Source: Rhizophlyctis rosea
Taxonomy: Eukaryota > Chytridiomycota > Chytridiomycetes > Rhizophlyctidales > Rhizophlyctidaceae
DNA: 64,000 nucleotides
Direction: 5' to 3'
Assembly (NCBI GenBank): GCA_027596075.1
Contig: JADGJC010000047.1
Span: forward strand, 1 to 64,000
Part shown: piece by piece, positions 1-64,000 of the stretch
Layout of the letters: each line of letters opens with the position of its first letter
Position numbering within the stretch: the stretch's first letter is position 1
Made by a program: the position numbers and the translations under genes
Notes under the pieces: model-generated
Told to the model about the DNA's origin: nothing
What the model saw: only the letters and a program-made list of their open reading frames with translations
The model's database searches: none

Positions 1-696
1 GCAAAGCAAATGCATTAGAGGGGCCCCCCTTTGGGACCTTTCCCCAAGCAAGGGACCACTATCCGGATCCCTTTGAGTTGATTCGCCGCATCTCCCGCGT
101 CGCCCACGAAGAAGGAAAGTCAGAGGAAGAGGTTCTGTACGGAGTCATTCAGTCTGACTACATCGAGGTAAGAGGCCTGTCACAGCTGGAACGCTTGGGC
201 GCTACCAAGCTCGGCTGGTTCGGAGCTTCCATCAACGCATGTGATAACCTATTTCCGAACTGCCCCAGCCGACACTTCAATCAGAGACGGAGTGGAACGA
301 ACTCAACCCACACGATGCGCAGAGGCTTCTTGGTCGTGCCACCACGCTCACCCTCACCGCAAAGGAATCCGGAAAGGAACCCGGAGAATCGAAGCTCCGC
401 AGTAAGGAACAGCCGCTTGCATCGTCACTTCAGTTTGTGCTGACTTGAGTTACACAGAAATGTACCCGCACCGGTCGGTGAAGCGGGGACTCGTTGACAA
501 GGACCGCCGCTTGAAAATCGACGACTTCGACACCTTGAAGCTTAAAATGGACAAGAAGAATAAGAAGGGCAACACAGAGAAGACTGAGAACGTGCAAATG
601 CAGATGGAGGACCTCTTGTGGGGGTTGGTGGGGCGGGCGAAGCGCGTGGAGGCGGGATATGCCTCGAACACGGCGCAAGGGGGATGGTTGGAGTAA
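1..696 (+). pseudogene. 3' end or remnant of an unidentified gene
   Basis: A frame is open from the left edge (readable from about base 45) through base 167 and ends at a good donor, GAG|GTAAGA. A downstream acceptor preceded by a CTGAC branch-like motif ends at 457. Spliced there, the protein would stop within eight codons. A separate lysine-rich frame (445-696, 83 aa) does not join in phase. No domain is recognised. This could be the last exons of a gene starting left of the window, or a decayed fragment. Confidence 0.3.
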
Positions 697-1728
697 TCAG
701 GCCTTGGTCGTTGAGCAAAATGGTGAGTATTCCACCTAGAACCAGTGATCTGGAACCTTTGGTGCGCGGGTGCTCGATCTTTGGTTCCTAGAGTGCTGAT
801 CAAGGCTTCTTCTGACTGCAGCAAAGCCTCTGAACGCGTACTACCCACTGATGGACACTGCTTTGCCCGCTCTCTGTGATGATTGATTATTTTCTACACT
901 TGTATATGATGTGCTGGTATATTTATGGGTAGGATTTGTTTGTTATGGTTGGGACGTAAATGTTTCGCAATTCTTTCTTTTGAGTAGTAGTATGTATACC
1001 ATTTCCCTGCTGTAAGGTTATGGGTTTTTCTGTTTGATGAAATCCCATAGCCTGTTACCTTTTCCAATCATCAGGTACGATTGCATGTGTACCTTGTGTA
1101 GTGTCACTGGAGCGCCTCTTTATAGCTCGTCCGTCCTTTTATCGTCACCATGTATTTCGCACAGAATGCTGATGAGGTGTGGCTTGGCCCACCTGCACGC
1201 AGCACAAGGACCCTGGCGCCTGGCGCGTCAAATTCTTACAAAGCTAGGCACACAATCGTACTCATGCATATCTTCACCTAGAACGTTGGTGAAGATGGAT
1301 TACAAATTGCAGTAGTTGATAAGCCAACGGGAATTACAAAGCGCTGCCTGGGAAATGAGTCTCGACTCGACGATTGTTTAGAGATCTGACTTGGGACGGT
1401 TGTGCAAATTGTGGAAGCATGAGTTGCGTGATGGGTTTGGTGGCACTTTGAACTAGATGTAGATGAAGAAGCTTTTCAGTAGGAGCGAGGGAACATGCCT
1501 CGACTGCTGGAGAATTGCGGAAGGACAAAAGACGGGAAATGAATCAGAGGGGATGGTCTTGAATGGGAGCTTGGGGATGAAGGATAAATGACTCATGAGT
1601 GGGGCTTGAGCCACATTTTCGTGGCCGAGTCCGACAAGGGTCTTGTGGTGACACGCAGCACATTCTTCCCACACTCTTCACCAGGAATTTGGGAAACACT
1701 ATCTCCTCCAACCGTCCGCCAAACCAAC
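697..1728. other. intergenic region, no gene seen
   Basis: Open frames here are short and of shadow quality, including one at 1034-1315 with no recognisable domain. The stretch contains one copy (about 1176-1230) of a repeat that recurs at about 3394-3424, and the 5' flank of the F-box gene starting at 1729. Confidence 0.5.
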
Positions 1729-3424
1729 ATGCCGCCTCTGCAACTAGGCACCTTCTCCGACATCCTCGTCGACGTCTTCTCCTACCTCCCTGTCCCCGAC
1801 CTCCTCCGCTGCGAACGCGTCTCCAAACAATGGTCCACGATCATCCACACTTACCAAGACGTTTGGAAACAAAAACTCGTCGACACGTTCCCGGACCCTA
1901 TGCGGTACAGAGTCGTGGCGAGACGTAACAACGTTGTGGTTTGCTTGGACACGGCCGTGGGATAGGGTAGATCTCAATGCGGACGTCCCAGACGGACATG
2001 TGACGGAAATTAGAGCAGAAGAAACAATACGTAGAAGTAGTGACGGAGTAGTGAAGGATATTACGGTGTGCCTGCCACCCAACTCTTTTCTCCACACCGT
2101 ACGACCGGAGGGACATATTTTGAAGGAAAACAAAACACCTGCACTCATTGACATCATTTTCGAAGAAACAAAACAAACCGCTCGAACTATCGACAACATA
2201 ACAGCTTCCAACGGACACACACGTCCCACCGTTATCGTTCACACTTTGCCAGAGCCGAACATTTACGGACACAGACGAGTCGTGGAGGACTGGGATACAG
2301 GAGCGCATCTAGCGAACGTTGTGCATCGTGGGCGCCTCGAAATCTGCGGGTCACAAATTTGCACCATACCCATTGACGAAAATGACCACGAGCTTAAGAT
2401 CATAAATCTAAGGAAACTGGAGGACAGCAAACCAGTCAAATTTCGTCTCAGTGATCACAGACACCATTTTGACTTCAATGAAACCGTCGTCGCTTATATC
2501 CATTGTGTCGACCGCGCTCCTAACCGCACCGGCCCTGACCTCTACGATCTCGTCCTCGTCCGGCTCGCAGACGGAAAGCAACTAGGCACCCACCGCTTTC
2601 CCCCTCAGGAACGCCACAATATCGTCCTATACCTGAAAATCACCCGCTTCAACGTTTTCGCAGACGGTCTGGTTTTCGACATGCATCTGAACCCGTTGTA
2701 CGAATTCTATCCTCCCGGGGTACATGACGGCGGGCTTGTTCTTCTCGGGGATAGTATGCTGGTTTATAATGATACAGATCGTTATATGGGTGGTGAGCAG
2801 GATGATGATTCTGAAGAAGAGGCGGGCAATACGGGCAAGATGGTGGTGGTGGACACCATAACTAGACGAGCTCAAAGGTTCGAGGTGCAGGATTGCTACA
2901 ACGGTTGGGACGATAAGGGTTATTCCTGCGCTATGGTCGAATATCCTGTTGACGAGGAGGGGAAGAGGACGCGTCAGAACGGAACGATCAATGTTGATTG
3001 GAAGTGGTCAGAGTAATCGTGTTGTGTGCAAATCTAATTGGTCGTATATGATGTTTGTTTATCCTAATATACGAATTGTTTTTCACATTCAAATTCCCAT
3101 TCTTTTGCCTAGAAGAGATATGGTTATAATGCCGCACGACCTATTGCGGACTTACAAAGTCGAAGTTTCCCAAGTCGTTATCTGCAATCAGAGGCGTGTT
3201 GCTGCTAATGACCCTCGCTCCCATTCGAACTTCATAGCGGGTTATGCCATCCATCCCATGCGGCCGACCCTGCGTGTCGGGATGATCTGTTGACCATATT
3301 TTCTTCATCAACATACAATCTTTTGTCCGCAAGCCAGGGAATGCAGAAAGCTTTTCCGTTGTTTCAATCAGCGTTTGTTTACTTGCTGGTGGTGTGTGGC
3401 TTGGCCCACTAGGACCCTGGCGCG
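1176..3424. repeat. short direct repeat flanking the F-box gene
   Basis: The 16-mer GTGTGGCTTGGCCCAC occurs at 1177-1192 and 3394-3409. In both places it is followed within 15 nt by AGGACCCTGGCGC. The two copies lie on either side of the F-box gene in the same orientation. Coordinates given span both copies. Confidence 0.7.
1729..3016 (+). CDS. F-box protein
   Basis: The protein opens with an F-box: residues 8-45 carry the pattern ILVDVFSYLPVPDLLRCERV followed by KQW, the Skp1-binding helix set of SCF ubiquitin ligase adaptors. The remaining 350 residues are unlike any family I can name and are probably the substrate-binding part. Two frames must be joined. A 46-nt intron 1925-1970 (GTAACA...GGTAG) restores a continuous reading frame of about 414 aa from ATG 1729 to TAA 3014-3016; a 1-nt error is the alternative. 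The short size of this intron is the weak point. F-box type is well supported, target unknown. Confidence 0.7.
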
Positions 3425-4560
3425 TTGAATGCCTTGAACTTCTTTACAGTTTTTGAAGGTATACAGAAGCCAAATACTTTTGCCCCAAATATGGGTGGTA
3501 TTTTCTGGTGAGGGATGTTGAATTATAGATGCGAATCAAGTCGCTTTGCATCTGGCAACCAGACCAATCTAGATGGCAATAGTCAGGAAGTGGAATTTGT
3601 TGACGGAGTTGTTGCAATGAAAGTGTTTGTTGAAATGATATTGAGTATAAGGAACAACAATCGATTGTCATGAATATCATCGACAGATCCTCATTTGATA
3701 CTGCGTTGGCGATATTGTTTGATTGATTTTCATCGCTCTTACGTCGAAGAATCAATTATAGATAACAATTCGAGTAGACTGATTAGTAGATCTTATTATA
3801 AACGACACAGTGTATTACAGATAGTCCACTGAGCAATGCCACAATGGTTCGTGATGCGCCCATGTTCCTCGCCACTTCGAACATATGAAAACCATGCCGC
3901 CAACCGGTGATTCGGAGCAGGAAACCCCGAAACATGAGCATGCTGCTAAGCCATGCATTAGCTGCATGTATTCCCCTGTCAAACCCGTGAAGTCCGCATC
4001 TCAGCCACTTTTCATCTGCGTGGGCCAAACGTTCACGGTCGTGCCTCCTCATTCTCTTCTTTGAGTCAAATGGGACGTGGCCGCACCAATCCTCATAGGA
4101 AAACCCCTCTTCCTACCACTGATGAAAGGCATTGCCACCCTCGAGGGCCCACAACCTTGCTTCTAGGTCGGTTGGGCCGAGGGCTGGTCCAAATCTGATG
4201 CTTTGGCCTGCGGGCCTGGGGGCGTGATGGATTGCCCGCCACCAAAGGACTGCAAACTCGCAAATGTTTGAGCGTCATCCAGGGGTGTCGCGTCGGATAT
4301 GTGGAAGGGGTATGAGGGGACCCATGTGAAAGTGGAAGGCCGGACGGACGGACATATCTGAGCCACCCACTTCGCAAGGACTCATGTTAGTAAATCATAT
4401 GGACCGTGGGAAAAAGCATATATACTGACTGCGCTACACACAAAGTCCCCTCAAACACCCACTTTCCCACACCCCTTGCTTCCCATCTCAGACCACAAAT
4501 AATAGTGCTACTCGACCAGATCCGCAAGTAATCTCCACATACCCACCCACAAAAAGAACA
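3017..4560. other. intergenic region with TATA-type promoter at its right end
   Basis: Minus-strand frames at 3444-3755 and 3783-4052 lack recognisable domains and I do not call them. At 4418-4424 there is an ATATATA box about 137 bp before the ATG at 4561, followed by pyrimidine-rich leader sequence, consistent with the promoter and 5' UTR of the next gene. Confidence 0.45.
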
Positions 4561-5643
4561 ATGTCTGAAATTGACGACGCACTAATCGCGGAAGCCCAGC
4601 GTCTCACCAACGCAGCGTTGGGGAAAAACCCCAAAAACTTCACTGGTAAGTGTCTCCACTCAAGCTTGAACTGTTTCGACCCAGTGAAGCGAGATTGCTG
4701 ATAACTGTCCCTACGTCGCTAGTGTACCAAAACATCAGCGAGCCCCATATCAGGAAGAATTTCGTACGTCTTCCTGCTAGGTTTTCAAGATTGAGCATTT
4801 CGGACCTCACGTTTGGATGCTCATTCCTTGCTCACAAACTCATCCTCGGTTTCCCACTTGCTTTTCCAGGTCAACATGGCGGATCTGGCCGTTCATTACC
4901 ATGGTGAACGACCTCCGCAGTCGGTTCGGTGGCCGCCTCGACCTCCAGGCTGCTTGTTACACCGTGTTGCGGAACGAGAAGTGGCTGCAGGGTGAGCCAA
5001 AGATTCGGTCACCGGCGCTTCTGGGCGACCAAGCAGCTTCCCCTGTGTTCGTCCTGACAGTCGTCATTCCATTCATAGGACCTGTGTAACCCGGTCCCAA
5101 GCGAATCTCCTGGTGGTGAGGGTGCCTACCCTGAAGTCGATTCTGTCACGTGATGGGGAGACGGTGAAGATCGTGGAATGGTTGGTCTGCGGAAACCGAG
5201 GCGGGTGGGACAATCACAAGGCGTTCTCCAGTGACTTGCGCGAGTTCACGTTGAAGTTTAGTCGCGGCGAAGCATGCGATCTCAATATGGGGTTGTTGTG
5301 TCAAGCGCACCCCGAATGCGAAGAGGTCCCCTTCCGCTGCCTCGGGAAACCATACTGTCAGAGGGACCGCTTCACCTTTGACCCGGAAACCAACCGCCTG
5401 GTCCTGACGCTCTCCAACGCGAGGGAGAGTGGTGAATTGGTAGTTCCGGTGACACGCCGGATCCGTCACGACATGCTGCTCTTCTGTGTGCAACTTGCGA
5501 ACGCGGTTCCGCTGGTCCCCCCGTGGATCGGCCGGACTCAGGACGGGAGCGAACAGTGGCGCAGCAGCGACCCGATCCGTGAGCTGGAGACCGCAGCGCG
5601 CGGGGAAGCCAAGACAGGCATGTTGCCTGTGTACACCCAGTGA
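4561..5643 (+). CDS. hypothetical multi-exon protein
   Basis: ATG 4561 follows a TATA box and an A/C-rich leader. Exon 1 ends at 4645 before GTAAGT; exon 2 begins at 4723 after a TAACTG...CTAG acceptor and joins in phase. The exon 2/3 junction is uncertain: the most protein-like frame of exon 3 (about 4870-4991) needs a weak donor at 4781 (GTTTTC). Exon 3 ends before GTGAGC at 4992. The last exon reads to TGA at 5641-5643 and is rich in charged and hydrophobic blocks (about 175 aa). No known domain is visible. It is the first of a run of orphan genes to 12.3 kb. Confidence 0.5.
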
Positions 5644-5902
5644 CCAATCGTCTTGTCATCAATATATTCTGATTACATCTAGTGGCACAATGACCTGGCG
5701 TTCAATGATAGTCCATCATCGGGTTGGGTCCGCGGTGTATGACTTCATCGAGACCGATTCAAGCCTCTGGTTGGCGCATGCTGATTTTCCAATCAGATTG
5801 TGCGATCAGTCACTGGGCGGCTTCGTTCCAATCGGAACAGCTGAGGCGCCTGAAGTTCATCCTGTGGAGGACGGCGCTGGCAGGGTCCTGGCTTTCCCAC
5901 TC

Positions 5903-6277
5903 CTATTGCAAGATGCGGAGGAAGTTCAGCTTCGTCTGCAGATCCGGCTCGTCGTCGATGTAGTATTCGACAAGCCAGTGCAGCGAACAGTACGCGTCCT
6001 TCCATTTGAGATATCTCTGAGGGCCAGGGCCCTTCTCGCCCACTGAGATGTTGGCAGCGCGTGCTGCACAAACGTTGTAGGTTATGATCAGCCGTTTCAG
6101 GTCGTCATAGGCGATGCCAGTGCTGGGCCTTTCCAAGACGGCGCTGCTATTCCCTTTCCATGACGGCGGGCTCCGACCAAAAAGAATATCCAGGTGCGAA
6201 GAGACCAGGTCGCCCTCCTTGAAGTCCTTTCCAGCAAACAGACCCTCCCCGTGCAAAGGACTTGAAGTCATCAACAC
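5903..6277 (-). CDS. short ORF with SET-domain-like N-terminus, probably truncated
   Basis: The 124-residue frame starts SSPLHGEGLFAGKDFKEGDL, which resembles the first strand of SET lysine methyltransferase domains (S-x-x-G-x-G-L-F-A-x-x-D/I-x-x-G). The rest shows no NHS or GEEL-type motif, so the catalytic half is missing or lies in exons I cannot place. It ends at a stop at 5903-5905. A truncated SET fragment is the best reading; chance resemblance is possible because the match covers only about 20 residues. Confidence 0.3.
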   Translation of the reverse strand: MLMTSSPLHGEGLFAGKDFKEGDLVSSHLDILFGRSPPSWKGNSSAVLERPSTGIAYDDLKRLIITYNVCAARAANISVGEKGPGPQRYLKWKDAYCSLHWLVEYYIDDEPDLQTKLNFLRILQ

Positions 6278-6455
6278 TCAAGAAAAGTGCGGACGACTAC
6301 CAAGTGAAACTGAATGACGAGGGGAACTGGCGCGCAATGAAGAACTACGCAAACCTACCGCACGACCTGCGACAGTGGCGCAGCCAGAATGTGAGCCCTG
6401 ATTCCATACGGAAAACCATCGAGGCGCGCTGGAAAACAGCTTTGGACACTTTCCA

Positions 6456-7040
6456 ATGGACGACTGGACCTTACCTGTCGAAATTGTTGAGAAGATCATT
6501 TCCGCCTTGCCCAAAATTCAGAGCTTTCAAGTGGCTACTCAATTGCGTTTGTTACATGTCAGAGATAGGCACATCCCAGGATTGAAGCAATGCACAATGA
6601 ACGAAGCTTCACGGAAGGGTCAAGCTTCCCTCCTTCGATGGTGGAAGGACAGCGGGTATCCATGCAACTACAGTAGCGAGGCGATGGATTCCGCATCCCG
6701 CAACGGTCACGTAGCTGTGTTACAGTGGTGGAAAGACAGCGGCTTAGAATGCAAGTGGAGTCATTCCGCGATGGATGGGGCATCTTGCGGCGGTCATGTG
6801 GCCGTGTTACAGTGGTGGAAAGATAGCGGCTTCCAATGCGAGTGGAGTGATTACGCGATGGATTGGGCATCCCAGGACGGTCACGTAGCCGTGTTACAAT
6901 GGTGGAAAGACAGCGGCTTAGAGTGCAAAAGGAGTCCTTCCGCGATGGAATGGGCATATTACAACGGTCATGTGGCCGTGTTACAGTGGTGGGAAGATAG
7001 TGGTCTCGCGATGGGTTACGCATCCCCAGATGTATCATGA
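6456..7040 (+). CDS. ankyrin-like WWKDSG-repeat protein with F-box-like N-terminus
   Basis: Residues 1-45 resemble an F-box-like helix pair (WTLPVEIVEKIISALP). From about residue 50 there are five units of roughly 33 aa with the core AMDxASxxGHVAVLQWWKDS, an ankyrin-type helix-turn-helix repeat that chytrid genomes carry in large families. The units are nearly identical at DNA level, so the array is young. The last unit lacks about 7 residues between its DSGL and AMGYAS segments, and the gene then stops, shorter than typical relatives. Start ATG 6456 gives a complete F-box-like segment. Likely a protein-binding ubiquitin ligase adaptor; target unknown. Confidence 0.7.
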   Translation: MDDWTLPVEIVEKIISALPKIQSFQVATQLRLLHVRDRHIPGLKQCTMNEASRKGQASLLRWWKDSGYPCNYSSEAMDSASRNGHVAVLQWWKDSGLECKWSHSAMDGASCGGHVAVLQWWKDSGFQCEWSDYAMDWASQDGHVAVLQWWKDSGLECKRSPSAMEWAYYNGHVAVLQWWEDSGLAMGYASPDVS

Positions 7041-7378
7041 AGCCGGTCTGAAAACTTGGCATTTCGCTCTTTCCCCCAACTTTCAACTTCGCGCACCGCC
7101 AATACCACAATGCCGAAACGTTGCAGGGAACCGACGACGACAGTGTCGACGTCGACCGTCATAGTGAGAGACTACTACGACTGTGAAATGATTTGACGTT
7201 GTACAACCGCTGCTGATGAATAAATATTGCACGGTAAAAGAAAGAGTGACCGAAGGCTCTGGGCCGAGCATCAGAAAACCCCCAGCATGCGGCGGCGCCC
7301 GCTCCTTGTCGAGATGCTGAACGTTATCCTGAGTGAGCTGGCGCTTCTCCACTTCCCCAGCTTGCAATGTGCTGATCT

Positions 7379-7450
7379 CTGAATACTGAATACTAATACT
7401 GAATACTGAATACAGAAGACTGAATACAGAATACTGAATACGCTGAACTG
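7379..7450. repeat. imperfect GAATACT heptamer repeat
   Basis: About nine copies of a 7-bp unit (GAATACT/GAATACA variants) stand in tandem between two genes. Satellite-like, with no coding frame of its own. Confidence 0.8.
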
Positions 7451-7515
7451 AGTCAACAACCCGCCTCCTCCTTTCGCTTCCTTGCCCTGACTGCCGCCGC
7501 GCCATGCTACACCTA

Positions 7516-8099
7516 TTACACATCTATTATACAGCCGCCCCATTGAGTATGGCCCGAGAAGAATTTCTCGTAGTTTTCCGCTGCCTTTTTGGCGCGCCGA
7601 TCTAAGTACATGTAACGGACGTGCCCCTCGTTCTTCCAGCACCACGCGCCATGAATGCCGAGTTCTAAGTAATGCTTCCGGCCGTTCCCGGCGCCCTCCT
7701 CGCACGCCGCATCGCATGGAGGCCCCGTCCTCGGTGGTGGGAGCCTCCGGCTCCCCTTGCCGCGTAGCGGCTGTCCCCTATCCCTTCGATGCGAAGGTGA
7801 CCGGCCTTGAACTCTTCTTCCAGGATGGCCTGGTAGTACTTCTCTTTCCTCTCGGATGTGACGAACCGGGAGAGTGTGGCCTGCATCGTCTGCATCTCCG
7901 TCTTCACGGCGGCCATATCTTCGCGCAGCGCGGCGTTCTCCCGTTTAATTTCCGCGCACACGGATTGGTCACAAGTCTCCTCTGGGCTTGAGTCCGCGGC
8001 GCCCTGCTTCTTCCGCTTCCTCTCCCCCCGGGCGCCCGCGGGAACGGGAAGCTCCCCCTGCTGCCCTTGGCGGCCGGAACGGAGGTCAGCGATCTCCAC
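7516..8099 (-). pseudogene. hypothetical coiled-coil protein with one frame break
   Basis: From ATG 8099 the frame is charged and, around residues 48-95, strongly coiled-coil (IKRENAALREDMAAVKTEMQ). It loses sense near 7720-7790. A different minus-strand frame then reads a clean globular C-terminus (KHYLELGIHGAWCWKNEGHV ... YLDRRAKKAAENYEKFF) to TAA at 7516-7518. No GT-AG pair joins the two in phase, so a frameshift, natural or sequencing, is likely. I do not recognise the family. Confidence 0.45.
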
Positions 8100-8409
8100 C
8101 CGGAGGGCGGCTAATTGATGTCACGGTTGACCCAGCGCCAGAGCGCCCAGCCGCGGAAACCATTCTGCCGATTGATGACGTAATCAAGTGACGTACGTGC
8201 TGTCCTTATCCCACTGGAACGGCTCTGACTTGCCGAACAAAGCGCTTAGAGCGTTCGCTGTCTTCTTCAAAATAGAAGAAGGGATCTCTTCCTGCGCTAC
8301 GATGCGCATGTTCCCTGGGCACCTTCATAACCTTCTCAATCGATCCGAGGGACCCATTGGATTTTGCGACATGTTTGTTTCAGTATGATATGATGTAGGT
8401 TCAGTGGGT

Positions 8410-9264
8410 CTAGTCTAAAGGGAGGCATGCGTCTTCAAACATAATATGATCTCCGAATGTGTCCGACTGCCATCGCAAGTCTTCCCTCGCTTTCGCGCGT
8501 TCACCTTCGTCTCCACCATAACTCCATTGGCAATACGCCCTATACACCTCCAACTGGTGGGCGCTGCAGTCATACAGATCCACATGCTTGATCCCTTTGC
8601 CACCGCATATTGTGATCAGTCCCAGTATATCGCGGACGACGACGTCCACCGGGTGAGGCGAGTCCAAAGCAATGGCAAATGTCCCGAGATCAAAACCAAA
8701 CATTGGTTGGATGACCGACTGAGCCAGCGTCGGGAAGTGCGCTTTTTTCAACGCGAGGAAGCGGACGGCAGCTTCCTCGCAAACGAACAGCTGAGTGGAG
8801 CTCAGGCCAGCACCGCGACTACTCGCACACTCCTCAATGCCCATGTCATCCAGCTGGGCGCGATCTGTTGCGATTCTGCGGCGCTCCGCGTCAGTGAAGA
8901 ATGCCGCGCGATCAATAAGCCAATCTTCTGATTGACCATACTTGGCGTGACAGAATTGAACATTGCTGGCGGGACAGGATATGGGAAAGCATACGTCCCC
9001 GGCCCAGTCACAGCCTTCCAGCGTGACTATGATGCTGTCTACTTCTGCTGAAGCCGCATAGTCCTGTCGATGTGTCTCTGTGGCACGTGTATCCCCATTG
9101 GATCTCCACATGGGACATCGGATACCCCAGAGGGAGCTATCCAAGGCCCCGTAAGCGCGCAGCTCACGATGCTTAGCATTGCTGATCAGCAGGTTGATGC
9201 CCTCTTCTAGATTGGACACCCGGTCACTGAGTATGTCGAAAGCTTGGATGTGAGGGTCATTCAT
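8410..9264 (-). CDS. hypothetical protein, intronless orphan
   Basis: The minus-strand frame is open further upstream, but ATG 9264 is preferred. A TATA box (GTATAAAAG on the minus strand, plus coordinates 9330-9338) lies about 70 bp upstream, and the protein starts with a short heptad-like helix (IQAFDILSDRVSNLEEGINL). It is 284 aa, has no signal peptide or TM segment, and shows scattered Cys residues. No family recognised. It is divergently transcribed from the gene at 9485 across about 220 bp. Confidence 0.6.
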   Translation of the reverse strand: MNDPHIQAFDILSDRVSNLEEGINLLISNAKHRELRAYGALDSSLWGIRCPMWRSNGDTRATETHRQDYAASAEVDSIIVTLEGCDWAGDVCFPISCPASNVQFCHAKYGQSEDWLIDRAAFFTDAERRRIATDRAQLDDMGIEECASSRGAGLSSTQLFVCEEAAVRFLALKKAHFPTLAQSVIQPMFGFDLGTFAIALDSPHPVDVVVRDILGLITICGGKGIKHVDLYDCSAHQLEVYRAYCQWSYGGDEGERAKAREDLRWQSDTFGDHIMFEDACLPLD

Positions 9265-9484
9265 TGCGCGAATCCCAGAAGGGGGACGGGAAAAAGGTTG
9301 CCGCGTTGGGGAGACTACAAATGACCCTGCTTTTATACGTGCGACACAATGGGGAGGGGCTGGAAATTTCGCACAATATGGCGCCAGCATGAGACGAAAG
9401 CTACGCCACGCGCTTGCTCTTCCTCGCCCTTGTGGCGGGAAACGATAAGGACACAAGCATGCCTTCGAAATTACATAAGAAGGA
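9265..9484. promoter_or_regulatory. shared divergent promoter region
   Basis: The 220-bp gap between two head-to-head intronless genes holds a minus-strand TATA box at 9330-9338. No clear TATA element is seen for the plus-strand gene. Inferred from gene layout. Confidence 0.45.
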
Positions 9485-10351
9485 ATGGAAACTTCACTGC
9501 CCCAACCGGCCGCGCACACCATGAGAACCCACTCCATCTCGCAAGACGAGCTGACAAACCTCCGTAAGGCCGGCATGCGATGCGGCATAGATGGGCAGGG
9601 AACGTTTTTGGAATTACCCGTCGCATGCGCCCTCAACAACGCCTTTGCTGACCTCTCGCGGACATATTATGAGGACGACGACGTGTTGGAATATTGGTTG
9701 GAGACGGCGGACCGGAGGGCCCATGTCGTACACTTGGCCCGCTTATACCAGATCCTTCTTACGGACGACGCAATCAATCAGGGCGATTTAACCCGAGATT
9801 TCCTCAAGTTGTGCCAAAGGATGTTGGGTGACGACGAATACATGGGTAACATTCATGACGTCTTCGTGGCGATTGTCTCAGAAGCAATAGGGGATGATGG
9901 ATATGAAGGTGAATTTTGGCTGCGTCAACAAGCCCAGCCCATATATCGCATGGTCCAAACGTACGAAGAGGAAAGGGGTGAGCCCGTCTGCGGAGAGGAC
10001 TGGAAAGTTGATCAGGATTGGATGGACGACAAGATGTGGGAAATCCTGGACCCTCAGGGGGACGGGCCGTTGGAAGGCTTCTGGGATTATCTCTGGGATA
10101 ACTTGGAAGAGTGCGCCCCTAAAACCAACGTCAGCCGGGAAGCCGCCATGGCTGCCCTCGATTATTTCTGGGAAAAGATCTACAGCTTCGAGGAAGACTT
10201 CCTTGCGCGCATCGGCAAGCGCATGGCGGCGCGGAAGATCCTGCGCTGCAAGAAGCGCATGTTCCCCACTGCCGGTGACCTTCATCACCATATGAATCGA
10301 CCGGATGGGCCGATAGCGAGACGTGAAGCTTCCAAATATCCTGTGGAATGA
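9485..10351 (+). CDS. hypothetical acidic protein, intronless orphan
   Basis: A 288-aa frame rich in Asp, Glu and Trp (for example the MWEILDPQGDGPLEGFWDYL stretch), with a basic C-terminal 45 residues (KRMAARKILRCKKRMF). The first Met in frame is at 9485; an internal Met 13 codons later is an alternative start. No TM segment, no known fold recognised. It ends with TGA at 10349-10351. The acidic body and basic tail suggest a soluble, possibly nucleic-acid-binding protein, but that is speculation. Confidence 0.6.
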   Translation: METSLPQPAAHTMRTHSISQDELTNLRKAGMRCGIDGQGTFLELPVACALNNAFADLSRTYYEDDDVLEYWLETADRRAHVVHLARLYQILLTDDAINQGDLTRDFLKLCQRMLGDDEYMGNIHDVFVAIVSEAIGDDGYEGEFWLRQQAQPIYRMVQTYEEERGEPVCGEDWKVDQDWMDDKMWEILDPQGDGPLEGFWDYLWDNLEECAPKTNVSREAAMAALDYFWEKIYSFEEDFLARIGKRMAARKILRCKKRMFPTAGDLHHHMNRPDGPIARREASKYPVE

Positions 10352-10588
10352 AGTAGTGTGTGCCCACAATCAGAAACCCGCGGTCGTTTGTGACATTATC
10401 TTCTCAATTGAGTTTTTATTGAACATTCAACTGTAAGGAAATAAGGGAGGAGAAACAACTAATGAGGGTCATGCGAACCAACGGCAGCGAAGCGTGTAGT
10501 TGACCAGAATGGGTTTGACTAAGAAAAAGGTCAACAAATGAAGTTTGAACCTTCGACACTAGCAGCACCTACATCACGTATCGTAAAT

Positions 10589-11185
10589 TCAACTTGTAGT
10601 TTTTATGTCGGGATAACCGTTCTCGAACGTGACCATCAAATCCGGCGTGGTGGAGTCCTTCGAGAAGAACTCAAGATCGAGCCTTTCCGCCATCGAATAG
10701 AACGCAGATCCTTTCGGGTACCGTTCGGGAAGAATGGATTTCATGTACGTCATATGGTCCCAGCAGCGACGTTTCTCTAACCAAACCCAGTCGTCAGAGT
10801 TGTGCCGAGGAAAGACGTAACCACCCGATTTCTGGATGTATTCAAATCCATCATTGTTGAGCTTGATGTTTAAACAGTCGCGATCCGGCCCCTCGTACAT
10901 AAAGACGGTGGCTTTGTAGGGTATACCGTCGTGAGTGTATGAGAAATGGGTTTTCTGACGTCCTACAGTAAGGAGATCGTCAAGGCTGTAGTGTCGACCT
11001 CGCCGAATGTTGGTTTCTAGGAATTGCTGAAATACTGCGTCCAGTAACTCGAACCGGTGGAAACGAGCAGTCCGAAATGCATCGTGGGCGTTGTGAGGCC
11101 TGCTTTTCCCAGTGGTCGCAGCGCGACTCGCAACGGCGTTCCTAGCTTTAGCCTCGTCCACTTTCATTTCCTCGTGCATGGCCAT
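10589..11185 (-). CDS. hypothetical protein, 198 aa
   Basis: Open minus-strand frame with a compact globular composition (many Tyr, Phe, Asp; for example HDGIPYKATVFMYEGPDRDC). No TM segment or known domain. Just upstream on the same strand lies the 11234-11815 frame. A CTTTCCAG acceptor before 11185 and a GTGTGC donor near 11274 could splice the two, but the obvious sites do not join in phase, so I list them separately. Confidence 0.55.
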   Translation of the reverse strand: MAMHEEMKVDEAKARNAVASRAATTGKSRPHNAHDAFRTARFHRFELLDAVFQQFLETNIRRGRHYSLDDLLTVGRQKTHFSYTHDGIPYKATVFMYEGPDRDCLNIKLNNDGFEYIQKSGGYVFPRHNSDDWVWLEKRRCWDHMTYMKSILPERYPKGSAFYSMAERLDLEFFSKDSTTPDLMVTFENGYPDIKTTS

Positions 11186-11233
11186 AATCTGCTCCTGAGT
11201 TTGTGTGTTGCTCGTTCTGGAAAGGAGCTGCGA

Positions 11234-11815
11234 TTAGTGTACATGCGGGAAAAAAATGGTGGCAGGGAGTGGCACACCTGAAACAGTGACGTTACGGCGT
11301 TCTACGATTGTCGCTTCGAGGTAGTGGATGTTGGGAAAGCCGGCTGTTAAGCTTCCGGGCGTACTGATGTTATTCTGGGGGGTGACCGCCTGAGTCGTTA
11401 CGTTGCCCTGAGCACTGATAGTCTGCGCGGTCACGTTTCCCTGGGCCGTTAATCCCTGAGACAATTCGATGGACTTCAATTTCTGACTCCTTGCCACGCA
11501 GACTGTGGAATCCCCCACGTACAGCCCAGCTCCTATTCCCACGCGGCCTTGGGAAGAATTGTCGGTTCCGAAGACGTTGAAACCGTACTCGCCCGCGGGG
11601 TTCACTGTCAGGATGAGGTGGGGGTAGGACTCCATTGCGATGATTATGCGCTCCAGCGTTGTCTGGGAAGGGATAGGTTCTGAGGTGAAGACGACAACGC
11701 AGCCGTCGTCTTCCGTGATGACCACAGACTCGAAAGGATCTCCTATCTCCGCAAACAGGTGCTGTTGGAGCAGGTCCACATCTTCGGCGGGCTTCCAGAC
11801 TTGGTAGATCGCCAT
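11234..11815 (-). CDS. orphan with fibre-like GNVT repeats
   Basis: ATG 11815 starts a 193-aa frame. Residues about 120-165 carry three short units built on TAQGNVTAQ / SAQGNVTTQ / TPQNNIST, the alternating Gly-Asn-Val-Thr pattern common in viral and phage fibres and in some parallel beta-helix proteins. The N-terminal 100 residues are globular with no family recognised. It may be the first exon of the gene at 10589-11185, as the C-terminal tail after the possible donor looks random. Function unknown. Confidence 0.5.
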   Translation of the reverse strand: MAIYQVWKPAEDVDLLQQHLFAEIGDPFESVVITEDDGCVVVFTSEPIPSQTTLERIIIAMESYPHLILTVNPAGEYGFNVFGTDNSSQGRVGIGAGLYVGDSTVCVARSQKLKSIELSQGLTAQGNVTAQTISAQGNVTTQAVTPQNNISTPGSLTAGFPNIHYLEATIVERRNVTVSGVPLPATIFFPHVH

Positions 11816-12263
11816 GCTTACTTACAACAACATATTATCAAATTCATGGGTCCCACATGTGAACAAGACAATGAAATACAGCGACATCCTCACGGACCGG
11901 TGTCGTTTTTTCTTTTCGGACCACCTGATGCCAACCCTCGGAGAAGCGTCGAAACTGTACCGTGAAAAGTACAAGGGTGAGATCTTCAAGGAATCTGAAG
12001 CTCGGTAACCTTCGGCTTTCATGGGCTCATCAATCTCATGTTGCACAGAAGCCAAATTGGCGTCGAATGAAGTCCTTGCACTCGCAGACCGTCGTGGCAA
12101 GGTTGGCAACGTGCCGGTCGATGTCTCGGAGCTGACGAACGGCCGGAAACCCGTTACAATCACTGAGGCCTCCATCTTGGTTGCGAGGAAAAAGGCGTTG
12201 ATGTCCGACATTGACGCGGTCTCCGCTGCCACCGGCTCCAAGGAAAAGCCCATCAAGCTGTGA
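11814..12263 (+). CDS. small ORF pair, second with lipidation-type N-terminus
   Basis: Two short plus-strand frames, 11814-12008 and 12021-12263, are separated by 12 bp. The second starts MGSSISCC, a pattern matching dual N-myristoylation (Gly2, Ser6) and palmitoylation (Cys7, Cys8), and continues for 80 aa with a balanced composition. The first overlaps the start of the minus-strand gene at 11815. An antisense frame of 149 aa also exists (11822-12271). Which strand is expressed cannot be settled by eye; I favour the 12021 frame. Confidence 0.3.
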
Positions 12264-12583
12264 AAATCCAAGGTGAGCGATCATTTCCATTTTTAGCTTT
12301 TCTGCTTTGTCATTTGCCTTGACTTTGGCGCTCATTTTCGTCATTGGCCCAATCTCTCGGTCCATTCGCCGCGATCACCCAAACGCAGAAGAAATCCAAC
12401 TCCACATCTCCCACCCTCCACGTTCCGCGCGCTTGCTTTCGCTTTTTCCTTTTCTTCGCACGCTTCCACCAAGTAATTTGTGCCTCGTTCTTTCTTTTCG
12501 GCTTATGATGGAGGAGGGAATTATTTGGCTATGGGGTTTCATTACGTCTTTTTTATTCCAACTGCGTATATGAAATATTTTCG

Positions 12584-12770
12584 TCAGGCTGCTAGTGCAC
12601 TTGCTGTAGTTAGCTTGCTTGTTGAGTGCTGTTTTTTCTTTCTTTTCGTTCATGTTCCCGTCTTGTTTTTTTTTCTTCAGGCTGCTAGTGCACTTGCTGT
12701 AGTATAGTTTGTCTGGAGAGTGGCGTTTCTTCTTTCTTTTCTTTCGGGTTCATGTCTTATTTCTTTACCT
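12584..12770. repeat. tandem duplication of about 93 bp in T-rich spacer
   Basis: The 27-mer beginning TCAGGCTGCTAGTGCACTTG occurs at 12584-12610 and again at 12677-12703. Diverged T/C-rich sequence follows each copy. Unit length is therefore 93 bp. The surrounding 12264-12950 stretch has no supported gene. Confidence 0.8.
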
Positions 12771-13078
12771 TATGCATAACAATACGATTGTCCTTTGCAA
12801 TTATTTGGAATGTTTGGATGATTGGTGTGGTGGTTGGCAATATGCTTTCTTGATTTTCAATCCGACGAAAGCTATATGGTCATACAGTACGGTTTCGCAC
12901 AGCAAAAGGTGAACAGACTCCGCGAGCGCGGCATCTTTCCGTCGACAGCATAACACGGGTGCCCACACATGTCAGACTCGCTCCGCGCTGGAGGGCACAA
13001 TACCCTTCATCTGCACGGACCGTCGAACACAGTATACGCGCCACGGCAGCCTTCGCGAGTCAACGGAATTACTTATCA

Positions 13079-13570
13079 TCACGTCAAAAACAAGAAGGTT
13101 TCCCGCCAAAACCCAATCATTGTATATTCCATGAGCATTACACACATAGCAACGTCAGAGATGGTTACGGTGCTGACAACGTATGCGTGGTCGTTGGGAT
13201 ATGGGGCCAGGGCTTGCCAGGTTGTGGGTTGGCGGTCGGTTGTGGTGGTGAGTTGTTGTTGGGATTGGGTGCTGGGTTGGGTTTCGAGGGGTTGGCTGGT
13301 GCGGTCGGTGTCCCCGATGAGGAGGGTGGAGGGGTTGGTGTTCCAGTCCCAGATTGGGGTAAACATGCCGTCGAGGCGACGGACACTATATTGTGTTGGG
13401 GGCCTTGCGTAGTGACAGGAGAGTATGAGCATGTTGCCATACAGCGGTTGAGGGAAATCACCGCCATGATCAGCACGTAGGGTGTTGGTGCCAAACTTGG
13501 ACCACCCATCGAAATCGGACCAGCCAGAGCAAACCTGATAGTAATTGGATAAGTCGACTCGAGTTTTCAT
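13079..13570 (-). CDS. possible secreted Pro/Thr-rich protein, frame ambiguous
   Basis: Two minus-strand frames overlap. One (13079-13570, 163 aa) has a Trp-rich start. The other (13165-13509) has three Cys followed by a linker of Pro, Thr, Ser and Asn (TPTPPPSSSGTPTAPANPSK), typical of secreted fungal proteins. The neighbouring gene at 14158-14815 is also a Cys-rich secreted type. I cannot choose between frames or place the ends. Confidence 0.3.
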   Translation of the reverse strand: MKTRVDLSNYYQVCSGWSDFDGWSKFGTNTLRADHGGDFPQPLYGNMLILSCHYARPPTQYSVRRLDGMFTPIWDWNTNPSTLLIGDTDRTSQPLETQPSTQSQQQLTTTTDRQPTTWQALAPYPNDHAYVVSTVTISDVAMCVMLMEYTMIGFWRETFLFLT

Positions 13571-14157
13571 GGTGTGGCTGGAATCTTGGCTGGTCCGATT
13601 GGACGGTGATTCTGGTCCGACTATGGCACCTGGACCCTACCTTGTTCTTGAATACGCTCATTCACCATCAATTATGTCGTAGCAGATACGATATATGATT
13701 ACTAAAAGGTGCGCTTGACTCGTTTTCAGGAGGTTCGTGAGCAGAAGGATCCGGTATTGTCTTTCCTGATGTTCACCAATATGAGATTGTTGCGCGATTG
13801 AACATACTTGAGATCGCAAAGTATATGCACTCTCTGCGGATGATGGTTGCGAAGACTGAACACCAACCCACCTTATAACACTGCTTCTGATCCTCCCGCT
13901 TGGCCAAAGGGCCGTCTCAACAATTTGTCCCGCCGTTCCTTCAAGGACACCTGAGCTTTACCACAAATGAAAGACTATTGTAGCATGCAGCGCCGCCACG
14001 ATCGGGATCGTAATAATGATGCGAAGAACAGAACGCAGCAGTGTTAGGCAGTCCACAAATGACATATCGAAGGGTTATGTATTCGTACTGTTTGTAGGAA
14101 ATTGGTTGATGAGGCTCTCAATTGTGATCGGTTACGACTCTGACGTGGATTGATTAC

Positions 14158-14815
14158 CTTTGCAGAGATATTGATTTGGGCCGGCACGGGACTTGACCCC
14201 CGTGTTGCGAACAGCAGCTGCCTGACGGGCATTGCTTTCCGGCCGTCGCGCCGCATGTCCCATCTGTCGATACGGGCAAAGTAGAAGCTGGACTGGATGC
14301 TTTGGTGGCGGTAGTGGTGCCCGCCTTGGTCGTAGTGGTGCCCGCCTTGCTTGTTGTGGTAGTCGGAGAAGAACCAGAGTCCGATACGCATTTTCCGCTC
14401 ACGCAAACGAGCACGTCGGAGCAGTCGTTACCGGTGATGCAGGAAGCGCCTAAGTCACGAAAGCTGATCAGTATTCGCCTAAAGATCAATGGAACATGTC
14501 GTATCCTACCAGCGCAATGACTAGGCCGAAACAAGTCCTACTGCCGGAACCGCTGCTACTGCCAGTGTTGGAGCCGCACTTCTCGTTGGTGCAAGACAGG
14601 GGTCCGTCACTATCGTTGTCGGTTTGACAAAGAGTGCCTTGTGCCAATGACCGGTCAGTTCTCAATTCCATTATTCTGGAGTGCATCCAAACATGGAACT
14701 CTACCTTGACAACGGGCGGCCCACGAGCACGTTAACATGACGGGCTGTCAATTCAACAGGCGAGCGCAACCGACAACATTGGATAGAGGCAGAAGGTCGC
14801 CCCCTGCTGCTGGGT
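14158..14815 (-). CDS. secreted Cys-rich protein with chitin-binding (CBM18-like) module, partial model
   Basis: Exons that join in phase: 14815-14771, 14744-14705, 14637-14542 and 14449-14158. The product has repeated Cys blocks (C-x8-9-SC-x4-C and ASCITGNDCSDVLVCVSGKC), a Ser/Gly linker, a Thr/Lys/Ala linker with KAGTTTT repeats, then CGATAGKQCPSGSCCSQHG, which fits the first half of the hevein/CBM18 chitin-binding motif. Introns are 45-95 nt with GTAGAG, GTAGGA and GTAATC donors. The signal-peptide exon upstream and the 3' exon completing the module are not resolved. Likely extracellular, binding chitin. Confidence 0.6.
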
Positions 14816-16257
14816 CTGTTAGATAGGGATAGCATTATTTGCGGGAGGTTGCACTGTAGCATTGCGATAGTGCGCCGTCCAGGACAAAGGCAGGGGATAG
14901 TGTCATGTCATTTCAGCGTAAACAAAAAACGAGAAATAGCACACTTCTGGCCTTCCAAGTTCCAACCAGCCGACCTGGTCTGCTGCCCATGATGTCATAT
15001 AGCTATAATTCAGCTAAACTGAATTATCATTGGGGGCAGTGGAGGCACAGTCCGTTTGCTGACACATTAGATCGCCCAATTGGTCTATATAAGGGGAGCC
15101 ACGGTCCAACAAGCCAGACATTCTCCTTACCCGCTATTATTGTTCCACTTTCAACACTCGAAATGTGCAAACACACATTCAACCTTCAACTTCGACCATT
15201 TCATCCTCAATTCATCCAAGCATTATCCATCCATCATCCATCCATCCTCCTATCCCTCTTCCCACCTCAAGTTGTCACGATTCACTGGTGAGTATCGTCT
15301 GGCCATATCCTTAAGCCTTGCGGTAGTACACTGCCCGAAGGGCGCACCACGATCCGTAGCGATCTGACGTGCCGTGCCGGAGGGAAAAGAGCTACCGCAA
15401 ACGGATCCCATGACTTAAAGGAGGGGGACTGGCGGGTTTAATCGTCCTTTTTGGCAAACCACGTCAGCTTTTCAGCGCGGACATCCAACCGGGTGTTCTC
15501 AACCTTGAGTAGGATCTGGGGCGAAGTTCTATAGCTTTTCCTTGTAACATAATAACATCTATCATGATCATATACTAACTCATCTACCGTTTCCCTTTCA
15601 CATATCCTACCTTCACCTGGTGGCCCCCCGTACACACAAGCTCAAGTCTCACCAACAGGTGTCGCGCCAAGCGGCTTGGTGGAGGTCGAAACGGCTCGGT
15701 ATATCTGTGTTCAGACTTCCAATTTTCGTTCGCGTTGGTCATATTCCTCTTCACTCACACAAGTCTTTTAGATGGGGCTCAATAACCGCCGCGTCCTCGT
15801 CGCGAGCCCCGGGTGGATGGGTCAACTTGCAGGGACCCATTCAGCAGAGTGCGGTACACAAATCCATTGAATCCATCAAGACGTCTCCTTCATACTTTGT
15901 AATAAAATCTTTGTAGCATATTATAATAAACTATCATATTTCATATCTTTGATGCAATACTGTCTCGTGAGTGATTCGTCGCAAAGCATTTGTCATCCAT
16001 CCATCCATCCATCCATCACAGCAAACACACAACCCTTATCACAGGATGCACACATATCACGTTCATGCGTCCACCAATCCACCCAACTTATATTGGATGC
16101 ACAAAATGAAACAGCTCAAAAGAGAACTCTAACAACTATGACTAACAACTGACACTGCACATGAAATACTCGAACAATGAAAGGCAACACTAACTAAAAC
16201 CTAACAACCAGCCCCTAACACAACCTAATATACAATCCCCATCCACGCATCAACCCA
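14816..16257. other. intergenic region with TATA box and ATCC microsatellite
   Basis: A TATA box at 15085-15094 (CTATATAAGG) is followed by a short ATG frame, a GTGAGT donor at 15291 and a TACTAAC branch site near 15572, so a spliced transcript on the plus strand is possible, coding or not. On the minus strand 15438-15525 reads an exon-like C-terminus (KVENTRLDVRAEKLTWFAKK). An (ATCC)n tract lies at 15993-16017. No gene is called. Confidence 0.4.
15085..15094 (+). promoter_or_regulatory. TATA box
   Basis: CTATATAAGG, followed about 75 bp later by a pyrimidine- and CCAT-rich stretch with a first ATG near 15162 and an intron donor at 15291. Downstream gene not identified. Confidence 0.45.
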
Positions 16258-19200
16258 CTAAAACAAAAACGACTTCTCCTCCGGATCCAAATGCAAACTC
16301 AACCTCGGAACTTTACTCGCCGCTAACCCTCCCACCCTTCCAGCAGGAGGTGGTCTCTCCCCATCAACCGGCCGTCCCCTCCCCCTTCCTCTTCCCTCCC
16401 CACCACCACTACTCGCATCAACCTCCAACTGCCCCCATGAATAGAACGGCTGGTACATCGCCGCACTCACACCCACAGGCGCATCACTCCCACTCCCATC
16501 CTGATGATACGCCCTCTGTTGCGGCGGAGAGGGAAGGTCCCGTCCTTGATGTACGGGCGCCAAGACGGAGTGTTGTGTGTACGGGTCTGGGAGGGTGCGT
16601 GGCGGGTAGGTGGGTCGGTCGGGTATTGGTGGGCGGGTTGGTGATTGTTGGTGTTGCTGATACGAAGGTTGTTGGTGTGTCTGGTGGTGCATTTGGTATG
16701 GTTGTTGTGACGGAGGTACACCACCCAATTGGACTTGCGGTTGCGGCCGTTCAGGTAAACCAAACGACGGTGGTGGCGGGCGTTCCGGTATGGTCAACGG
16801 CAGGAGCGGTCTACTCAACGGATGTCCAACCATGCCCCCAACAGAACCCTGCCCCCCACCGCCAACTTCCGCACTTACACTCCATCCCCTATCCTCCCCA
16901 CCACTACTCGCAGTACGTACAAATTCAGCTCCAAAGCTATCATACACCGGCGACACAGCACCACCAACATTACGCCCCTCCCCCTCCCCAGTATATACCG
17001 CAGCAGACATAACACCGCCCCTCCTCCTCTCCTTCGCCTCCTGCAACCTAGCACGATGCCTCAACCCCATATCCATACCATCCATCGTCTCTCCACTCGC
17101 TTCCTCCGGCTCAGCAACAACGCCCGAAGTAGCAGACGGCCAAGACGGAAGCTGAGCCGGCAACGGCAAGATCGTCGACGGTCCCAACGCTACCACAGAT
17201 GGCATATCTCCACTTACAATCTCCCTATCACCACCACCACCCTCCTCCTTCTCCCCCTCAACAACCTCAACAGCATCTACTCCTCCCGAAAGTGTTTCCC
17301 TCCCCACACCCGCATTCTCATCCCACTCCTCCCTTTCAGGTTCCACCTTAGCCTCCCCACCAGCCATATCCCCTCCTTCACTCTCTCCGATCCCACCCTC
17401 AACCGCCTCAACAACCCCACCAACCCCCTCCTCATCCTCAAACTCAATCGGCCCAAACACCCACTCGCACTGGTCAATCAACGTCTCCACACACGTGCAC
17501 TGGAACGGCATGTCCTATTCACACAATAGAAGGTAATGAGCGATACTGTCCGCAGAAGGACGAACACTCCACTCCCTCCTTCCCCTTCATTCCCAAATTA
17601 ACGAAAAGTACAGCTGACACAAACCTGCATAACCCTCCCAATACTATCCTTCTCCGGCGGAGGCCTCATCAACCCCTGCCCAAAAATGATCGCCAAATTC
17701 CTCACACTCATCTTATTCACATGGCTGTACTCGCTAACTCTCTTCAAATGCTCACACACAAACTTCAGCGTTATGAAATGGTCCAGCGGCAGCGCGTGCA
17801 CCATGTCCTGTATCGCGATCATGCGGGTGCGCCAGTCGGGGATTTCTGTGTAAGGAGAAAGAAGGCGGGTAAGGAAAAGTTCGGAAACGTTGTGGAATAA
17901 GGGGAGTGGAACGAACGGAATGAACAGACGTTGCAGAAGCGAACCAACAAGGTAGAGTATTTGATGACTTACGTGTAGCAGCAATAAATCCCTCATAAAG
18001 ATCAAACGTACAACACGGCTCCCTCCTCCCCCCTCCACCAACCTGAATCCCATCCCTCAAATACCCTTTAATAACCCCCGTAACAACATGCACATCATTA
18101 TCATACAACGAACTCCCCATTAGCGCCCCCGCCACAACCGGCGGAATACTGCTCGTGCTGATTCGCCTCGTATGCCGCGGTTGTGCCAGCGTATCTAGTG
18201 ATGACCGGGGTTGTTGTGCACTCGCTGTCGGACCGCCGGAGGAGGATATCGTATCGGTTAGGGAGAGACGAGATGCACGGCGGGGTAGGACGGGAACGAG
18301 GTCACCAGCCGCCGCGACGGAGGATGGGGATGAGAGGGTGGAGTATCGTTTAGGTGGTTGAAGTTCCACCCGTCCAGGATCGACATCGAACAATGCCCGG
18401 AGTCGTTGTACAGTAGTCGCACTCCCACTAACACGATACAACCCCTCAGTCTCCATCCCAATCTCCTCAACCAACTTCACACACTTCCTCAAAATAAGCG
18501 GTACCTCTCCCGTCGGTGTCGGAGTCGGAAGTGGTGGCACATCCCCTGCCACAACAGAAGTCAACCCCGTACCACTCCCCACAGTCCCAGCACTAACACG
18601 CTTACTCCCCACACCACCAACACCACTACCCCCAGTTCCCACCCGTCTCCTCAACGTACTCCTCTGACTCGAAATCGTCGGACTACGTCCCAACTTCCCA
18701 CCACCATACACCCGCTCCTCCAACACCGCAACATCCTTCCCCTTATGCGCAAACAAACTCTTGTTCAAAAACGGGAAGAAGAGCCCTGTGCTTGAACTCC
18801 GTTGTTGCTGCTGTTGTTGTTGATGATGATGCTGATGATGACGATGTTCATGATGCCCGCCTCCCTCCTTCTCCCCACGATACCCCTCCCTCCCTTCATC
18901 CCTCTCCCCACCAACAACAACAGAAGAAGCATTCGAAGGCTTATGCCCATGTCCAAATCCTCCGACCCGTTCCCTCTCCCTTTCCCTCTCGCCCCTTCTA
19001 TCCTTCCCTTTTTCTTCCCTCCTCTCCTTCTCCTTCTCCCTCTCCTTCCTTTTCTCATCCTTATCCCATCTCTCCCTTTTAGCCTTCTGGAAAGCCGCCA
19101 CGACCCCGTGGCCCTTCTCAGCGGCACCAACACTACCCACATCTCTCCCCACATCATCCCTCTCGCTTCGACTCCCCTTCTTCTTGACCTTCTTCTCATC

Positions 19201-22200
19201 CGCACGTGCACCCTTCTCGCGATCTTCCGGCCGCTTGACCACAGGTCGTGAGTCACCCTTGTCAGCGTCATGGTCGACGATGACGACAGGCGGCGTAAAG
19301 GGTTGAACCGACTGATGTTGCTGCTGCTGCTGTTGTAACCCCATCCCTCCATACCCCGCCATCCCACCAACACCCCCTCCACCCACTCCCCCAAAACCCC
19401 CACCATAAGCCCCACCCACATCCGAATCAACCAAATGCGGCGGCAACCCCGGCCCATTCCCCACAACCGTCGCCCCAGCCCCAACACCCCAAGCCCCCGA
19501 CCAAACCACCCCGCCACCCGCCCCCAAAAACCACACAAAACCCCCACGGCCAAAAAAAAAAAAAATAATACCCCAATTAAACAANNNNNNNNNNATCCAC
19601 CCCTCCACCCGCCCCATCAACCCTCACAAACCCACTCGGCCCACTAATAACATACTTCTTCCCCCTATTCTCCTCCTTCTCCTTCTCCTTCTTCCACCGC
19701 CCACCAAACAACTTCTCCCGTATCCCACTCTTACCGGACGAACTCGTCCCCATCAAATGCACAGAACTGCCGCTCCCGTCACGGTCGCGCGGGATGTCGA
19801 GGTTAGACGGCATCGTCGAGCCGGTGTTGGAGAGCGCTAGGGAGAGTGTACTTTGGTTTACGGAGTTTGTTAGCGGGATGGCGAGGGGTGTTGAAGACGC
19901 GTACTGAGGAACTTCGATGGACGGGCTGGGACTTCCCATTCTTGCACCTCTACTAGTTGCGGGACTGGGTGGGCGTTCCTCTACCATGTGCGGTCTAGGT
20001 GGCGTCATGGGTGGAGGTGTCGTCTCCCTCCCGTACCGGCCCTGGAACGCGACAGGGGGTTGAGGCAGCGGTCGATGATGTTGATGATGATGTTGATACG
20101 CAAATTGCGGTTGGTGACTCCATTCCTGATGATACGGCACACGTGGAACGATGACAGGATCGACGTACTCCGGTGCCCTTCCATCGCTACTACCACCAGC
20201 ACCAAACAAAAACGGTGGCGGTAGTACCTGCTGCTGCTGTTGCTGGCTGTGAAGCACCGAAGCAGCCGTCCCACCAGCAATAAAAGGCGGGAAAACACCT
20301 TCCTCCTCCGGCGCCCTCCCACTAACATGCGGCTTCATCGAATCCATACTTTTAGCACTCTCAACCGTGCTACCTTCCTCCCCTTCCTCAACACCCTCCA
20401 ACCTCCCAATACCAAACCCACCCACATCCGACCCCCCAGCCACGAACGACGGCGCTCCAATCCCCTCGACATCATCTCGAACCTCGGCACCCCTGTCAAT
20501 TGACGCCCTCGGTGTCAAATCACTCACACTCTTCACAACCCCAACCCACTCCCCAACCTCCCTCTTCCGTTCCGGCTTGTCAATAATCACGCTCCCAACA
20601 CTACTAGCAGTCATTTGGTCCCAACTCAACTCGTCCTGCGTCACGACGTCCAATAGCACTTGCTCGGTCCTCAGACCCCCCGACCCGGCGATACGGGACA
20701 GGGTCGAGATGCCCGTCGTGAGGATTAGGTGGGATGTGCTGGTTGGTGGGAGATCGGTGGGCGGGTATGGAGTTGTTGGGGAGGGTGAGGGAGAGGGTGT
20801 GAGGGAGGTTGGGACGCCGTGAGTATTAGCGATGATTTCGATGGTGGCTTTATGGAGGGGCATGTAGTGGACGAGAGATTTCTGATTTCATGCGACAAGA
20901 ATGAGGTGAGTCTTTAGTGACATGAACTGGCGCCTTCACAGCGCATAGAAGAGAAAAGGGTTCGACTCGCCAATAGAAACATCAACTACTCACCGGTGCA
21001 TTCTTCAAATCCCCAACTCCACCTCCACTGCCCCCGATAGCACTGGCATAACTCCTCAAACTATCATTGCTCGGCCTCCTCTTATCAACCGATATCCGCT
21101 CCTCCTTATACCGCCCGCCCAAATCCATCGACGGCTTCTTGTTGACAATCTGCCGCGTGCGTTTGCTGCCGATCGAGACGAAGAACTGGTATGACCAAAG
21201 GGATATTAATAGAACGCAAATTACACTACTTATGTGAATCCGCGCAGAATGCTGAGCGCACCAAGTAACCTACCCGAGAAATAGACTTTCCCCCATTCAA
21301 CGCCTCCCTCGAACTACTCGAATGAACCCTCCCCGGCGCACCAGGTCTCTCCCCCGTCCCCGTCCTCCCATCCGCCTTCCCCTTCCCCACACCAGCAGCA
21401 CCCTTCTCCAACTCCCCCAACGAGTAAAACATCAAATACCGTCCCCTCACTTCCGCAAAATACAACACCCAGTCCACCATGCCCTCTGCCTCTCCGCCTT
21501 CTTCAACCGCTGCCACCGTCGACGGTTCCCCTGCATTCGATGCCGAACGTTTGTGTTTACGGGATTTGAGGAGGGATCCGATACCTCGGGAGAGCATTTT
21601 GGAAGAAGGTTGGTGGCGGGGTTTGGGTGGTTTTGATGCTGTGGTGGTGGAGGTTGGTAGAGGAAGTGGAGAGGGTGTTGGGGTAGTTGGAGTTGTAGGT
21701 GCGGAAGGAGCTGTTGGGAGGACTTCTTTGCGGAGGAGGAAACCGGATTTGAAAACCGGCCACGTGGAGGTAAGGGATTGGACTGCGGCGGCGGTTTCGG
21801 GGTTTTGGATCCGTTCGGCGACCTATGTTGGTGGATGTGCATATAAACATTAGGATTGTTGTCCCTTCCCATCAATGTTTTGTCAGATCACTGAAATTGA
21901 AGGACATACCCCAAGCGGAGGCAACATAACGGCGCTGACACTGTTCTCAATGACCGGCAGCTTAAACTGCGAATATGATGGCTGCAGATGAATTTGCATG
22001 GAAGGCGGCAATGGCGATTCCGCCTCGGGTTCCGCATATAGAACGGTGGCACCACTTTCTTCGTCCCCATCATCGCGACCCAAAGTCGCCACAGACTCAC
22101 TCCGGCCTCTTTGCACAACACTAACAACATCCGCCGAAGCAGCAATTGCACCAGCGGCGGGAACACCTGACCCAGAATGTTCACTCGCCTCCCCAATACT

Positions 22201-22944
22201 CGTCAATACGCTCTCCAAATCCGACTCCCGTCTCCTCACGTACACGACGGACTTCTTCCTCGTTACGGGCGCAATGGCAGTCACGGGAGGTGCCGCCCCC
22301 GCTGCAACGGACGTCAAAACAACAGGTGACGACGACACATGGTCTCCACCAACAACCTCCTCATACGCCGGCGCCGCAATAGCATGTCCATCATCCTCCT
22401 CCTCCCGAACATCCTCCTCAGGCGACGGCCCAAAATCAATAGAAATAACACCCTCCTTCTGTCCATCCATGATAATAATACTATTCCTCGACCGTCTCTG
22501 ATACCCTCCCCCACCAGGCCCCTTCTCGCCCGACCTCGGACTCTTCGTCGACGGGATAGACGTCGCCGATATACGATTGTCCCCGCCACCCGTGGGAAGA
22601 CTTATCGACACGGCCGCGTTTCCGTTTCCTGTGCTGACAACGGAGCCGTCAGAGGAAGGGGATGAGAGGAGGATACCAGAAATGCGCTTTTCTTCTTCTT
22701 GTTGTATGTGGAAGATGGAGAATTGGTGGTGATGCGGGAGGGTGATGTTTACTGTTGCACCGGGGGAAAGGTCGGTGTCGGGCGGGTCTGGTTCTGTTTG
22801 GGTGGCTTTTTCGGCGGTTTTAGGGGTGCTGGTGGGATTTGATAGGGATGCCGGGGGAAAGGGTTCTGAAGATGTTGCGGAAACGGGTGCTGAACCAGGA
22901 GCATCTGGTTGATCCGGAAGGGGCATTGGGTCGGTGTCCGTCAT
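16258..22944 (-). CDS. PH and RhoGAP domain protein
   Basis: A GTPase-activating protein for Rho/Cdc42-type GTPases. Exons joining in phase: 22944-21910, 21822-21274, 21185-20994, 20881-17973 (contains the assembly gap), 17845-17625 and 17514-16258. The product is about 2,050 aa. Exons 2-4 hold a PH domain split by a long loop (SGFLLRKE, WVLYFAEVRGRYLMFYSL, later LLDVVTQDELSWDQ). The RhoGAP domain spans the exon 4/5 junction: arginine finger in GLYRVSGS, helix PCCTFDLYEGFIAAT, then CEHLKRVSEY and MSVRNLAIIFGQGLMRP. Between them are poly-Gln, His-rich and Lys/Glu/Arg-rich low-complexity tracts. Domain set resembles Bem3-like polarity GAPs; acts at membranes in actin/polarity control. Confidence 0.85.
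19585..19594. other. assembly gap (10 N)
   Basis: Ten Ns fall inside a Pro/Gly-rich low-complexity part of the RhoGAP gene, next to a run of 13 A. Reading frames on the two sides differ, so the true gap length is not 10 and some coding sequence is missing. Confidence 0.95.
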
Positions 22945-24139
22945 GGTGATGGGATGTATGGTGGGATCTATGATGAATTTTGTTTACATTGCAAGAATAA
23001 GTCGCGTGCAATGCGAATGCTGGTAAATAAACAAAGGTTGGTCTTAGCGTGGCAAGGCTATGCTTTACCTGGATGCTGCAACGACATCTTTAGACAACCT
23101 TTCACTACTGCAAGATAAAGACCGACGCAGGTCCTTCAGCATAGAGCTATGTGAGCTGGGGTGGTATGCCCGTGCCCGTCCCCAAAAAGAAGGGTTTTCG
23201 TTGCAGCAGTGCCCGACAGCGATTACACCCTAACACAAGAGTGGATAAGAATTGCGGGGTGCAACTGGACCCCCGTCCATCGTCAGCGTCTCAGGTCTCT
23301 CACCTTCCAACGATATGGTGCTATAAAGTGGATACTATTGTCACTGTCAATCTCCACCCGTGAGAAAGAGTGCTCCCCTTCACTTCACTCCATACGCGAT
23401 GGTCGGAATAGACAGATGCAGGGTAGTGAGCGAGTGAGTGACAGTGAGAGCGTGGGAAAGAGGCAGAGTCCCAGTGTCCCAGTGTCTTCTGCTAGTACCC
23501 TCCGTTATGCCCGATACGGGGTAAGGGAGACTAGTCAATATGATGAAAAGGTTAATTGAATCATGCGATTTTCCCATGCATGGATTGTGCAAAGAGGATG
23601 AACACCCTCTCTTTCTTGCTTCATGCATCTGCAGACTGCAGCGCATGCAGCTCATGAAGTGTGGCGTGGTTGTGGTCAAAGTTGGGTGGAACGCGCACCA
23701 AAAAATATCGGGCCACCAACCGCATCAGGACTCGGGCCAGTTTTTGTGGTACGAAAATACCGCTGTTCTATCATCGCGTAAGTTCGCGTAAGCAACAAAA
23801 TGGAAAGGATCCAACAACACCAAACTCAATTTGCTGCGCCTTATCGGAGAAGGAGGAGGATCTTCATTGCAGGGGCATGGCGTTTGTTTTTCAATTCAAT
23901 TTTTCATGATTGGATCTCCGTCAATTGGTAACTTATGACTCGACGTAAAGGAGCGTGACTGATGCCACAGATCCGATCCCATTCAGTAGTTCAGCAGCTC
24001 AGTTCTGCCTCAAAGCTCGTAATGCCCAGTTCCCACATCTTCCAAACTTGCGACATTCAACCAACCAAAGATGTCCGGTTGGGCAGACAATCTAATGCCA
24101 AAGTGTATTCCGCACCATCGGTCGAAAACTCTATTCCCC
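22945..24139. other. intergenic region, no gene seen
   Basis: Plus-strand frames such as 23161-23559 have low-complexity Ser/Arg composition and no domain. This spacer separates the divergent 5' end of the RhoGAP gene (22944) from the 3' end of TRM9 (24140). Confidence 0.5.
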
Positions 24140-25400
24140 TCACGTCCTCCGCGCGATGACATACCAATTATCCCGATCATACCCACTGGTCACCACTTCC
24201 GCTCCTCCCGCCCGTTCCACCAACTCGTCCAACTCCCCCTTCAGAAACATATGATAATATCTATGTGCATCATGCACCTGACAGTTAGCATCTCGTGGTT
24301 GTTCACATGTACCAGTAAAGAGAAAAGTAACGCATGCACCAGTAAAGAGAAAAGTAACGCACCTTTGATAAACAACATCCTCCTCCCCATCAACCCGTAT
24401 TGACGTTGACTGCGGCGTCGACGGCACCGGCCCTTTCTCCTTCAGCGTTGATGCCGACTCTGATGACTGTGCAGAAGGTTGAGAGGATGTATTGTCACCG
24501 GAACCGTACACGCGTTTCGGCATATGCCAGGGCACAAAGACGTCTTGCGCTTCAAACTTTCTTCGGCCCTGTATTTTGTATAAGCAGTGTGGACCAGGCA
24601 CCACCAGATAAGGAGAATCCCCACCTTCTGCTCCAAAGCCCACACAAAGATCAATACTTTCCCGCCCGGCCGGAGGATACGTAAGAGTTCCCTTATGGCA
24701 TCTATCCGTCGTTCAGGGGAGGAGAAGTGATGAATCACGGCTATGGACAACACAAAATCCTGTGTATGATTGAGATGAGAAGTCGTCAGTACATATAAAG
24801 CATGGGAAAACAAATTGGAAGAAAGCGCCAGACTCACAAAACAGCAATCCCGATACGGCAAGTTCAAATTATCGCACACCATCGCCTCGAACCCGCGTTG
24901 CCCACATATGGCTATGAGTTTATCGGATCTAAGTAAACCGAAAAGGCATGGTCAGTTTCCAATTTCTCTATTCGACTGGGCGACAGACAAAAGAAACGCA
25001 TACATTGCGCACAGAAACATACCTATCAGACCCAACAGTAACAACCCCCTCGTTAACACCCAAATACTTCCCATTCCCACACCCAACATCCGCCCCAACA
25101 GATCCCACTTCCAACTCTCTATAACATAACAAAACTGGGAATAAGTATCAGTCATCAGGCACACCTCCGTTTAAACATAAAGAACGTGTGTGTGCGCGCC
25201 TTGATCACAACGTACTTCAAAAATGTATCGACAACGGGCCAAGGTTTATATCGAGTGGCGCTAAAGTGGTCGGCGATGACGTTGTAGACATTGTGGACAT
25301 GGATTTGTTCTAGGGCTGGGTTGTTGGTGGGTGTTGTTGGGGGGAGGGGTGTGGAAGTAGGGTTGGCGGTGGGAGTGGGAGTGGGGTTTGCAGTTGCCAT
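24140..25400 (-). CDS. TRM9: Trm9-type tRNA wobble-uridine methyltransferase
   Basis: Catalyses the last step of mcm5U34 formation on tRNA anticodons using S-adenosylmethionine, with Trm112 as activator. Six exons join in phase: 25400-25216, 25118-25023, 24928-24838, 24759-24625, 24568-24363, 24260-24140, giving 277 aa, close to yeast Trm9 (279). Motifs: VYNVIADHFSATRYKPWP, SAM motif I VGADVGCGNGKYLGVN, DNLNLPYRD, VLSIAVIHHFSSPERR, LRPGGKVLIFVWALEQ, and the terminal YYHMFLKGELDELV. The N-terminal 30 residues are a Pro/Thr-rich extension. The last intron contains a 27-bp tandem duplication (see findings). Confidence 0.92.
24303..24358. repeat. 27-bp tandem duplication inside a TRM9 intron
   Basis: Two copies of a 27-bp unit (ACCAGTAAAGAGAAAAGTAA plus 7 bp) stand head to tail in the last intron, 24261-24362. 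Confidence 0.85.
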
Positions 25401-25784
25401 CGTTGTTTGTGGAGATGAGAGCGTGAGAATGGGCAGAGGAGGGTAGCAAGAGAGGAGTCTTCGGGGGTGCTGTTTTTGAGCGTTGAGGAAAATTTTATCC
25501 CGCGGTAGCTCAATTATCCTCTCAATTCCAACAAGGACGGGAAGTTGGGACCCTCATTAACTTTCAAAATATTGTCCTCTGTCAACATTTGCCAAGCATG
25601 TTTTCCACCATACAACATGAAATCATGCATCATCCACAACTTCAAAGGATGAGATTCACTTTTTGTAATATATTCTACCACAATTTAATAGATGACTGCG
25701 AACAGCTGCCTTTCGAATTTGACTCTCATGCACTGCCCCAAACTTGAGACCTTGCTTCATGCGCCCAAACTATTCCGCCGCTCA
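25401..25784. other. intergenic region between convergent/tandem minus-strand genes
   Basis: TRM9 5' flank and 3' flank of the F-box/ankyrin gene. AT-rich around 25590-25690. Nothing else supported. Confidence 0.5.
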
Positions 25785-27578
25785 TTAACATTCCCGCCCC
25801 TGCCACTCAAACACCAACCAACAAGTCTTCGCACGATTCTGGTCCCCGCAACCCTCCCAAAGAGCAGCAAAAATAACCCCTTCCACATAATACTCCCATC
25901 CCCGCCAAACACTCTCCGTATGCACCACCCAAGACCTTTTAACCCTTCCATCCCCAAACACCCCAAACCGCCCATCATCAATAATCCCCAAAAGACTATT
26001 ACACGTCACCCTTACCCGATGCTTCAACATCTTCTGCAACTGGGTCACTTCTCCAGCCGCTTGCCCAACACCCTCCAAACCGCCCTCCATTTCCTCTAAA
26101 ACCGTCCACCACTCGCTCGTGAACTCACCCCCCTTGCAACATCGCATCAAATCCAGTACGTCGCCGATATCGCTGGTGGACTGAGGTGTTGTCTCCAGGT
26201 ACCATGATTGACACCCAACGACATTGTAGAAGTGCTCGGAACCATCATCGCACTCTGCTCGCCAGGCCCGAATACATTGGTGGAAGGCCCCAATTTGCAG
26301 GTCCTCAGGGTGGCTGACTTCCATACCAGATGGTGCGGATCCCAACCTCCTATAAGACTTTCCAATGTTGTCTTTCGTGACGTGTTTAAGAACTTCCCCC
26401 ACCTCCTCCGCAGGATCATTATTCGACGCGTAAGCCCATAAGCCATTCCCAAACGCATCCCGAGCGTTCACATCCGCCCCTGCATCCACCAACTTCCGCA
26501 CCTCTCTCACCCCACCACAGCCAGCCGCCAACATCAAAGGCGTCACCCCATTACAATTCCCCTTCCCAACCAACTCCCTCGGCAACAAGTCAAAGCATTT
26601 GATTGCAAGATCAGTATCCACATGATGAGCATGCATAGCCCACCAATGCATAACTGTATCCCCTTTCGCAAATGACGTTCCCAATTTGACGAGAGGAGAC
26701 GGTTGTGTTGCGGGGAGGAGGATCATTTGCCGGTGGAATGGGTCGGAGGATTGGAGGAATGTACGCAAATGGGTGAACGTGTCTGGTGCCGTTTCATGCA
26801 TATTGCGGTTTTTTGCACGGAGTTTCCAGAGGAAAGCCGAGATGCCGAAGAATGTGGTTGAGAGTTCGTGGAGGATTGGCAGACCAGTTTCTAGTTCTTC
26901 CAGTGTTCGGCATAGGAAGTGAACATAGACTTGCAGGTGAGGCACAGGACAGAAGGTGGTTTGCATTAGGTGGAGGAGGGTACGGAAACGTGCGTCTGTT
27001 GGGCGGGTGCGGGGTGATGTCAGGAATCGGAGGATGGTATCGTGATGGGACTGTGTCCGTGGTAAACCCATCATAGAGTGACAGAGCGGTACAACGGTGG
27101 GTTTGAAAGGCATCGGGCAGGATTTGAGGGCTAGGGAGGAAGGAAGGGAATCTTCCCACCAGTCATGCGTGGGAATGTGGTCACGAATCTCCCGAACGAC
27201 ATTTGTTCGCGGCCACTTCCAGTAGGATAAGCAATTCTCCAAAAGTTCCTGGACGTCACCAAATACGCCGTCGTTGGAGAGTCTGTGGTGGAGCCTTCCG
27301 CTTAGGTCTTTCCAAGTGTCGCAGTTTACGCCGTTGAGGGGGCAGAGTTGAGTGCATGCAATGGTGAAGTCCTGTGGGGAGGGGTAAAAGAAGGGGCGGA
27401 ATAGGCGTCTCCATATGATTGAGGAATCCGCTAGGTGAGTGCAATGTTTGGACAATGAGGAAAGTCGTGCGATTATGGTGAGGGAATTCAGCGAGAGGTT
27501 GTGGGAAAGGAGGTCCAGAAAATGCAGGACGAGGTCGGTGTTTGACAGGAATGTTGTGAGAGAAGCTTCTGGTTGCAT
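25785..27578 (-). CDS. F-box/ankyrin-type protein, 597 aa
   Basis: Single-exon gene from ATG 27578 to a stop at 25785. The N-terminal 65 residues look like an F-box (LVLHFLDLLSHNLSLNSLTI ... IIWRRLFRPFF). One clear ankyrin repeat sits near residues 345-380 (NGVTPLMLAAGCGGVREVRK then LVDAGADVNARD), followed by a half repeat. The C-terminal 200 residues lack known motifs; an acidic segment EEMEGGLEGVG lies near residue 500. Likely an adaptor in ubiquitin ligation or protein binding. Same broad class as the genes at 6456, 37076 and 56928. Confidence 0.75.
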   Translation of the reverse strand: MQPEASLTTFLSNTDLVLHFLDLLSHNLSLNSLTIIARLSSLSKHCTHLADSSIIWRRLFRPFFYPSPQDFTIACTQLCPLNGVNCDTWKDLSGRLHHRLSNDGVFGDVQELLENCLSYWKWPRTNVVREIRDHIPTHDWWEDSLPSSLALKSCPMPFKPTVVPLCHSMMGLPRTQSHHDTILRFLTSPRTRPTDARFRTLLHLMQTTFCPVPHLQVYVHFLCRTLEELETGLPILHELSTTFFGISAFLWKLRAKNRNMHETAPDTFTHLRTFLQSSDPFHRQMILLPATQPSPLVKLGTSFAKGDTVMHWWAMHAHHVDTDLAIKCFDLLPRELVGKGNCNGVTPLMLAAGCGGVREVRKLVDAGADVNARDAFGNGLWAYASNNDPAEEVGEVLKHVTKDNIGKSYRRLGSAPSGMEVSHPEDLQIGAFHQCIRAWRAECDDGSEHFYNVVGCQSWYLETTPQSTSDIGDVLDLMRCCKGGEFTSEWWTVLEEMEGGLEGVGQAAGEVTQLQKMLKHRVRVTCNSLLGIIDDGRFGVFGDGRVKRSWVVHTESVWRGWEYYVEGVIFAALWEGCGDQNRAKTCWLVFEWQGREC

Positions 27579-27938
27579 GGTGAAGGTCTTCCGATAGGGG
27601 CAGACTCTGAACGTTCGACCTGGTGATCAATACTTGTTTTGAAACCAATAAGGGGTGCGAACTCAAAAAAATCCAATGGAAGGAGTGGCAAAGTCAGTCT
27701 GGGCAATGTAACAATGTTGATGGAGAGACAGGGGGTTGAGTCATGTCACTCGCCAAAGCTGTGCCTTTTCGGCCTGATCGCCTGCCGTTTTCCTCCTCCC
27801 TCTCCGATAACATTAGATAATGCAGCAGCAGAAAAAGCGATGCCATATTGCACAACGAGTTTCTATTAGGTTCAATAGGCCCTCTCCCACTGTCTTTATG
27901 TCGCTGTTACTACGCTGTAAAACCTCCCTCAAAACCTC

Positions 27939-28250
27939 CTACCTCTCTGTGACAGTGTGAGCACACTGCCGCTTGGATCCACTCATCATTTTGGACTCGA
28001 TGGACTTCCCACATATTGTCAAGCCTATTCTCTCCCTACCCTCTCCCTCAAAAAGGTCATCCCAGTCAAAAGTCCTGTACCTTCGCCCGACGCGACACAA
28101 TGTCTCCACCACCAGAATCCTCCACCAGAAACTGCTGCCACTCCAGTAAATCTCCATTGTGTCGACGTCGGGGAAGCTCAACATACAAATGGCAAGGTGA
28201 GGAATGCCGACATCAACGGACAGTACAGCACATCCCGTGGACATCATTTT
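27939..28250 (-). pseudogene. N-terminal half of RuvC-like Holliday junction resolvase, inverted
   Basis: The minus-strand frame reads CAVLSVDVGIPHLAICMLSF then MEIYW, a close fit to the first strands of the RNase H-fold resolvases of the fungal mitochondrial Cce1/Ydc2 and poxvirus A22 group (consensus LSxDxGIxNLAxCxL ... W), with the first catalytic Asp present. After about 60 residues the frame loses similarity and stops at 27939. The matching C-terminal half is on the opposite strand just to the right. The upstream part of this frame (28250-28346) overlaps that other half and is shadow. Confidence 0.6.
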
Positions 28251-28261
28251 TTGGCGTCTGT

Positions 28262-28768
28262 TGAGTCTGATTGGCAAGAAAGATGCCTGAAGCTGCTCGC
28301 CATCACCAAAGGCTTTATTGAGACCCTCTCTGAGACCCTTCCGCAATCGGGATATATGAGGAAAATCTGGAAATGGTCACAGAGCAGCAGAGCTCCAACG
28401 GCAGGGAGATGCTCCTGTAGAGCCACGTCTTATTCTCCAACCTTGTGCCCCGCTTCGAGGGCCGATGCCCCATCCGATTTGTCCTTGGATACTTGGTACT
28501 CACGGTCCATGATGGGCCCGTGATGGAATGTCACCTGACACCGCCGAATGCTCGCCGCAAGCACATGGCCATAGAGCAGACCCAGCATTTCCTGTCCACT
28601 GAAGAGCCTTTGCCCAAACGAATTCCCGTCATGCATAAGTCCAAGAAGAAGGACGACCTGGCCATCGCGATCTTGCGACTTGCAAGGGGAAGGCCAATAC
28701 CAGGCCCAGTACTGCTGCGGGAGCATATGTCCCTCCCCCAAAGGGACGCCGGTGCAAGAAGTTTCTGA
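28262..28768 (+). pseudogene. C-terminal half of RuvC-like Holliday junction resolvase, broken
   Basis: The plus strand reads a helix (ERCLKLLAITKGFIETLSET), then after a frame change near 28345 NLEMVTEQQSSNGREM (the catalytic-Glu strand, usually IEQQ/IENQ), an in-frame TAG at 28418-28420, SHVLFSNLVPRF, and finally KSKKKDDLAIAIL, the KKKDDLADA-type motif that supplies the last two acidic residues of Cce1/A22-like resolvases. One frameshift and one stop make it non-functional as assembled. The N-terminal half lies inverted at 27939-28250. Confidence 0.6.
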
Positions 28769-28782
28769 TGTAAAAAGAATCC

Positions 28783-28877
28783 AAGCATGCTAAACTGCTC
28801 GCTGTAGATTTCAAGCATGCTAAACTGAATACCATATTCGAAGGCTATCTTTTCCTAAACTGAACACCATATTCGAA
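28783..28877. repeat. overlapping short direct repeats
   Basis: CAAGCATGCTAAACTG occurs twice (about 28783 and 28812) and a CTAAACTGAAYACCATATTCGAAG block twice (about 28820 and 28854), giving nested direct repeats just after the resolvase remnant. The stretch 28880-29500 shows no gene. Confidence 0.7.
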
Positions 28878-29502
28878 GAACTTTTTCAATTCCTTGTTGG
28901 TTCAATATCCTCACCTTGATGAACAGTTACGACGGTGAAACAGAAACAGAAAGAAAGAGGGCGACCCTTAGCGCCTTATAGTTGATTTAAGCGGGGCAGC
29001 TCATTGCGGCAAAGTCAATTTCCCCTTGGAATCCGGCAGCCGCAAGCGCAACTCGAATTGACCTTCAAGAATGAACGCCTGCCTACGTCCTTGCCGACCA
29101 TGATCAATTGAGTGACGAGATGGCGAGTCTATGTCAATCAGAGCCGTCTCAGATGGCAACATCCTCATTGCATACTTTGCATCATTTTTATCGTTTCACC
29201 TTAGTGTTCGGTTGATGTCGGTGTAGTGGCCTAGTTCAGACAGACTCACATTGTGAATATACCGTAGTCTAAACATCAAGTGTCCAAAGGTTTCATTAGG
29301 ATCAATCCTTTTTTTGGGATGCAACCGTCACGTTTGTCAATTGGTCGGGGTAAAATACACTCAATATACTTGACACTGCATACAGAGTGAAAACGATTTG
29401 AAGCAACTTTTGACTGCGCACTCCATTTGACTAAATACATCAAGCAAGTCTTCGAGACTCTCCATGATATAAGGTGCTCGGCATTACCATATGTCCGCGC
29501 CC

Positions 29503-29632
29503 AATCATTAGTAAGGGCTAAATACATAGCTACTCTATTACAATAAGGCAAAAATAAACATACTATCAATCACTAGCAAGGACTAAGCACATAGCTACTC
29601 TATTACAATCAGGCACAAATCAACATACTATC
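29503..29632. repeat. 65-bp tandem duplication at the 3' end of a membrane-protein gene
   Basis: Unit 1 (29503-29567) and unit 2 (29568-29632) share the core CATAGCTACTCTATTACAAT and the end CATACTATC, differing at about ten positions. Unit 2 contains the stop codon (29628-29630) of the minus-strand gene. Confidence 0.85.
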
Positions 29633-30335
29633 CGGAGGCAACCTCCTGGTGGAACTCTGGCACTTCCATTAGAGAGACTTTGAGCTTTTGGCGCCGGGAT
29701 CGGAAATAGACCATGCCAACAATGGCGACAGCAATGGCAACCGCCCCAAGGCCCGCACCCACAGCAATTGCGACAGTATTTTGGCCAGCACCACCTGTAC
29801 CGTCAGCGGACTGGTTGGCAGGCGTAGACGTGGTAGTTGGTGGTATGAGGGCAGACGGTGGTTGTGTTGTTGTGAACGAATCGGTGCTCTTCACAGTCGC
29901 TGGGAAAGTCGCCACTTGAGTGAATGTGTAAGGACCGGTGTGGTAGCAGGAGGAGGAAAGCAGCCAAATATCGTTCACGCTTGTGTAGGTGACGGTTGAC
30001 AGAGTCCAACCTGGAGCGTTTGTTGCGGTTGGGGATGGTGGCGCGCAGGTCGTGAGGGGGAGGACAGTCAACGTGCAAGTGTTGAGAAGAGTTGGTACGG
30101 CGGTATTCCAGGCGGTACGTGTTTTCGTTATTAGGATGTTTGTATCGGAGCATGCTGGGTAAATGCTTGTGGTGAGGGTGTAGGCTGGTTCGAAAGGCAG
30201 ACATCCGCTCATTGTGAGGGGCGAGATGTCGGTGGGACATTCTGCGAGTGCCGGCCGAAGGTGGGCAGCTGCCAGCAGCAGCAGGACGATCGTGGACGAG
30301 GATGCTGACACGGTGGGTAAGGGCATGTTAAACAC
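29628..30335 (-). CDS. type I single-pass membrane protein
   Basis: 235 aa. Residues 1-31 are a signal peptide (hydrophobic STIVLLLLAAAHLRPALA, cleavage after ALA). The ectodomain (about 160 aa) has nine Cys and many Thr/Ser, with a Thr/Pro/Ser stalk (PPTTTSTPANQSADGTGGAG). A TM helix lies near residues 187-211 (TVAIAVGAGLGAVAIAVAIV), followed by RSRR and a 20-residue cytoplasmic tail. The signal, stalk and glycine-zipper TM resemble fungal surface sensors of the Wsc/mid2 style, but no WSC domain is visible. The stop codon lies inside a 65-bp duplication. Confidence 0.75.
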   Translation of the reverse strand: MFNMPLPTVSASSSTIVLLLLAAAHLRPALAECPTDISPLTMSGCLPFEPAYTLTTSIYPACSDTNILITKTRTAWNTAVPTLLNTCTLTVLPLTTCAPPSPTATNAPGWTLSTVTYTSVNDIWLLSSSCYHTGPYTFTQVATFPATVKSTDSFTTTQPPSALIPPTTTSTPANQSADGTGGAGQNTVAIAVGAGLGAVAIAVAIVGMVYFRSRRQKLKVSLMEVPEFHQEVASG

Positions 30336-30444
30336 CAGTTCTGACGCTTCAGGAAATTTACTGCAGTTGCTGCGGATGAGGTTTTAGAGCAGCTAGAGGA
30401 GGAAATCAAGTAAAAGGGCAGTAATAACCGTAACAAAGCGAATA

Positions 30445-30467
30445 GGGGGGGGGGGGGGGGGGGGGGG
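30445..30467. repeat. G23 homopolymer
   Basis: Twenty-three consecutive G residues on the plus strand, about 110 bp upstream of the ATG of the minus-strand membrane-protein gene. Confidence 0.95.
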
Positions 30468-31158
30468 CGCCGCGTCCCGACTCCGAATCTTTGAGGCGCA
30501 GGTGCTCGTTCGGAGTTACAACTCCGTGCTTAGATGTGGGACACAAAGAAGGCGCACGCCGTCTTCAACTTGGTGTTGCCAGGCTGATACCAGCCGCTTC
30601 CGCGCCCTGTGCACTCTGTGCTTTGCTTATGGACAAGGTGGACGCACGGACACAGAGCGATTCCCCCAGTCGTACCAGCAAGCTCTACTGCATGGTGATC
30701 AGGTGTAGTCCTTACTCTGCACTGGCAATTGGAAGCGCCTTGGAGGATCTGAATTCCTTTTGGGAAAGTCTTGACGGAAAAGTCTCATCAAATCTTTCAA
30801 CCGATGAATGCAAAAAATGACAGAATCTTGTGAAGACAGGTGGTTGGACTCTCCACATGACTCTGCCGTACATTTCATGGCTATGCCCCACCACTCAACG
30901 ACCATCTTCGGCTCCATAGGTCCTGGTAGTGACTTCTGCTCTTGCCATTCCGCTTGGATGTGGGCATTAACGAAGCTCCTGTATATTCGTCGAGGCACGC
31001 CGGAATGACGGGCGAGGAAGTTGCAGACACCTCAAAGCGGTGCATATCTACTTCCAGCACCTGGATGCAGGAGCCGGCCGCAGCTCGAGCTTGCTATGAT
31101 TACCAAATTTTACTGTCATCGAAATTGGAAGGAACGTACAGCTGATGTGTAATTATCG
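30468..31158. other. intergenic region; weak minus-strand ORF
   Basis: A minus-strand frame at 30699-30998 (99 aa) has protein-like composition (EWQEQKSLPGPMEPKMVVEW) but no domain, and a plus-strand frame at 30491-30820 is weaker. Neither is supported enough to call. Confidence 0.35.
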
Positions 31159-34100
31159 CTAATTGCGCCATCCCTTGATAAATGTAGCTTGGCCCTTACT
31201 CCCAAACACTACAATGATATCCCGGTCTAATCTAGCTGTTCCTCGGTGCTGAGGAGGAAGCCATCCAACCAAATCACTCCCACTTTGCACCCAGCTTTCC
31301 CCTTCTGCTTGGACTGCACGGCTTTCCTCGAGGTATCGGCGTTTGTAAAATCTCGCCTCTTCCCACTCCACGTCCCTATGGGCAGGTAGTCCCAAATGCA
31401 GCCCTGTTCCTTCATCTCCTCCTGTAACTTTCCCGTTTTTGCTCTGCTTTGCGTTGAGAACGCGATCGATTTCCGGAATCGTCCAACATTTACACTTCCA
31501 TCTCTTCCCATCTGACGATGCTGTGAGGATGGTTGGTACGTCTAAAGCCGAGTAACTCCATGTTTTCTGCCACATCCATGCCGCGTACATCTCATAAAGA
31601 CGCTCCCCAGCTGCAACACATATGACTGGAGCTACATGTCCTTGCAGCGTCGTCACCAGCTTCCCCGTAACTGAATCCCACACTCTCGCCGTCCTGTCCG
31701 CCGACCCCGTAACCACGAAAGGTCTGCTGATCGTCACTGATTCCACGGAATCTTCGTGCCCGTCCAGTGTCAACACTAGTTTCCCACTACCAGCATCCCA
31801 GATTTTCGCCGATTTGTCACTGGATCCTGTTATAATAAGTTCCCCATCTTCACTGACGGCGACCGATGTGACATGACCGTTGTGACCTTCCAGCACTCTC
31901 TGACTCTTTTCGAATGTTCCACTCCCCAAATCCCACACCTTGGCTGCCCAATCACTTGATGCTGTCAGCAAGCGGTTCCCGTCGGAGGTCATGGCTACTG
32001 ATGTGACGCCGCCCCTGTGCCCATCCAGCGTCTTCACAACCTGCCCCGTCCGCAAATCCCATATCCTAGACACCCAATCACGTGCTCCCGTTGCAATGAA
32101 ACTCCCATCATCGCTGATAGCTATAGAATGGACCAAATAGGAATGCCGTAATGTCCGCAGCAGTCCTCCATCGTTCATGTTCCATATTTTGACTGAACCG
32201 TCGTCCGATCCTGTGGCAATGCAACTTCCTCTACTGTTAACAGCCACCGATGTGACATAGTTGCTATGCCCATTCAATGTCATCACAAGTCTCCCATTGT
32301 TGATCTCCCAGACTTTGGCGCTTCCGTCGTGCGATCCGGTCACAGCACGATTTCCAACGCCGCATGTAGCCACCGAAGTGATCTGATCTCTATGTCCTTT
32401 CAGCAACTGCACGATTTCACCACTTTCCATACTCCACACTCTGCCCGTCCAGTCTCCAACTGTCACGATGTGCCTGCCATCGCTGTTGATGGCCACCCCC
32501 ACAACTGAGGTGCCATATCCGTCCACAATAAGAGTCCGCAGTAGCTTTCCAGTGTGCAAATCCCACACCTTCGTTGTCTTGTCGTCCGATCCTGTCACAA
32601 TGCAACTTCCCCCAACAGCTACAGATGTAACAAATCCCTTGTGTCCGTAAAGTGTGCTCACAAGCCGTCCGCTCTCCATATTCCACACTCGCGCCGTTTG
32701 GTCGTCCGAACCTGTCACTATGCGTTTCCCGTCACGGCTGATGGTCACGGCATTTACATGATCGGTGTGCCCTTCCAATGTCTGCAGACAACGGGACCAG
32801 TGGGAATCGAGGCCTTTGATGACAATAGGCAATTGCTGATTTTCGGGTTTTTGGCGGTAGGATATGCTCAGCTGCGTTTGGTCAGGACAGAAAGGTAATG
32901 CCGACCAACGAACATGCGCAGCGCTGAGGGTAATCGGCACCTTGAATTCCCGCAAGAAACGCCAAGCGTCGTATGCCAGTCTTTCCCATTCCTGGAAGAA
33001 CCTGTTAGAAGCTCCATAAAGCGAAATTTCATTCTCCAGGGTCATGCCTGATCTGTTCCATGTTTGTCCATCCATCTTGTGAAAAGGAACAATTTGGGAA
33101 TCACGGCTTCCACCTTTTCTAGGACACTCAAGGCCTCGAACCAGTCAAGCAACTTCGTCGCCAAGAATGTTTGTAGCAAAGGAAAGAGGGAGTCGAGGTC
33201 GGCGTCAGCGCATGTGATATGGTCTATACAGAATTCCGTGGCATATAAGAGGTGACGAGGAAAGTTCACTTGAACTCGTTCTGCCAGATCAGGTATGTCC
33301 GTGTTTCGTTCTTGGCGAGAGATGTTGCACATATTCGGTTGAAGCAGATCATTCAAAGTGTGGAGACATTTTGTCGCAACCATTGCATGTGCGCGTGCAG
33401 GTTCAACTAGTATTTGTGGATCGTCACATTTGGTGGTACTTGTCAAATAATCTGGAATCAAAGTTGATGTCAAGTTGAGGAAATTGTAGCTCAAAATCAT
33501 ATGGACCCTCACCAGTCAATGACTTGTGGCGGACTTTTACCGCCTCATCATTCTTGATGATACCCGTAACCTGGTTTAGAGCAATCTTTACATCGTCATG
33601 AGGCAGCCTCAGAAGATCAGCGATGGCACGTGTGCTTAGCGGTTCCTGACCCACGATTACTGTGCGGACGACCTCCATAATGACGGGATACGAATCAAAT
33701 GCGTTCCGGAGTGTAGCCTTATACAGGAAATTGACGTCGGACGGTAGGTTTTCCAAAAGTCGAAGCATTTCCCTCCCATCCGACGCCCGACTCAGGTACG
33801 ATTCAGCAACTGTCAGCCAAACAAAGACCCCGGCGCTCTTCTCCACCATCGTGTCACGGAGTGAAGCCAACTCTCTCGGTCCCAGTTCGAGATTCAATCC
33901 TTTGAGCATGGCACCCGCTTTGACTTCCAGATCTTGCACGTTGTCGCGTTCTTTAGGATCCAATAGGCGCCATGGTTGAAGGCGTTGAAAGGCATCCGTG
34001 ATATCCTTCTCCATCCGACTCGTCATAAAGATCTTGACGAAAGACGGCAATTTGGCGCATTCCACTGAGAGAACATTCAGTATCTCCTGCCGGTGATCCT

Positions 34101-36261
34101 CCTGCCCACACTCTACCGGAAAGAAAGCATTAGATGTGTGCTACACTATTGAATCATTAGAAGTACTAACCGTCCACAGCATCGACAACAATGACAACGG
34201 TTGAGCTTAAATCAGACACGACATTGAGTGGATCCCGAACAAGAGCGTCAAATTGCTGCGGGATGGGCTTTGTCACTATATCGCCATTTTGCGAGAGGAA
34301 ATTGTCAAGGTAGAGCGCAATCCGGTGGTCCCAATGGACAAGGCCGCACGCAATGGTATGAACCAAGTTCTGTGCAAACAAAAAGAATATAGATGCTTAG
34401 ATATAGTGTTTAGCGGTGGCACAGATCGAAGCCAATAGGAAATACGTCTTGGATATTCACCTTAGCGTCTCTTCGGCTGACATCATCATGTTTGCAAAAG
34501 AACGCGGCACCCAGTTGTAAGTCGCCCTTCAGTCCATCTATCACCATAGCCGCCATCACGGATTTCCCCACTCCTGGATCACCCTTCAACCAGAAGACTC
34601 GAGATGATCTATCATTCAGCCACTCAGATATCTCGTCAAGGAGCCAGCCTCGAGTTCCCTCTTGATGGGCTTGTCGAAGCCGTCTCTGTTCGTCTTCAAA
34701 ATTCAAAGGTCGAAGCGCTGTGTTGATTCGGCGTGTTGCTGCAGTAACTGTTATCGTGTCCACTTCCGACCTTTTAATATTGGTGCTGCGTTCTCTTGAT
34801 GCTCGCGCATGTATTTCCCTGGCATCTCGTGCTATGCTAGTATGCGCAATAGGTAAGCTGAAGGGTGAGATTTCAGTATGCAGGAAGGCAAGACTTACTC
34901 TCGGACATCTTCTGGCCAGCGTTCAACGGCTTGGAGTTTCATGATTGTTTCGATGACACCTCTAATGGTATGCCTCTTTGGACTTTCCGGATGTACGTGG
35001 TGGGTATCTGGGTATTGAGCAAGGGAATTGTCGAAATCCTCAAAAAAGCGCCTAGGGACACTGGTGCAATTCCCGTCCTTAGTCGCGACAGTCTTTCTAT
35101 GTCCCACAAAAACGGGCAGAATGTACGACTCCGATCTATCTAATTGGTCCAATGCAATTTCCCACTGCGAATACAGGCATAACATCACTAAGGCTGCTCA
35201 AACGAGAAGTGTGGATGCATTAGCCACACCTTACCTCTAACAGCAGATTATCTGGGGTTTTGTCCGCATCTCTGATACGCTCTAACGCTTGCAAGGAACA
35301 TAAGAGGATGATCACGCGAGATCTTAGCAACCCTTGAAGGAAACCACGCTGCCACGCTTCACCAAGAACCAAACAATCTCTGCATATAGGATTGGAGCGG
35401 AATTGTCAATGACGGAAGAGACGCATTTACTGCTTTTGCACATTTGTTACTCACTTATCCACAAAACAATGGTGATTGGCAGCCCCTCGTTTCTCTGGTC
35501 GTGATAGCTTCGACCCCAATTCCACAGCAAGGGATGCATCAGCCGACACACGGTAACTGTAGACCCGTCACGGTGATGAAAGCGCCTTTCACATATCAAT
35601 CTGAAAGACAATCATAGCTGTTACCTGACAAAATATTCGTGATTGTCATAATTTTCGCGACATTTCCATCCATGTACAACATCAATAGATGTCACGGGGT
35701 GCAAGTCTTTGTCATCCACATCATCTACAACTGCCCTGCGACTGAGTGCTCGAAATGATGATAATAGGCTTCGAAGGATTTCTTACTCGGGTTTGACTCA
35801 TGGCTATGTGGAACAAGTATATTGGGCTTTGGGGACGACGTTCGCGAAGATGGTGGAGTTGGTATAGGAACTGAAGATTTGTCAAAACAGTTCCAGTTTT
35901 TCCCCATCAGATCAGTCAAAAACTCCAAAACTCAACCCCGCCGAAAGCAAGCTACTTGCCTTCATCTATAAGGACCACCTGAAAGTCCGTCACCCCATCC
36001 TCGATAGTCTCGTGCAAAGCGTCAATTGTGCCAACAAATAGCTGTCTTCCGGCTTCGACAAAGTTGAGCTCAAAATCGACTCCATTTGCAAGGCCCAACC
36101 GGTCGCGGATCTACGCAACATGTAAATAAACAAAAACTAACCTACGCCGACGAGTTGAGATTTTATATAAACACCTTGGCTTTCACCGCGTCAAAGTCAC
36201 CGGCATCAGCGTCGACCCGGACCTCCCGTTCCCCTAGCTTCACATATACTCTTCTGGGCAT
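31159..36261 (-). CDS. NLR-type receptor: Ubl-like header, TIR, NACHT, WD40
   Basis: Exons, in phase through exon 10: 36261-36175, 36110-35960, 35930-35787, 35730-35625, 35556-35455, 35379-35235, 35164-34899, 34836-34461, 34369-34171, 34112-33513, then 33451 onward to 31159. Residues 1-80 look ubiquitin-like (MPRRVYVKLGEREVRVDADA), as in Crinkler-type headers. About 157-330 is a TIR domain: EYFVSYRVSADASLAVEL, CFVDKDCLVLGEAW, SRVIILLC, and DNLLLEWEIAL with the catalytic Glu. NACHT: Walker A GDPGVGKS (about 418), Walker B VVIVVDAVDECG (about 520), sensor FMTSR. Nine clear and one degenerate WD40 repeats follow. One frame break occurs near 33060; the exon 2/3 intron (29 nt, GC-AG) is doubtful. 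Role by analogy: NTP-driven oligomerisation releasing TIR NADase or scaffold activity in immunity or cell death. Confidence 0.8.
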
Positions 36262-37075
36262 CTTTCACCGTGCACAAGCGCAACATTGGGGGACGATATG
36301 GTAAACCAGTTGTCGCCGTCACACGGCTTCAGAGCCTTCCAGGTTACTGTAGGAAGGGTTAGAGGAAGTGAAGATGCTCGCTTCTTTTACGATTTTGCAT
36401 CTTGAGTTGGCCTCTGAGTTGGACCGCCAGAGGCTCAGATCTCTAGACCTCCGAATCTTCTACAACTTGTGTGACAAACTTGACGACTCAGCCCACAAGG
36501 ACGAGAAGGACGAAGGATTTTTTATTTTGACGACAAGGGGCGCAAGCCGTCCTGGAAGTTGAAGATGGAGACGCCGTGCCTGCAACTCATAATTTGGAAG
36601 GAAGGAGTGCTGGTGGTAGCAGTCTACCAGACAGAGCTTCTCATGACAGAAGTTATGAAATCTGTATGGAACAATGAACCAGTCGCTGCTTTACGGACGT
36701 CCACTATCTGGGGCCCGGTGCACGTGATTTTTACTGGTTGATGACTATCCTCACCCTCGCGGTTGTTCTCCCATGTCCTGCCCCATCGACATTGCTCCCT
36801 TTCTCCCACCAACGATTGATTTGAAGGCGCAACCTTACGACTGACCTTGAATGTCAGTTTGTCCAAGCAATATCAAGTCACCTTGCTCAAGAGTCTGCTT
36901 CCGCGCTAATCCAGCATTTTCTGGAGTGGCAGGTACAATTGTCCACCTGCCGGATCTTGCTCAGTTCCCATACTACGCCACTCAGTTGGTTGAATAGACG
37001 CCAAGACCGTAAAGTCTTCTTCTTCTTCCCAGCATCAGTTCTTCGACGTCGCGCGACAGAAACCCTACTTTCACC
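36262..37075. other. spacer with a broken small ORF
   Basis: Plus-strand frames 36368-36562 and 36559-36741 read as one broken peptide: a helix-rich start (LELASELDRQRLRSLDLRIF) then, after a shift at a T6 run near 36519, FDDKGRKPSWKLKMETPCLQ through GPVHVIFTG. It may be a small gene with a homopolymer error. It lies in the divergent 5' region between the NLR and the ankyrin gene. Family unknown. Confidence 0.3.
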
Positions 37076-38983
37076 ATGTCCCTCCAACCCGAGCTTCCAC
37101 CTGAAACCGTCCTCCACATCTGCCGACTATCCTTTGGCCCTTCAGGCAACAATCTACGGAATAGCTGCAAAAAACTCCGAGCACTTATCAAGGCTGATGA
37201 TGTAGCTTGGGGGCATGCCGGTTTCCTAGAGCACACGGTGGGCGTTAGCAAATGTTGGACATGGGCTGTGGAAAAGTGGCACACTGAGGTGCTCCGTGCG
37301 TACATTTTGGACGTGCCAACAGCCTCGTTATCGTTTGCATTGAGGGGTGCCGCTTGGGAAGGGGATACCGATCTCGCCGGCCTCTTGCTGGGGGCCGGTG
37401 CCGTTGTGGATAGCCACGCGCTGGAGCATGCAGCATCAAGGGGGCATATGGACTTAGTGCGAACTTTCTTAGGGACCGGTCTTAGTTTGGACGCAATTGC
37501 TCACGCCATAAGTTGGACAGTGGCAATAGGCGATGCAAGGATGGCGGAACTTCTATTGGCACACTACGACGGAATCACGGAAAACGGGGGTCGGTGGTTA
37601 TCTCGCGCCGCAAAGGAGGGCAATGTTGAATTGGCTAGAATTTTGTTGGCGGCGGGGGCTAATATCCTCCACGATAACGGGTCAATCCTCTGGGAGGCTA
37701 TGGAGAATGGCCATGTCAAAACAGTTACGTTACTGTTAGAGGCGGGGCAGCGTCTGGAGGGAAATGAGCGGCGTGACTACTTGAAGGAAGCGCTAGTGTG
37801 GGCTGTTACGTGGATGGGACTGCCAATTGTTCAGATGCTGTTAGAGTGGGATGTTGATGACCGGGAAGTCTACGATGGTGGACTTCTAGGAGCGATTGCC
37901 TGTATGAGAGTCGGAAATCGTAAAGGCATTGTTGGTGGCAAGGGGAACCCCCAATATGATCGGCGAATATGGGCCATACCATAGTGTATCGGCTTTGGGA
38001 GTTGCTGCAAGTGTAGGTAGTGTGGAGATGGTGCAACTCCTCCTGGACGCTGGGGCGGACATTCACATCAATAAGGACGACGCCCTTGTTAACGGAGCGG
38101 AAGGAGGGCATTCGGAAGTAGTTGCATTCTTGCTCAGGGCAGGAGCAGATATTCACACGCAAGAGGATAGACCATTGCGTGTAGCGGCCACATCAGGGAG
38201 CACCTGCATCGTGCAAGTCCTACTGGCGGCCGGTTCCAATTCACCACCCGCACTCACTCGCGCTTTGGCAGGTGCAGCTGGAAATGACCACGCAAAATCC
38301 ATCAAGGTTTTGGTAGACGCTGGTGCAGACCCTTTCAGTGGGGCTGAACACTACAATTGGGCCAATTCAGCACGTCTCCGCCCGTTCGATGCCATTCAAG
38401 CCCTTTTAGAAGCCGGTGCCTACCCCAATGGAACCGCTTTGGTATCCGTCATGTGTTTCGCTGCAGCCTCCGGAAACCTTCTCATTGTATCCCTCCTCCT
38501 ATCCACCTCGGATAAGGAAGATCCCCACTTCACCTGGGCTATCGACGCGGCGTAGCTGGATGCTTGCCTGCAACGGCAAGCGGACGTCGTTGCGAAGTTT
38601 CTGGAAGTTGGTGGGGCTCGGTACGATGTTGTGGGGCAGAAGTTACAGGAAAAGGTGGATGACGAGGTGTATGACCAAGCGGATAAGATTGGAATAAGCA
38701 GATGTGGGAAGATATGGATTCTATGTACGAGGGGCGGGCGGAAGCTTGGGCTAGAAGGCGGTTCGAAGGGGCGATATTGGTATTGCGGGCGGGTAAAATG
38801 CGGTATAATCGGATTCGGAAGGTTATTTTGGGACGGTTGTGGAACAGGGGGGACTGGGATTGCGATTGTTTTGAGTGTGGGGATTGTATGGATATGGAGG
38901 GTAGGTTTTCGGAAGTAAGTAGCTATGCGGACAGCGGCTCAGAAGACGAGCAGGGACCGGACGGTAATGGTTCCGAAATCTGA
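37076..38983 (+). pseudogene. F-box/ankyrin repeat gene with three frame lesions
   Basis: ATG 37076 starts an F-box-like segment (LPPETVLHICRLSFG) followed by about eight ankyrin units of the type AAKEGNVELARILLAAGANI. The frame shifts near 37915-37925 (continuing as LLVARGTPNMIGEYGPYHS with further ankyrin units to 38550), meets TAG at 38553-38555, continues in the same frame with LDACLQRQADVVAKFLEVGG, then shifts again near 38700 into an Arg-rich, acidic C-terminus ending at 38983. Joined, it would be about 630 aa. Three lesions suggest decay, though sequencing errors could explain the single-base shifts. Confidence 0.65.
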
Positions 38984-39408
38984 TCGTTGTTGGGGTAGCA
39001 GGCAAATCTGGGTTAGTGGGGTGGACACTTGCCTATTGTAATATACATATCTTGGCCGGTAATATGATTATCACGGAATTGAAGAGCACAGATTTGTAAG
39101 GTCTGGGCAATCGACACTCGGACACCAGGGATTGGCTTTACTCAATATTTGTGTTCCAAATGAAGCAACTGTTGACTGTACATGGCATCGTCCAACAATT
39201 TGTGTTCCGCCTCACCCCAACGAACACTGTTCCACGTTATGTCCTAAAGATATATATGTGACATATCCAGGTCCAATTCACCATCATTACCCAGAAGGTT
39301 TGTAAAACAGAATTGAAGCCCCCCCACAAAGGACACTCAACATCAAAAATGTTTGTACTTATCATATTCCTGTCTGAATCAATAAATAAAGTTACACGAG
39401 TGTTGTCA
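38984..39408. other. intergenic region, no gene seen
   Basis: 3' flank of two convergent genes. AT-rich, no repeat or domain-bearing frame seen. Confidence 0.5.
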
Positions 39409-39624
39409 CGAGCGAGGCAAACCCAATTTCGGCATTCCTATCATCTCGTCCTTCCCCAAATGCATATGCATCAGTGCGTTCCCCGTAATGGAAACGTCAA
39501 ACCCATCCCATCCCGAATTGTATTCGCCGATTACCAAATTGTGCTTGTTCCCCATGTACCTACCGCCCCCAATTGCCCCTCCAGTTACTATGCCCACCCG
39601 ACCTTCTATCTGGTGGTGGGTCAA

Positions 39625-41187
39625 TCACAACGAGACATAATTACCAACCGATCGCCTCTTCCGCAACCTATGATATCCCTTCTCTTCAACATCTTCCTCA
39701 TTGACAGTCCAGTATGTTCCAGGCGCGAATTCGGGAATTGGCTTGGGGGATGGAAGGATGGATTGCGGTTCGCTTTTGCGGCCCTTGCCAGATGTGCGGG
39801 CGGGGAGGGATTTGCGTTTGGGTCGTTGAGATGCGGATGGGTGATCGCCCTCTGCGGGGCGTTTGCGTTTGGGGAGGGTTGTGGGACTACTTATTGAGAG
39901 GTTTGTGGGACTAGTCTTAGGGAGATTTGTGGCACTAGTCGGTGCGGGAAAGAATCGGCGGGTTGGATAGCGACGTGGGGTTGTAAGATCTTCTACTGTC
40001 CTTGTCCGAGGGGTGATTCTTCGGGAGCTATCTAAAGATGACCCGTCAATGCTCATCTCCAAATCAATGTCATTGGCCCACACGATGTCCTGTCCCAGCC
40101 CGTCTGTCTTATCGATCTCCGATTGTGTGTCTGCTTCTGTAACGTCTACTCCTCCCTCTGGCCTATCTACCTCCTCAACTTCTTCTGGTATGTCTTCATC
40201 CATCTCCTCTACTACTCCCTCCTGTCCTTCCTGTAAGTACTTTCGAAGATATCCCCCCTTCCCGGATTTCTGTTTATAGTATTTCTGCAATTCACACAGG
40301 ACGTGTTCCACATCCAGAGGTCTGAGATTTTCTATATGGAAGTCATCCTGGAGCCGCAGACTTGCTCTACGCGCAAGCTCATCATTAACTTCATCCGCCA
40401 GTGCCACTATCCGATCCCCTGCATCCGCAAACGTCGTATCCGTAATCCTGCCGGTCGCGAGATAGGCCAGACCTTTATGTGCCCCTGGGCCCGGACGCAC
40501 GAAGCCAGCCTCAAATTTGGCCGCTCCATACATCACTGCATCGCAACAGATTTGGTAGGCAAGGAACTCGTGGACGAGGGCGAGGTTAAGGGCCTCGTCG
40601 TAGATGATGCTTTGGGGAGGAACTTTGTGGGGGCTTCTGGAAGGGTAGAGTTCGCCCTGGATCGTTTGGCACGCAAGCCAGTTAGCTTCCATAGCTTGTA
40701 TGAATCTTTGTATACTGTTGGAAGAGGTGAAGGCACGAGTTCGCCAGCGGTCTTTGTCCTTCTCCAGCTGTCGTAGCTTTTGCATCGTGGATTTCAGATT
40801 TGTTATGTAACCAAATTTCTGGCTGGTTGGCCAGTTGGAAAGGTGCCTATGAAACATCACATTCCAGAGGAAGTTTGGATCGTTCTGTGGGGTTTTACCG
40901 TGGAAGAGGGTGATAAGGAATTTGGAGGTCGCGTCGTCTTCGCGTCGGATGCAGCAGAAGCGGTATTCGCGCAGAACGGGGTCTGTTGTCCATGGAGCGG
41001 GTTTGTTTTGGGCGCGTTTAAGCTCGATACGGCGGCGTTCTTCGATGTAGTCTACTAGCACTTTCATCCTGCTTGGCTGGATAGGTTTGCATGGTAGCAT
41101 CAGCTGCTCGCAACTCCGTTGCGTGGTTGGATTGAGTTGGTCTGAACGAGTTTTGGCAACGAACAAGGAAGTTCGGAGAGTTGTCAA
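39625..41187 (-). CDS. HMUDK_hel-domain protein (5-hmdU kinase / thymine hypermodification family helical domain)
   Basis: Single frame of 520 aa; ATG 41187, or the later Met of MKVLVDYIEERRRIEL. Residues 40-290 match the all-helical domain found in phage 5-hydroxymethyl-dU DNA kinases and glutamyl/putrescinyl-thymine pyrophosphorylases, also present in fungi: ERRRIELKRAQNKPAPWTTD, DPVLREYRF, later RPGPGAHKGL and RPLDVEHVLCELQKYY. The C-terminal 220 residues are acidic then basic and disordered (PKRKRPAEGDHPSASQRPKR), suiting a nuclear, DNA-associated protein. A further frame downstream (39409-39624, starting IEGRVGIVTGGAIGGGRYMG) may be a last exon. In the known families the domain acts on modified thymine in DNA; the fungal substrate is not established. 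Confidence 0.8.
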   Translation of the reverse strand: MTTLRTSLFVAKTRSDQLNPTTQRSCEQLMLPCKPIQPSRMKVLVDYIEERRRIELKRAQNKPAPWTTDPVLREYRFCCIRREDDATSKFLITLFHGKTPQNDPNFLWNVMFHRHLSNWPTSQKFGYITNLKSTMQKLRQLEKDKDRWRTRAFTSSNSIQRFIQAMEANWLACQTIQGELYPSRSPHKVPPQSIIYDEALNLALVHEFLAYQICCDAVMYGAAKFEAGFVRPGPGAHKGLAYLATGRITDTTFADAGDRIVALADEVNDELARRASLRLQDDFHIENLRPLDVEHVLCELQKYYKQKSGKGGYLRKYLQEGQEGVVEEMDEDIPEEVEEVDRPEGGVDVTEADTQSEIDKTDGLGQDIVWANDIDLEMSIDGSSLDSSRRITPRTRTVEDLTTPRRYPTRRFFPAPTSATNLPKTSPTNLSISSPTTLPKRKRPAEGDHPSASQRPKRKSLPARTSGKGRKSEPQSILPSPKPIPEFAPGTYWTVNEEDVEEKGYHRLRKRRSVGNYVSL

Positions 41188-42044
41188 AAGCAGGGCTTGT
41201 TCCGTTCACAGGAGGTGCTGGCGTGGCAAGCGCACTTGAGGGCTAACTTTCGGGAAGACTGAGGCTGCCAAAGTGCGGTTGCGGCGGCAAAAGCGGACAA
41301 AAACTGCCGGTGGAGAGGGGGGAGGGAGTTCGAACGGAAGAGGGGGTAGGAAGCAGGTAAGGTTGAAACTCGCCGAAGCTTCAGACTAAGTCAAAGGCAA
41401 GTGGCAGACTTGGCAGGGTGCTGCTGTTGTGAAAATAGTGGGTGAGTAACCAGGTGTAGCAAATAGAGCGGACGAGGCGACTGTGAAGAGCTCACCGTCA
41501 AAAGGAGTGCAAGTGCATACTCCGGGGCCGCGATAGAGTTTGGTGGGGTCGACAACAAACAAGCTTGAAAACCGAAAGAAGTTGGAGGTTGGCAGGTTGG
41601 CGTGGCAGTCGGGCCTGTTGGCCGCGTCCTGGCGATCGGACAGCAAACGAGTACCTCTCCAGTTCCGAGCTGTACCGCCGGGTTTGCTCAACCCAAACAT
41701 TCCAAACTTTGCACCAAAAATTGGTAAGGTTTCATATGTACTGTCATAGGTACACCTTAGTAACAGTTTTGTATACTTATCACCTATTGACGGTGCATAG
41801 TGCTTACTGTGCTTGGCGAATTCCATAACCTTGAAGCTCTCTGTCATGTGAACTACCATCAAGACAATTCCATTTTTACAAACTATTCACCATTCACCGA
41901 ATATCAACAACTTGTAGACCTAACTCTAAGGATAAATACAAGGAATACGAATATTACGAAGTCTATAAACTCCATCATCATTTGCTTGGCACTTCCCCTC
42001 ATGCTTCGCTTAGTTGCAGCTGTTCAAATCGAAAGATGCTCTCA
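41188..42044. other. intergenic region, no gene seen
   Basis: Divergence between the 5' end of the HMUDK_hel gene and the 3' end of the dynein gene. A minus-strand frame at 41386-41862 has no domain and is not called. Confidence 0.5.
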
Positions 42045-45000
42045 TTAGCAATGCCTTGACAGACAAAACTGCAGTAAGAAAACTGCACTTACCACACTCG
42101 CTACACCCCGATTAACCCAGTGTCTAGCCGGCTTATCACTCGGCAAATATATATTCATCACGTAGTTCGTTGAATGTCCCGTTGTACTCAAAGTGCCTCT
42201 TCTCATACTCGTCTTGTAGACTGGACATTCATAACCCGTCTCTTTCGCCTTCGCCAACTCCGGATCGTCTTGGTTGCAGGGAGTGACACGCACGACTGGC
42301 ATTGCATCTGTGAGCTGTTTTAGGTTCTGCTCGCCGAGGACCATGGTTTCGCTGTCCCAGCGTGCGCCCTCGAGGAAAAGACCCCGCACGTAAACTCCGT
42401 CTTCCGGTGGTACGGTTGGGACGGTGGACATGACTTGGAACGACATGGTGAGAAGGTCGATTGGGATGGAGTACTTGCGGGCATAGTTTTGTAGAGTGCC
42501 TGTATATGTGCATGGAGGAAGGGAGTGATGAGAAATCGTACACTGTCTCGCTGTATTGGCAAGATTGGCTTTACCAGTGAGGAAGGATTGTGTGAAATAG
42601 AAACCCGATATCCAGAAGATCGTTGGAATACCAATATCCATCCAGTCTTGAAAGAATTTCAGTCTGGCAATGAAATCGGCTACATATGCTCCCTGTAGAT
42701 GTTGTATGGTCAATATGCCGACGAGGGCAAGCACTACGACGACAAGGTGCACGAGGCATAAGAACTCACCAAAGGCTTTAAACTAGGATAACTCTTGCCC
42801 GCCCACATCTCAGGAATCTTCCCCAAGGTCAAACTGGTCGCAACCTCCTCCAACTCCTTACTCATAACAATCAATCCCTTCAACGCCTTGATCACATTCT
42901 GCAAACTCTCCCTCACAATCTTCAACAACCGATTGAACCGCACTAGCTCCTGCACCAATACCGTGTTCATACTCTCCTCATACTTGACAGGATACTTCTT
43001 CTGTGCTGCCCCGATATCAAAATCGGGAGGGAGAGAACCCAACATGGTACTAGCGATGTCGCCTGTGATCTCTTCATTGGACTTTCCGCCCGCGCCGCCA
43101 CCACCACCTGAACGAGCTTGTGTGGAAATGGCGGATGCAATGAGGAGGTTGGTTTCTGCCAGGTCTTTCGTGATGTCGGCATTTTCGTGCATGCCAAAGA
43201 CTTCTGGATGGGCGGTCAGTGGGAAGGATTTGATGTGGTTAAGGTAGGATTCGTATGATCCTTTGGGTGGGGCATAGTAAGTTCCGGAGGGAGAGAGACG
43301 GTAATCGTCGTCTAGGATCTCGGGTGTGTAGAAAACTGATAGGATGGACATCAGGGCTCGGCGGTCACGGTCGTCTGTTACACGACCGCCGTAGTTGCAT
43401 TCGCCTGCTAGATAGACAAGTGCTTTCCATGGTACTTCATCATATTCGTTCAGGAACTGAGAAAGGAAAGGGTTAAAATGGTAAGACGGAGATGTTTGCG
43501 CTACATAGCACGCCAGTATATATGACATACCTTCTGCAACTGCCGCACACTGATCTTCAAATCACTTTCATTGAACTCATACGGAATGTTCCACCCTAGC
43601 GGACCAAAGTTCCTTCTCTCCTGCACAATAGCGTGGAAGAAACACAACCCAAACAACATCTTCTCCCACTTCGCCTCCGCAGCCTTCTTCACGCCTCTAA
43701 AGAAGCTATCCTCCCCAATTGGCTCACTCGTATAACTCCGAAGAATATTCGCTCTCAAACCAGCAGGCGGTTCATTCGTCATCTTGATGCCATTTTGGAG
43801 AAGGGTGACGGGGAAACGGTCAGATGGGTAGGATGTTAGCCAGAGGCGGAAGTCGGGATGGGTCGTTTCGGGAGTGAGTTCTTCGCAGGTCTTTTCGAGA
43901 GATGGCAGCCAGGATACGGCTAAGTGACAGTTTTGAAGGACAACCCAACTTCCGGATTTAACAGCGGCGCGGATCATGCCGGCGGCCACGGGGCCTTGGC
44001 CTTGACCGAGGGAGATGGTGGAACATTTGTTGCCGGCGAAGCCTTTCTGTTCCGCAAATCGGAGGAGACTGTGAAAAAGAACAGAGACGAGATCAGTTGA
44101 AATAAAGTTGAAAACTTCAAAGCCCAAGACCCCTAAATTCATCATCACTCACCCAGCAGTAGGATCCGACCCAGGACTCAAAATGAAAATTAACGGCGCA
44201 CAATTATTCGAATCTCCATAACTCGCCGCCAAATCAAACGGCGGCGGCTCAATAAACTTCTGCCCCATCCTACTCTTCACAAAGTCCATAATCGCCGGAA
44301 CAAGCTTATCGGGTCTCACCGTCCGCAACACAATCAACTTCTGGAATGCACTCAATCTCTGATCCCACCCCGCCGGCAAAGTCTCCTTCTGCGGCTCAGT
44401 ACTATCATATATCGTCTTCCAAGTCGGCACATTCTCCTGGAACGCCGTCCGAAACCCTTTGAAACTAGGCAACTTATCCAACCGTCCGATCTCGCCCCAA
44501 CTCTTTTCGCTCAACCATTCTGGTGCAGGATTGGGAGGTGGGTTCGGATCCAGTAGAACGCCACCCGTAAGGAGGAACATCCACTCATCAGTGTCGATTT
44601 CGTTCCGTCCGCGCATGAGACCGATGCAGAGGAGGAAGGAGAAGAGAAGTTTGTCCTTTTTGAAGAGGGAGCGACAGACGTTGCAGTAGAGACTGTAAGT
44701 GAAGTAGGAGCGGAGGTTTTCTAGACGGGTTTCGAGGTTATCGGATTTTTCGGATTCGTTGATGGAGGCGAGGAAGAGGTTTATGAACCAGGCTAGGGAG
44801 TATTGGTACATGGGTTCGATCTGCAAGGAGAGAGAAGGATTATTATTATACATACCAATGTGGCTAATCATCATGTAACGGCAGAGTCACAACTGTAATG
44901 GCAACGAAAAGACACTCACATTCGCCAACTCCGCAATAACAAAGAACAAAATCGACGAATGCGTCGCAATAGGCTTATACCCCTGCCGCGTCAAATCAAT

Positions 45001-48000
45001 CTGCTTCTCCGTCTCCTCCGCAACCTTCTGCTTCTGCGCAATATCATCCGACAAAACCTTCGAACTCGTCAACGCGTTGATAGCACTCTCATCTTCCAAC
45101 AAATTGCCCTGACTGCTGCTGAGAATTGCTAGAATCTTATCCTCGATCTCCTTGAGCTGTTTCTTGTTATTCGCAGATGAAACGACGAGACGGTTCTTCT
45201 CTTCTTCAAGTTCCGGTCGTTCTTTCGCTGCGACGATACCGAGGAGTTGGTCTTCGAGTCCTTCGGGGGTGATCATGAAGTTGACTATGGTGACTTTGGT
45301 GGAGATTTCGGGGAGGTAGTGCGGGTTGCGGAGCTTGGTTGTGATGTAAAACCGGAAATCAGGCGAGTATTCAATTACTGCTTCACCGAGACGGATGCAC
45401 ATGACTCCACTCTGTTTGAAAATCTGTTTCGTAAGAAGCGGTTCAAGCACCGAATCAACCTCCTCGTTGATATTTTCTAATAGGACCGGTGTACCAAATT
45501 GGATGGCGTTCTCGAGTTGGCGGACGTAGTCCGAGTCGGAGAGTTTGATTACGGAAAGGCGGTTGGCTTTTTCGAGGTTTTTGATCCATTTGTTGGCTTG
45601 GCCCTGGGGGTCTATGAAAAGGGGCCAGCGACGGGCTTTGGTGGAGATGATGCCGTTGTCGGATGAGAAGAGGTCGTTGGGGAGGCCTGCGAGGTTCCAG
45701 GAACGGAGCTGGATGGGGTCGCCTAGGGTGTTGATGAGGGAGAAGGTTGGGGAACATGGGATTTTGACGGCTACGCAGCGTTGATTCCATTCGGTTAGGA
45801 CTTGTTGGCGGTATGAGGAAGTGAAGGCGCCAAGGTATGCAATGACGGCAGAAGATAGTAGGACGTCGCCGGTCAAGTTGTCGTAGGTGATAGTTAAGGT
45901 CCGTGCTGCTTCACTCCACCGATCCTTCTCACCACCCAACCCACCAATCAACTTCTCGGCACGGTCGAGTTTCTTCCCGCAAAGATCAACCTGCGCCTCC
46001 AGATCGGCCTTCTTAGCAGTCATCGCCTTGAAGTTGTTCTCCAACGCCGTCATCTTATCCTCGACCTCCTTCAATTCAGCACGCTTGGTGTTAAGCTTCT
46101 CCATCTCCACTGCCAACTCTCCCTCAGCCTTAGCCAATGACTCCTTCTTCGGTCCCACCACCTTGGCTACTACCTCGTACTTGTCCAACGCTCGAACCCA
46201 TTTGCAAAGACCTTCGGCGGCACTGGACGAGTTTTTCACAATGTTGGGGTCGAAATCCGGATTGGGTATGTACTTCTTCCTGATCACATCAATCACTTTC
46301 GGGTCGATGTTGTCTTTGTCATACTCCTTTAGACTTTGCAGGAAGTGCGAGTCTCCCAACAGTTTCTGTGCCGGACCCCAGTAATCCTCCACCATCTTCC
46401 CGCTTCCGCCTGGATCCTTGATACGGGCCGGTTTGACTGCCTTCATGACACAGACAGCTTCCATCACCAACTTAACGGCACCAGGAGGGTTCTTCATACT
46501 CTTCACCATCGAGATATCAGATGGCTTCAGTGTGTTCAGAGCGTCCAGAGCTGCTTCTAAAGCTGGCATAGCCTCCGCAAGATCCGCCTCACATTCATCC
46601 TTGATCGCTTTCGCCTCCCCGGCCTTCTTATTAGCTACCTCCTCGTCCACCTTCACAACCGCCCTCTTCTTCTCCACATCAACACTTTCTCGCTGAATGA
46701 CAACCATGATCTGATCCGTCTCTTTCTGTGTTTCCACCAACTTTGGCTGCAAGGCGCTCAATTCCGCTTGCATGGTTCCAACCTGAGAAGCTGCACTTGC
46801 AAGTTGATCGAGACCCGTCACGTACCGATTCTTCAGAGCGGAAACCTCTTTCCGTTTTAGGTCTAATAGCTGCTTATAAGTCTGAATCAGCTCTAGGTAA
46901 CTGGTGGGTGTGACGTAGTTGTATCGTTTGAGCCCTTCGAAGAACTTCTGGGAAAGGAGGCGGGTGCCGGTGTGGAACTCCTTGCACATTGCCACGACTG
47001 CCGGTCGGACCTCAGGAGCTAGCTCCACGTCCTCTAGGAAGCGCTGCGCTACAATTTCTAATGCGTCTTCTGGCCATACTTGGAACCAATCGATAGTACA
47101 ACAGTTCACGAGTGATGGGAACATCCGTAACCGATTCCGGAATGCATCACCAATGGGAGACATGCACAGTACTATGTGAAGATTCTCCTTGCATCGTGCA
47201 ATGAATTGACTGTAGAGGGCGGCGGGGCTGGCGTCGAACTTGGGGTTATCTTTTGCTATCGCGTTTCGTACTTGCTCGCAGACGGCGGCTTTCTCATCAG
47301 AGGGGAAGATGTTTGGAACTTCTCCCGTATTGAGGATGTTGTTGATGTCTTCAAGGAAGGACTCTAGCTGCAATTGCGTGTCACTGAACAAGAAAACTGA
47401 CGGTACACCCTTAGCCCCAGCAGCCGTTAGAATCTTCTTCAGATCTTCCCTCCATTCATTCAAACCGTACGACTTAGATATCTCCACCTGGAACAACTGG
47501 TATTCGGCCATGTAAGCCGCCAGTTTCGTGAGAGATTGTCGTCCACTCCCTCCAACCCCAACTAGCAAAGCATGGCCAGCCGGTTGCTTCAGGATGCGAC
47601 TAATCCTTGAGACATGCTCCACAGCGAATCGGAAAATGACCAAATTCATCGGTGACTTGCTGACTTGGTTATACTCATCTAACCGTCCCTTGATCACATC
47701 CGATACCTTAGCTACGTCCACCACTTCATCGTAGTACTTCACCGCCACATCCGGCTGTGTGTAATCCCCAAACATCAATGACCGCATATCGTCATCTTCA
47801 ACCTTTCCGTCCCGATTGAAGTCCAGATGTCCAAAAACTTCCTCAAACCGCACACCGAAGCTCCGTGCGACCAAGTCTTTCACTGTTGTAAAGAACCATG
47901 CCCGGTCCGTATCATCCACCAGCCGATCATAAAATACACGATATGCCTCGTGCGTCCACAACCGTACCATCTTCGGGACTTCCTGGAAACGTTCGGGTGC

Positions 48001-51000
48001 AGCAAGGAGCAGACCCTGCACCACACGAGCTACATCACGCAGGTTAAACAGGTAGTGCGATTTTGCGGGCATGGGAAGGAGGTTTGCAATGGCAGAGGTG
48101 TAGATTTCCAGTGTTGCGGAAATGAGTTGATTCTTGATACCTAGGAGGGCAGGTTGAAAGTTGTTGCTGGTCAGGTGCCATTCGACAATGGTGCCGAAGA
48201 TGTGCTTCATAGTGGGTTCGTCGAATGTGGTGATGCCTACAGTGTTGAAATGGCGCAGGAAGCGAGACGTGACAGGATTTCTTCCACCGCCTGGCGGTCC
48301 CATGGCTGCCACAAATTGGATGTCCACCAATTGCATGATTGATGTATCTTTTAGATCATAGATTTGACCGTGGTCCATCCATTGCCGAAGGAGTTCGATG
48401 GGTGGCTGCGCACCGTACTTTTCGCGGGCGGGCATGTTCAAGTCATCAACAAAGATGACAGCCTTCTTGCCGTGGGGCGGACCGAAGACGCCACGACGTC
48501 GCTTGTCCAACTTGCTCAAGATGATATCTTGTGTCTGATTGGCACTCGTTTGTGCTGAGAAGTTGATAAATACAGGAGTGTATACGGCAGAAGGAAGTCC
48601 CGATAGGAGTTTGTTGTTGATGTAGACTGATTTACCCGTACCCGTTGGACCGACGAACAAGACCTGCTTGTTGTGGGTGATGTAGAGCTCCAACAAGTGA
48701 CCATACCGAGCCGTATCTATGGTGGGAACCGTGATCGAGTTGAATTTCGCTTTTGCCGGAATGTCAAACCTCCCTATTGTCTCGGTCCATAACTTCCAAG
48801 TCCCGCCAAACTTCCGTTCCTTCTCAAACACATAATCGTAAACCATCCCCGCTCCCGGTATCGGCTTATCAATCTTGACGCCCTTCGGTATTGGATGCTC
48901 GTTCTCAGAGCCGTCCACCAACCGCCTGAAGTACTGATCAAACTTCTTTCTCGACTCCCCATCGATTGTGCCTCCCAAAGACCAAACCGCTGAAAACAAA
49001 AAGATGCAGTGCAGCCAAAGCGTCTGGATGTTGGGCGGCAACATCTCTTCCCCAGCCTTCTTTTCTCCCGAGAACTCATCCAACTGACATGAGAGAAGCG
49101 TCATGAGCGAAACTGCTAAGTTGATCCCGCTAGTGGCTACAATCTCCCGACACTCATGCCTCAAGAAGTCTAAACATGGCGGAACAACCCAATCAAACAA
49201 GATCTCCAACAACTGCCGTTGCTCCGGCCCAACTCCCGCCGGCAATGCCGCGATCCACGATTGCATCAGAGGCCGCCATCCCAACGCATCCGGTTCCATG
49301 TAGATCATACCACACCGAGATACCGTGGCCGGCGAAGCTACCGCCAGATCCGCAACCTCAAATTGAATACTCATGGTGGAAGTCATCGCCATGATTTCAC
49401 CACTGGTAAGGCACAGCTTTTTGTTATCATCCAGCACGGTGTTCATATTCTCAATCCAAATTGCATCTACCGGCCCGTCGAAAATGACCCACTTGCGTTC
49501 CGTCGTACCCTGCTGCGCGAAGGAACGGAAGGTATTGGCCAGCACTCCGTCCGTCCATTCGTGTGTCACCGCATCGAATTGCCCGTACAGCTGACCCATG
49601 GTGATCGACTTCGGATTCAGCACCCTATATTCTACTTTCTTCTCATTCAACCCCTTCTCTGCCATATCCGACAATGCGGCCGCCAACACCCGATATGCCG
49701 TCGTCTTCCCTGACCAAGGCTGCCCCACAAGCATGTACCCATGCCGAATACACATCATCTCATACGTCTGGATGATCTTCTCTAACGCATTATCCACCGG
49801 CTGCAGATTCATCCGCGCCATGTTCTCTGTGATGGCCGATAGCAAGTGGCGGTAATCGGGCGTAGGCAACACAACTTTCGGGAACAAGTCGGCGGAAATG
49901 GCTTTGAAAAGCGGGATGTCCTGGGTTAGGAATTTTGCCAAGTTTACATCGTTGATGGAACGAAGCATGATGATGTGCTCGTTCTCGCCGGGGTATTTGA
50001 GTTTTAGGTTGCCGGCGGCGGTTAATACGGCTTTCACGGCACGCATACCGTAGTCGTAATGATCTTGGGAGGAGAGTTGTTCGGAGCAGAGTTTGTAGGT
50101 TGCGACGATTTTGCGGGCGAGTGTGCGGGCTTCGACGAAACCGAAAGAATAGAGGGAGATCTCGGAAATGAGAGCGTAATCGGGAACCTTTATAACTGGG
50201 TATTAGTCTGTGATCGGACATGGCCCACGGTGTTTTTTCATGTACTCACCATCATAGCCACTGGTCTGAACAGCGCTTTCAGATTGTCCGGCAACTCAGA
50301 CCGCCCCGCATATCCAGGGTTCATTGTAATGAAAGCCGAACATCCCCTATTCAACGAAATTGTCGTCCCCTCAAAGACAAACTTATCCACCTTAGCAACC
50401 ACCGCCCGCTGGATTGTCAAGATCTGCTGTGCAACTACACTAAGCACTTCCAAATCAATTCGATTGAATTCATCAAAACAAGCCCAAGCACCAGAAGACG
50501 CCAGTCCTTTGAAGAACTTCCCCATAGCAATGTAATCCAACCCATCAGAGCAGTTAAAAACGACACAGGCTTTGGCAATAGCCTTTGCCAAATCCTTCAC
50601 AGACTCGGTCTTCCCCGTCCCTGCTGGTCCCTCCGGCGCACCACCAAGATTCAAATCCAACGCCCCAATCAACGTCCGGTAACATCGATCCGTCAAATGC
50701 GTGATAACTAATCTAGGACTGTTCCCCAAGTATTCATACCCATATTTGATCGTGGCATTAATCATCCGAACTTGTACATCCTCCTGTTCCCAATAATACC
50801 GCAACTGCGACAGCCAGCCGAAATCGCTCTCTTGAGTCACGTTTTGCTTCTCCAAGTCGCCGACAACATCACGGGCGTGGACGTCGATGACGACGAGGGC
50901 GGAGAGGGTCATGCGTGCCATGGGGCTTAGGTCACCTCGGACTAGGGCGACAATATCCTCCAGTTGACGACTACAGACTTCCCGGTAGCTCCTTAATCCC

Positions 51001-54000
51001 GCGACGCCACCCTGTCTGATTGCTTCCGTAACTTCCTTGGTCCAGAAAATCTGACTGACACAGATGACGACCTGCCCCGGCCACTCGAGCACCCATTTGT
51101 TGCGAGGCGTGTCGGTGTAAGCTTTGAGTCCGTTAACGACCTGTTGGTGTATTGATGCTTGCATGACTTTTTCTACTTGGAGGAGCCACTTCTCGACGGC
51201 ACCCTTTGCCTGAGCAGGTTCAATGACTTCTTTCAGCTTCACACGTTCATTTTCAGAGGAGCACATGGCGATGATTCGGGTGTTGTCCTGGAAGGTTAGA
51301 CTCGCAATACCCTCAAAGCACTTCTTGAGATGTGGTTGGACACGCAATGGATCTTTGGTCTCCGCAAGGATTTCGAGAAGCTCGTCGTTGGAGAGGAAGA
51401 AGAATCGCGGGAAGAAGAGACGTTTCTTCTCGAGGTATTCATTAAGACCTTTTTGAATGTCTTCTAGCAAAACGTTGCTTTCGTTAAGGCGGTTGAGCAT
51501 GCCGGGAATATTGGCTACGGAGAGGATTTTGGGATTGTCGTGGGTGGAAGACATGATCTCGCGCCAAGTTTTGTCGACGATACGGAATTTTTTGCCTTCG
51601 GTTGGCATGGCAGCTGTGATGTCCTCGCTGGTGAAGATGGGTTCGAGGTATAGCCAGGTTGCTTGGACCTTTAACCAGGCATCGATGATGTCCTGGATTG
51701 TTACAAGTGTCGTCTCCCATGTTTTGACTTCCTCCTCAATAGGCTTCACAAAAGGCGAACCCCTCATCGTCTGCACCTTGACGATCTGGTCATCCAGCAA
51801 AGCCTGCACCTCCTCCAAAGTCGATAAGATCCTCGTTCCGGTATCCTTATACTCGATACAGTTGAATACAAGCGGCTCCCACTCCTCCTTCATCTTACTC
51901 AACGTCTTCTGCAACGAGAACTCCTTACTGGCGGCATCACTGATCGATTCAAACTGCTGGAGGTACTGTCCGAGGTTCAAATCAAGAATCTTAGTGAGAG
52001 AAGTCGTCTCATCCGGATAAATAGACTGCCCAACAATCTTCGCCATAGCCTCCCAATGCCGCTCCCTCAACCCCGGATTCCTCAAAATATTAATCAACGG
52101 CTGATGTGCCTTAAACTTCTCCAACTTATTCTTCACGCTCTCCGCCACTTTCCTCGGCACCGGCTGTTCTACAAACGTCTTGGTCAACTTGAACATCACC
52201 CGGAACATATTGCCCGTCGCCTCATCCACCTCCTCGGCGTGCAAATCCCGGAATGCCCCATTCATCCATTTGGAGTACTCCGTCTGGAACGTCGAGGCAG
52301 TTTCCCAAAGCTTTTTGTACGGATCGAGAAGCTCGAGTGTTTGGCTGTACTTTCCGAATTGGGTTTTTTCCCATTCGAGGAGTTCTTCTTCGACGTTGAT
52401 GCGGGAGACTGTTTCGGAGAGTTCGGAGAGTTTTTGTTCGAGTTTCCGGATTTTTTTGATGTATTCGGGGAGTTCGGACATGATGCCAAAGTCCTGTTAT
52501 GCAGGAGAAAGAATGATGTCAATTGCTTGATCAGTATTGTCGTTGACGCACGCAATGCCCCCACATGAGGTGCGAGCTCCCAATAACCAGCAACACTCCC
52601 ACAAACATTCTACCCACCTGAAACTTCTGCACCCCCTCAAAGCACTCCTCCAACTCCTCATTAGTCTTCTCAATCTTCCCCTTCAAATCCTCCTGCGCTT
52701 TCGCCTTCTTCTGCAACATCCTCTTCTTGCTCAACTCGAAAATAGGCATAATCCTCCCAGGCCACGTGAACGTCACCCCATTCAACTTGATATCCTCCTC
52801 CGACAAAAACGCATACTGCAACAAGAAATCCAACCGCTTCTTGCCGCGGTTGATTTCGTCTTTTAGGGCCACGACGTCTTTGGTTTTGGCGGTTTCGACG
52901 TAGTTCATGAGTTCGACGAGTTCTTCGGTGTCGGCGGGGGCTTTCATGGCGCGGGCGGAGATTTTTTCGTAGGATTCTATTATGCTGTGGGGGTTTTGGG
53001 GGGGTTGAGGGACGGTTGGAAATGTTTAGCTCAATAGATCAAGATTCCTGGTGTTATCGTACTAACCTCAAGTTGGTCTTTCTGTTCATATCAGCAATTT
53101 GATCCACCAGTCGCTGAACCAACTGATTGGCCTTCGCAATCAACTCCGTTTTCAGTGCATCACATTCCAGGTAGATCATACTGAAACGGACGATGGAGGG
53201 CGAAGCGTTGATCTCCTCAATCAATTTCATGAGTTTTTTTATCTCCTACAAACACGGTTGAAAGAATTTATCATGTCAGAACACGAAACGCCCAGTCGAA
53301 TCTCCGGCGAACCGCGAAGACAGCAACCCTATCTCCCAACCCCACCTCCCAACCTCAACAGACAGAAACTCACCGCCTCATAATCCTCCAAATCATGCTT
53401 CTCCCTCAAAAAATCCTCAATCCTCTTCTCAGCCTTATGCGTCAAAAGACTCTTATACTTATCATAACTCATCAAATGCTTCTGCGGCGCCACCGTATTC
53501 TTCGCCACTATCCCCCTAACATACCTCCCCTCCCCAATCCTATCATCATCCAACCCCATCGCATTCAGGTAAAGTCCCTCTCCACTGAGAGAGGTGAAGA
53601 GTTTTGTTTCCACGCGGGGAATATCATGAACCGCATGGACCATTTCTTCTAGCACAGACATAATAACGGTTTCCAAGTCCTGAAGAGGGGGGTCGAATCG
53701 GATCTGTGCGCCGGATATGACGAGTTTAACTAAGAAGAGGGATGTTTCGGACGTTGCGGATGCGAAGCGGGAGAAGAAGGATTCGAAATCTGTGAGGGAG
53801 GAGGCGGTGAGGTGGTAGAGGTGGTTTGACATGAGGGCGGAGACGGATTTGAAGAAGGAGTCTAAGCGGCGAAAACCGGTGTCTGGGTCTAGGCAGGAGG
53901 TTGCGATGGAGTACCAGGTGTCTTTTGTGGTGAAGAATTGGGTGGAGACCGTTGGGATCCATCTGTGGGTGTGGTATGGTTTAGTTAGAAATTGTAAATG

Positions 54001-55611
54001 ATAGTTGAAATGCATCGAACGCAAACCCTTTTCCTCCTTCCACCCGAAAATCAATACTCACTCATTCAACAATTTACTCTTAAAAGCCAAACACTGATTC
54101 TTCAAAATCCCCTGAAACTCCTCCACACTCATCGGCAAAACCCCCTCCGAAAAGACTCCCACATCAACAATCCGACTCTTCTCAAACCTGTCAACATAAA
54201 TCCCCAACACATCCAACATAACCGGATTCGTTATAAACAAATTCTCCTCCATATAAGCCTTCGTTTCCCGCACCGTCTCATGCCACGGCACGGGCGCGCG
54301 CGCAATGCGCGGTTGATAAGGCGGTATGGGTGGTGGTATCGAGAGACGATGCTGTTCGTGTGGATCCAGCAAGATGTAATCAACGATAGATTTTCGGAGC
54401 GCGGTTGTGTAGTCTGATTGGACTTCGCGGAGGATGGATGTGCGTGTTGGTGTTAGGGGGTCCGAGGAGAGGTATTTTTGCGGAATGCGGGCGTGGAAGC
54501 CGGTGAGGAGGTGGGATTCCATGGGGGCGACGGCGTCGTCGGGGATACCGCGGGTGACGTAGAAGTGATAGCGGTGGTCGGGGGAGAGTTGTTTGGCAAA
54601 GTTTTCGGAGGCGAGGTCGTAGGGGTCGAGGATGGGTGGGGAGAAGGGTTGGGGCGGTGGCGTTTCGGTTAGGGAGGAGCCGTAGAGGAGTGTTATGCGG
54701 GATTCGGGGGAGATGGGGCGGGATTCGGGGAGGGGAGATGTGGAGGGAAGGGGTGGAGGAAGGGGCGATCTGATCGTAGTATTGAATTTAGTGCATGTGC
54801 CATGTTCGCCTTATGGTTTGAAACACTTTACCGTCTGGAGCTCCCACTCTTCGGTCTCTTGTTACCCGCGTCTAGCCCTGTTAAACGATAGAAACTCATG
54901 AGCACATGGATTCATTCGCCTTGACGATCGGAGTCCTTGCTAATAGCGAATGTGACCATACCAGCAGGCTTCTCTCCACCGCCACCGGGCCTTTTCCCCA
55001 ACACTTTCACGCTCAGATCCGCTGCCCAAGGACTATAGTTGTTACCGATGGTATCCGATACCGCCCGATGATGTCTTTCTTCTTTAAAAGGGGCCGCACG
55101 GGTCCACGAAAAGTGTTTCAGTAGAGGTGGAACATCCTGTGGAGATAGCTCGGGGAGGAACACCTGATTGTGGGAGGCAAGTGCGTTGAGCTTTTACTAG
55201 AGCCAAACGACTGATTTCTATCTGCCAGAATAAGATCTTACCTCCTCCGTCAGTTCCTCTTTCTTGACTTCGGGAGGAGCTGCAGATGGTGCTGGCTTCT
55301 TTGCAGGAGCAGCAGTGGCTGGTTTGTTTGCAGCGACTAAAATCCCGATCAAATCTGTCATTTTCATTCCTGCGGCGGCGGATTTGGTCTGTTCTCCCGT
55401 CGATGCGCAGACAATAAGAGGTGACGTTTAGGTGCAGCATGGGATAATTTTTTGAGCGGGTAAGACATCAGTCGCAGTCATTCCAGAATGGGTACATAAG
55501 CAGACGTCATCTTACCCTCTCTCCCAAGGGGCTATCGGCATCGATTGCAACCCCTTCATCTGAATGGGCAGACTGCGGCTTCTTCGCCATTGCTCCCATA
55601 AGGTTCAACAT
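42045..55611 (-). CDS. axonemal inner-arm dynein heavy chain (DNAH3/7/12 type)
   Basis: ATP-driven motor of flagellar inner arms. Main exons: 54769-54062, 53962-53374, 53245-53067, 52984-52618, 52493-50250, 50187-44920, 44820-44153, 44068-43531, 43456-42770, 42692-42575, 42499-42045. With exons 55611-55516, 55388-55242, 55163-54962 and 54877-54832 the frame is 4,103 aa without a break; starting instead at ATG 54899 gives 3,962 aa. P-loops: AAA1 GPAGTGKT (about residue 1395), AAA2 [11 protein letters not shown]3 [11 protein letters not shown]4 GVGGSGRQ. A canonical EF-hand loop [12 protein letters not shown] lies between AAA3 and AAA4, as in DNAH7. Then come a coiled-coil stalk, AAA5/6, and a C-terminal domain ending [24 protein letters not shown] and HWVNRGVA. 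Intact, so the organism very probably makes flagellated cells. Confidence 0.92.
54912..55611 (-). other. 5' exons: dynein N-terminus or separate 164-aa gene
   Basis: Exons 55611-55516, 55388-55242 and 55163-onward join in phase and read a disordered start ([20 protein letters not shown]) with an Ala/Pro/Lys linker, then [19 protein letters not shown]. The last exon can run to its own stop at 54912, only 12 bp before the alternative dynein ATG at 54899, or splice at 54961 (GTATGG...TTTAACAG, 84 nt) in phase into the dynein. The tiny spacing favours one gene. RNA would decide. Confidence 0.6.
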
Positions 55612-56927
55612 ATTGGGCGAGACCAAGGGCGGAGCGCCCAGTATGATGTATGCGGAATTACAGTTGTTGCGGACACTGCCAGCAGCAACTGCAGTTTGTG
55701 CCTGCCAATCTAAGTCCTACTCTCTACTCCCAACCAGGCAAAACTCAATGGGAACTCTTTGACGCAAAAGTTGAAAAATAGATGGTGTTGCAGAGTATCC
55801 AATACAATGGACCAGTATATGGCGCAATAGGCTACTGCAGGATGCATGGCTACCCTCGATCTGAATTTGAGGGCTCCGGCGGCCGTGATTGACGGTCCGA
55901 TCATAACTTGTCAATGTCCGGAAGCCTGGCCGTGCCAAAAAAGTCACTCCACCTCATCAAAACTGACTACCTCTAGCACTTCAAGCAAACACAACCACAT
56001 CAAGACTCCAGCGCTTGGTGTACGTCGATAAATCTGCAGCAAGTGCTCGTCATAAAGATCGGTTGGATTTCTGATACACACACCGCTCCCTGATAAATTC
56101 ACTGACATGGCATGAGAATCACTGTATCCCAGGCGTCCGCCAAGTTGTCATATATGAAACATGGACCTCCGCTTTGTGAAGGACCGAGGCAAACGGCTTC
56201 AGTTTTACACTCATGGCTGGTCTCCATAAGACTATTCCTGTTGCGCACGCGAGCGTCCTAGTCAGACCACGTCATATGTAAATCCCTCACTCGACCAATC
56301 AGATCACTCCCAAGCCCCCCAGTGCAGGGTATAAATAGTGCCAGTGCACATCCAACTCATCACCAAGGCATTCCAAGGGATGCCGAGTCCCGTCAAATGA
56401 TGCTAGCAATGACCTCTAGGGCAAGTGTTCAGAGCTGGTATGATGATGGGGCGGAGGTGTGGGCCTATCAGCAAGACCTTAGCGGCCCTCAGTGATAATC
56501 GGGTCTGGCCTTCTCCTTTTGTATTTTTGCGACATGATACTGGTAATAACTCTTACACTGTTGCATGCATGAAGAATGGATATGTTATTGTTGGCAGGAG
56601 AGTGAGGAAGTTAAGGAGAACAGTGTCGCGCCGTCAGGGTCCTTGCAGGTTGACCACAAAATCACCATCTTGTCGTTACACAAAGATGAAGCTTCCACTC
56701 ACTCCCACCGAGTCCCACGAGCCCAGCTTGCTTCTGCCTGGACCATTTTCACCTCACTTTTGCTCCCCGCACGATAATATTCCTTGCTGCTCGCCAGTTC
56801 TCACGACAATCCCAGAAGTCTGCGACATTAGTGCCACGTACTCATTGAGTCCTGCTCCATTTTGTTGCTCTATATCCCAGCCGCCGTACATTCACCCCTC
56901 CAGTTACCAGAATAAAACCACTCCACC
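55612..56927. other. intergenic/5' region with CCAAT and TATA boxes
   Basis: CCAAT at 56295-56299 and TATAAATA at 56330-56337 form a textbook promoter. The next confident gene starts at 56928; a frame at 56425-56931 (168 aa) has a Pro/Ser-rich, unlikely composition and may be 5' UTR. No other gene is seen between 55612 and 56290. Confidence 0.45.
56295..56337 (+). promoter_or_regulatory. CCAAT box and TATA box
   Basis: CCAATCAG at 56295 followed by GTATAAATAG around 56329-56338, spaced 35 bp. Downstream transcript most likely includes the ankyrin gene starting at 56928, with a long or spliced leader. Confidence 0.5.
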
Positions 56928-57872
56928 ATGACCCACCATTACCTCCCTGACCCTGTACTGAGGGTAATAACCCTGTTCTGCCACCCTCTTACAGCCCACT
57001 ATTTCCGCTCCGCATGCAAGCACCACCACCGTGCTATTTCCGCTCTTGATACCCACGACGCCCTATTTGCCCACCATTACTTCGAAGACTCCGCTCTTGA
57101 CTGTTGGCTCTGGGCTGCCCGCCAAGGCAACGTCAGAGATCTTCGCCGCCTCCTATCCATTCATCCCACCTACCTCCAAGACAACCCCGGCCGAAAGCAC
57201 ATGGCCCTAATGGAAGCAACACAGCATAACCATATTCAAGCCGTAACTTTCCTCTTGGACAATGCCACACCTCCTGTGATGCCCGATACCCCCGAATTCG
57301 TCTATGCAACCTTCAACCCCCTCTACGTCGCCTCCAAATACGGACACACCGAACTCATACACCTTCTCCTAGACCGCGGAACATGTCCCGTAGACCGGCG
57401 TCATTGGTTATATCCTATATCCCTCGCAGCCGAAAACGGGCACCTCGAAGCCGTCCAATGCTTCCTGTCTGCAAACCAGTCAGATCAAGCCACTTTGACG
57501 AGAGTAGCAGGGGCGGGAATGAAGGGAGCCATTGAAGGCGGTCATAATCGCATCATGGAGGAGCTGATCAATATAGGTGTGCTTGACATGAACTCCATAT
57601 ACCAGTTCGCCCATCATGCCGTACGGAATCGCAACCCAGTAGCATTAGGTCTCCTCCTGGCAAACGGGGCCCGAGTGAATCAGTGGCTGTTGGATGAGTG
57701 CGTAATGCATAACGTGGGAGAGATGGTCAGAATGGTGTTGGAGGCGGGCGATGGTTGGGATCCAAAGTGGCTGTCCCAAGCGTGCAAGACTGCAGAGGGG
57801 TTGGGAAGGGCGGAGGTTTTGGAGGTGGTTAGAAGCTACATGCAGGAGAGGGGGATTGTGGAAGTCTCATAA
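56928..57872 (+). CDS. ankyrin repeat protein, 314 aa
   Basis: Single exon from ATG 56928 to TAA 57870-57872. The first 50 residues are an F-box-like helical segment (YLPDPVLRVITLFCHPLTAH). Residues 55-300 form about seven ankyrin units, for example NPLYVASKYGHTELIHLLLD and SLAAENGHLEAVQCFLSA; later units are degenerate. No TM segment. Protein-binding adaptor, partner unknown. Same architecture as the broken gene at 37076, and this copy is intact. Confidence 0.8.
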   Translation: MTHHYLPDPVLRVITLFCHPLTAHYFRSACKHHHRAISALDTHDALFAHHYFEDSALDCWLWAARQGNVRDLRRLLSIHPTYLQDNPGRKHMALMEATQHNHIQAVTFLLDNATPPVMPDTPEFVYATFNPLYVASKYGHTELIHLLLDRGTCPVDRRHWLYPISLAAENGHLEAVQCFLSANQSDQATLTRVAGAGMKGAIEGGHNRIMEELINIGVLDMNSIYQFAHHAVRNRNPVALGLLLANGARVNQWLLDECVMHNVGEMVRMVLEAGDGWDPKWLSQACKTAEGLGRAEVLEVVRSYMQERGIVEVS

Positions 57873-57997
57873 AAGAGACAGTTTGTATCAATACGATAAC
57901 TATAGTTTCTTTGTGATACATATCCCGATGAGTTCACATTCGCAACGTTTGCATGTTTGCATTCTACGAACTCCGTGCACAACATACCGGATGAGAA

Positions 57998-58064
57998 GGG
58001 CCCAACTGGGATTCGGACCCGGGACCGCAACAAGGGGTCCCGGGTTCACTTCCCGGTTAGGCCC
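57998..58064. repeat. inverted repeat made of two tRNA-Pro 3' halves
   Basis: Two 29-nt arms (57998-58026 and 58036-58064) separated by 9 nt match as an inverted repeat at 23 of 29 positions. Each arm is a T-arm plus 3' acceptor strand of a tRNA-Pro: the right arm reads GGTCCCGGGTTCACTTCCCG, and the left arm is the reverse complement of a similar sequence. The same 29-nt block occurs in the tRNA at 58233-58336. Confidence 0.75.
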
Positions 58065-58232
58065 ATTCCCAAATCCCCAAGCTTCGGGCTTCGTATCTTA
58101 CGCGATAGCTATGTTTGATTGACATTTCCGTGAAAATTGGACGAAATGGAGCCCCGAAAAAAGGGCAATGGATGGAAAAGGGTCCTTTTAAACAACCTTT
58201 GTGAAAAAAAAGGGGAGATGGAAGAAACAAAA

Positions 58233-58336
58233 GGGCCCAACCGGGAATTGAACCCGGGACCTCTCGCATGTCCGGAATCACGTGGTCACGTAATTCTTAC
58301 CCGAAGCGAGAATCATACGACTAGACCATTAGGCCG
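58233..58336 (-). tRNA. tRNA-Pro(CGG)-like gene with intron, acceptor stem damaged
   Basis: On the minus strand: ATGGTCTAGTCGTATGATT (D-arm), anticodon arm CTCGC-TTCGGG with anticodon CGG, an intron of about 31 nt (58269-58299) at the canonical 37/38 site, then T-GCGAGAG and T-arm CCCGGGTTCAATTCCCGG. The 5' acceptor strand CGGCCTA pairs with the 3' strand TTGGGCC at only four of seven positions, so this may be a pseudo-tRNA, or the 5' end has diverged. Internal promoter boxes A and B look intact. Confidence 0.65.
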
Positions 58337-58802
58337 CTTGTTGTTGATGTCGTTGAAATATTGCATATATCTTTGATCTCCACCATTGGGGAGGGGTTAG
58401 GAATCAATGTGAAGGAACTTTCCAAATGAACATTTTGGCGCAGTCTTCCAGTTCCAAACACCGAAGATGGTTGTCTTGAACGAAGACATTTCCCTCAACA
58501 TATTCCTAAACATCTCCTCTCCAGCGTGGGTCTCCCTAAGAGCATGTAGGGCGACATGCAAGTTATGGAGAACGCTTCTGGACCCCGACAAGGAGGTTCG
58601 TTGACTTAACTTGCCGCAAGCACACCAGCTCAGATGGTGTTGGACAATGTCAGCTGTAACCCCAGCTACTTGTGGCGCTGACCACTCAACGCTGCACAAG
58701 CGCCATATTCAGCATACCCAACTTGTGCTAGCGTTATTTGTGCCACAAACTTTTGATAATTCCTTAGCCTTACTTTCTCTCTGTTTTCTGCTCACTCGGT
58801 AG
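58337..58802. other. spacer; possible upstream exon of the next gene not found
   Basis: A minus-strand frame at 58397-58699 (100 aa) lacks a domain. The region should hold the first exon(s) of the gene at 58803-59931, but no start exon could be placed in phase. Confidence 0.35.
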
Positions 58803-59931
58803 GGAATATGGCGCCAGTTGTTAAAAGCCCATTTCGACTTTACTCCTCATGGAAACGTCAGTATGCTCGTCGACGCATGGGAGGCGAGGGTGGAGGATAA
58901 CCTGTATGGACCAACTGGCTCCATCAAACCTCTCGGAGGCTTTTTTGAGGAAGACTTTACAAGCTGGACATTGGTTCAAGGGTGAGTTGAACCATCATTT
59001 GATACCCACGTCATCGTCACGGAAGTATTGATAAAGCTTCATAACATCAAACTCCCGCTGCAGTCATAGTCCCATTCATTTCCTTCCTTCTCAATATGGT
59101 TACTTGTCCTCTCCACCGTCAGACTGGCCAGCCGCACGATTCACAAAGGAAGCGTACACCCTCTACTGGGACTTATCATACATCCTCCTCCTCCAACAAG
59201 TGCCCGACCTATTTGAACGAGACGATGATCACGACATATATGATCACTGCTTCATCCTCCGATGCAATGAAACGGGACCCACCAACAGGATAGGATTGGA
59301 CACATCAGTTCCTCAGGCATTTAAGTTCCACGCCGATGTGCTGAGCTATGAAAACGACAGATTCAAAGCGGGTTTTCATCGACAAGGAGATCAAACCTGG
59401 ATAGACAATGACGGTCCCAATAACCTCTCCTTGGCCGTCCGTGACGCGAGAACCCGCAACGAAGGCAACGAATCCTCCCAATCTATTGCAGCCCTCACCA
59501 CCACACTTTTCTTCCCAACCATCAAGACACCTCTTCCCACCATCTTCGCCCTGCACAAAAACCTCCCACCATCCGCCCATAACTGGAGCGAGCCCTTTAC
59601 CTACTGCGATCCAGAAGACCATGAGGAAATGGACGAAGAAGATGAAACGTGTTTTCTATCGAAGCATAGAAGCATTGCGATGAGTTTAGTGGTGGATGCT
59701 GGGATGGAGAGGGAGTCGTTGGTTAGGTGGGATGGCAGGTGGACTGATGCGGATTATCAGTGGCAACCTGTTATGATGTGGGGACGGAGGAGGAATTGTG
59801 GGAGGAGGGTGGTTGGGTTTTTGGGTGCGCATAATAGATGGCGGTGGAAGCTCAAGATTGATGAGACCCCCCATTTCAGGTTGAACAATGAAGTGCACGT
59901 CCTTTTTATCGCCCGGCTCGGTGATATATGA
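58803..59931 (+). CDS. hypothetical protein, 5' incomplete, possibly F-box
   Basis: Exon 58803-58981 begins after a CTCACTCGGTAG acceptor and reads GIWRQLLKAHFDFTPHGN, the WR-x-L pattern that closes many F-box domains. The intron 58982-59063 (GTGAGT...CTGCAG, 82 nt) joins in phase to an exon ending TGA at 59929-59931. The second exon (about 288 aa) is rich in Trp, Asp and His, has an acidic patch PEDHEEMDEEDE, and shows no known domain. The missing first exon probably carries an F-box. Soluble, no TM segment. Confidence 0.6.
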
Positions 59932-60079
59932 TAATGTATTACATACCGGGCTTTTCAAAAAGCAGACTCCTATATAGTCACAGGCGATTTACAGAAATAT
60001 ACAACATCGTTTAACAGTTGAAACTTCTCCGACATCCCATCAGACAGCCTCTACCACCACCGCCCATCATTGCTTGAAA

Positions 60080-60844
60080 TCACATCCCTGCAACCCTAAT
60101 ATCCCCCTTCCCAATCAAACTACTAATCGCCATATTCAGAATCAAACTAACCGGACTCAATATCGCAATCGTATTGTTGATCCTTCGTGCCTTCAACGAG
60201 AAACCCCCAGGTGTAGACTTATCCCCGGCCTTAGGAGACAAGGAAAATAAGTAACACGAGAGAATAATAGCAAGAGACGAGGTGATGAAGGCTGCGATGG
60301 AGAGCGTGATGATGATGGGATCTTGACGACCGCCGGGGCTGAATGCTGCGATGAGGAGGCCGATGTAGAGGGAGAGGTTGCTGTGGGTGGGGTGGGGTTA
60401 GTTCGAGGACGGGGGGCGATTTGGGTGGAGCGTTGGTAGGAGTGACTTACGAGAAGCTGGTAATTTGTTGGAGAGGATGTACAGATCAAATGCGTTAGTA
60501 AAAATAGCACCAGAACGCGTCGACGCGTGCTAGTAGTAAACAAAACTTCCCCCTCCCACCATACCTACCTGACAACACCATTCGTAGCAGACTTGATAGA
60601 ACTATACGCGTTGGCCTACATCATATCCATTCAAAACTCCACGCCTAACCTCCCAAATCATTAAAAAACGCGAAAACCCCACCTCCTGCGCCGGAATAAA
60701 CTGACTAAGATTCAAGTCATCCGCCACCTGCATGAGCTTCTCCGTCTTGCCCATTTCGACGTCTTTCAATAGGGATGCCCCTTCCTGTGGGTTGGTAGGA
60801 GGGGGGTTGAGCGCTGCTGCTGCGGCTGGAGATACTTTGGACAT
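60080..60844 (-). CDS. small two-TM membrane protein, ninjurin-like
   Basis: Exons 60844-60683, 60615-60569, a putative 6-nt microexon 60451-60456, and 60380-60080 join in phase to 171 aa (169 without the microexon). Residues 1-55 are soluble and Ala/Pro-rich, then an amphipathic stretch LMQVADDLNLSQFIPAQEAN and two TM helices: DPIIITLSIAAFITSSLAII and NNTIAILSPVSLILNMAISS, separated by a polar loop. Size, amphipathic helix and two-TM layout resemble the ninjurin family, whose animal members rupture plasma membranes in lytic death. Identity is by topology and loose pattern only; a generic two-TM protein is the alternative. Confidence 0.55.
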
Positions 60845-61257
60845 GGTTTGGTATGTTCAGGGTATGGACAGGTCTGAAAGGGAAGATGAAGTGGATTGGG
60901 AATCTTGAGAAAAGATGGGATCTTGAAGCAAACCCAGCGGCACGGAGGCTGTGACAACTCAGAAAGCCTGTTGTACACTTGTGTAACATGTCTCGGAGGT
61001 GGACCTTTGTCCCACGCCTGCCTCCGTTCATGGACCCTCGCGTTCATCGACTCAACATCCCGTCGTCCATTCCAAGTCCACCCAACACACTACAGGTATA
61101 ATTTGAACAGCAAATTTGCAAATATTATTGCACTACCCTATCTCCGCTATGCAAAAGCGCGACGCAGCTATATACGCCTCCCTATGCAAAAGACGCAAAG
61201 CACGACTATCTCCATCTACATACCTCCCAAAACCTCCGCCACCCACCCTTTCCCAAC
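60845..61257. other. intergenic region, no gene seen
   Basis: 5' flank of the two-TM gene and 3' flank of the coiled-coil gene. No open frame of note and no repeat. Confidence 0.5.
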
Positions 61258-64000
61258 CTAACAAACCAACACCAACGGCGCCCCAGCACCACCCCCAACC
61301 CACTTCTCCACAACCTTCCTACACTCAAAAACTTCCCCAACAACCCTCCCCACCTCCTCCTCCCCACACTCCTCACCAAAACACCACCCAACCGCCTTCT
61401 CAAACTCCCCAACCATTTCCTCCAACACATCCGCACGCGAACGACGCTCCCTCTCCTCACCCCGGACCCTCATCGCTTCCCTCTCCCTCTCAACCCTCTC
61501 CACATCCGCCCTCAACTCCCCATTCTCCTTCTTATACTTCTCCGTCAACGCCACCATCTTCTTCTCCATCTCCGCAACAACCCCTTCCAACTCCCTAATC
61601 CTCTCCTGCGCACCCGCAAGATCCCCGCTCAAATCATCGCGCTCCGCAATGGCCTCCTTCAAGGCGCTCTCCGCCTCCTTCATTGACATCACAGCACCCT
61701 CAAGCTCCTGCTCCATCCGTTCCACCATGGCCGCCTCCCCCTTCAACCCTTTGATCTCCGCAACCTTCTCGTCAACCTCCGCCCTCAACAAACGGATCTC
61801 ATCAGCATCCGCCTTCTCCCGCTCCTCCTCCCTCTCCTTCGCTCCCTTCAGCTCCGCCTTCACCCTCTCAACATCTCCCGTCCCCTCCTCAACCATACCC
61901 TTCAACTCCTTAATTTGCCGATCCTTCTCGTCATTCGCTGCCTGAAGCGCCACAACGATCTCCTGCGTCGTCTCGCTGGCCTCATTCAACCGATCCTTAT
62001 CAGCCATCAGGGCGACGTTCTCGGCCCGCAGCTGTTCGTATTTGATGTGCGCCTGCTTCAGGTCCTCCTCCTGGTTTTCGACAATCTTCTTCTGACGAGT
62101 GTTCTCCTTGTTCATTTCGCGCATCTCCGACTCGCGCTGCTTGATATCACCCTTGAGCCGGGAGACCGTCCCTTGATGCGCCTTGCTCTCGGCCGCGATG
62201 CGGTCCTTCTCCCGCTGGAGTTCGCCGGTGTCCGCGCTGGCCTTTTGGTGCTGAATCTTGAGATTCTGCATCTCGTGCTGATGCTTCGCGTTCAAGTCCT
62301 GGATCTCGCGCAGGCGCCTGTTGTTCAGCTCGCTGAGTTCATTGTTCTTCTTGAACAATTGTTCCAGTTCGAGGGTTTTGGCGGCGAGGTCGCTCGTCAT
62401 CTTGTCCAACTCGGAAGTGGAGCACGGTGGGGCTTGTGCGCGATCCCGTTCATCGATCGCTTGCTGTTTCTGAGTCTGATGACAATCTGTCAGCGTCGAA
62501 ACGAAAGTTCACACTAAATGCAAGACGGATGACATGCCTCCAAGTCAGAAAGCTGTTGCGCATGCTTCTCCTTCACCGTAGCCAGCTCCATTTGCAGCAC
62601 AAGCAAGTCCTTGCTCGCATCCTTCAAGTCTGCGATACTTGCGTCCCTCTCATTGATCAACGATTCAAATTTGCTGTTGTCCGCGGTGAGCTGTTTGATG
62701 TGCAGGAGGTGTTCGCGTTCAGCCGCCTCGAGCTTGGATTTCTGTTATCAAAGGGGAAAAGTATATCAGTTCATAATGCCCCGCTCCGTCTCCTGAGGAA
62801 GTACTATACCTCCGCCTTCTGCGCCTTGCTTTTGACGTTCAGCTGTTGAATTTGCCTCTCGTAGTCTTTTCGCAGAGCTTCCTTTTCGTCTTTGACCTTT
62901 TGAAGATCGGCCTGAAGCTGCTCCTAAAGGCTAACGCTTAAGAAACGTGCTGGACCCTTGTTTGCTTGTGCAATCACATTGCGCACCTGAGGATTTGTCC
63001 CAGCAGTCTTGATTGCCTCCAATTTTGCCGTCAGATCTGCGACGATCGTGTCTTTGTCGCGGAGCTCCTTGTCCTTTGACTGAATCTTCAACATGTAATG
63101 GTTCGTCAACTCGGCCATCTTCTTCTCCTACAATGGAAATGGTACCAAAAGCTTTAGACATCATCCAATGAACCTGAAGTTACATTCAACCGCAGCCCCT
63201 TCGGCAATTCCTCACCCGAAGCGCGGCCACCTCCATTGCACGAGTCATCATGTAAGTGTCGAACGTCTTTTGCAACAGCTGGGACGAGTTCCGCTCATGA
63301 TGGGGGTCTTATAAACAAACCGAACGAAGAAAACATACCCAATCGGTCTCGTCGCCTTCGACAATTTCCAATGGTTGGATGCTTTCGGTTTTTGGTTTAA
63401 TGGATTCCGGCCAGATGTTGTATCCAGGACCTTTGCTGGCATCGAAGGTCGGATAGTTGACCGGTACGCCCATCTTCAACTTTTCGGTTGCGGGCAAGGT
63501 GTTCTCCTCGCTTGGTATCGCTTCCAGCTTGGAGGGAGAAGCTGATGAGGCTCGCGTCTGACGGAGCTCCCCCACTGATTTGCCCTGCTTTCCAGACGGT
63601 GAAGGCGACCTCGCCTCTGGAGGTGCTGATGACGCTCGTCCCTGAGGCATTTTCTCCAGTGTTTTGACCTCCATGTCAGGCCGACGAGGCCAGGACCATC
63701 CTTTCTTGCCCTTCTCTGGAATGTCAGACGCCGCCGGCTCTTCCACAATCTTGCTTTCTTGCCCGTCAAGCGTTTGCGAGACATCCAACACCATCCCCTC
63801 CCCATGCTCGCCCTCGTCGGCGTCATTTGAAGACTTCACCGATCCGCCAATGCCAAGCTTGCCCAACGTGAGAAGATTCTTCAGCGTCACCAACGCCGCG
63901 GACGTTGTCTCCGACGCGGAGAATCGGATGTACACATTGCCGCTGGACTGACTGATGTTTTCGAACCCCTGCAAACCGGCGAACAGGACTCTGAGGATCT
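61258..64000 (-). CDS. long coiled-coil protein, 5' end outside the window
   Basis: The gene enters from the right edge. First visible exon (64000 to about 63340): a globular start (ENISQSSGNVYIRFSASETT) and a Ser/Pro/Glu-rich linker (SSAPPEARSPSPSGKQGKS). Short exons follow at about 63298-63220 (QLLQKTFDTYMMTRAMEVAA), 63127-62935, 62920-62810, 62745-62540, and a last long exon from about 62475 to 61258. From residue about 270 on, nearly everything is heptad coiled coil (KDKELRDKDTIVADLTAKLE; MDKMTSDLAAKTLELEQLFK). It ends with a short non-coiled tail. Probably a structural or flagellar/centrosomal scaffold; no specific family recognised. Confidence 0.75.

Follow-up and report, generated by a model that had tools for sequence, protein, structure and literature searches.

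The window analysed here is a stretch of 64,000 nucleotides from Rhizophlyctis rosea, a zoosporic fungus and soil chytrid (assembly GCA_027596075.1, contig JADGJC010000047.1, positions 1 to 64,000). On its minus strand, at 31159..36261, lies a gene model of 12 exons encoding 1450 aa, which is based on a spliced open frame and on the intron phases of paralogs in the header and TIR regions. The spliced frame runs from an ATG at 36261 to a stop at 31159, with 1450 codons uninterrupted by an internal stop, and its 11 introns (56-91 bp each) comprise nine GT-AG and two GC-AG introns (introns 2 and 11). The predicted protein consists of a ubiquitin-like header, a variable linker, a TIR domain, an NPHP3_N-type NACHT, about ten WD40-like repeats and a short tail. 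The original prediction had described such a receptor in a zoosporic fungus; the fungal group was right, and the observation as a whole is confirmed by the 1450-aa frame and its domain matches. Its interpretation holds for the domains, and fails for the exon count, given as 11, and for a Crinkler assignment of the header.

The exon model is not a product of chance, since the residues across the 'FVSYR' splice are the same in P0001, an NCBI prediction for a paralog, and since the header and TIR intron phases recur in paralogs. At this splice, a 24-bp intron (35624-35601) was replaced by a 68-bp intron, which restores 'FVSYR' and fits P0001. A sigma-70 promoter scan was discarded as meaningless for a fungus.

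A profile search had been proposed with the original prediction, and when run with Pfam it placed TIR_2, NACHT and NPHP3_N over their cut-offs and matched WD40 at 4.2e-79 in 8 significant stretches. The NACHT/NPHP3_N NTPase (34015..34658, minus strand, aa 374-538) matches NPHP3_N at 1.2e-32 and NACHT at 6.9e-7 (29.7 bits against a cut-off of 26.7). As predicted, both of its Walker motifs are intact as read from the sequence: Walker A, GDPGVGKS, at 34560..34583 (minus, aa 399-406), and Walker B, VVIVVDAVDE, at 34111..34198 (minus, aa 497-506), where it is split by intron 9. After the NACHT follows HKSL (33517..33528, minus, aa 701-704, read from the sequence), which we take to be a winged-helix-like motif. 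The predicted number of about ten WD40 repeats agrees with our count by eye of ten WD40-like repeats, the tenth degenerate, at 31474..32799 (minus, aa 905-1346), with repeat starts running from aa 909. An NTPase with intact Walker A and B and C-terminal superstructure-forming repeats are both features of NLR/STAND proteins. The C-terminal tail, GWLPPQHRG...FIKGW (31165..31266, minus, aa 1416-1449), resembles by eye a motif that lies close to the C-terminal end in both P0001 and P0006.

The TIR domain (34836..35677, minus, aa 126-314) was recognized by Pfam TIR_2, the sole Pfam TIR model matching the gene, modestly but over its cut-off (E 2.1e-7, 31.9 bits against 28), while the other TIR model, PF01582, had no match in the genome. 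The original prediction had put the domain at 35235-35730; a TIR does lie there, yet it runs on to ~34836, an end that we set from the family alignment. A single-sequence search of the PDB found no TIR. With the TIR family profile A5, however, SARM1 came first (best 3.4e-6), and SARM1/TIR-1 accounted for 19 of the 23 PDB sequences at E <= 1, the remaining four lying at 0.066-0.49. The predicted catalytic-Glu motif was borne out as well: in the HMM alignment, Glu225 (35235..35237, minus) falls on the catalytic Glu of SARM1 (E642), in a column invariant in 10/10 TIRs. By profile, the nearest structurally solved TIRs are those of SARM1/TIR-1. SARM1 is an NAD+ hydrolase with an ARM-SAM-SAM-TIR architecture and, unlike the chytrid gene, is without NACHT or WD40. 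Homology searches added little, returning 2 proteins with the TIR region as query and 3 with the header, TIR and NACHT start. PADLOC found nothing on the TIR-NACHT piece. A prokaryotic origin of the TIR was also considered and set aside on a weak negative, a contig scan with the TIR alignment giving 46 pattern matches, of which 0 were confirmed.

The header (35961..36261, minus, aa 1-79, exons 1-2) matched no Pfam family at E <= 1 when searched alone. A profile of 8 paralogous headers (A3) against the PDB, in contrast, found ubiquitin, with a best single-domain E of 1.1e-4 and many single-domain chains at ~3e-4 to 2e-3, whereas the reversed profile gave four matches, the best at 0.02, with ubiquitin absent. 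Single headers matched Pfam weakly, namely PB1 in 3/8 (best 0.0034) and the FERM F1 lobe in 1/8 (4.9e-4), besides the unrelated families DUF2110_N (1/8, 0.018) and BNR (1/8, 0.063). PB1, FERM F1 and ubiquitin all belong to the beta-grasp folds. PB1 in place of ubiquitin was rejected, as the header profile prefers ubiquitin even though 3/8 headers touch PB1; we regard the header as putatively ubiquitin-like, with the subtype among PB1, FERM F1 and ubiquitin left unassigned. The 'ubiquitin-like/Crinkler-type' header originally proposed survives in its first half, and its second half was dropped: Pfam PF20147 was unmatched at E <= 1 and at E <= 10, where HMMER filters discard most matches above 0.1. 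A Crinkler search of the genome likewise found none, a weak result as a positive control was absent.

Among the header alignments, the first header exon of locus C279 is absent from A2 and included in A3, and the N-terminus of P0006 was used in A1 and left out of A2 and A3 because of its bad alignment. A header scan covered ~1.5 kb upstream of each of 37/46 TIR loci, so that more distant headers would escape; 8 loci scored above the null, six of which had built the profile, leaving C75 and C173 as the only independent detections. In Physocladia P0028 and in P0006, the sequence that precedes the TIR looks PB1-like by eye. Neither contains such a Pfam domain, P0028 has a header profile score of -3.5 and P0006 is not among the profile's best 14, and we therefore make no header claim for either. 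The linker between header and TIR (35678..35960, minus, aa 80-125) appears to be fast-evolving, judging from its aa identity of 0.24-0.59 and pN of 0.23-0.55 against five paralogs.

The gene belongs to a TIR-NACHT-WD40 family with several paralogs in the genome. Five paralogs share its header and TIR, so that header, linker and TIR follow one another at six loci with constant intron phases (0 in the header; 2, 2, 0, 2 in the TIR), while the linker introns vary; diverged headers occur at two further loci. The genome holds at least 28 NPHP3_N loci, 25 of them with an upstream TIR, both counts being lower bounds as scoring was confined to the top candidates, and a WD40 propeller match is listed downstream at 18 of the 25. 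TIR loci number at least 46, of which 21 have no NPHP3_N match in the nearest 4.5 kb, and 34 HET matches lie elsewhere in the genome. The NCBI prediction P0002, which has the locus tag HK097 and presumably comes from another assembly of R. rosea, skips exons but unites a header exon (i-E 3.1e-5, against 0.22 for the best of the shuffled controls) with TIR and NACHT. TIR, NPHP3_N and propeller repeats are also joined in the NCBI predictions P0007 (Chytridium lagenaria), in the order SAM-TIR-NACHT-WD40, and in P0009 (Cladochytrium replicatum). Within the R. rosea genome, 0/46 matches extend to the SAM part of the query, and NCBIfam gave seven matches on P0001 and P0007, 0 of them over the curated cut-off.

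On the basis of these features, we consider it likely that the gene encodes an intact STAND/NLR receptor of the TIR-NACHT-WD40 family, probably cytosolic, whose TIR would act via NAD+ after NACHT oligomerisation. The WD40 fan may sense a non-self or modified-self ligand, upon which ADP/ATP exchange on the NACHT would cause the protein to oligomerise, and the clustered TIRs would build an active site at Glu225. They could then hydrolyse NAD+ or make an ADP-ribose-type or nucleotide signal, whereupon the attacked thallus would die in a regulated manner or stop growing; NAD+ loss or regulated death is favoured by the SARM1 match. With less certainty, the header on its linker might serve protein interaction, whether to recruit a partner, to bridge receptors or to keep the resting TIR in check.

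It is rather unlikely, in our estimate, that the TIR is instead a non-enzymatic adaptor that recruits, by homotypic contact, other TIR or HET proteins which execute the response. Scaffold TIRs exist, and the invariant Glu is necessary and not sufficient for NADase activity; moreover, the numerous TIR loci, with or without NPHP3_N nearby, and the HET matches offer possible partners, and a function in assembly is suggested by the header. This reading is opposed by the closeness of an NAD+ hydrolase among solved TIRs, the invariance of the Glu column, and the 23 PDB matches, none of which is a TLR- or MyD88-named chain.

That this copy of the predicted receptor gene recently decayed or was never expressed seems improbable. 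The family does have decayed-looking members, since the altered Walker A of C633 (GVEKS) and the short alignment of C279, alignable only through the TIR, suggest that some may be dead. The window gene, however, retains its open frame, both Walker motifs and the Glu. Its codons are also shown, by a test that is coarse owing to dS saturation, to bear the signature of purifying selection: pS is 0.67-0.89 (near saturation) against pN of 0.16-0.44, in the header and TIR over five paralogs and in the NACHT over four, C279 having too few codons for the latter. It is more improbable still that the exon model fused two adjoining genes, a header and a TIR-NACHT-WD40, as might be thought from P0001 (the NCBI protein of the C36 paralog), which begins downstream of the header, and from the differing linker introns, given the constant succession and phases at six loci and the header exon of P0002 united with TIR and NACHT; as originally proposed, the header, TIR, NACHT and WD40 exons most likely form one gene.

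TIR-bearing NLRs of Chytridiomycota have already been published (PMC9815663, which cites among others a 2020 book chapter), and match this gene in phylum and in combining an NLR with a TIR; a header before the TIR and a family of this size do not appear in the accessible portions of the literature. The same paper, in the portion accessible, describes Crinkler and SAM as N-termini of fungal NLRs (PMC9815663), so that a ubiquitin-clan N-terminus on such a receptor has a precedent; the present header is unmatched by Pfam Crinkler and is followed by a TIR. The HNWD family of Podospora anserina (HET-E/D/R) has, by the available text, a similar arrangement of an N-terminal TIR-related domain, NACHT and C-terminal WD40, with recognition by WD40 (PMC12881547). 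HNWD proteins, however, carry an N-terminal HET, for which the scanned pieces of the chytrid gene gave no match, in place of a TIR_2 closest to SARM1; the chytrid gene also adds the ubiquitin-like header, and its WD40 repeats are, by eye, not near-identical to one another. HET-NACHT-WD40 is the Dikarya counterpart of the chytrid TIR-NACHT-WD40. Since this counterpart and chytrid TIR-NLRs are known, the kind of receptor is known as well, and the ubiquitin-headed form is a new variant.

As a tentative possibility, which we put forward with more doubt than conviction, the ubiquitin-like header may, in zoosporic fungi, be a module specific to TIR receptors that serves their signalling or assembly, in the role that SAM has in SARM1 and in Chytridium P0007. 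Rhizophlyctis would then have an expanded TIR-NLR system with interchangeable assembly headers, reflecting early fungal immunity before HET replaced TIR in Dikarya. Chytrids were without NLRs in a 2014 survey (PMC4986451, in its accessible part), and in a 2025 survey, as far as its available text goes, the range starts at one NLR, in species of Chytridiomycota and Mucoromycota (PMC12258605). Although this fungal branch is regarded as nearly free of NLRs, a single chytrid genome has at least 28 NPHP3_N loci, 25 with an upstream TIR, and it can now be tested whether TIR-based NAD+ signalling is ancestral in fungal NLRs, and what role a ubiquitin-like domain has before the TIR.

The window gene occupies the minus strand, where a stop-free coding frame of 1450 codons in 12 exons runs from an ATG at 36261 to its end at 31159. 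Its 11 introns are 56-91 bp long, nine being GT-AG and two (introns 2 and 11) GC-AG. The original prediction of an eleven-exon gene therefore stands in substance, with the exon number corrected to 12. The gene's own product is absent from the NCBI proteins returned by our homology searches, which covered candidates of limited length. P0001, an independent NCBI prediction for a paralog on contig C36, shares 54% identity with the window protein over 83% of the query, carries the same TIR-NACHT-WD40 chain, and matches our model in residue type across the FVSYR splice junction. The window gene model is real and well conserved.

In Pfam, the window protein matched TIR_2 (31.9 bits against a cut-off of 28), NPHP3_N (1.2e-32), NACHT (6.9e-7), and WD40 (4.2e-79, with eight significant stretches). 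A NACHT domain with intact Walker A (GDPGVGKS, aa 399-406) and Walker B (VVIVVDAVDE, aa 497-506) motifs is thus confirmed, as are WD40 repeats, of which we counted ten by eye, starting at aa 909. The C-terminal tail holds a short motif, GWLP..RG...F..GW (window 31165-31266, minus strand), which is also present close to the ends of P0001 and P0006, another predicted R. rosea protein.

A single-sequence search retrieved no TIR from the PDB, and a profile was therefore needed to reach the PDB TIRs. Built from ten TIRs (the window, five paralogs, P0006, P0007, P0009, and P0029), it retrieved, at E <= 1, 23 sequences from the PDB, of which 19 are SARM1 or TIR-1 (best 3.4e-6); the other four (E 0.066-0.49) comprise three labelled as TIR proteins or TcpB and one uncharacterised. 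In this alignment, Glu225, the last Glu of "LLLE," falls on the SARM1 catalytic Glu (E642), and both Glu225 and Glu227 are invariant in all ten TIRs. The expected TIR with a catalytic-Glu motif is thereby borne out at the sequence level.

The header preceding the TIR (aa 1-79) has no Pfam match by itself. When eight paralogous headers were combined in a profile (A3), 291 PDB sequences were retrieved at E <= 1, the best 60 of which are ubiquitin or engineered ubiquitin variants. The best single-domain ubiquitin reached 1.1e-4, with many near 1e-3 among the matches listed, spanning approximately the first 40 positions (polyubiquitin E-values, being sums over repeats, were left out); an earlier six-member profile gave 8.7e-4. 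The reversed profile, used as a control, yielded four matches (best 0.02), none of them ubiquitin. Scanned singly in Pfam, three of the eight headers weakly matched PB1 (best 0.0034), and one header each matched the FERM F1 lobe (4.9e-4), DUF2110_N (0.018), and BNR (0.063); the window's own header matched none of these four. Crinkler did not appear among the Pfam header matches, and that part of the prediction was dropped, while the header, as judged by profile comparison, is ubiquitin-like. Among the titles and abstracts listed in our literature searches, which covered published open-access papers, none described an NLR whose TIR is preceded by a ubiquitin-like domain.

The window protein was aligned with splicing to six paralog loci (C36, C633, C279, C208, C609, and C566). 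The header was found in all except C566, and its intron is always in phase 0, which is also its phase in the window gene. In all six loci the TIR has four introns with phases 2, 2, 0, and 2, identical to the window gene. Linker introns (aa 80-125) vary from locus to locus. Regularity is lower across NACHT and WD40, and C279 is alignable only as far as the TIR. In the header- and TIR-bearing paralog on C633 (L061), Walker A reads GVEKS vs. GVGKS, and its NTPase is therefore probably impaired. Substitution patterns, compared with five paralogs for the header and TIR and with four for NACHT, show purifying selection, with pS of 0.67-0.89 and pN of 0.16-0.44, although saturation at most synonymous sites makes the ratio unreliable. 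In the linker, amino-acid identity is 0.24-0.59 and pN 0.23-0.55.

The genome contains at least 46 TIR loci and at least 28 NPHP3_N loci; in 25 of the 28, a same-strand TIR lies no more than 3 kb upstream. Among the matches listed, a WD40 propeller follows within 5 kb at 18 or more of the 25, a lower bound as only the best candidates were scored. None of the 34 HET matches lies at an NPHP3_N locus; on the three contigs holding both (C103, C301, and C410), the two are at least 16 kb apart. Headers scored above the null (maximum 25.3 in 172 trials) at 8 of 37 scanned TIR loci: six profile members (153-188) and the diverged C75 (44) and C173 (50). Both diverged headers keep the intron position, and that of C75 precedes, by eye, a second kind of TIR. 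P0008, whose contig equals C173 in length, is a predicted R. rosea NACHT protein annotated with WW rather than WD40 domains.

Elsewhere in the window, a 526-aa open frame (39628-41205, minus strand) strongly matches Pfam HMUDK_hel (5-hmdU DNA kinase helical domain, 4.3e-33); this family takes its name from enzymes of hypermodified DNA, yet the match lies in a fungal genome. A dynein heavy chain gene (44890-52496, minus strand), with DHC_N2 and AAA_6 matches from 50241-52496 and an adjoining long frame at 44890-50202, fits a flagellated fungus. Ankyrin-repeat frames occur at 37013-38552 (plus), 56916-57869 (plus), and 25788-27626 (minus), one adjoining the receptor gene on the opposite strand.

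Among related proteins, the N-terminal 321 aa of P0007 from Chytridium lagenaria contain SAM (5.3e-8) followed by TIR_2 (1.2e-7), with NPHP3_N and propeller families downstream; this one predicted protein thus places the SAM and TIR pairing of SARM1 on an NLR (SAM-TIR-NACHT-WD40). P0009 from Cladochytrium has TIR_2, NPHP3_N, and WD40, and P0029 combines a TIR of the window-gene family with a kinase match. P0028 from Physocladia obscura joins CAP-Gly to such a TIR, the intervening stretch being PB1-like by eye only. One pattern scan with the TIR alignment confirmed no prokaryotic relative.

These comparisons, all made on sequence, show the domain parts of the window receptor, their order, and their conservation. 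By analogy with the families involved, the WD40 repeats would sense, the NACHT would switch and oligomerise, the TIR would act on NAD+, and the header may serve as an interaction module, the last step being the least certain. TIR in NLRs of Chytridiomycota is already stated in a passage of PMC9815663, and TIR-NLRs of the phylum are thus on record; what is unexpected is that a chytrid has a TIR-NLR family of this size and that the header is paired with a TIR.
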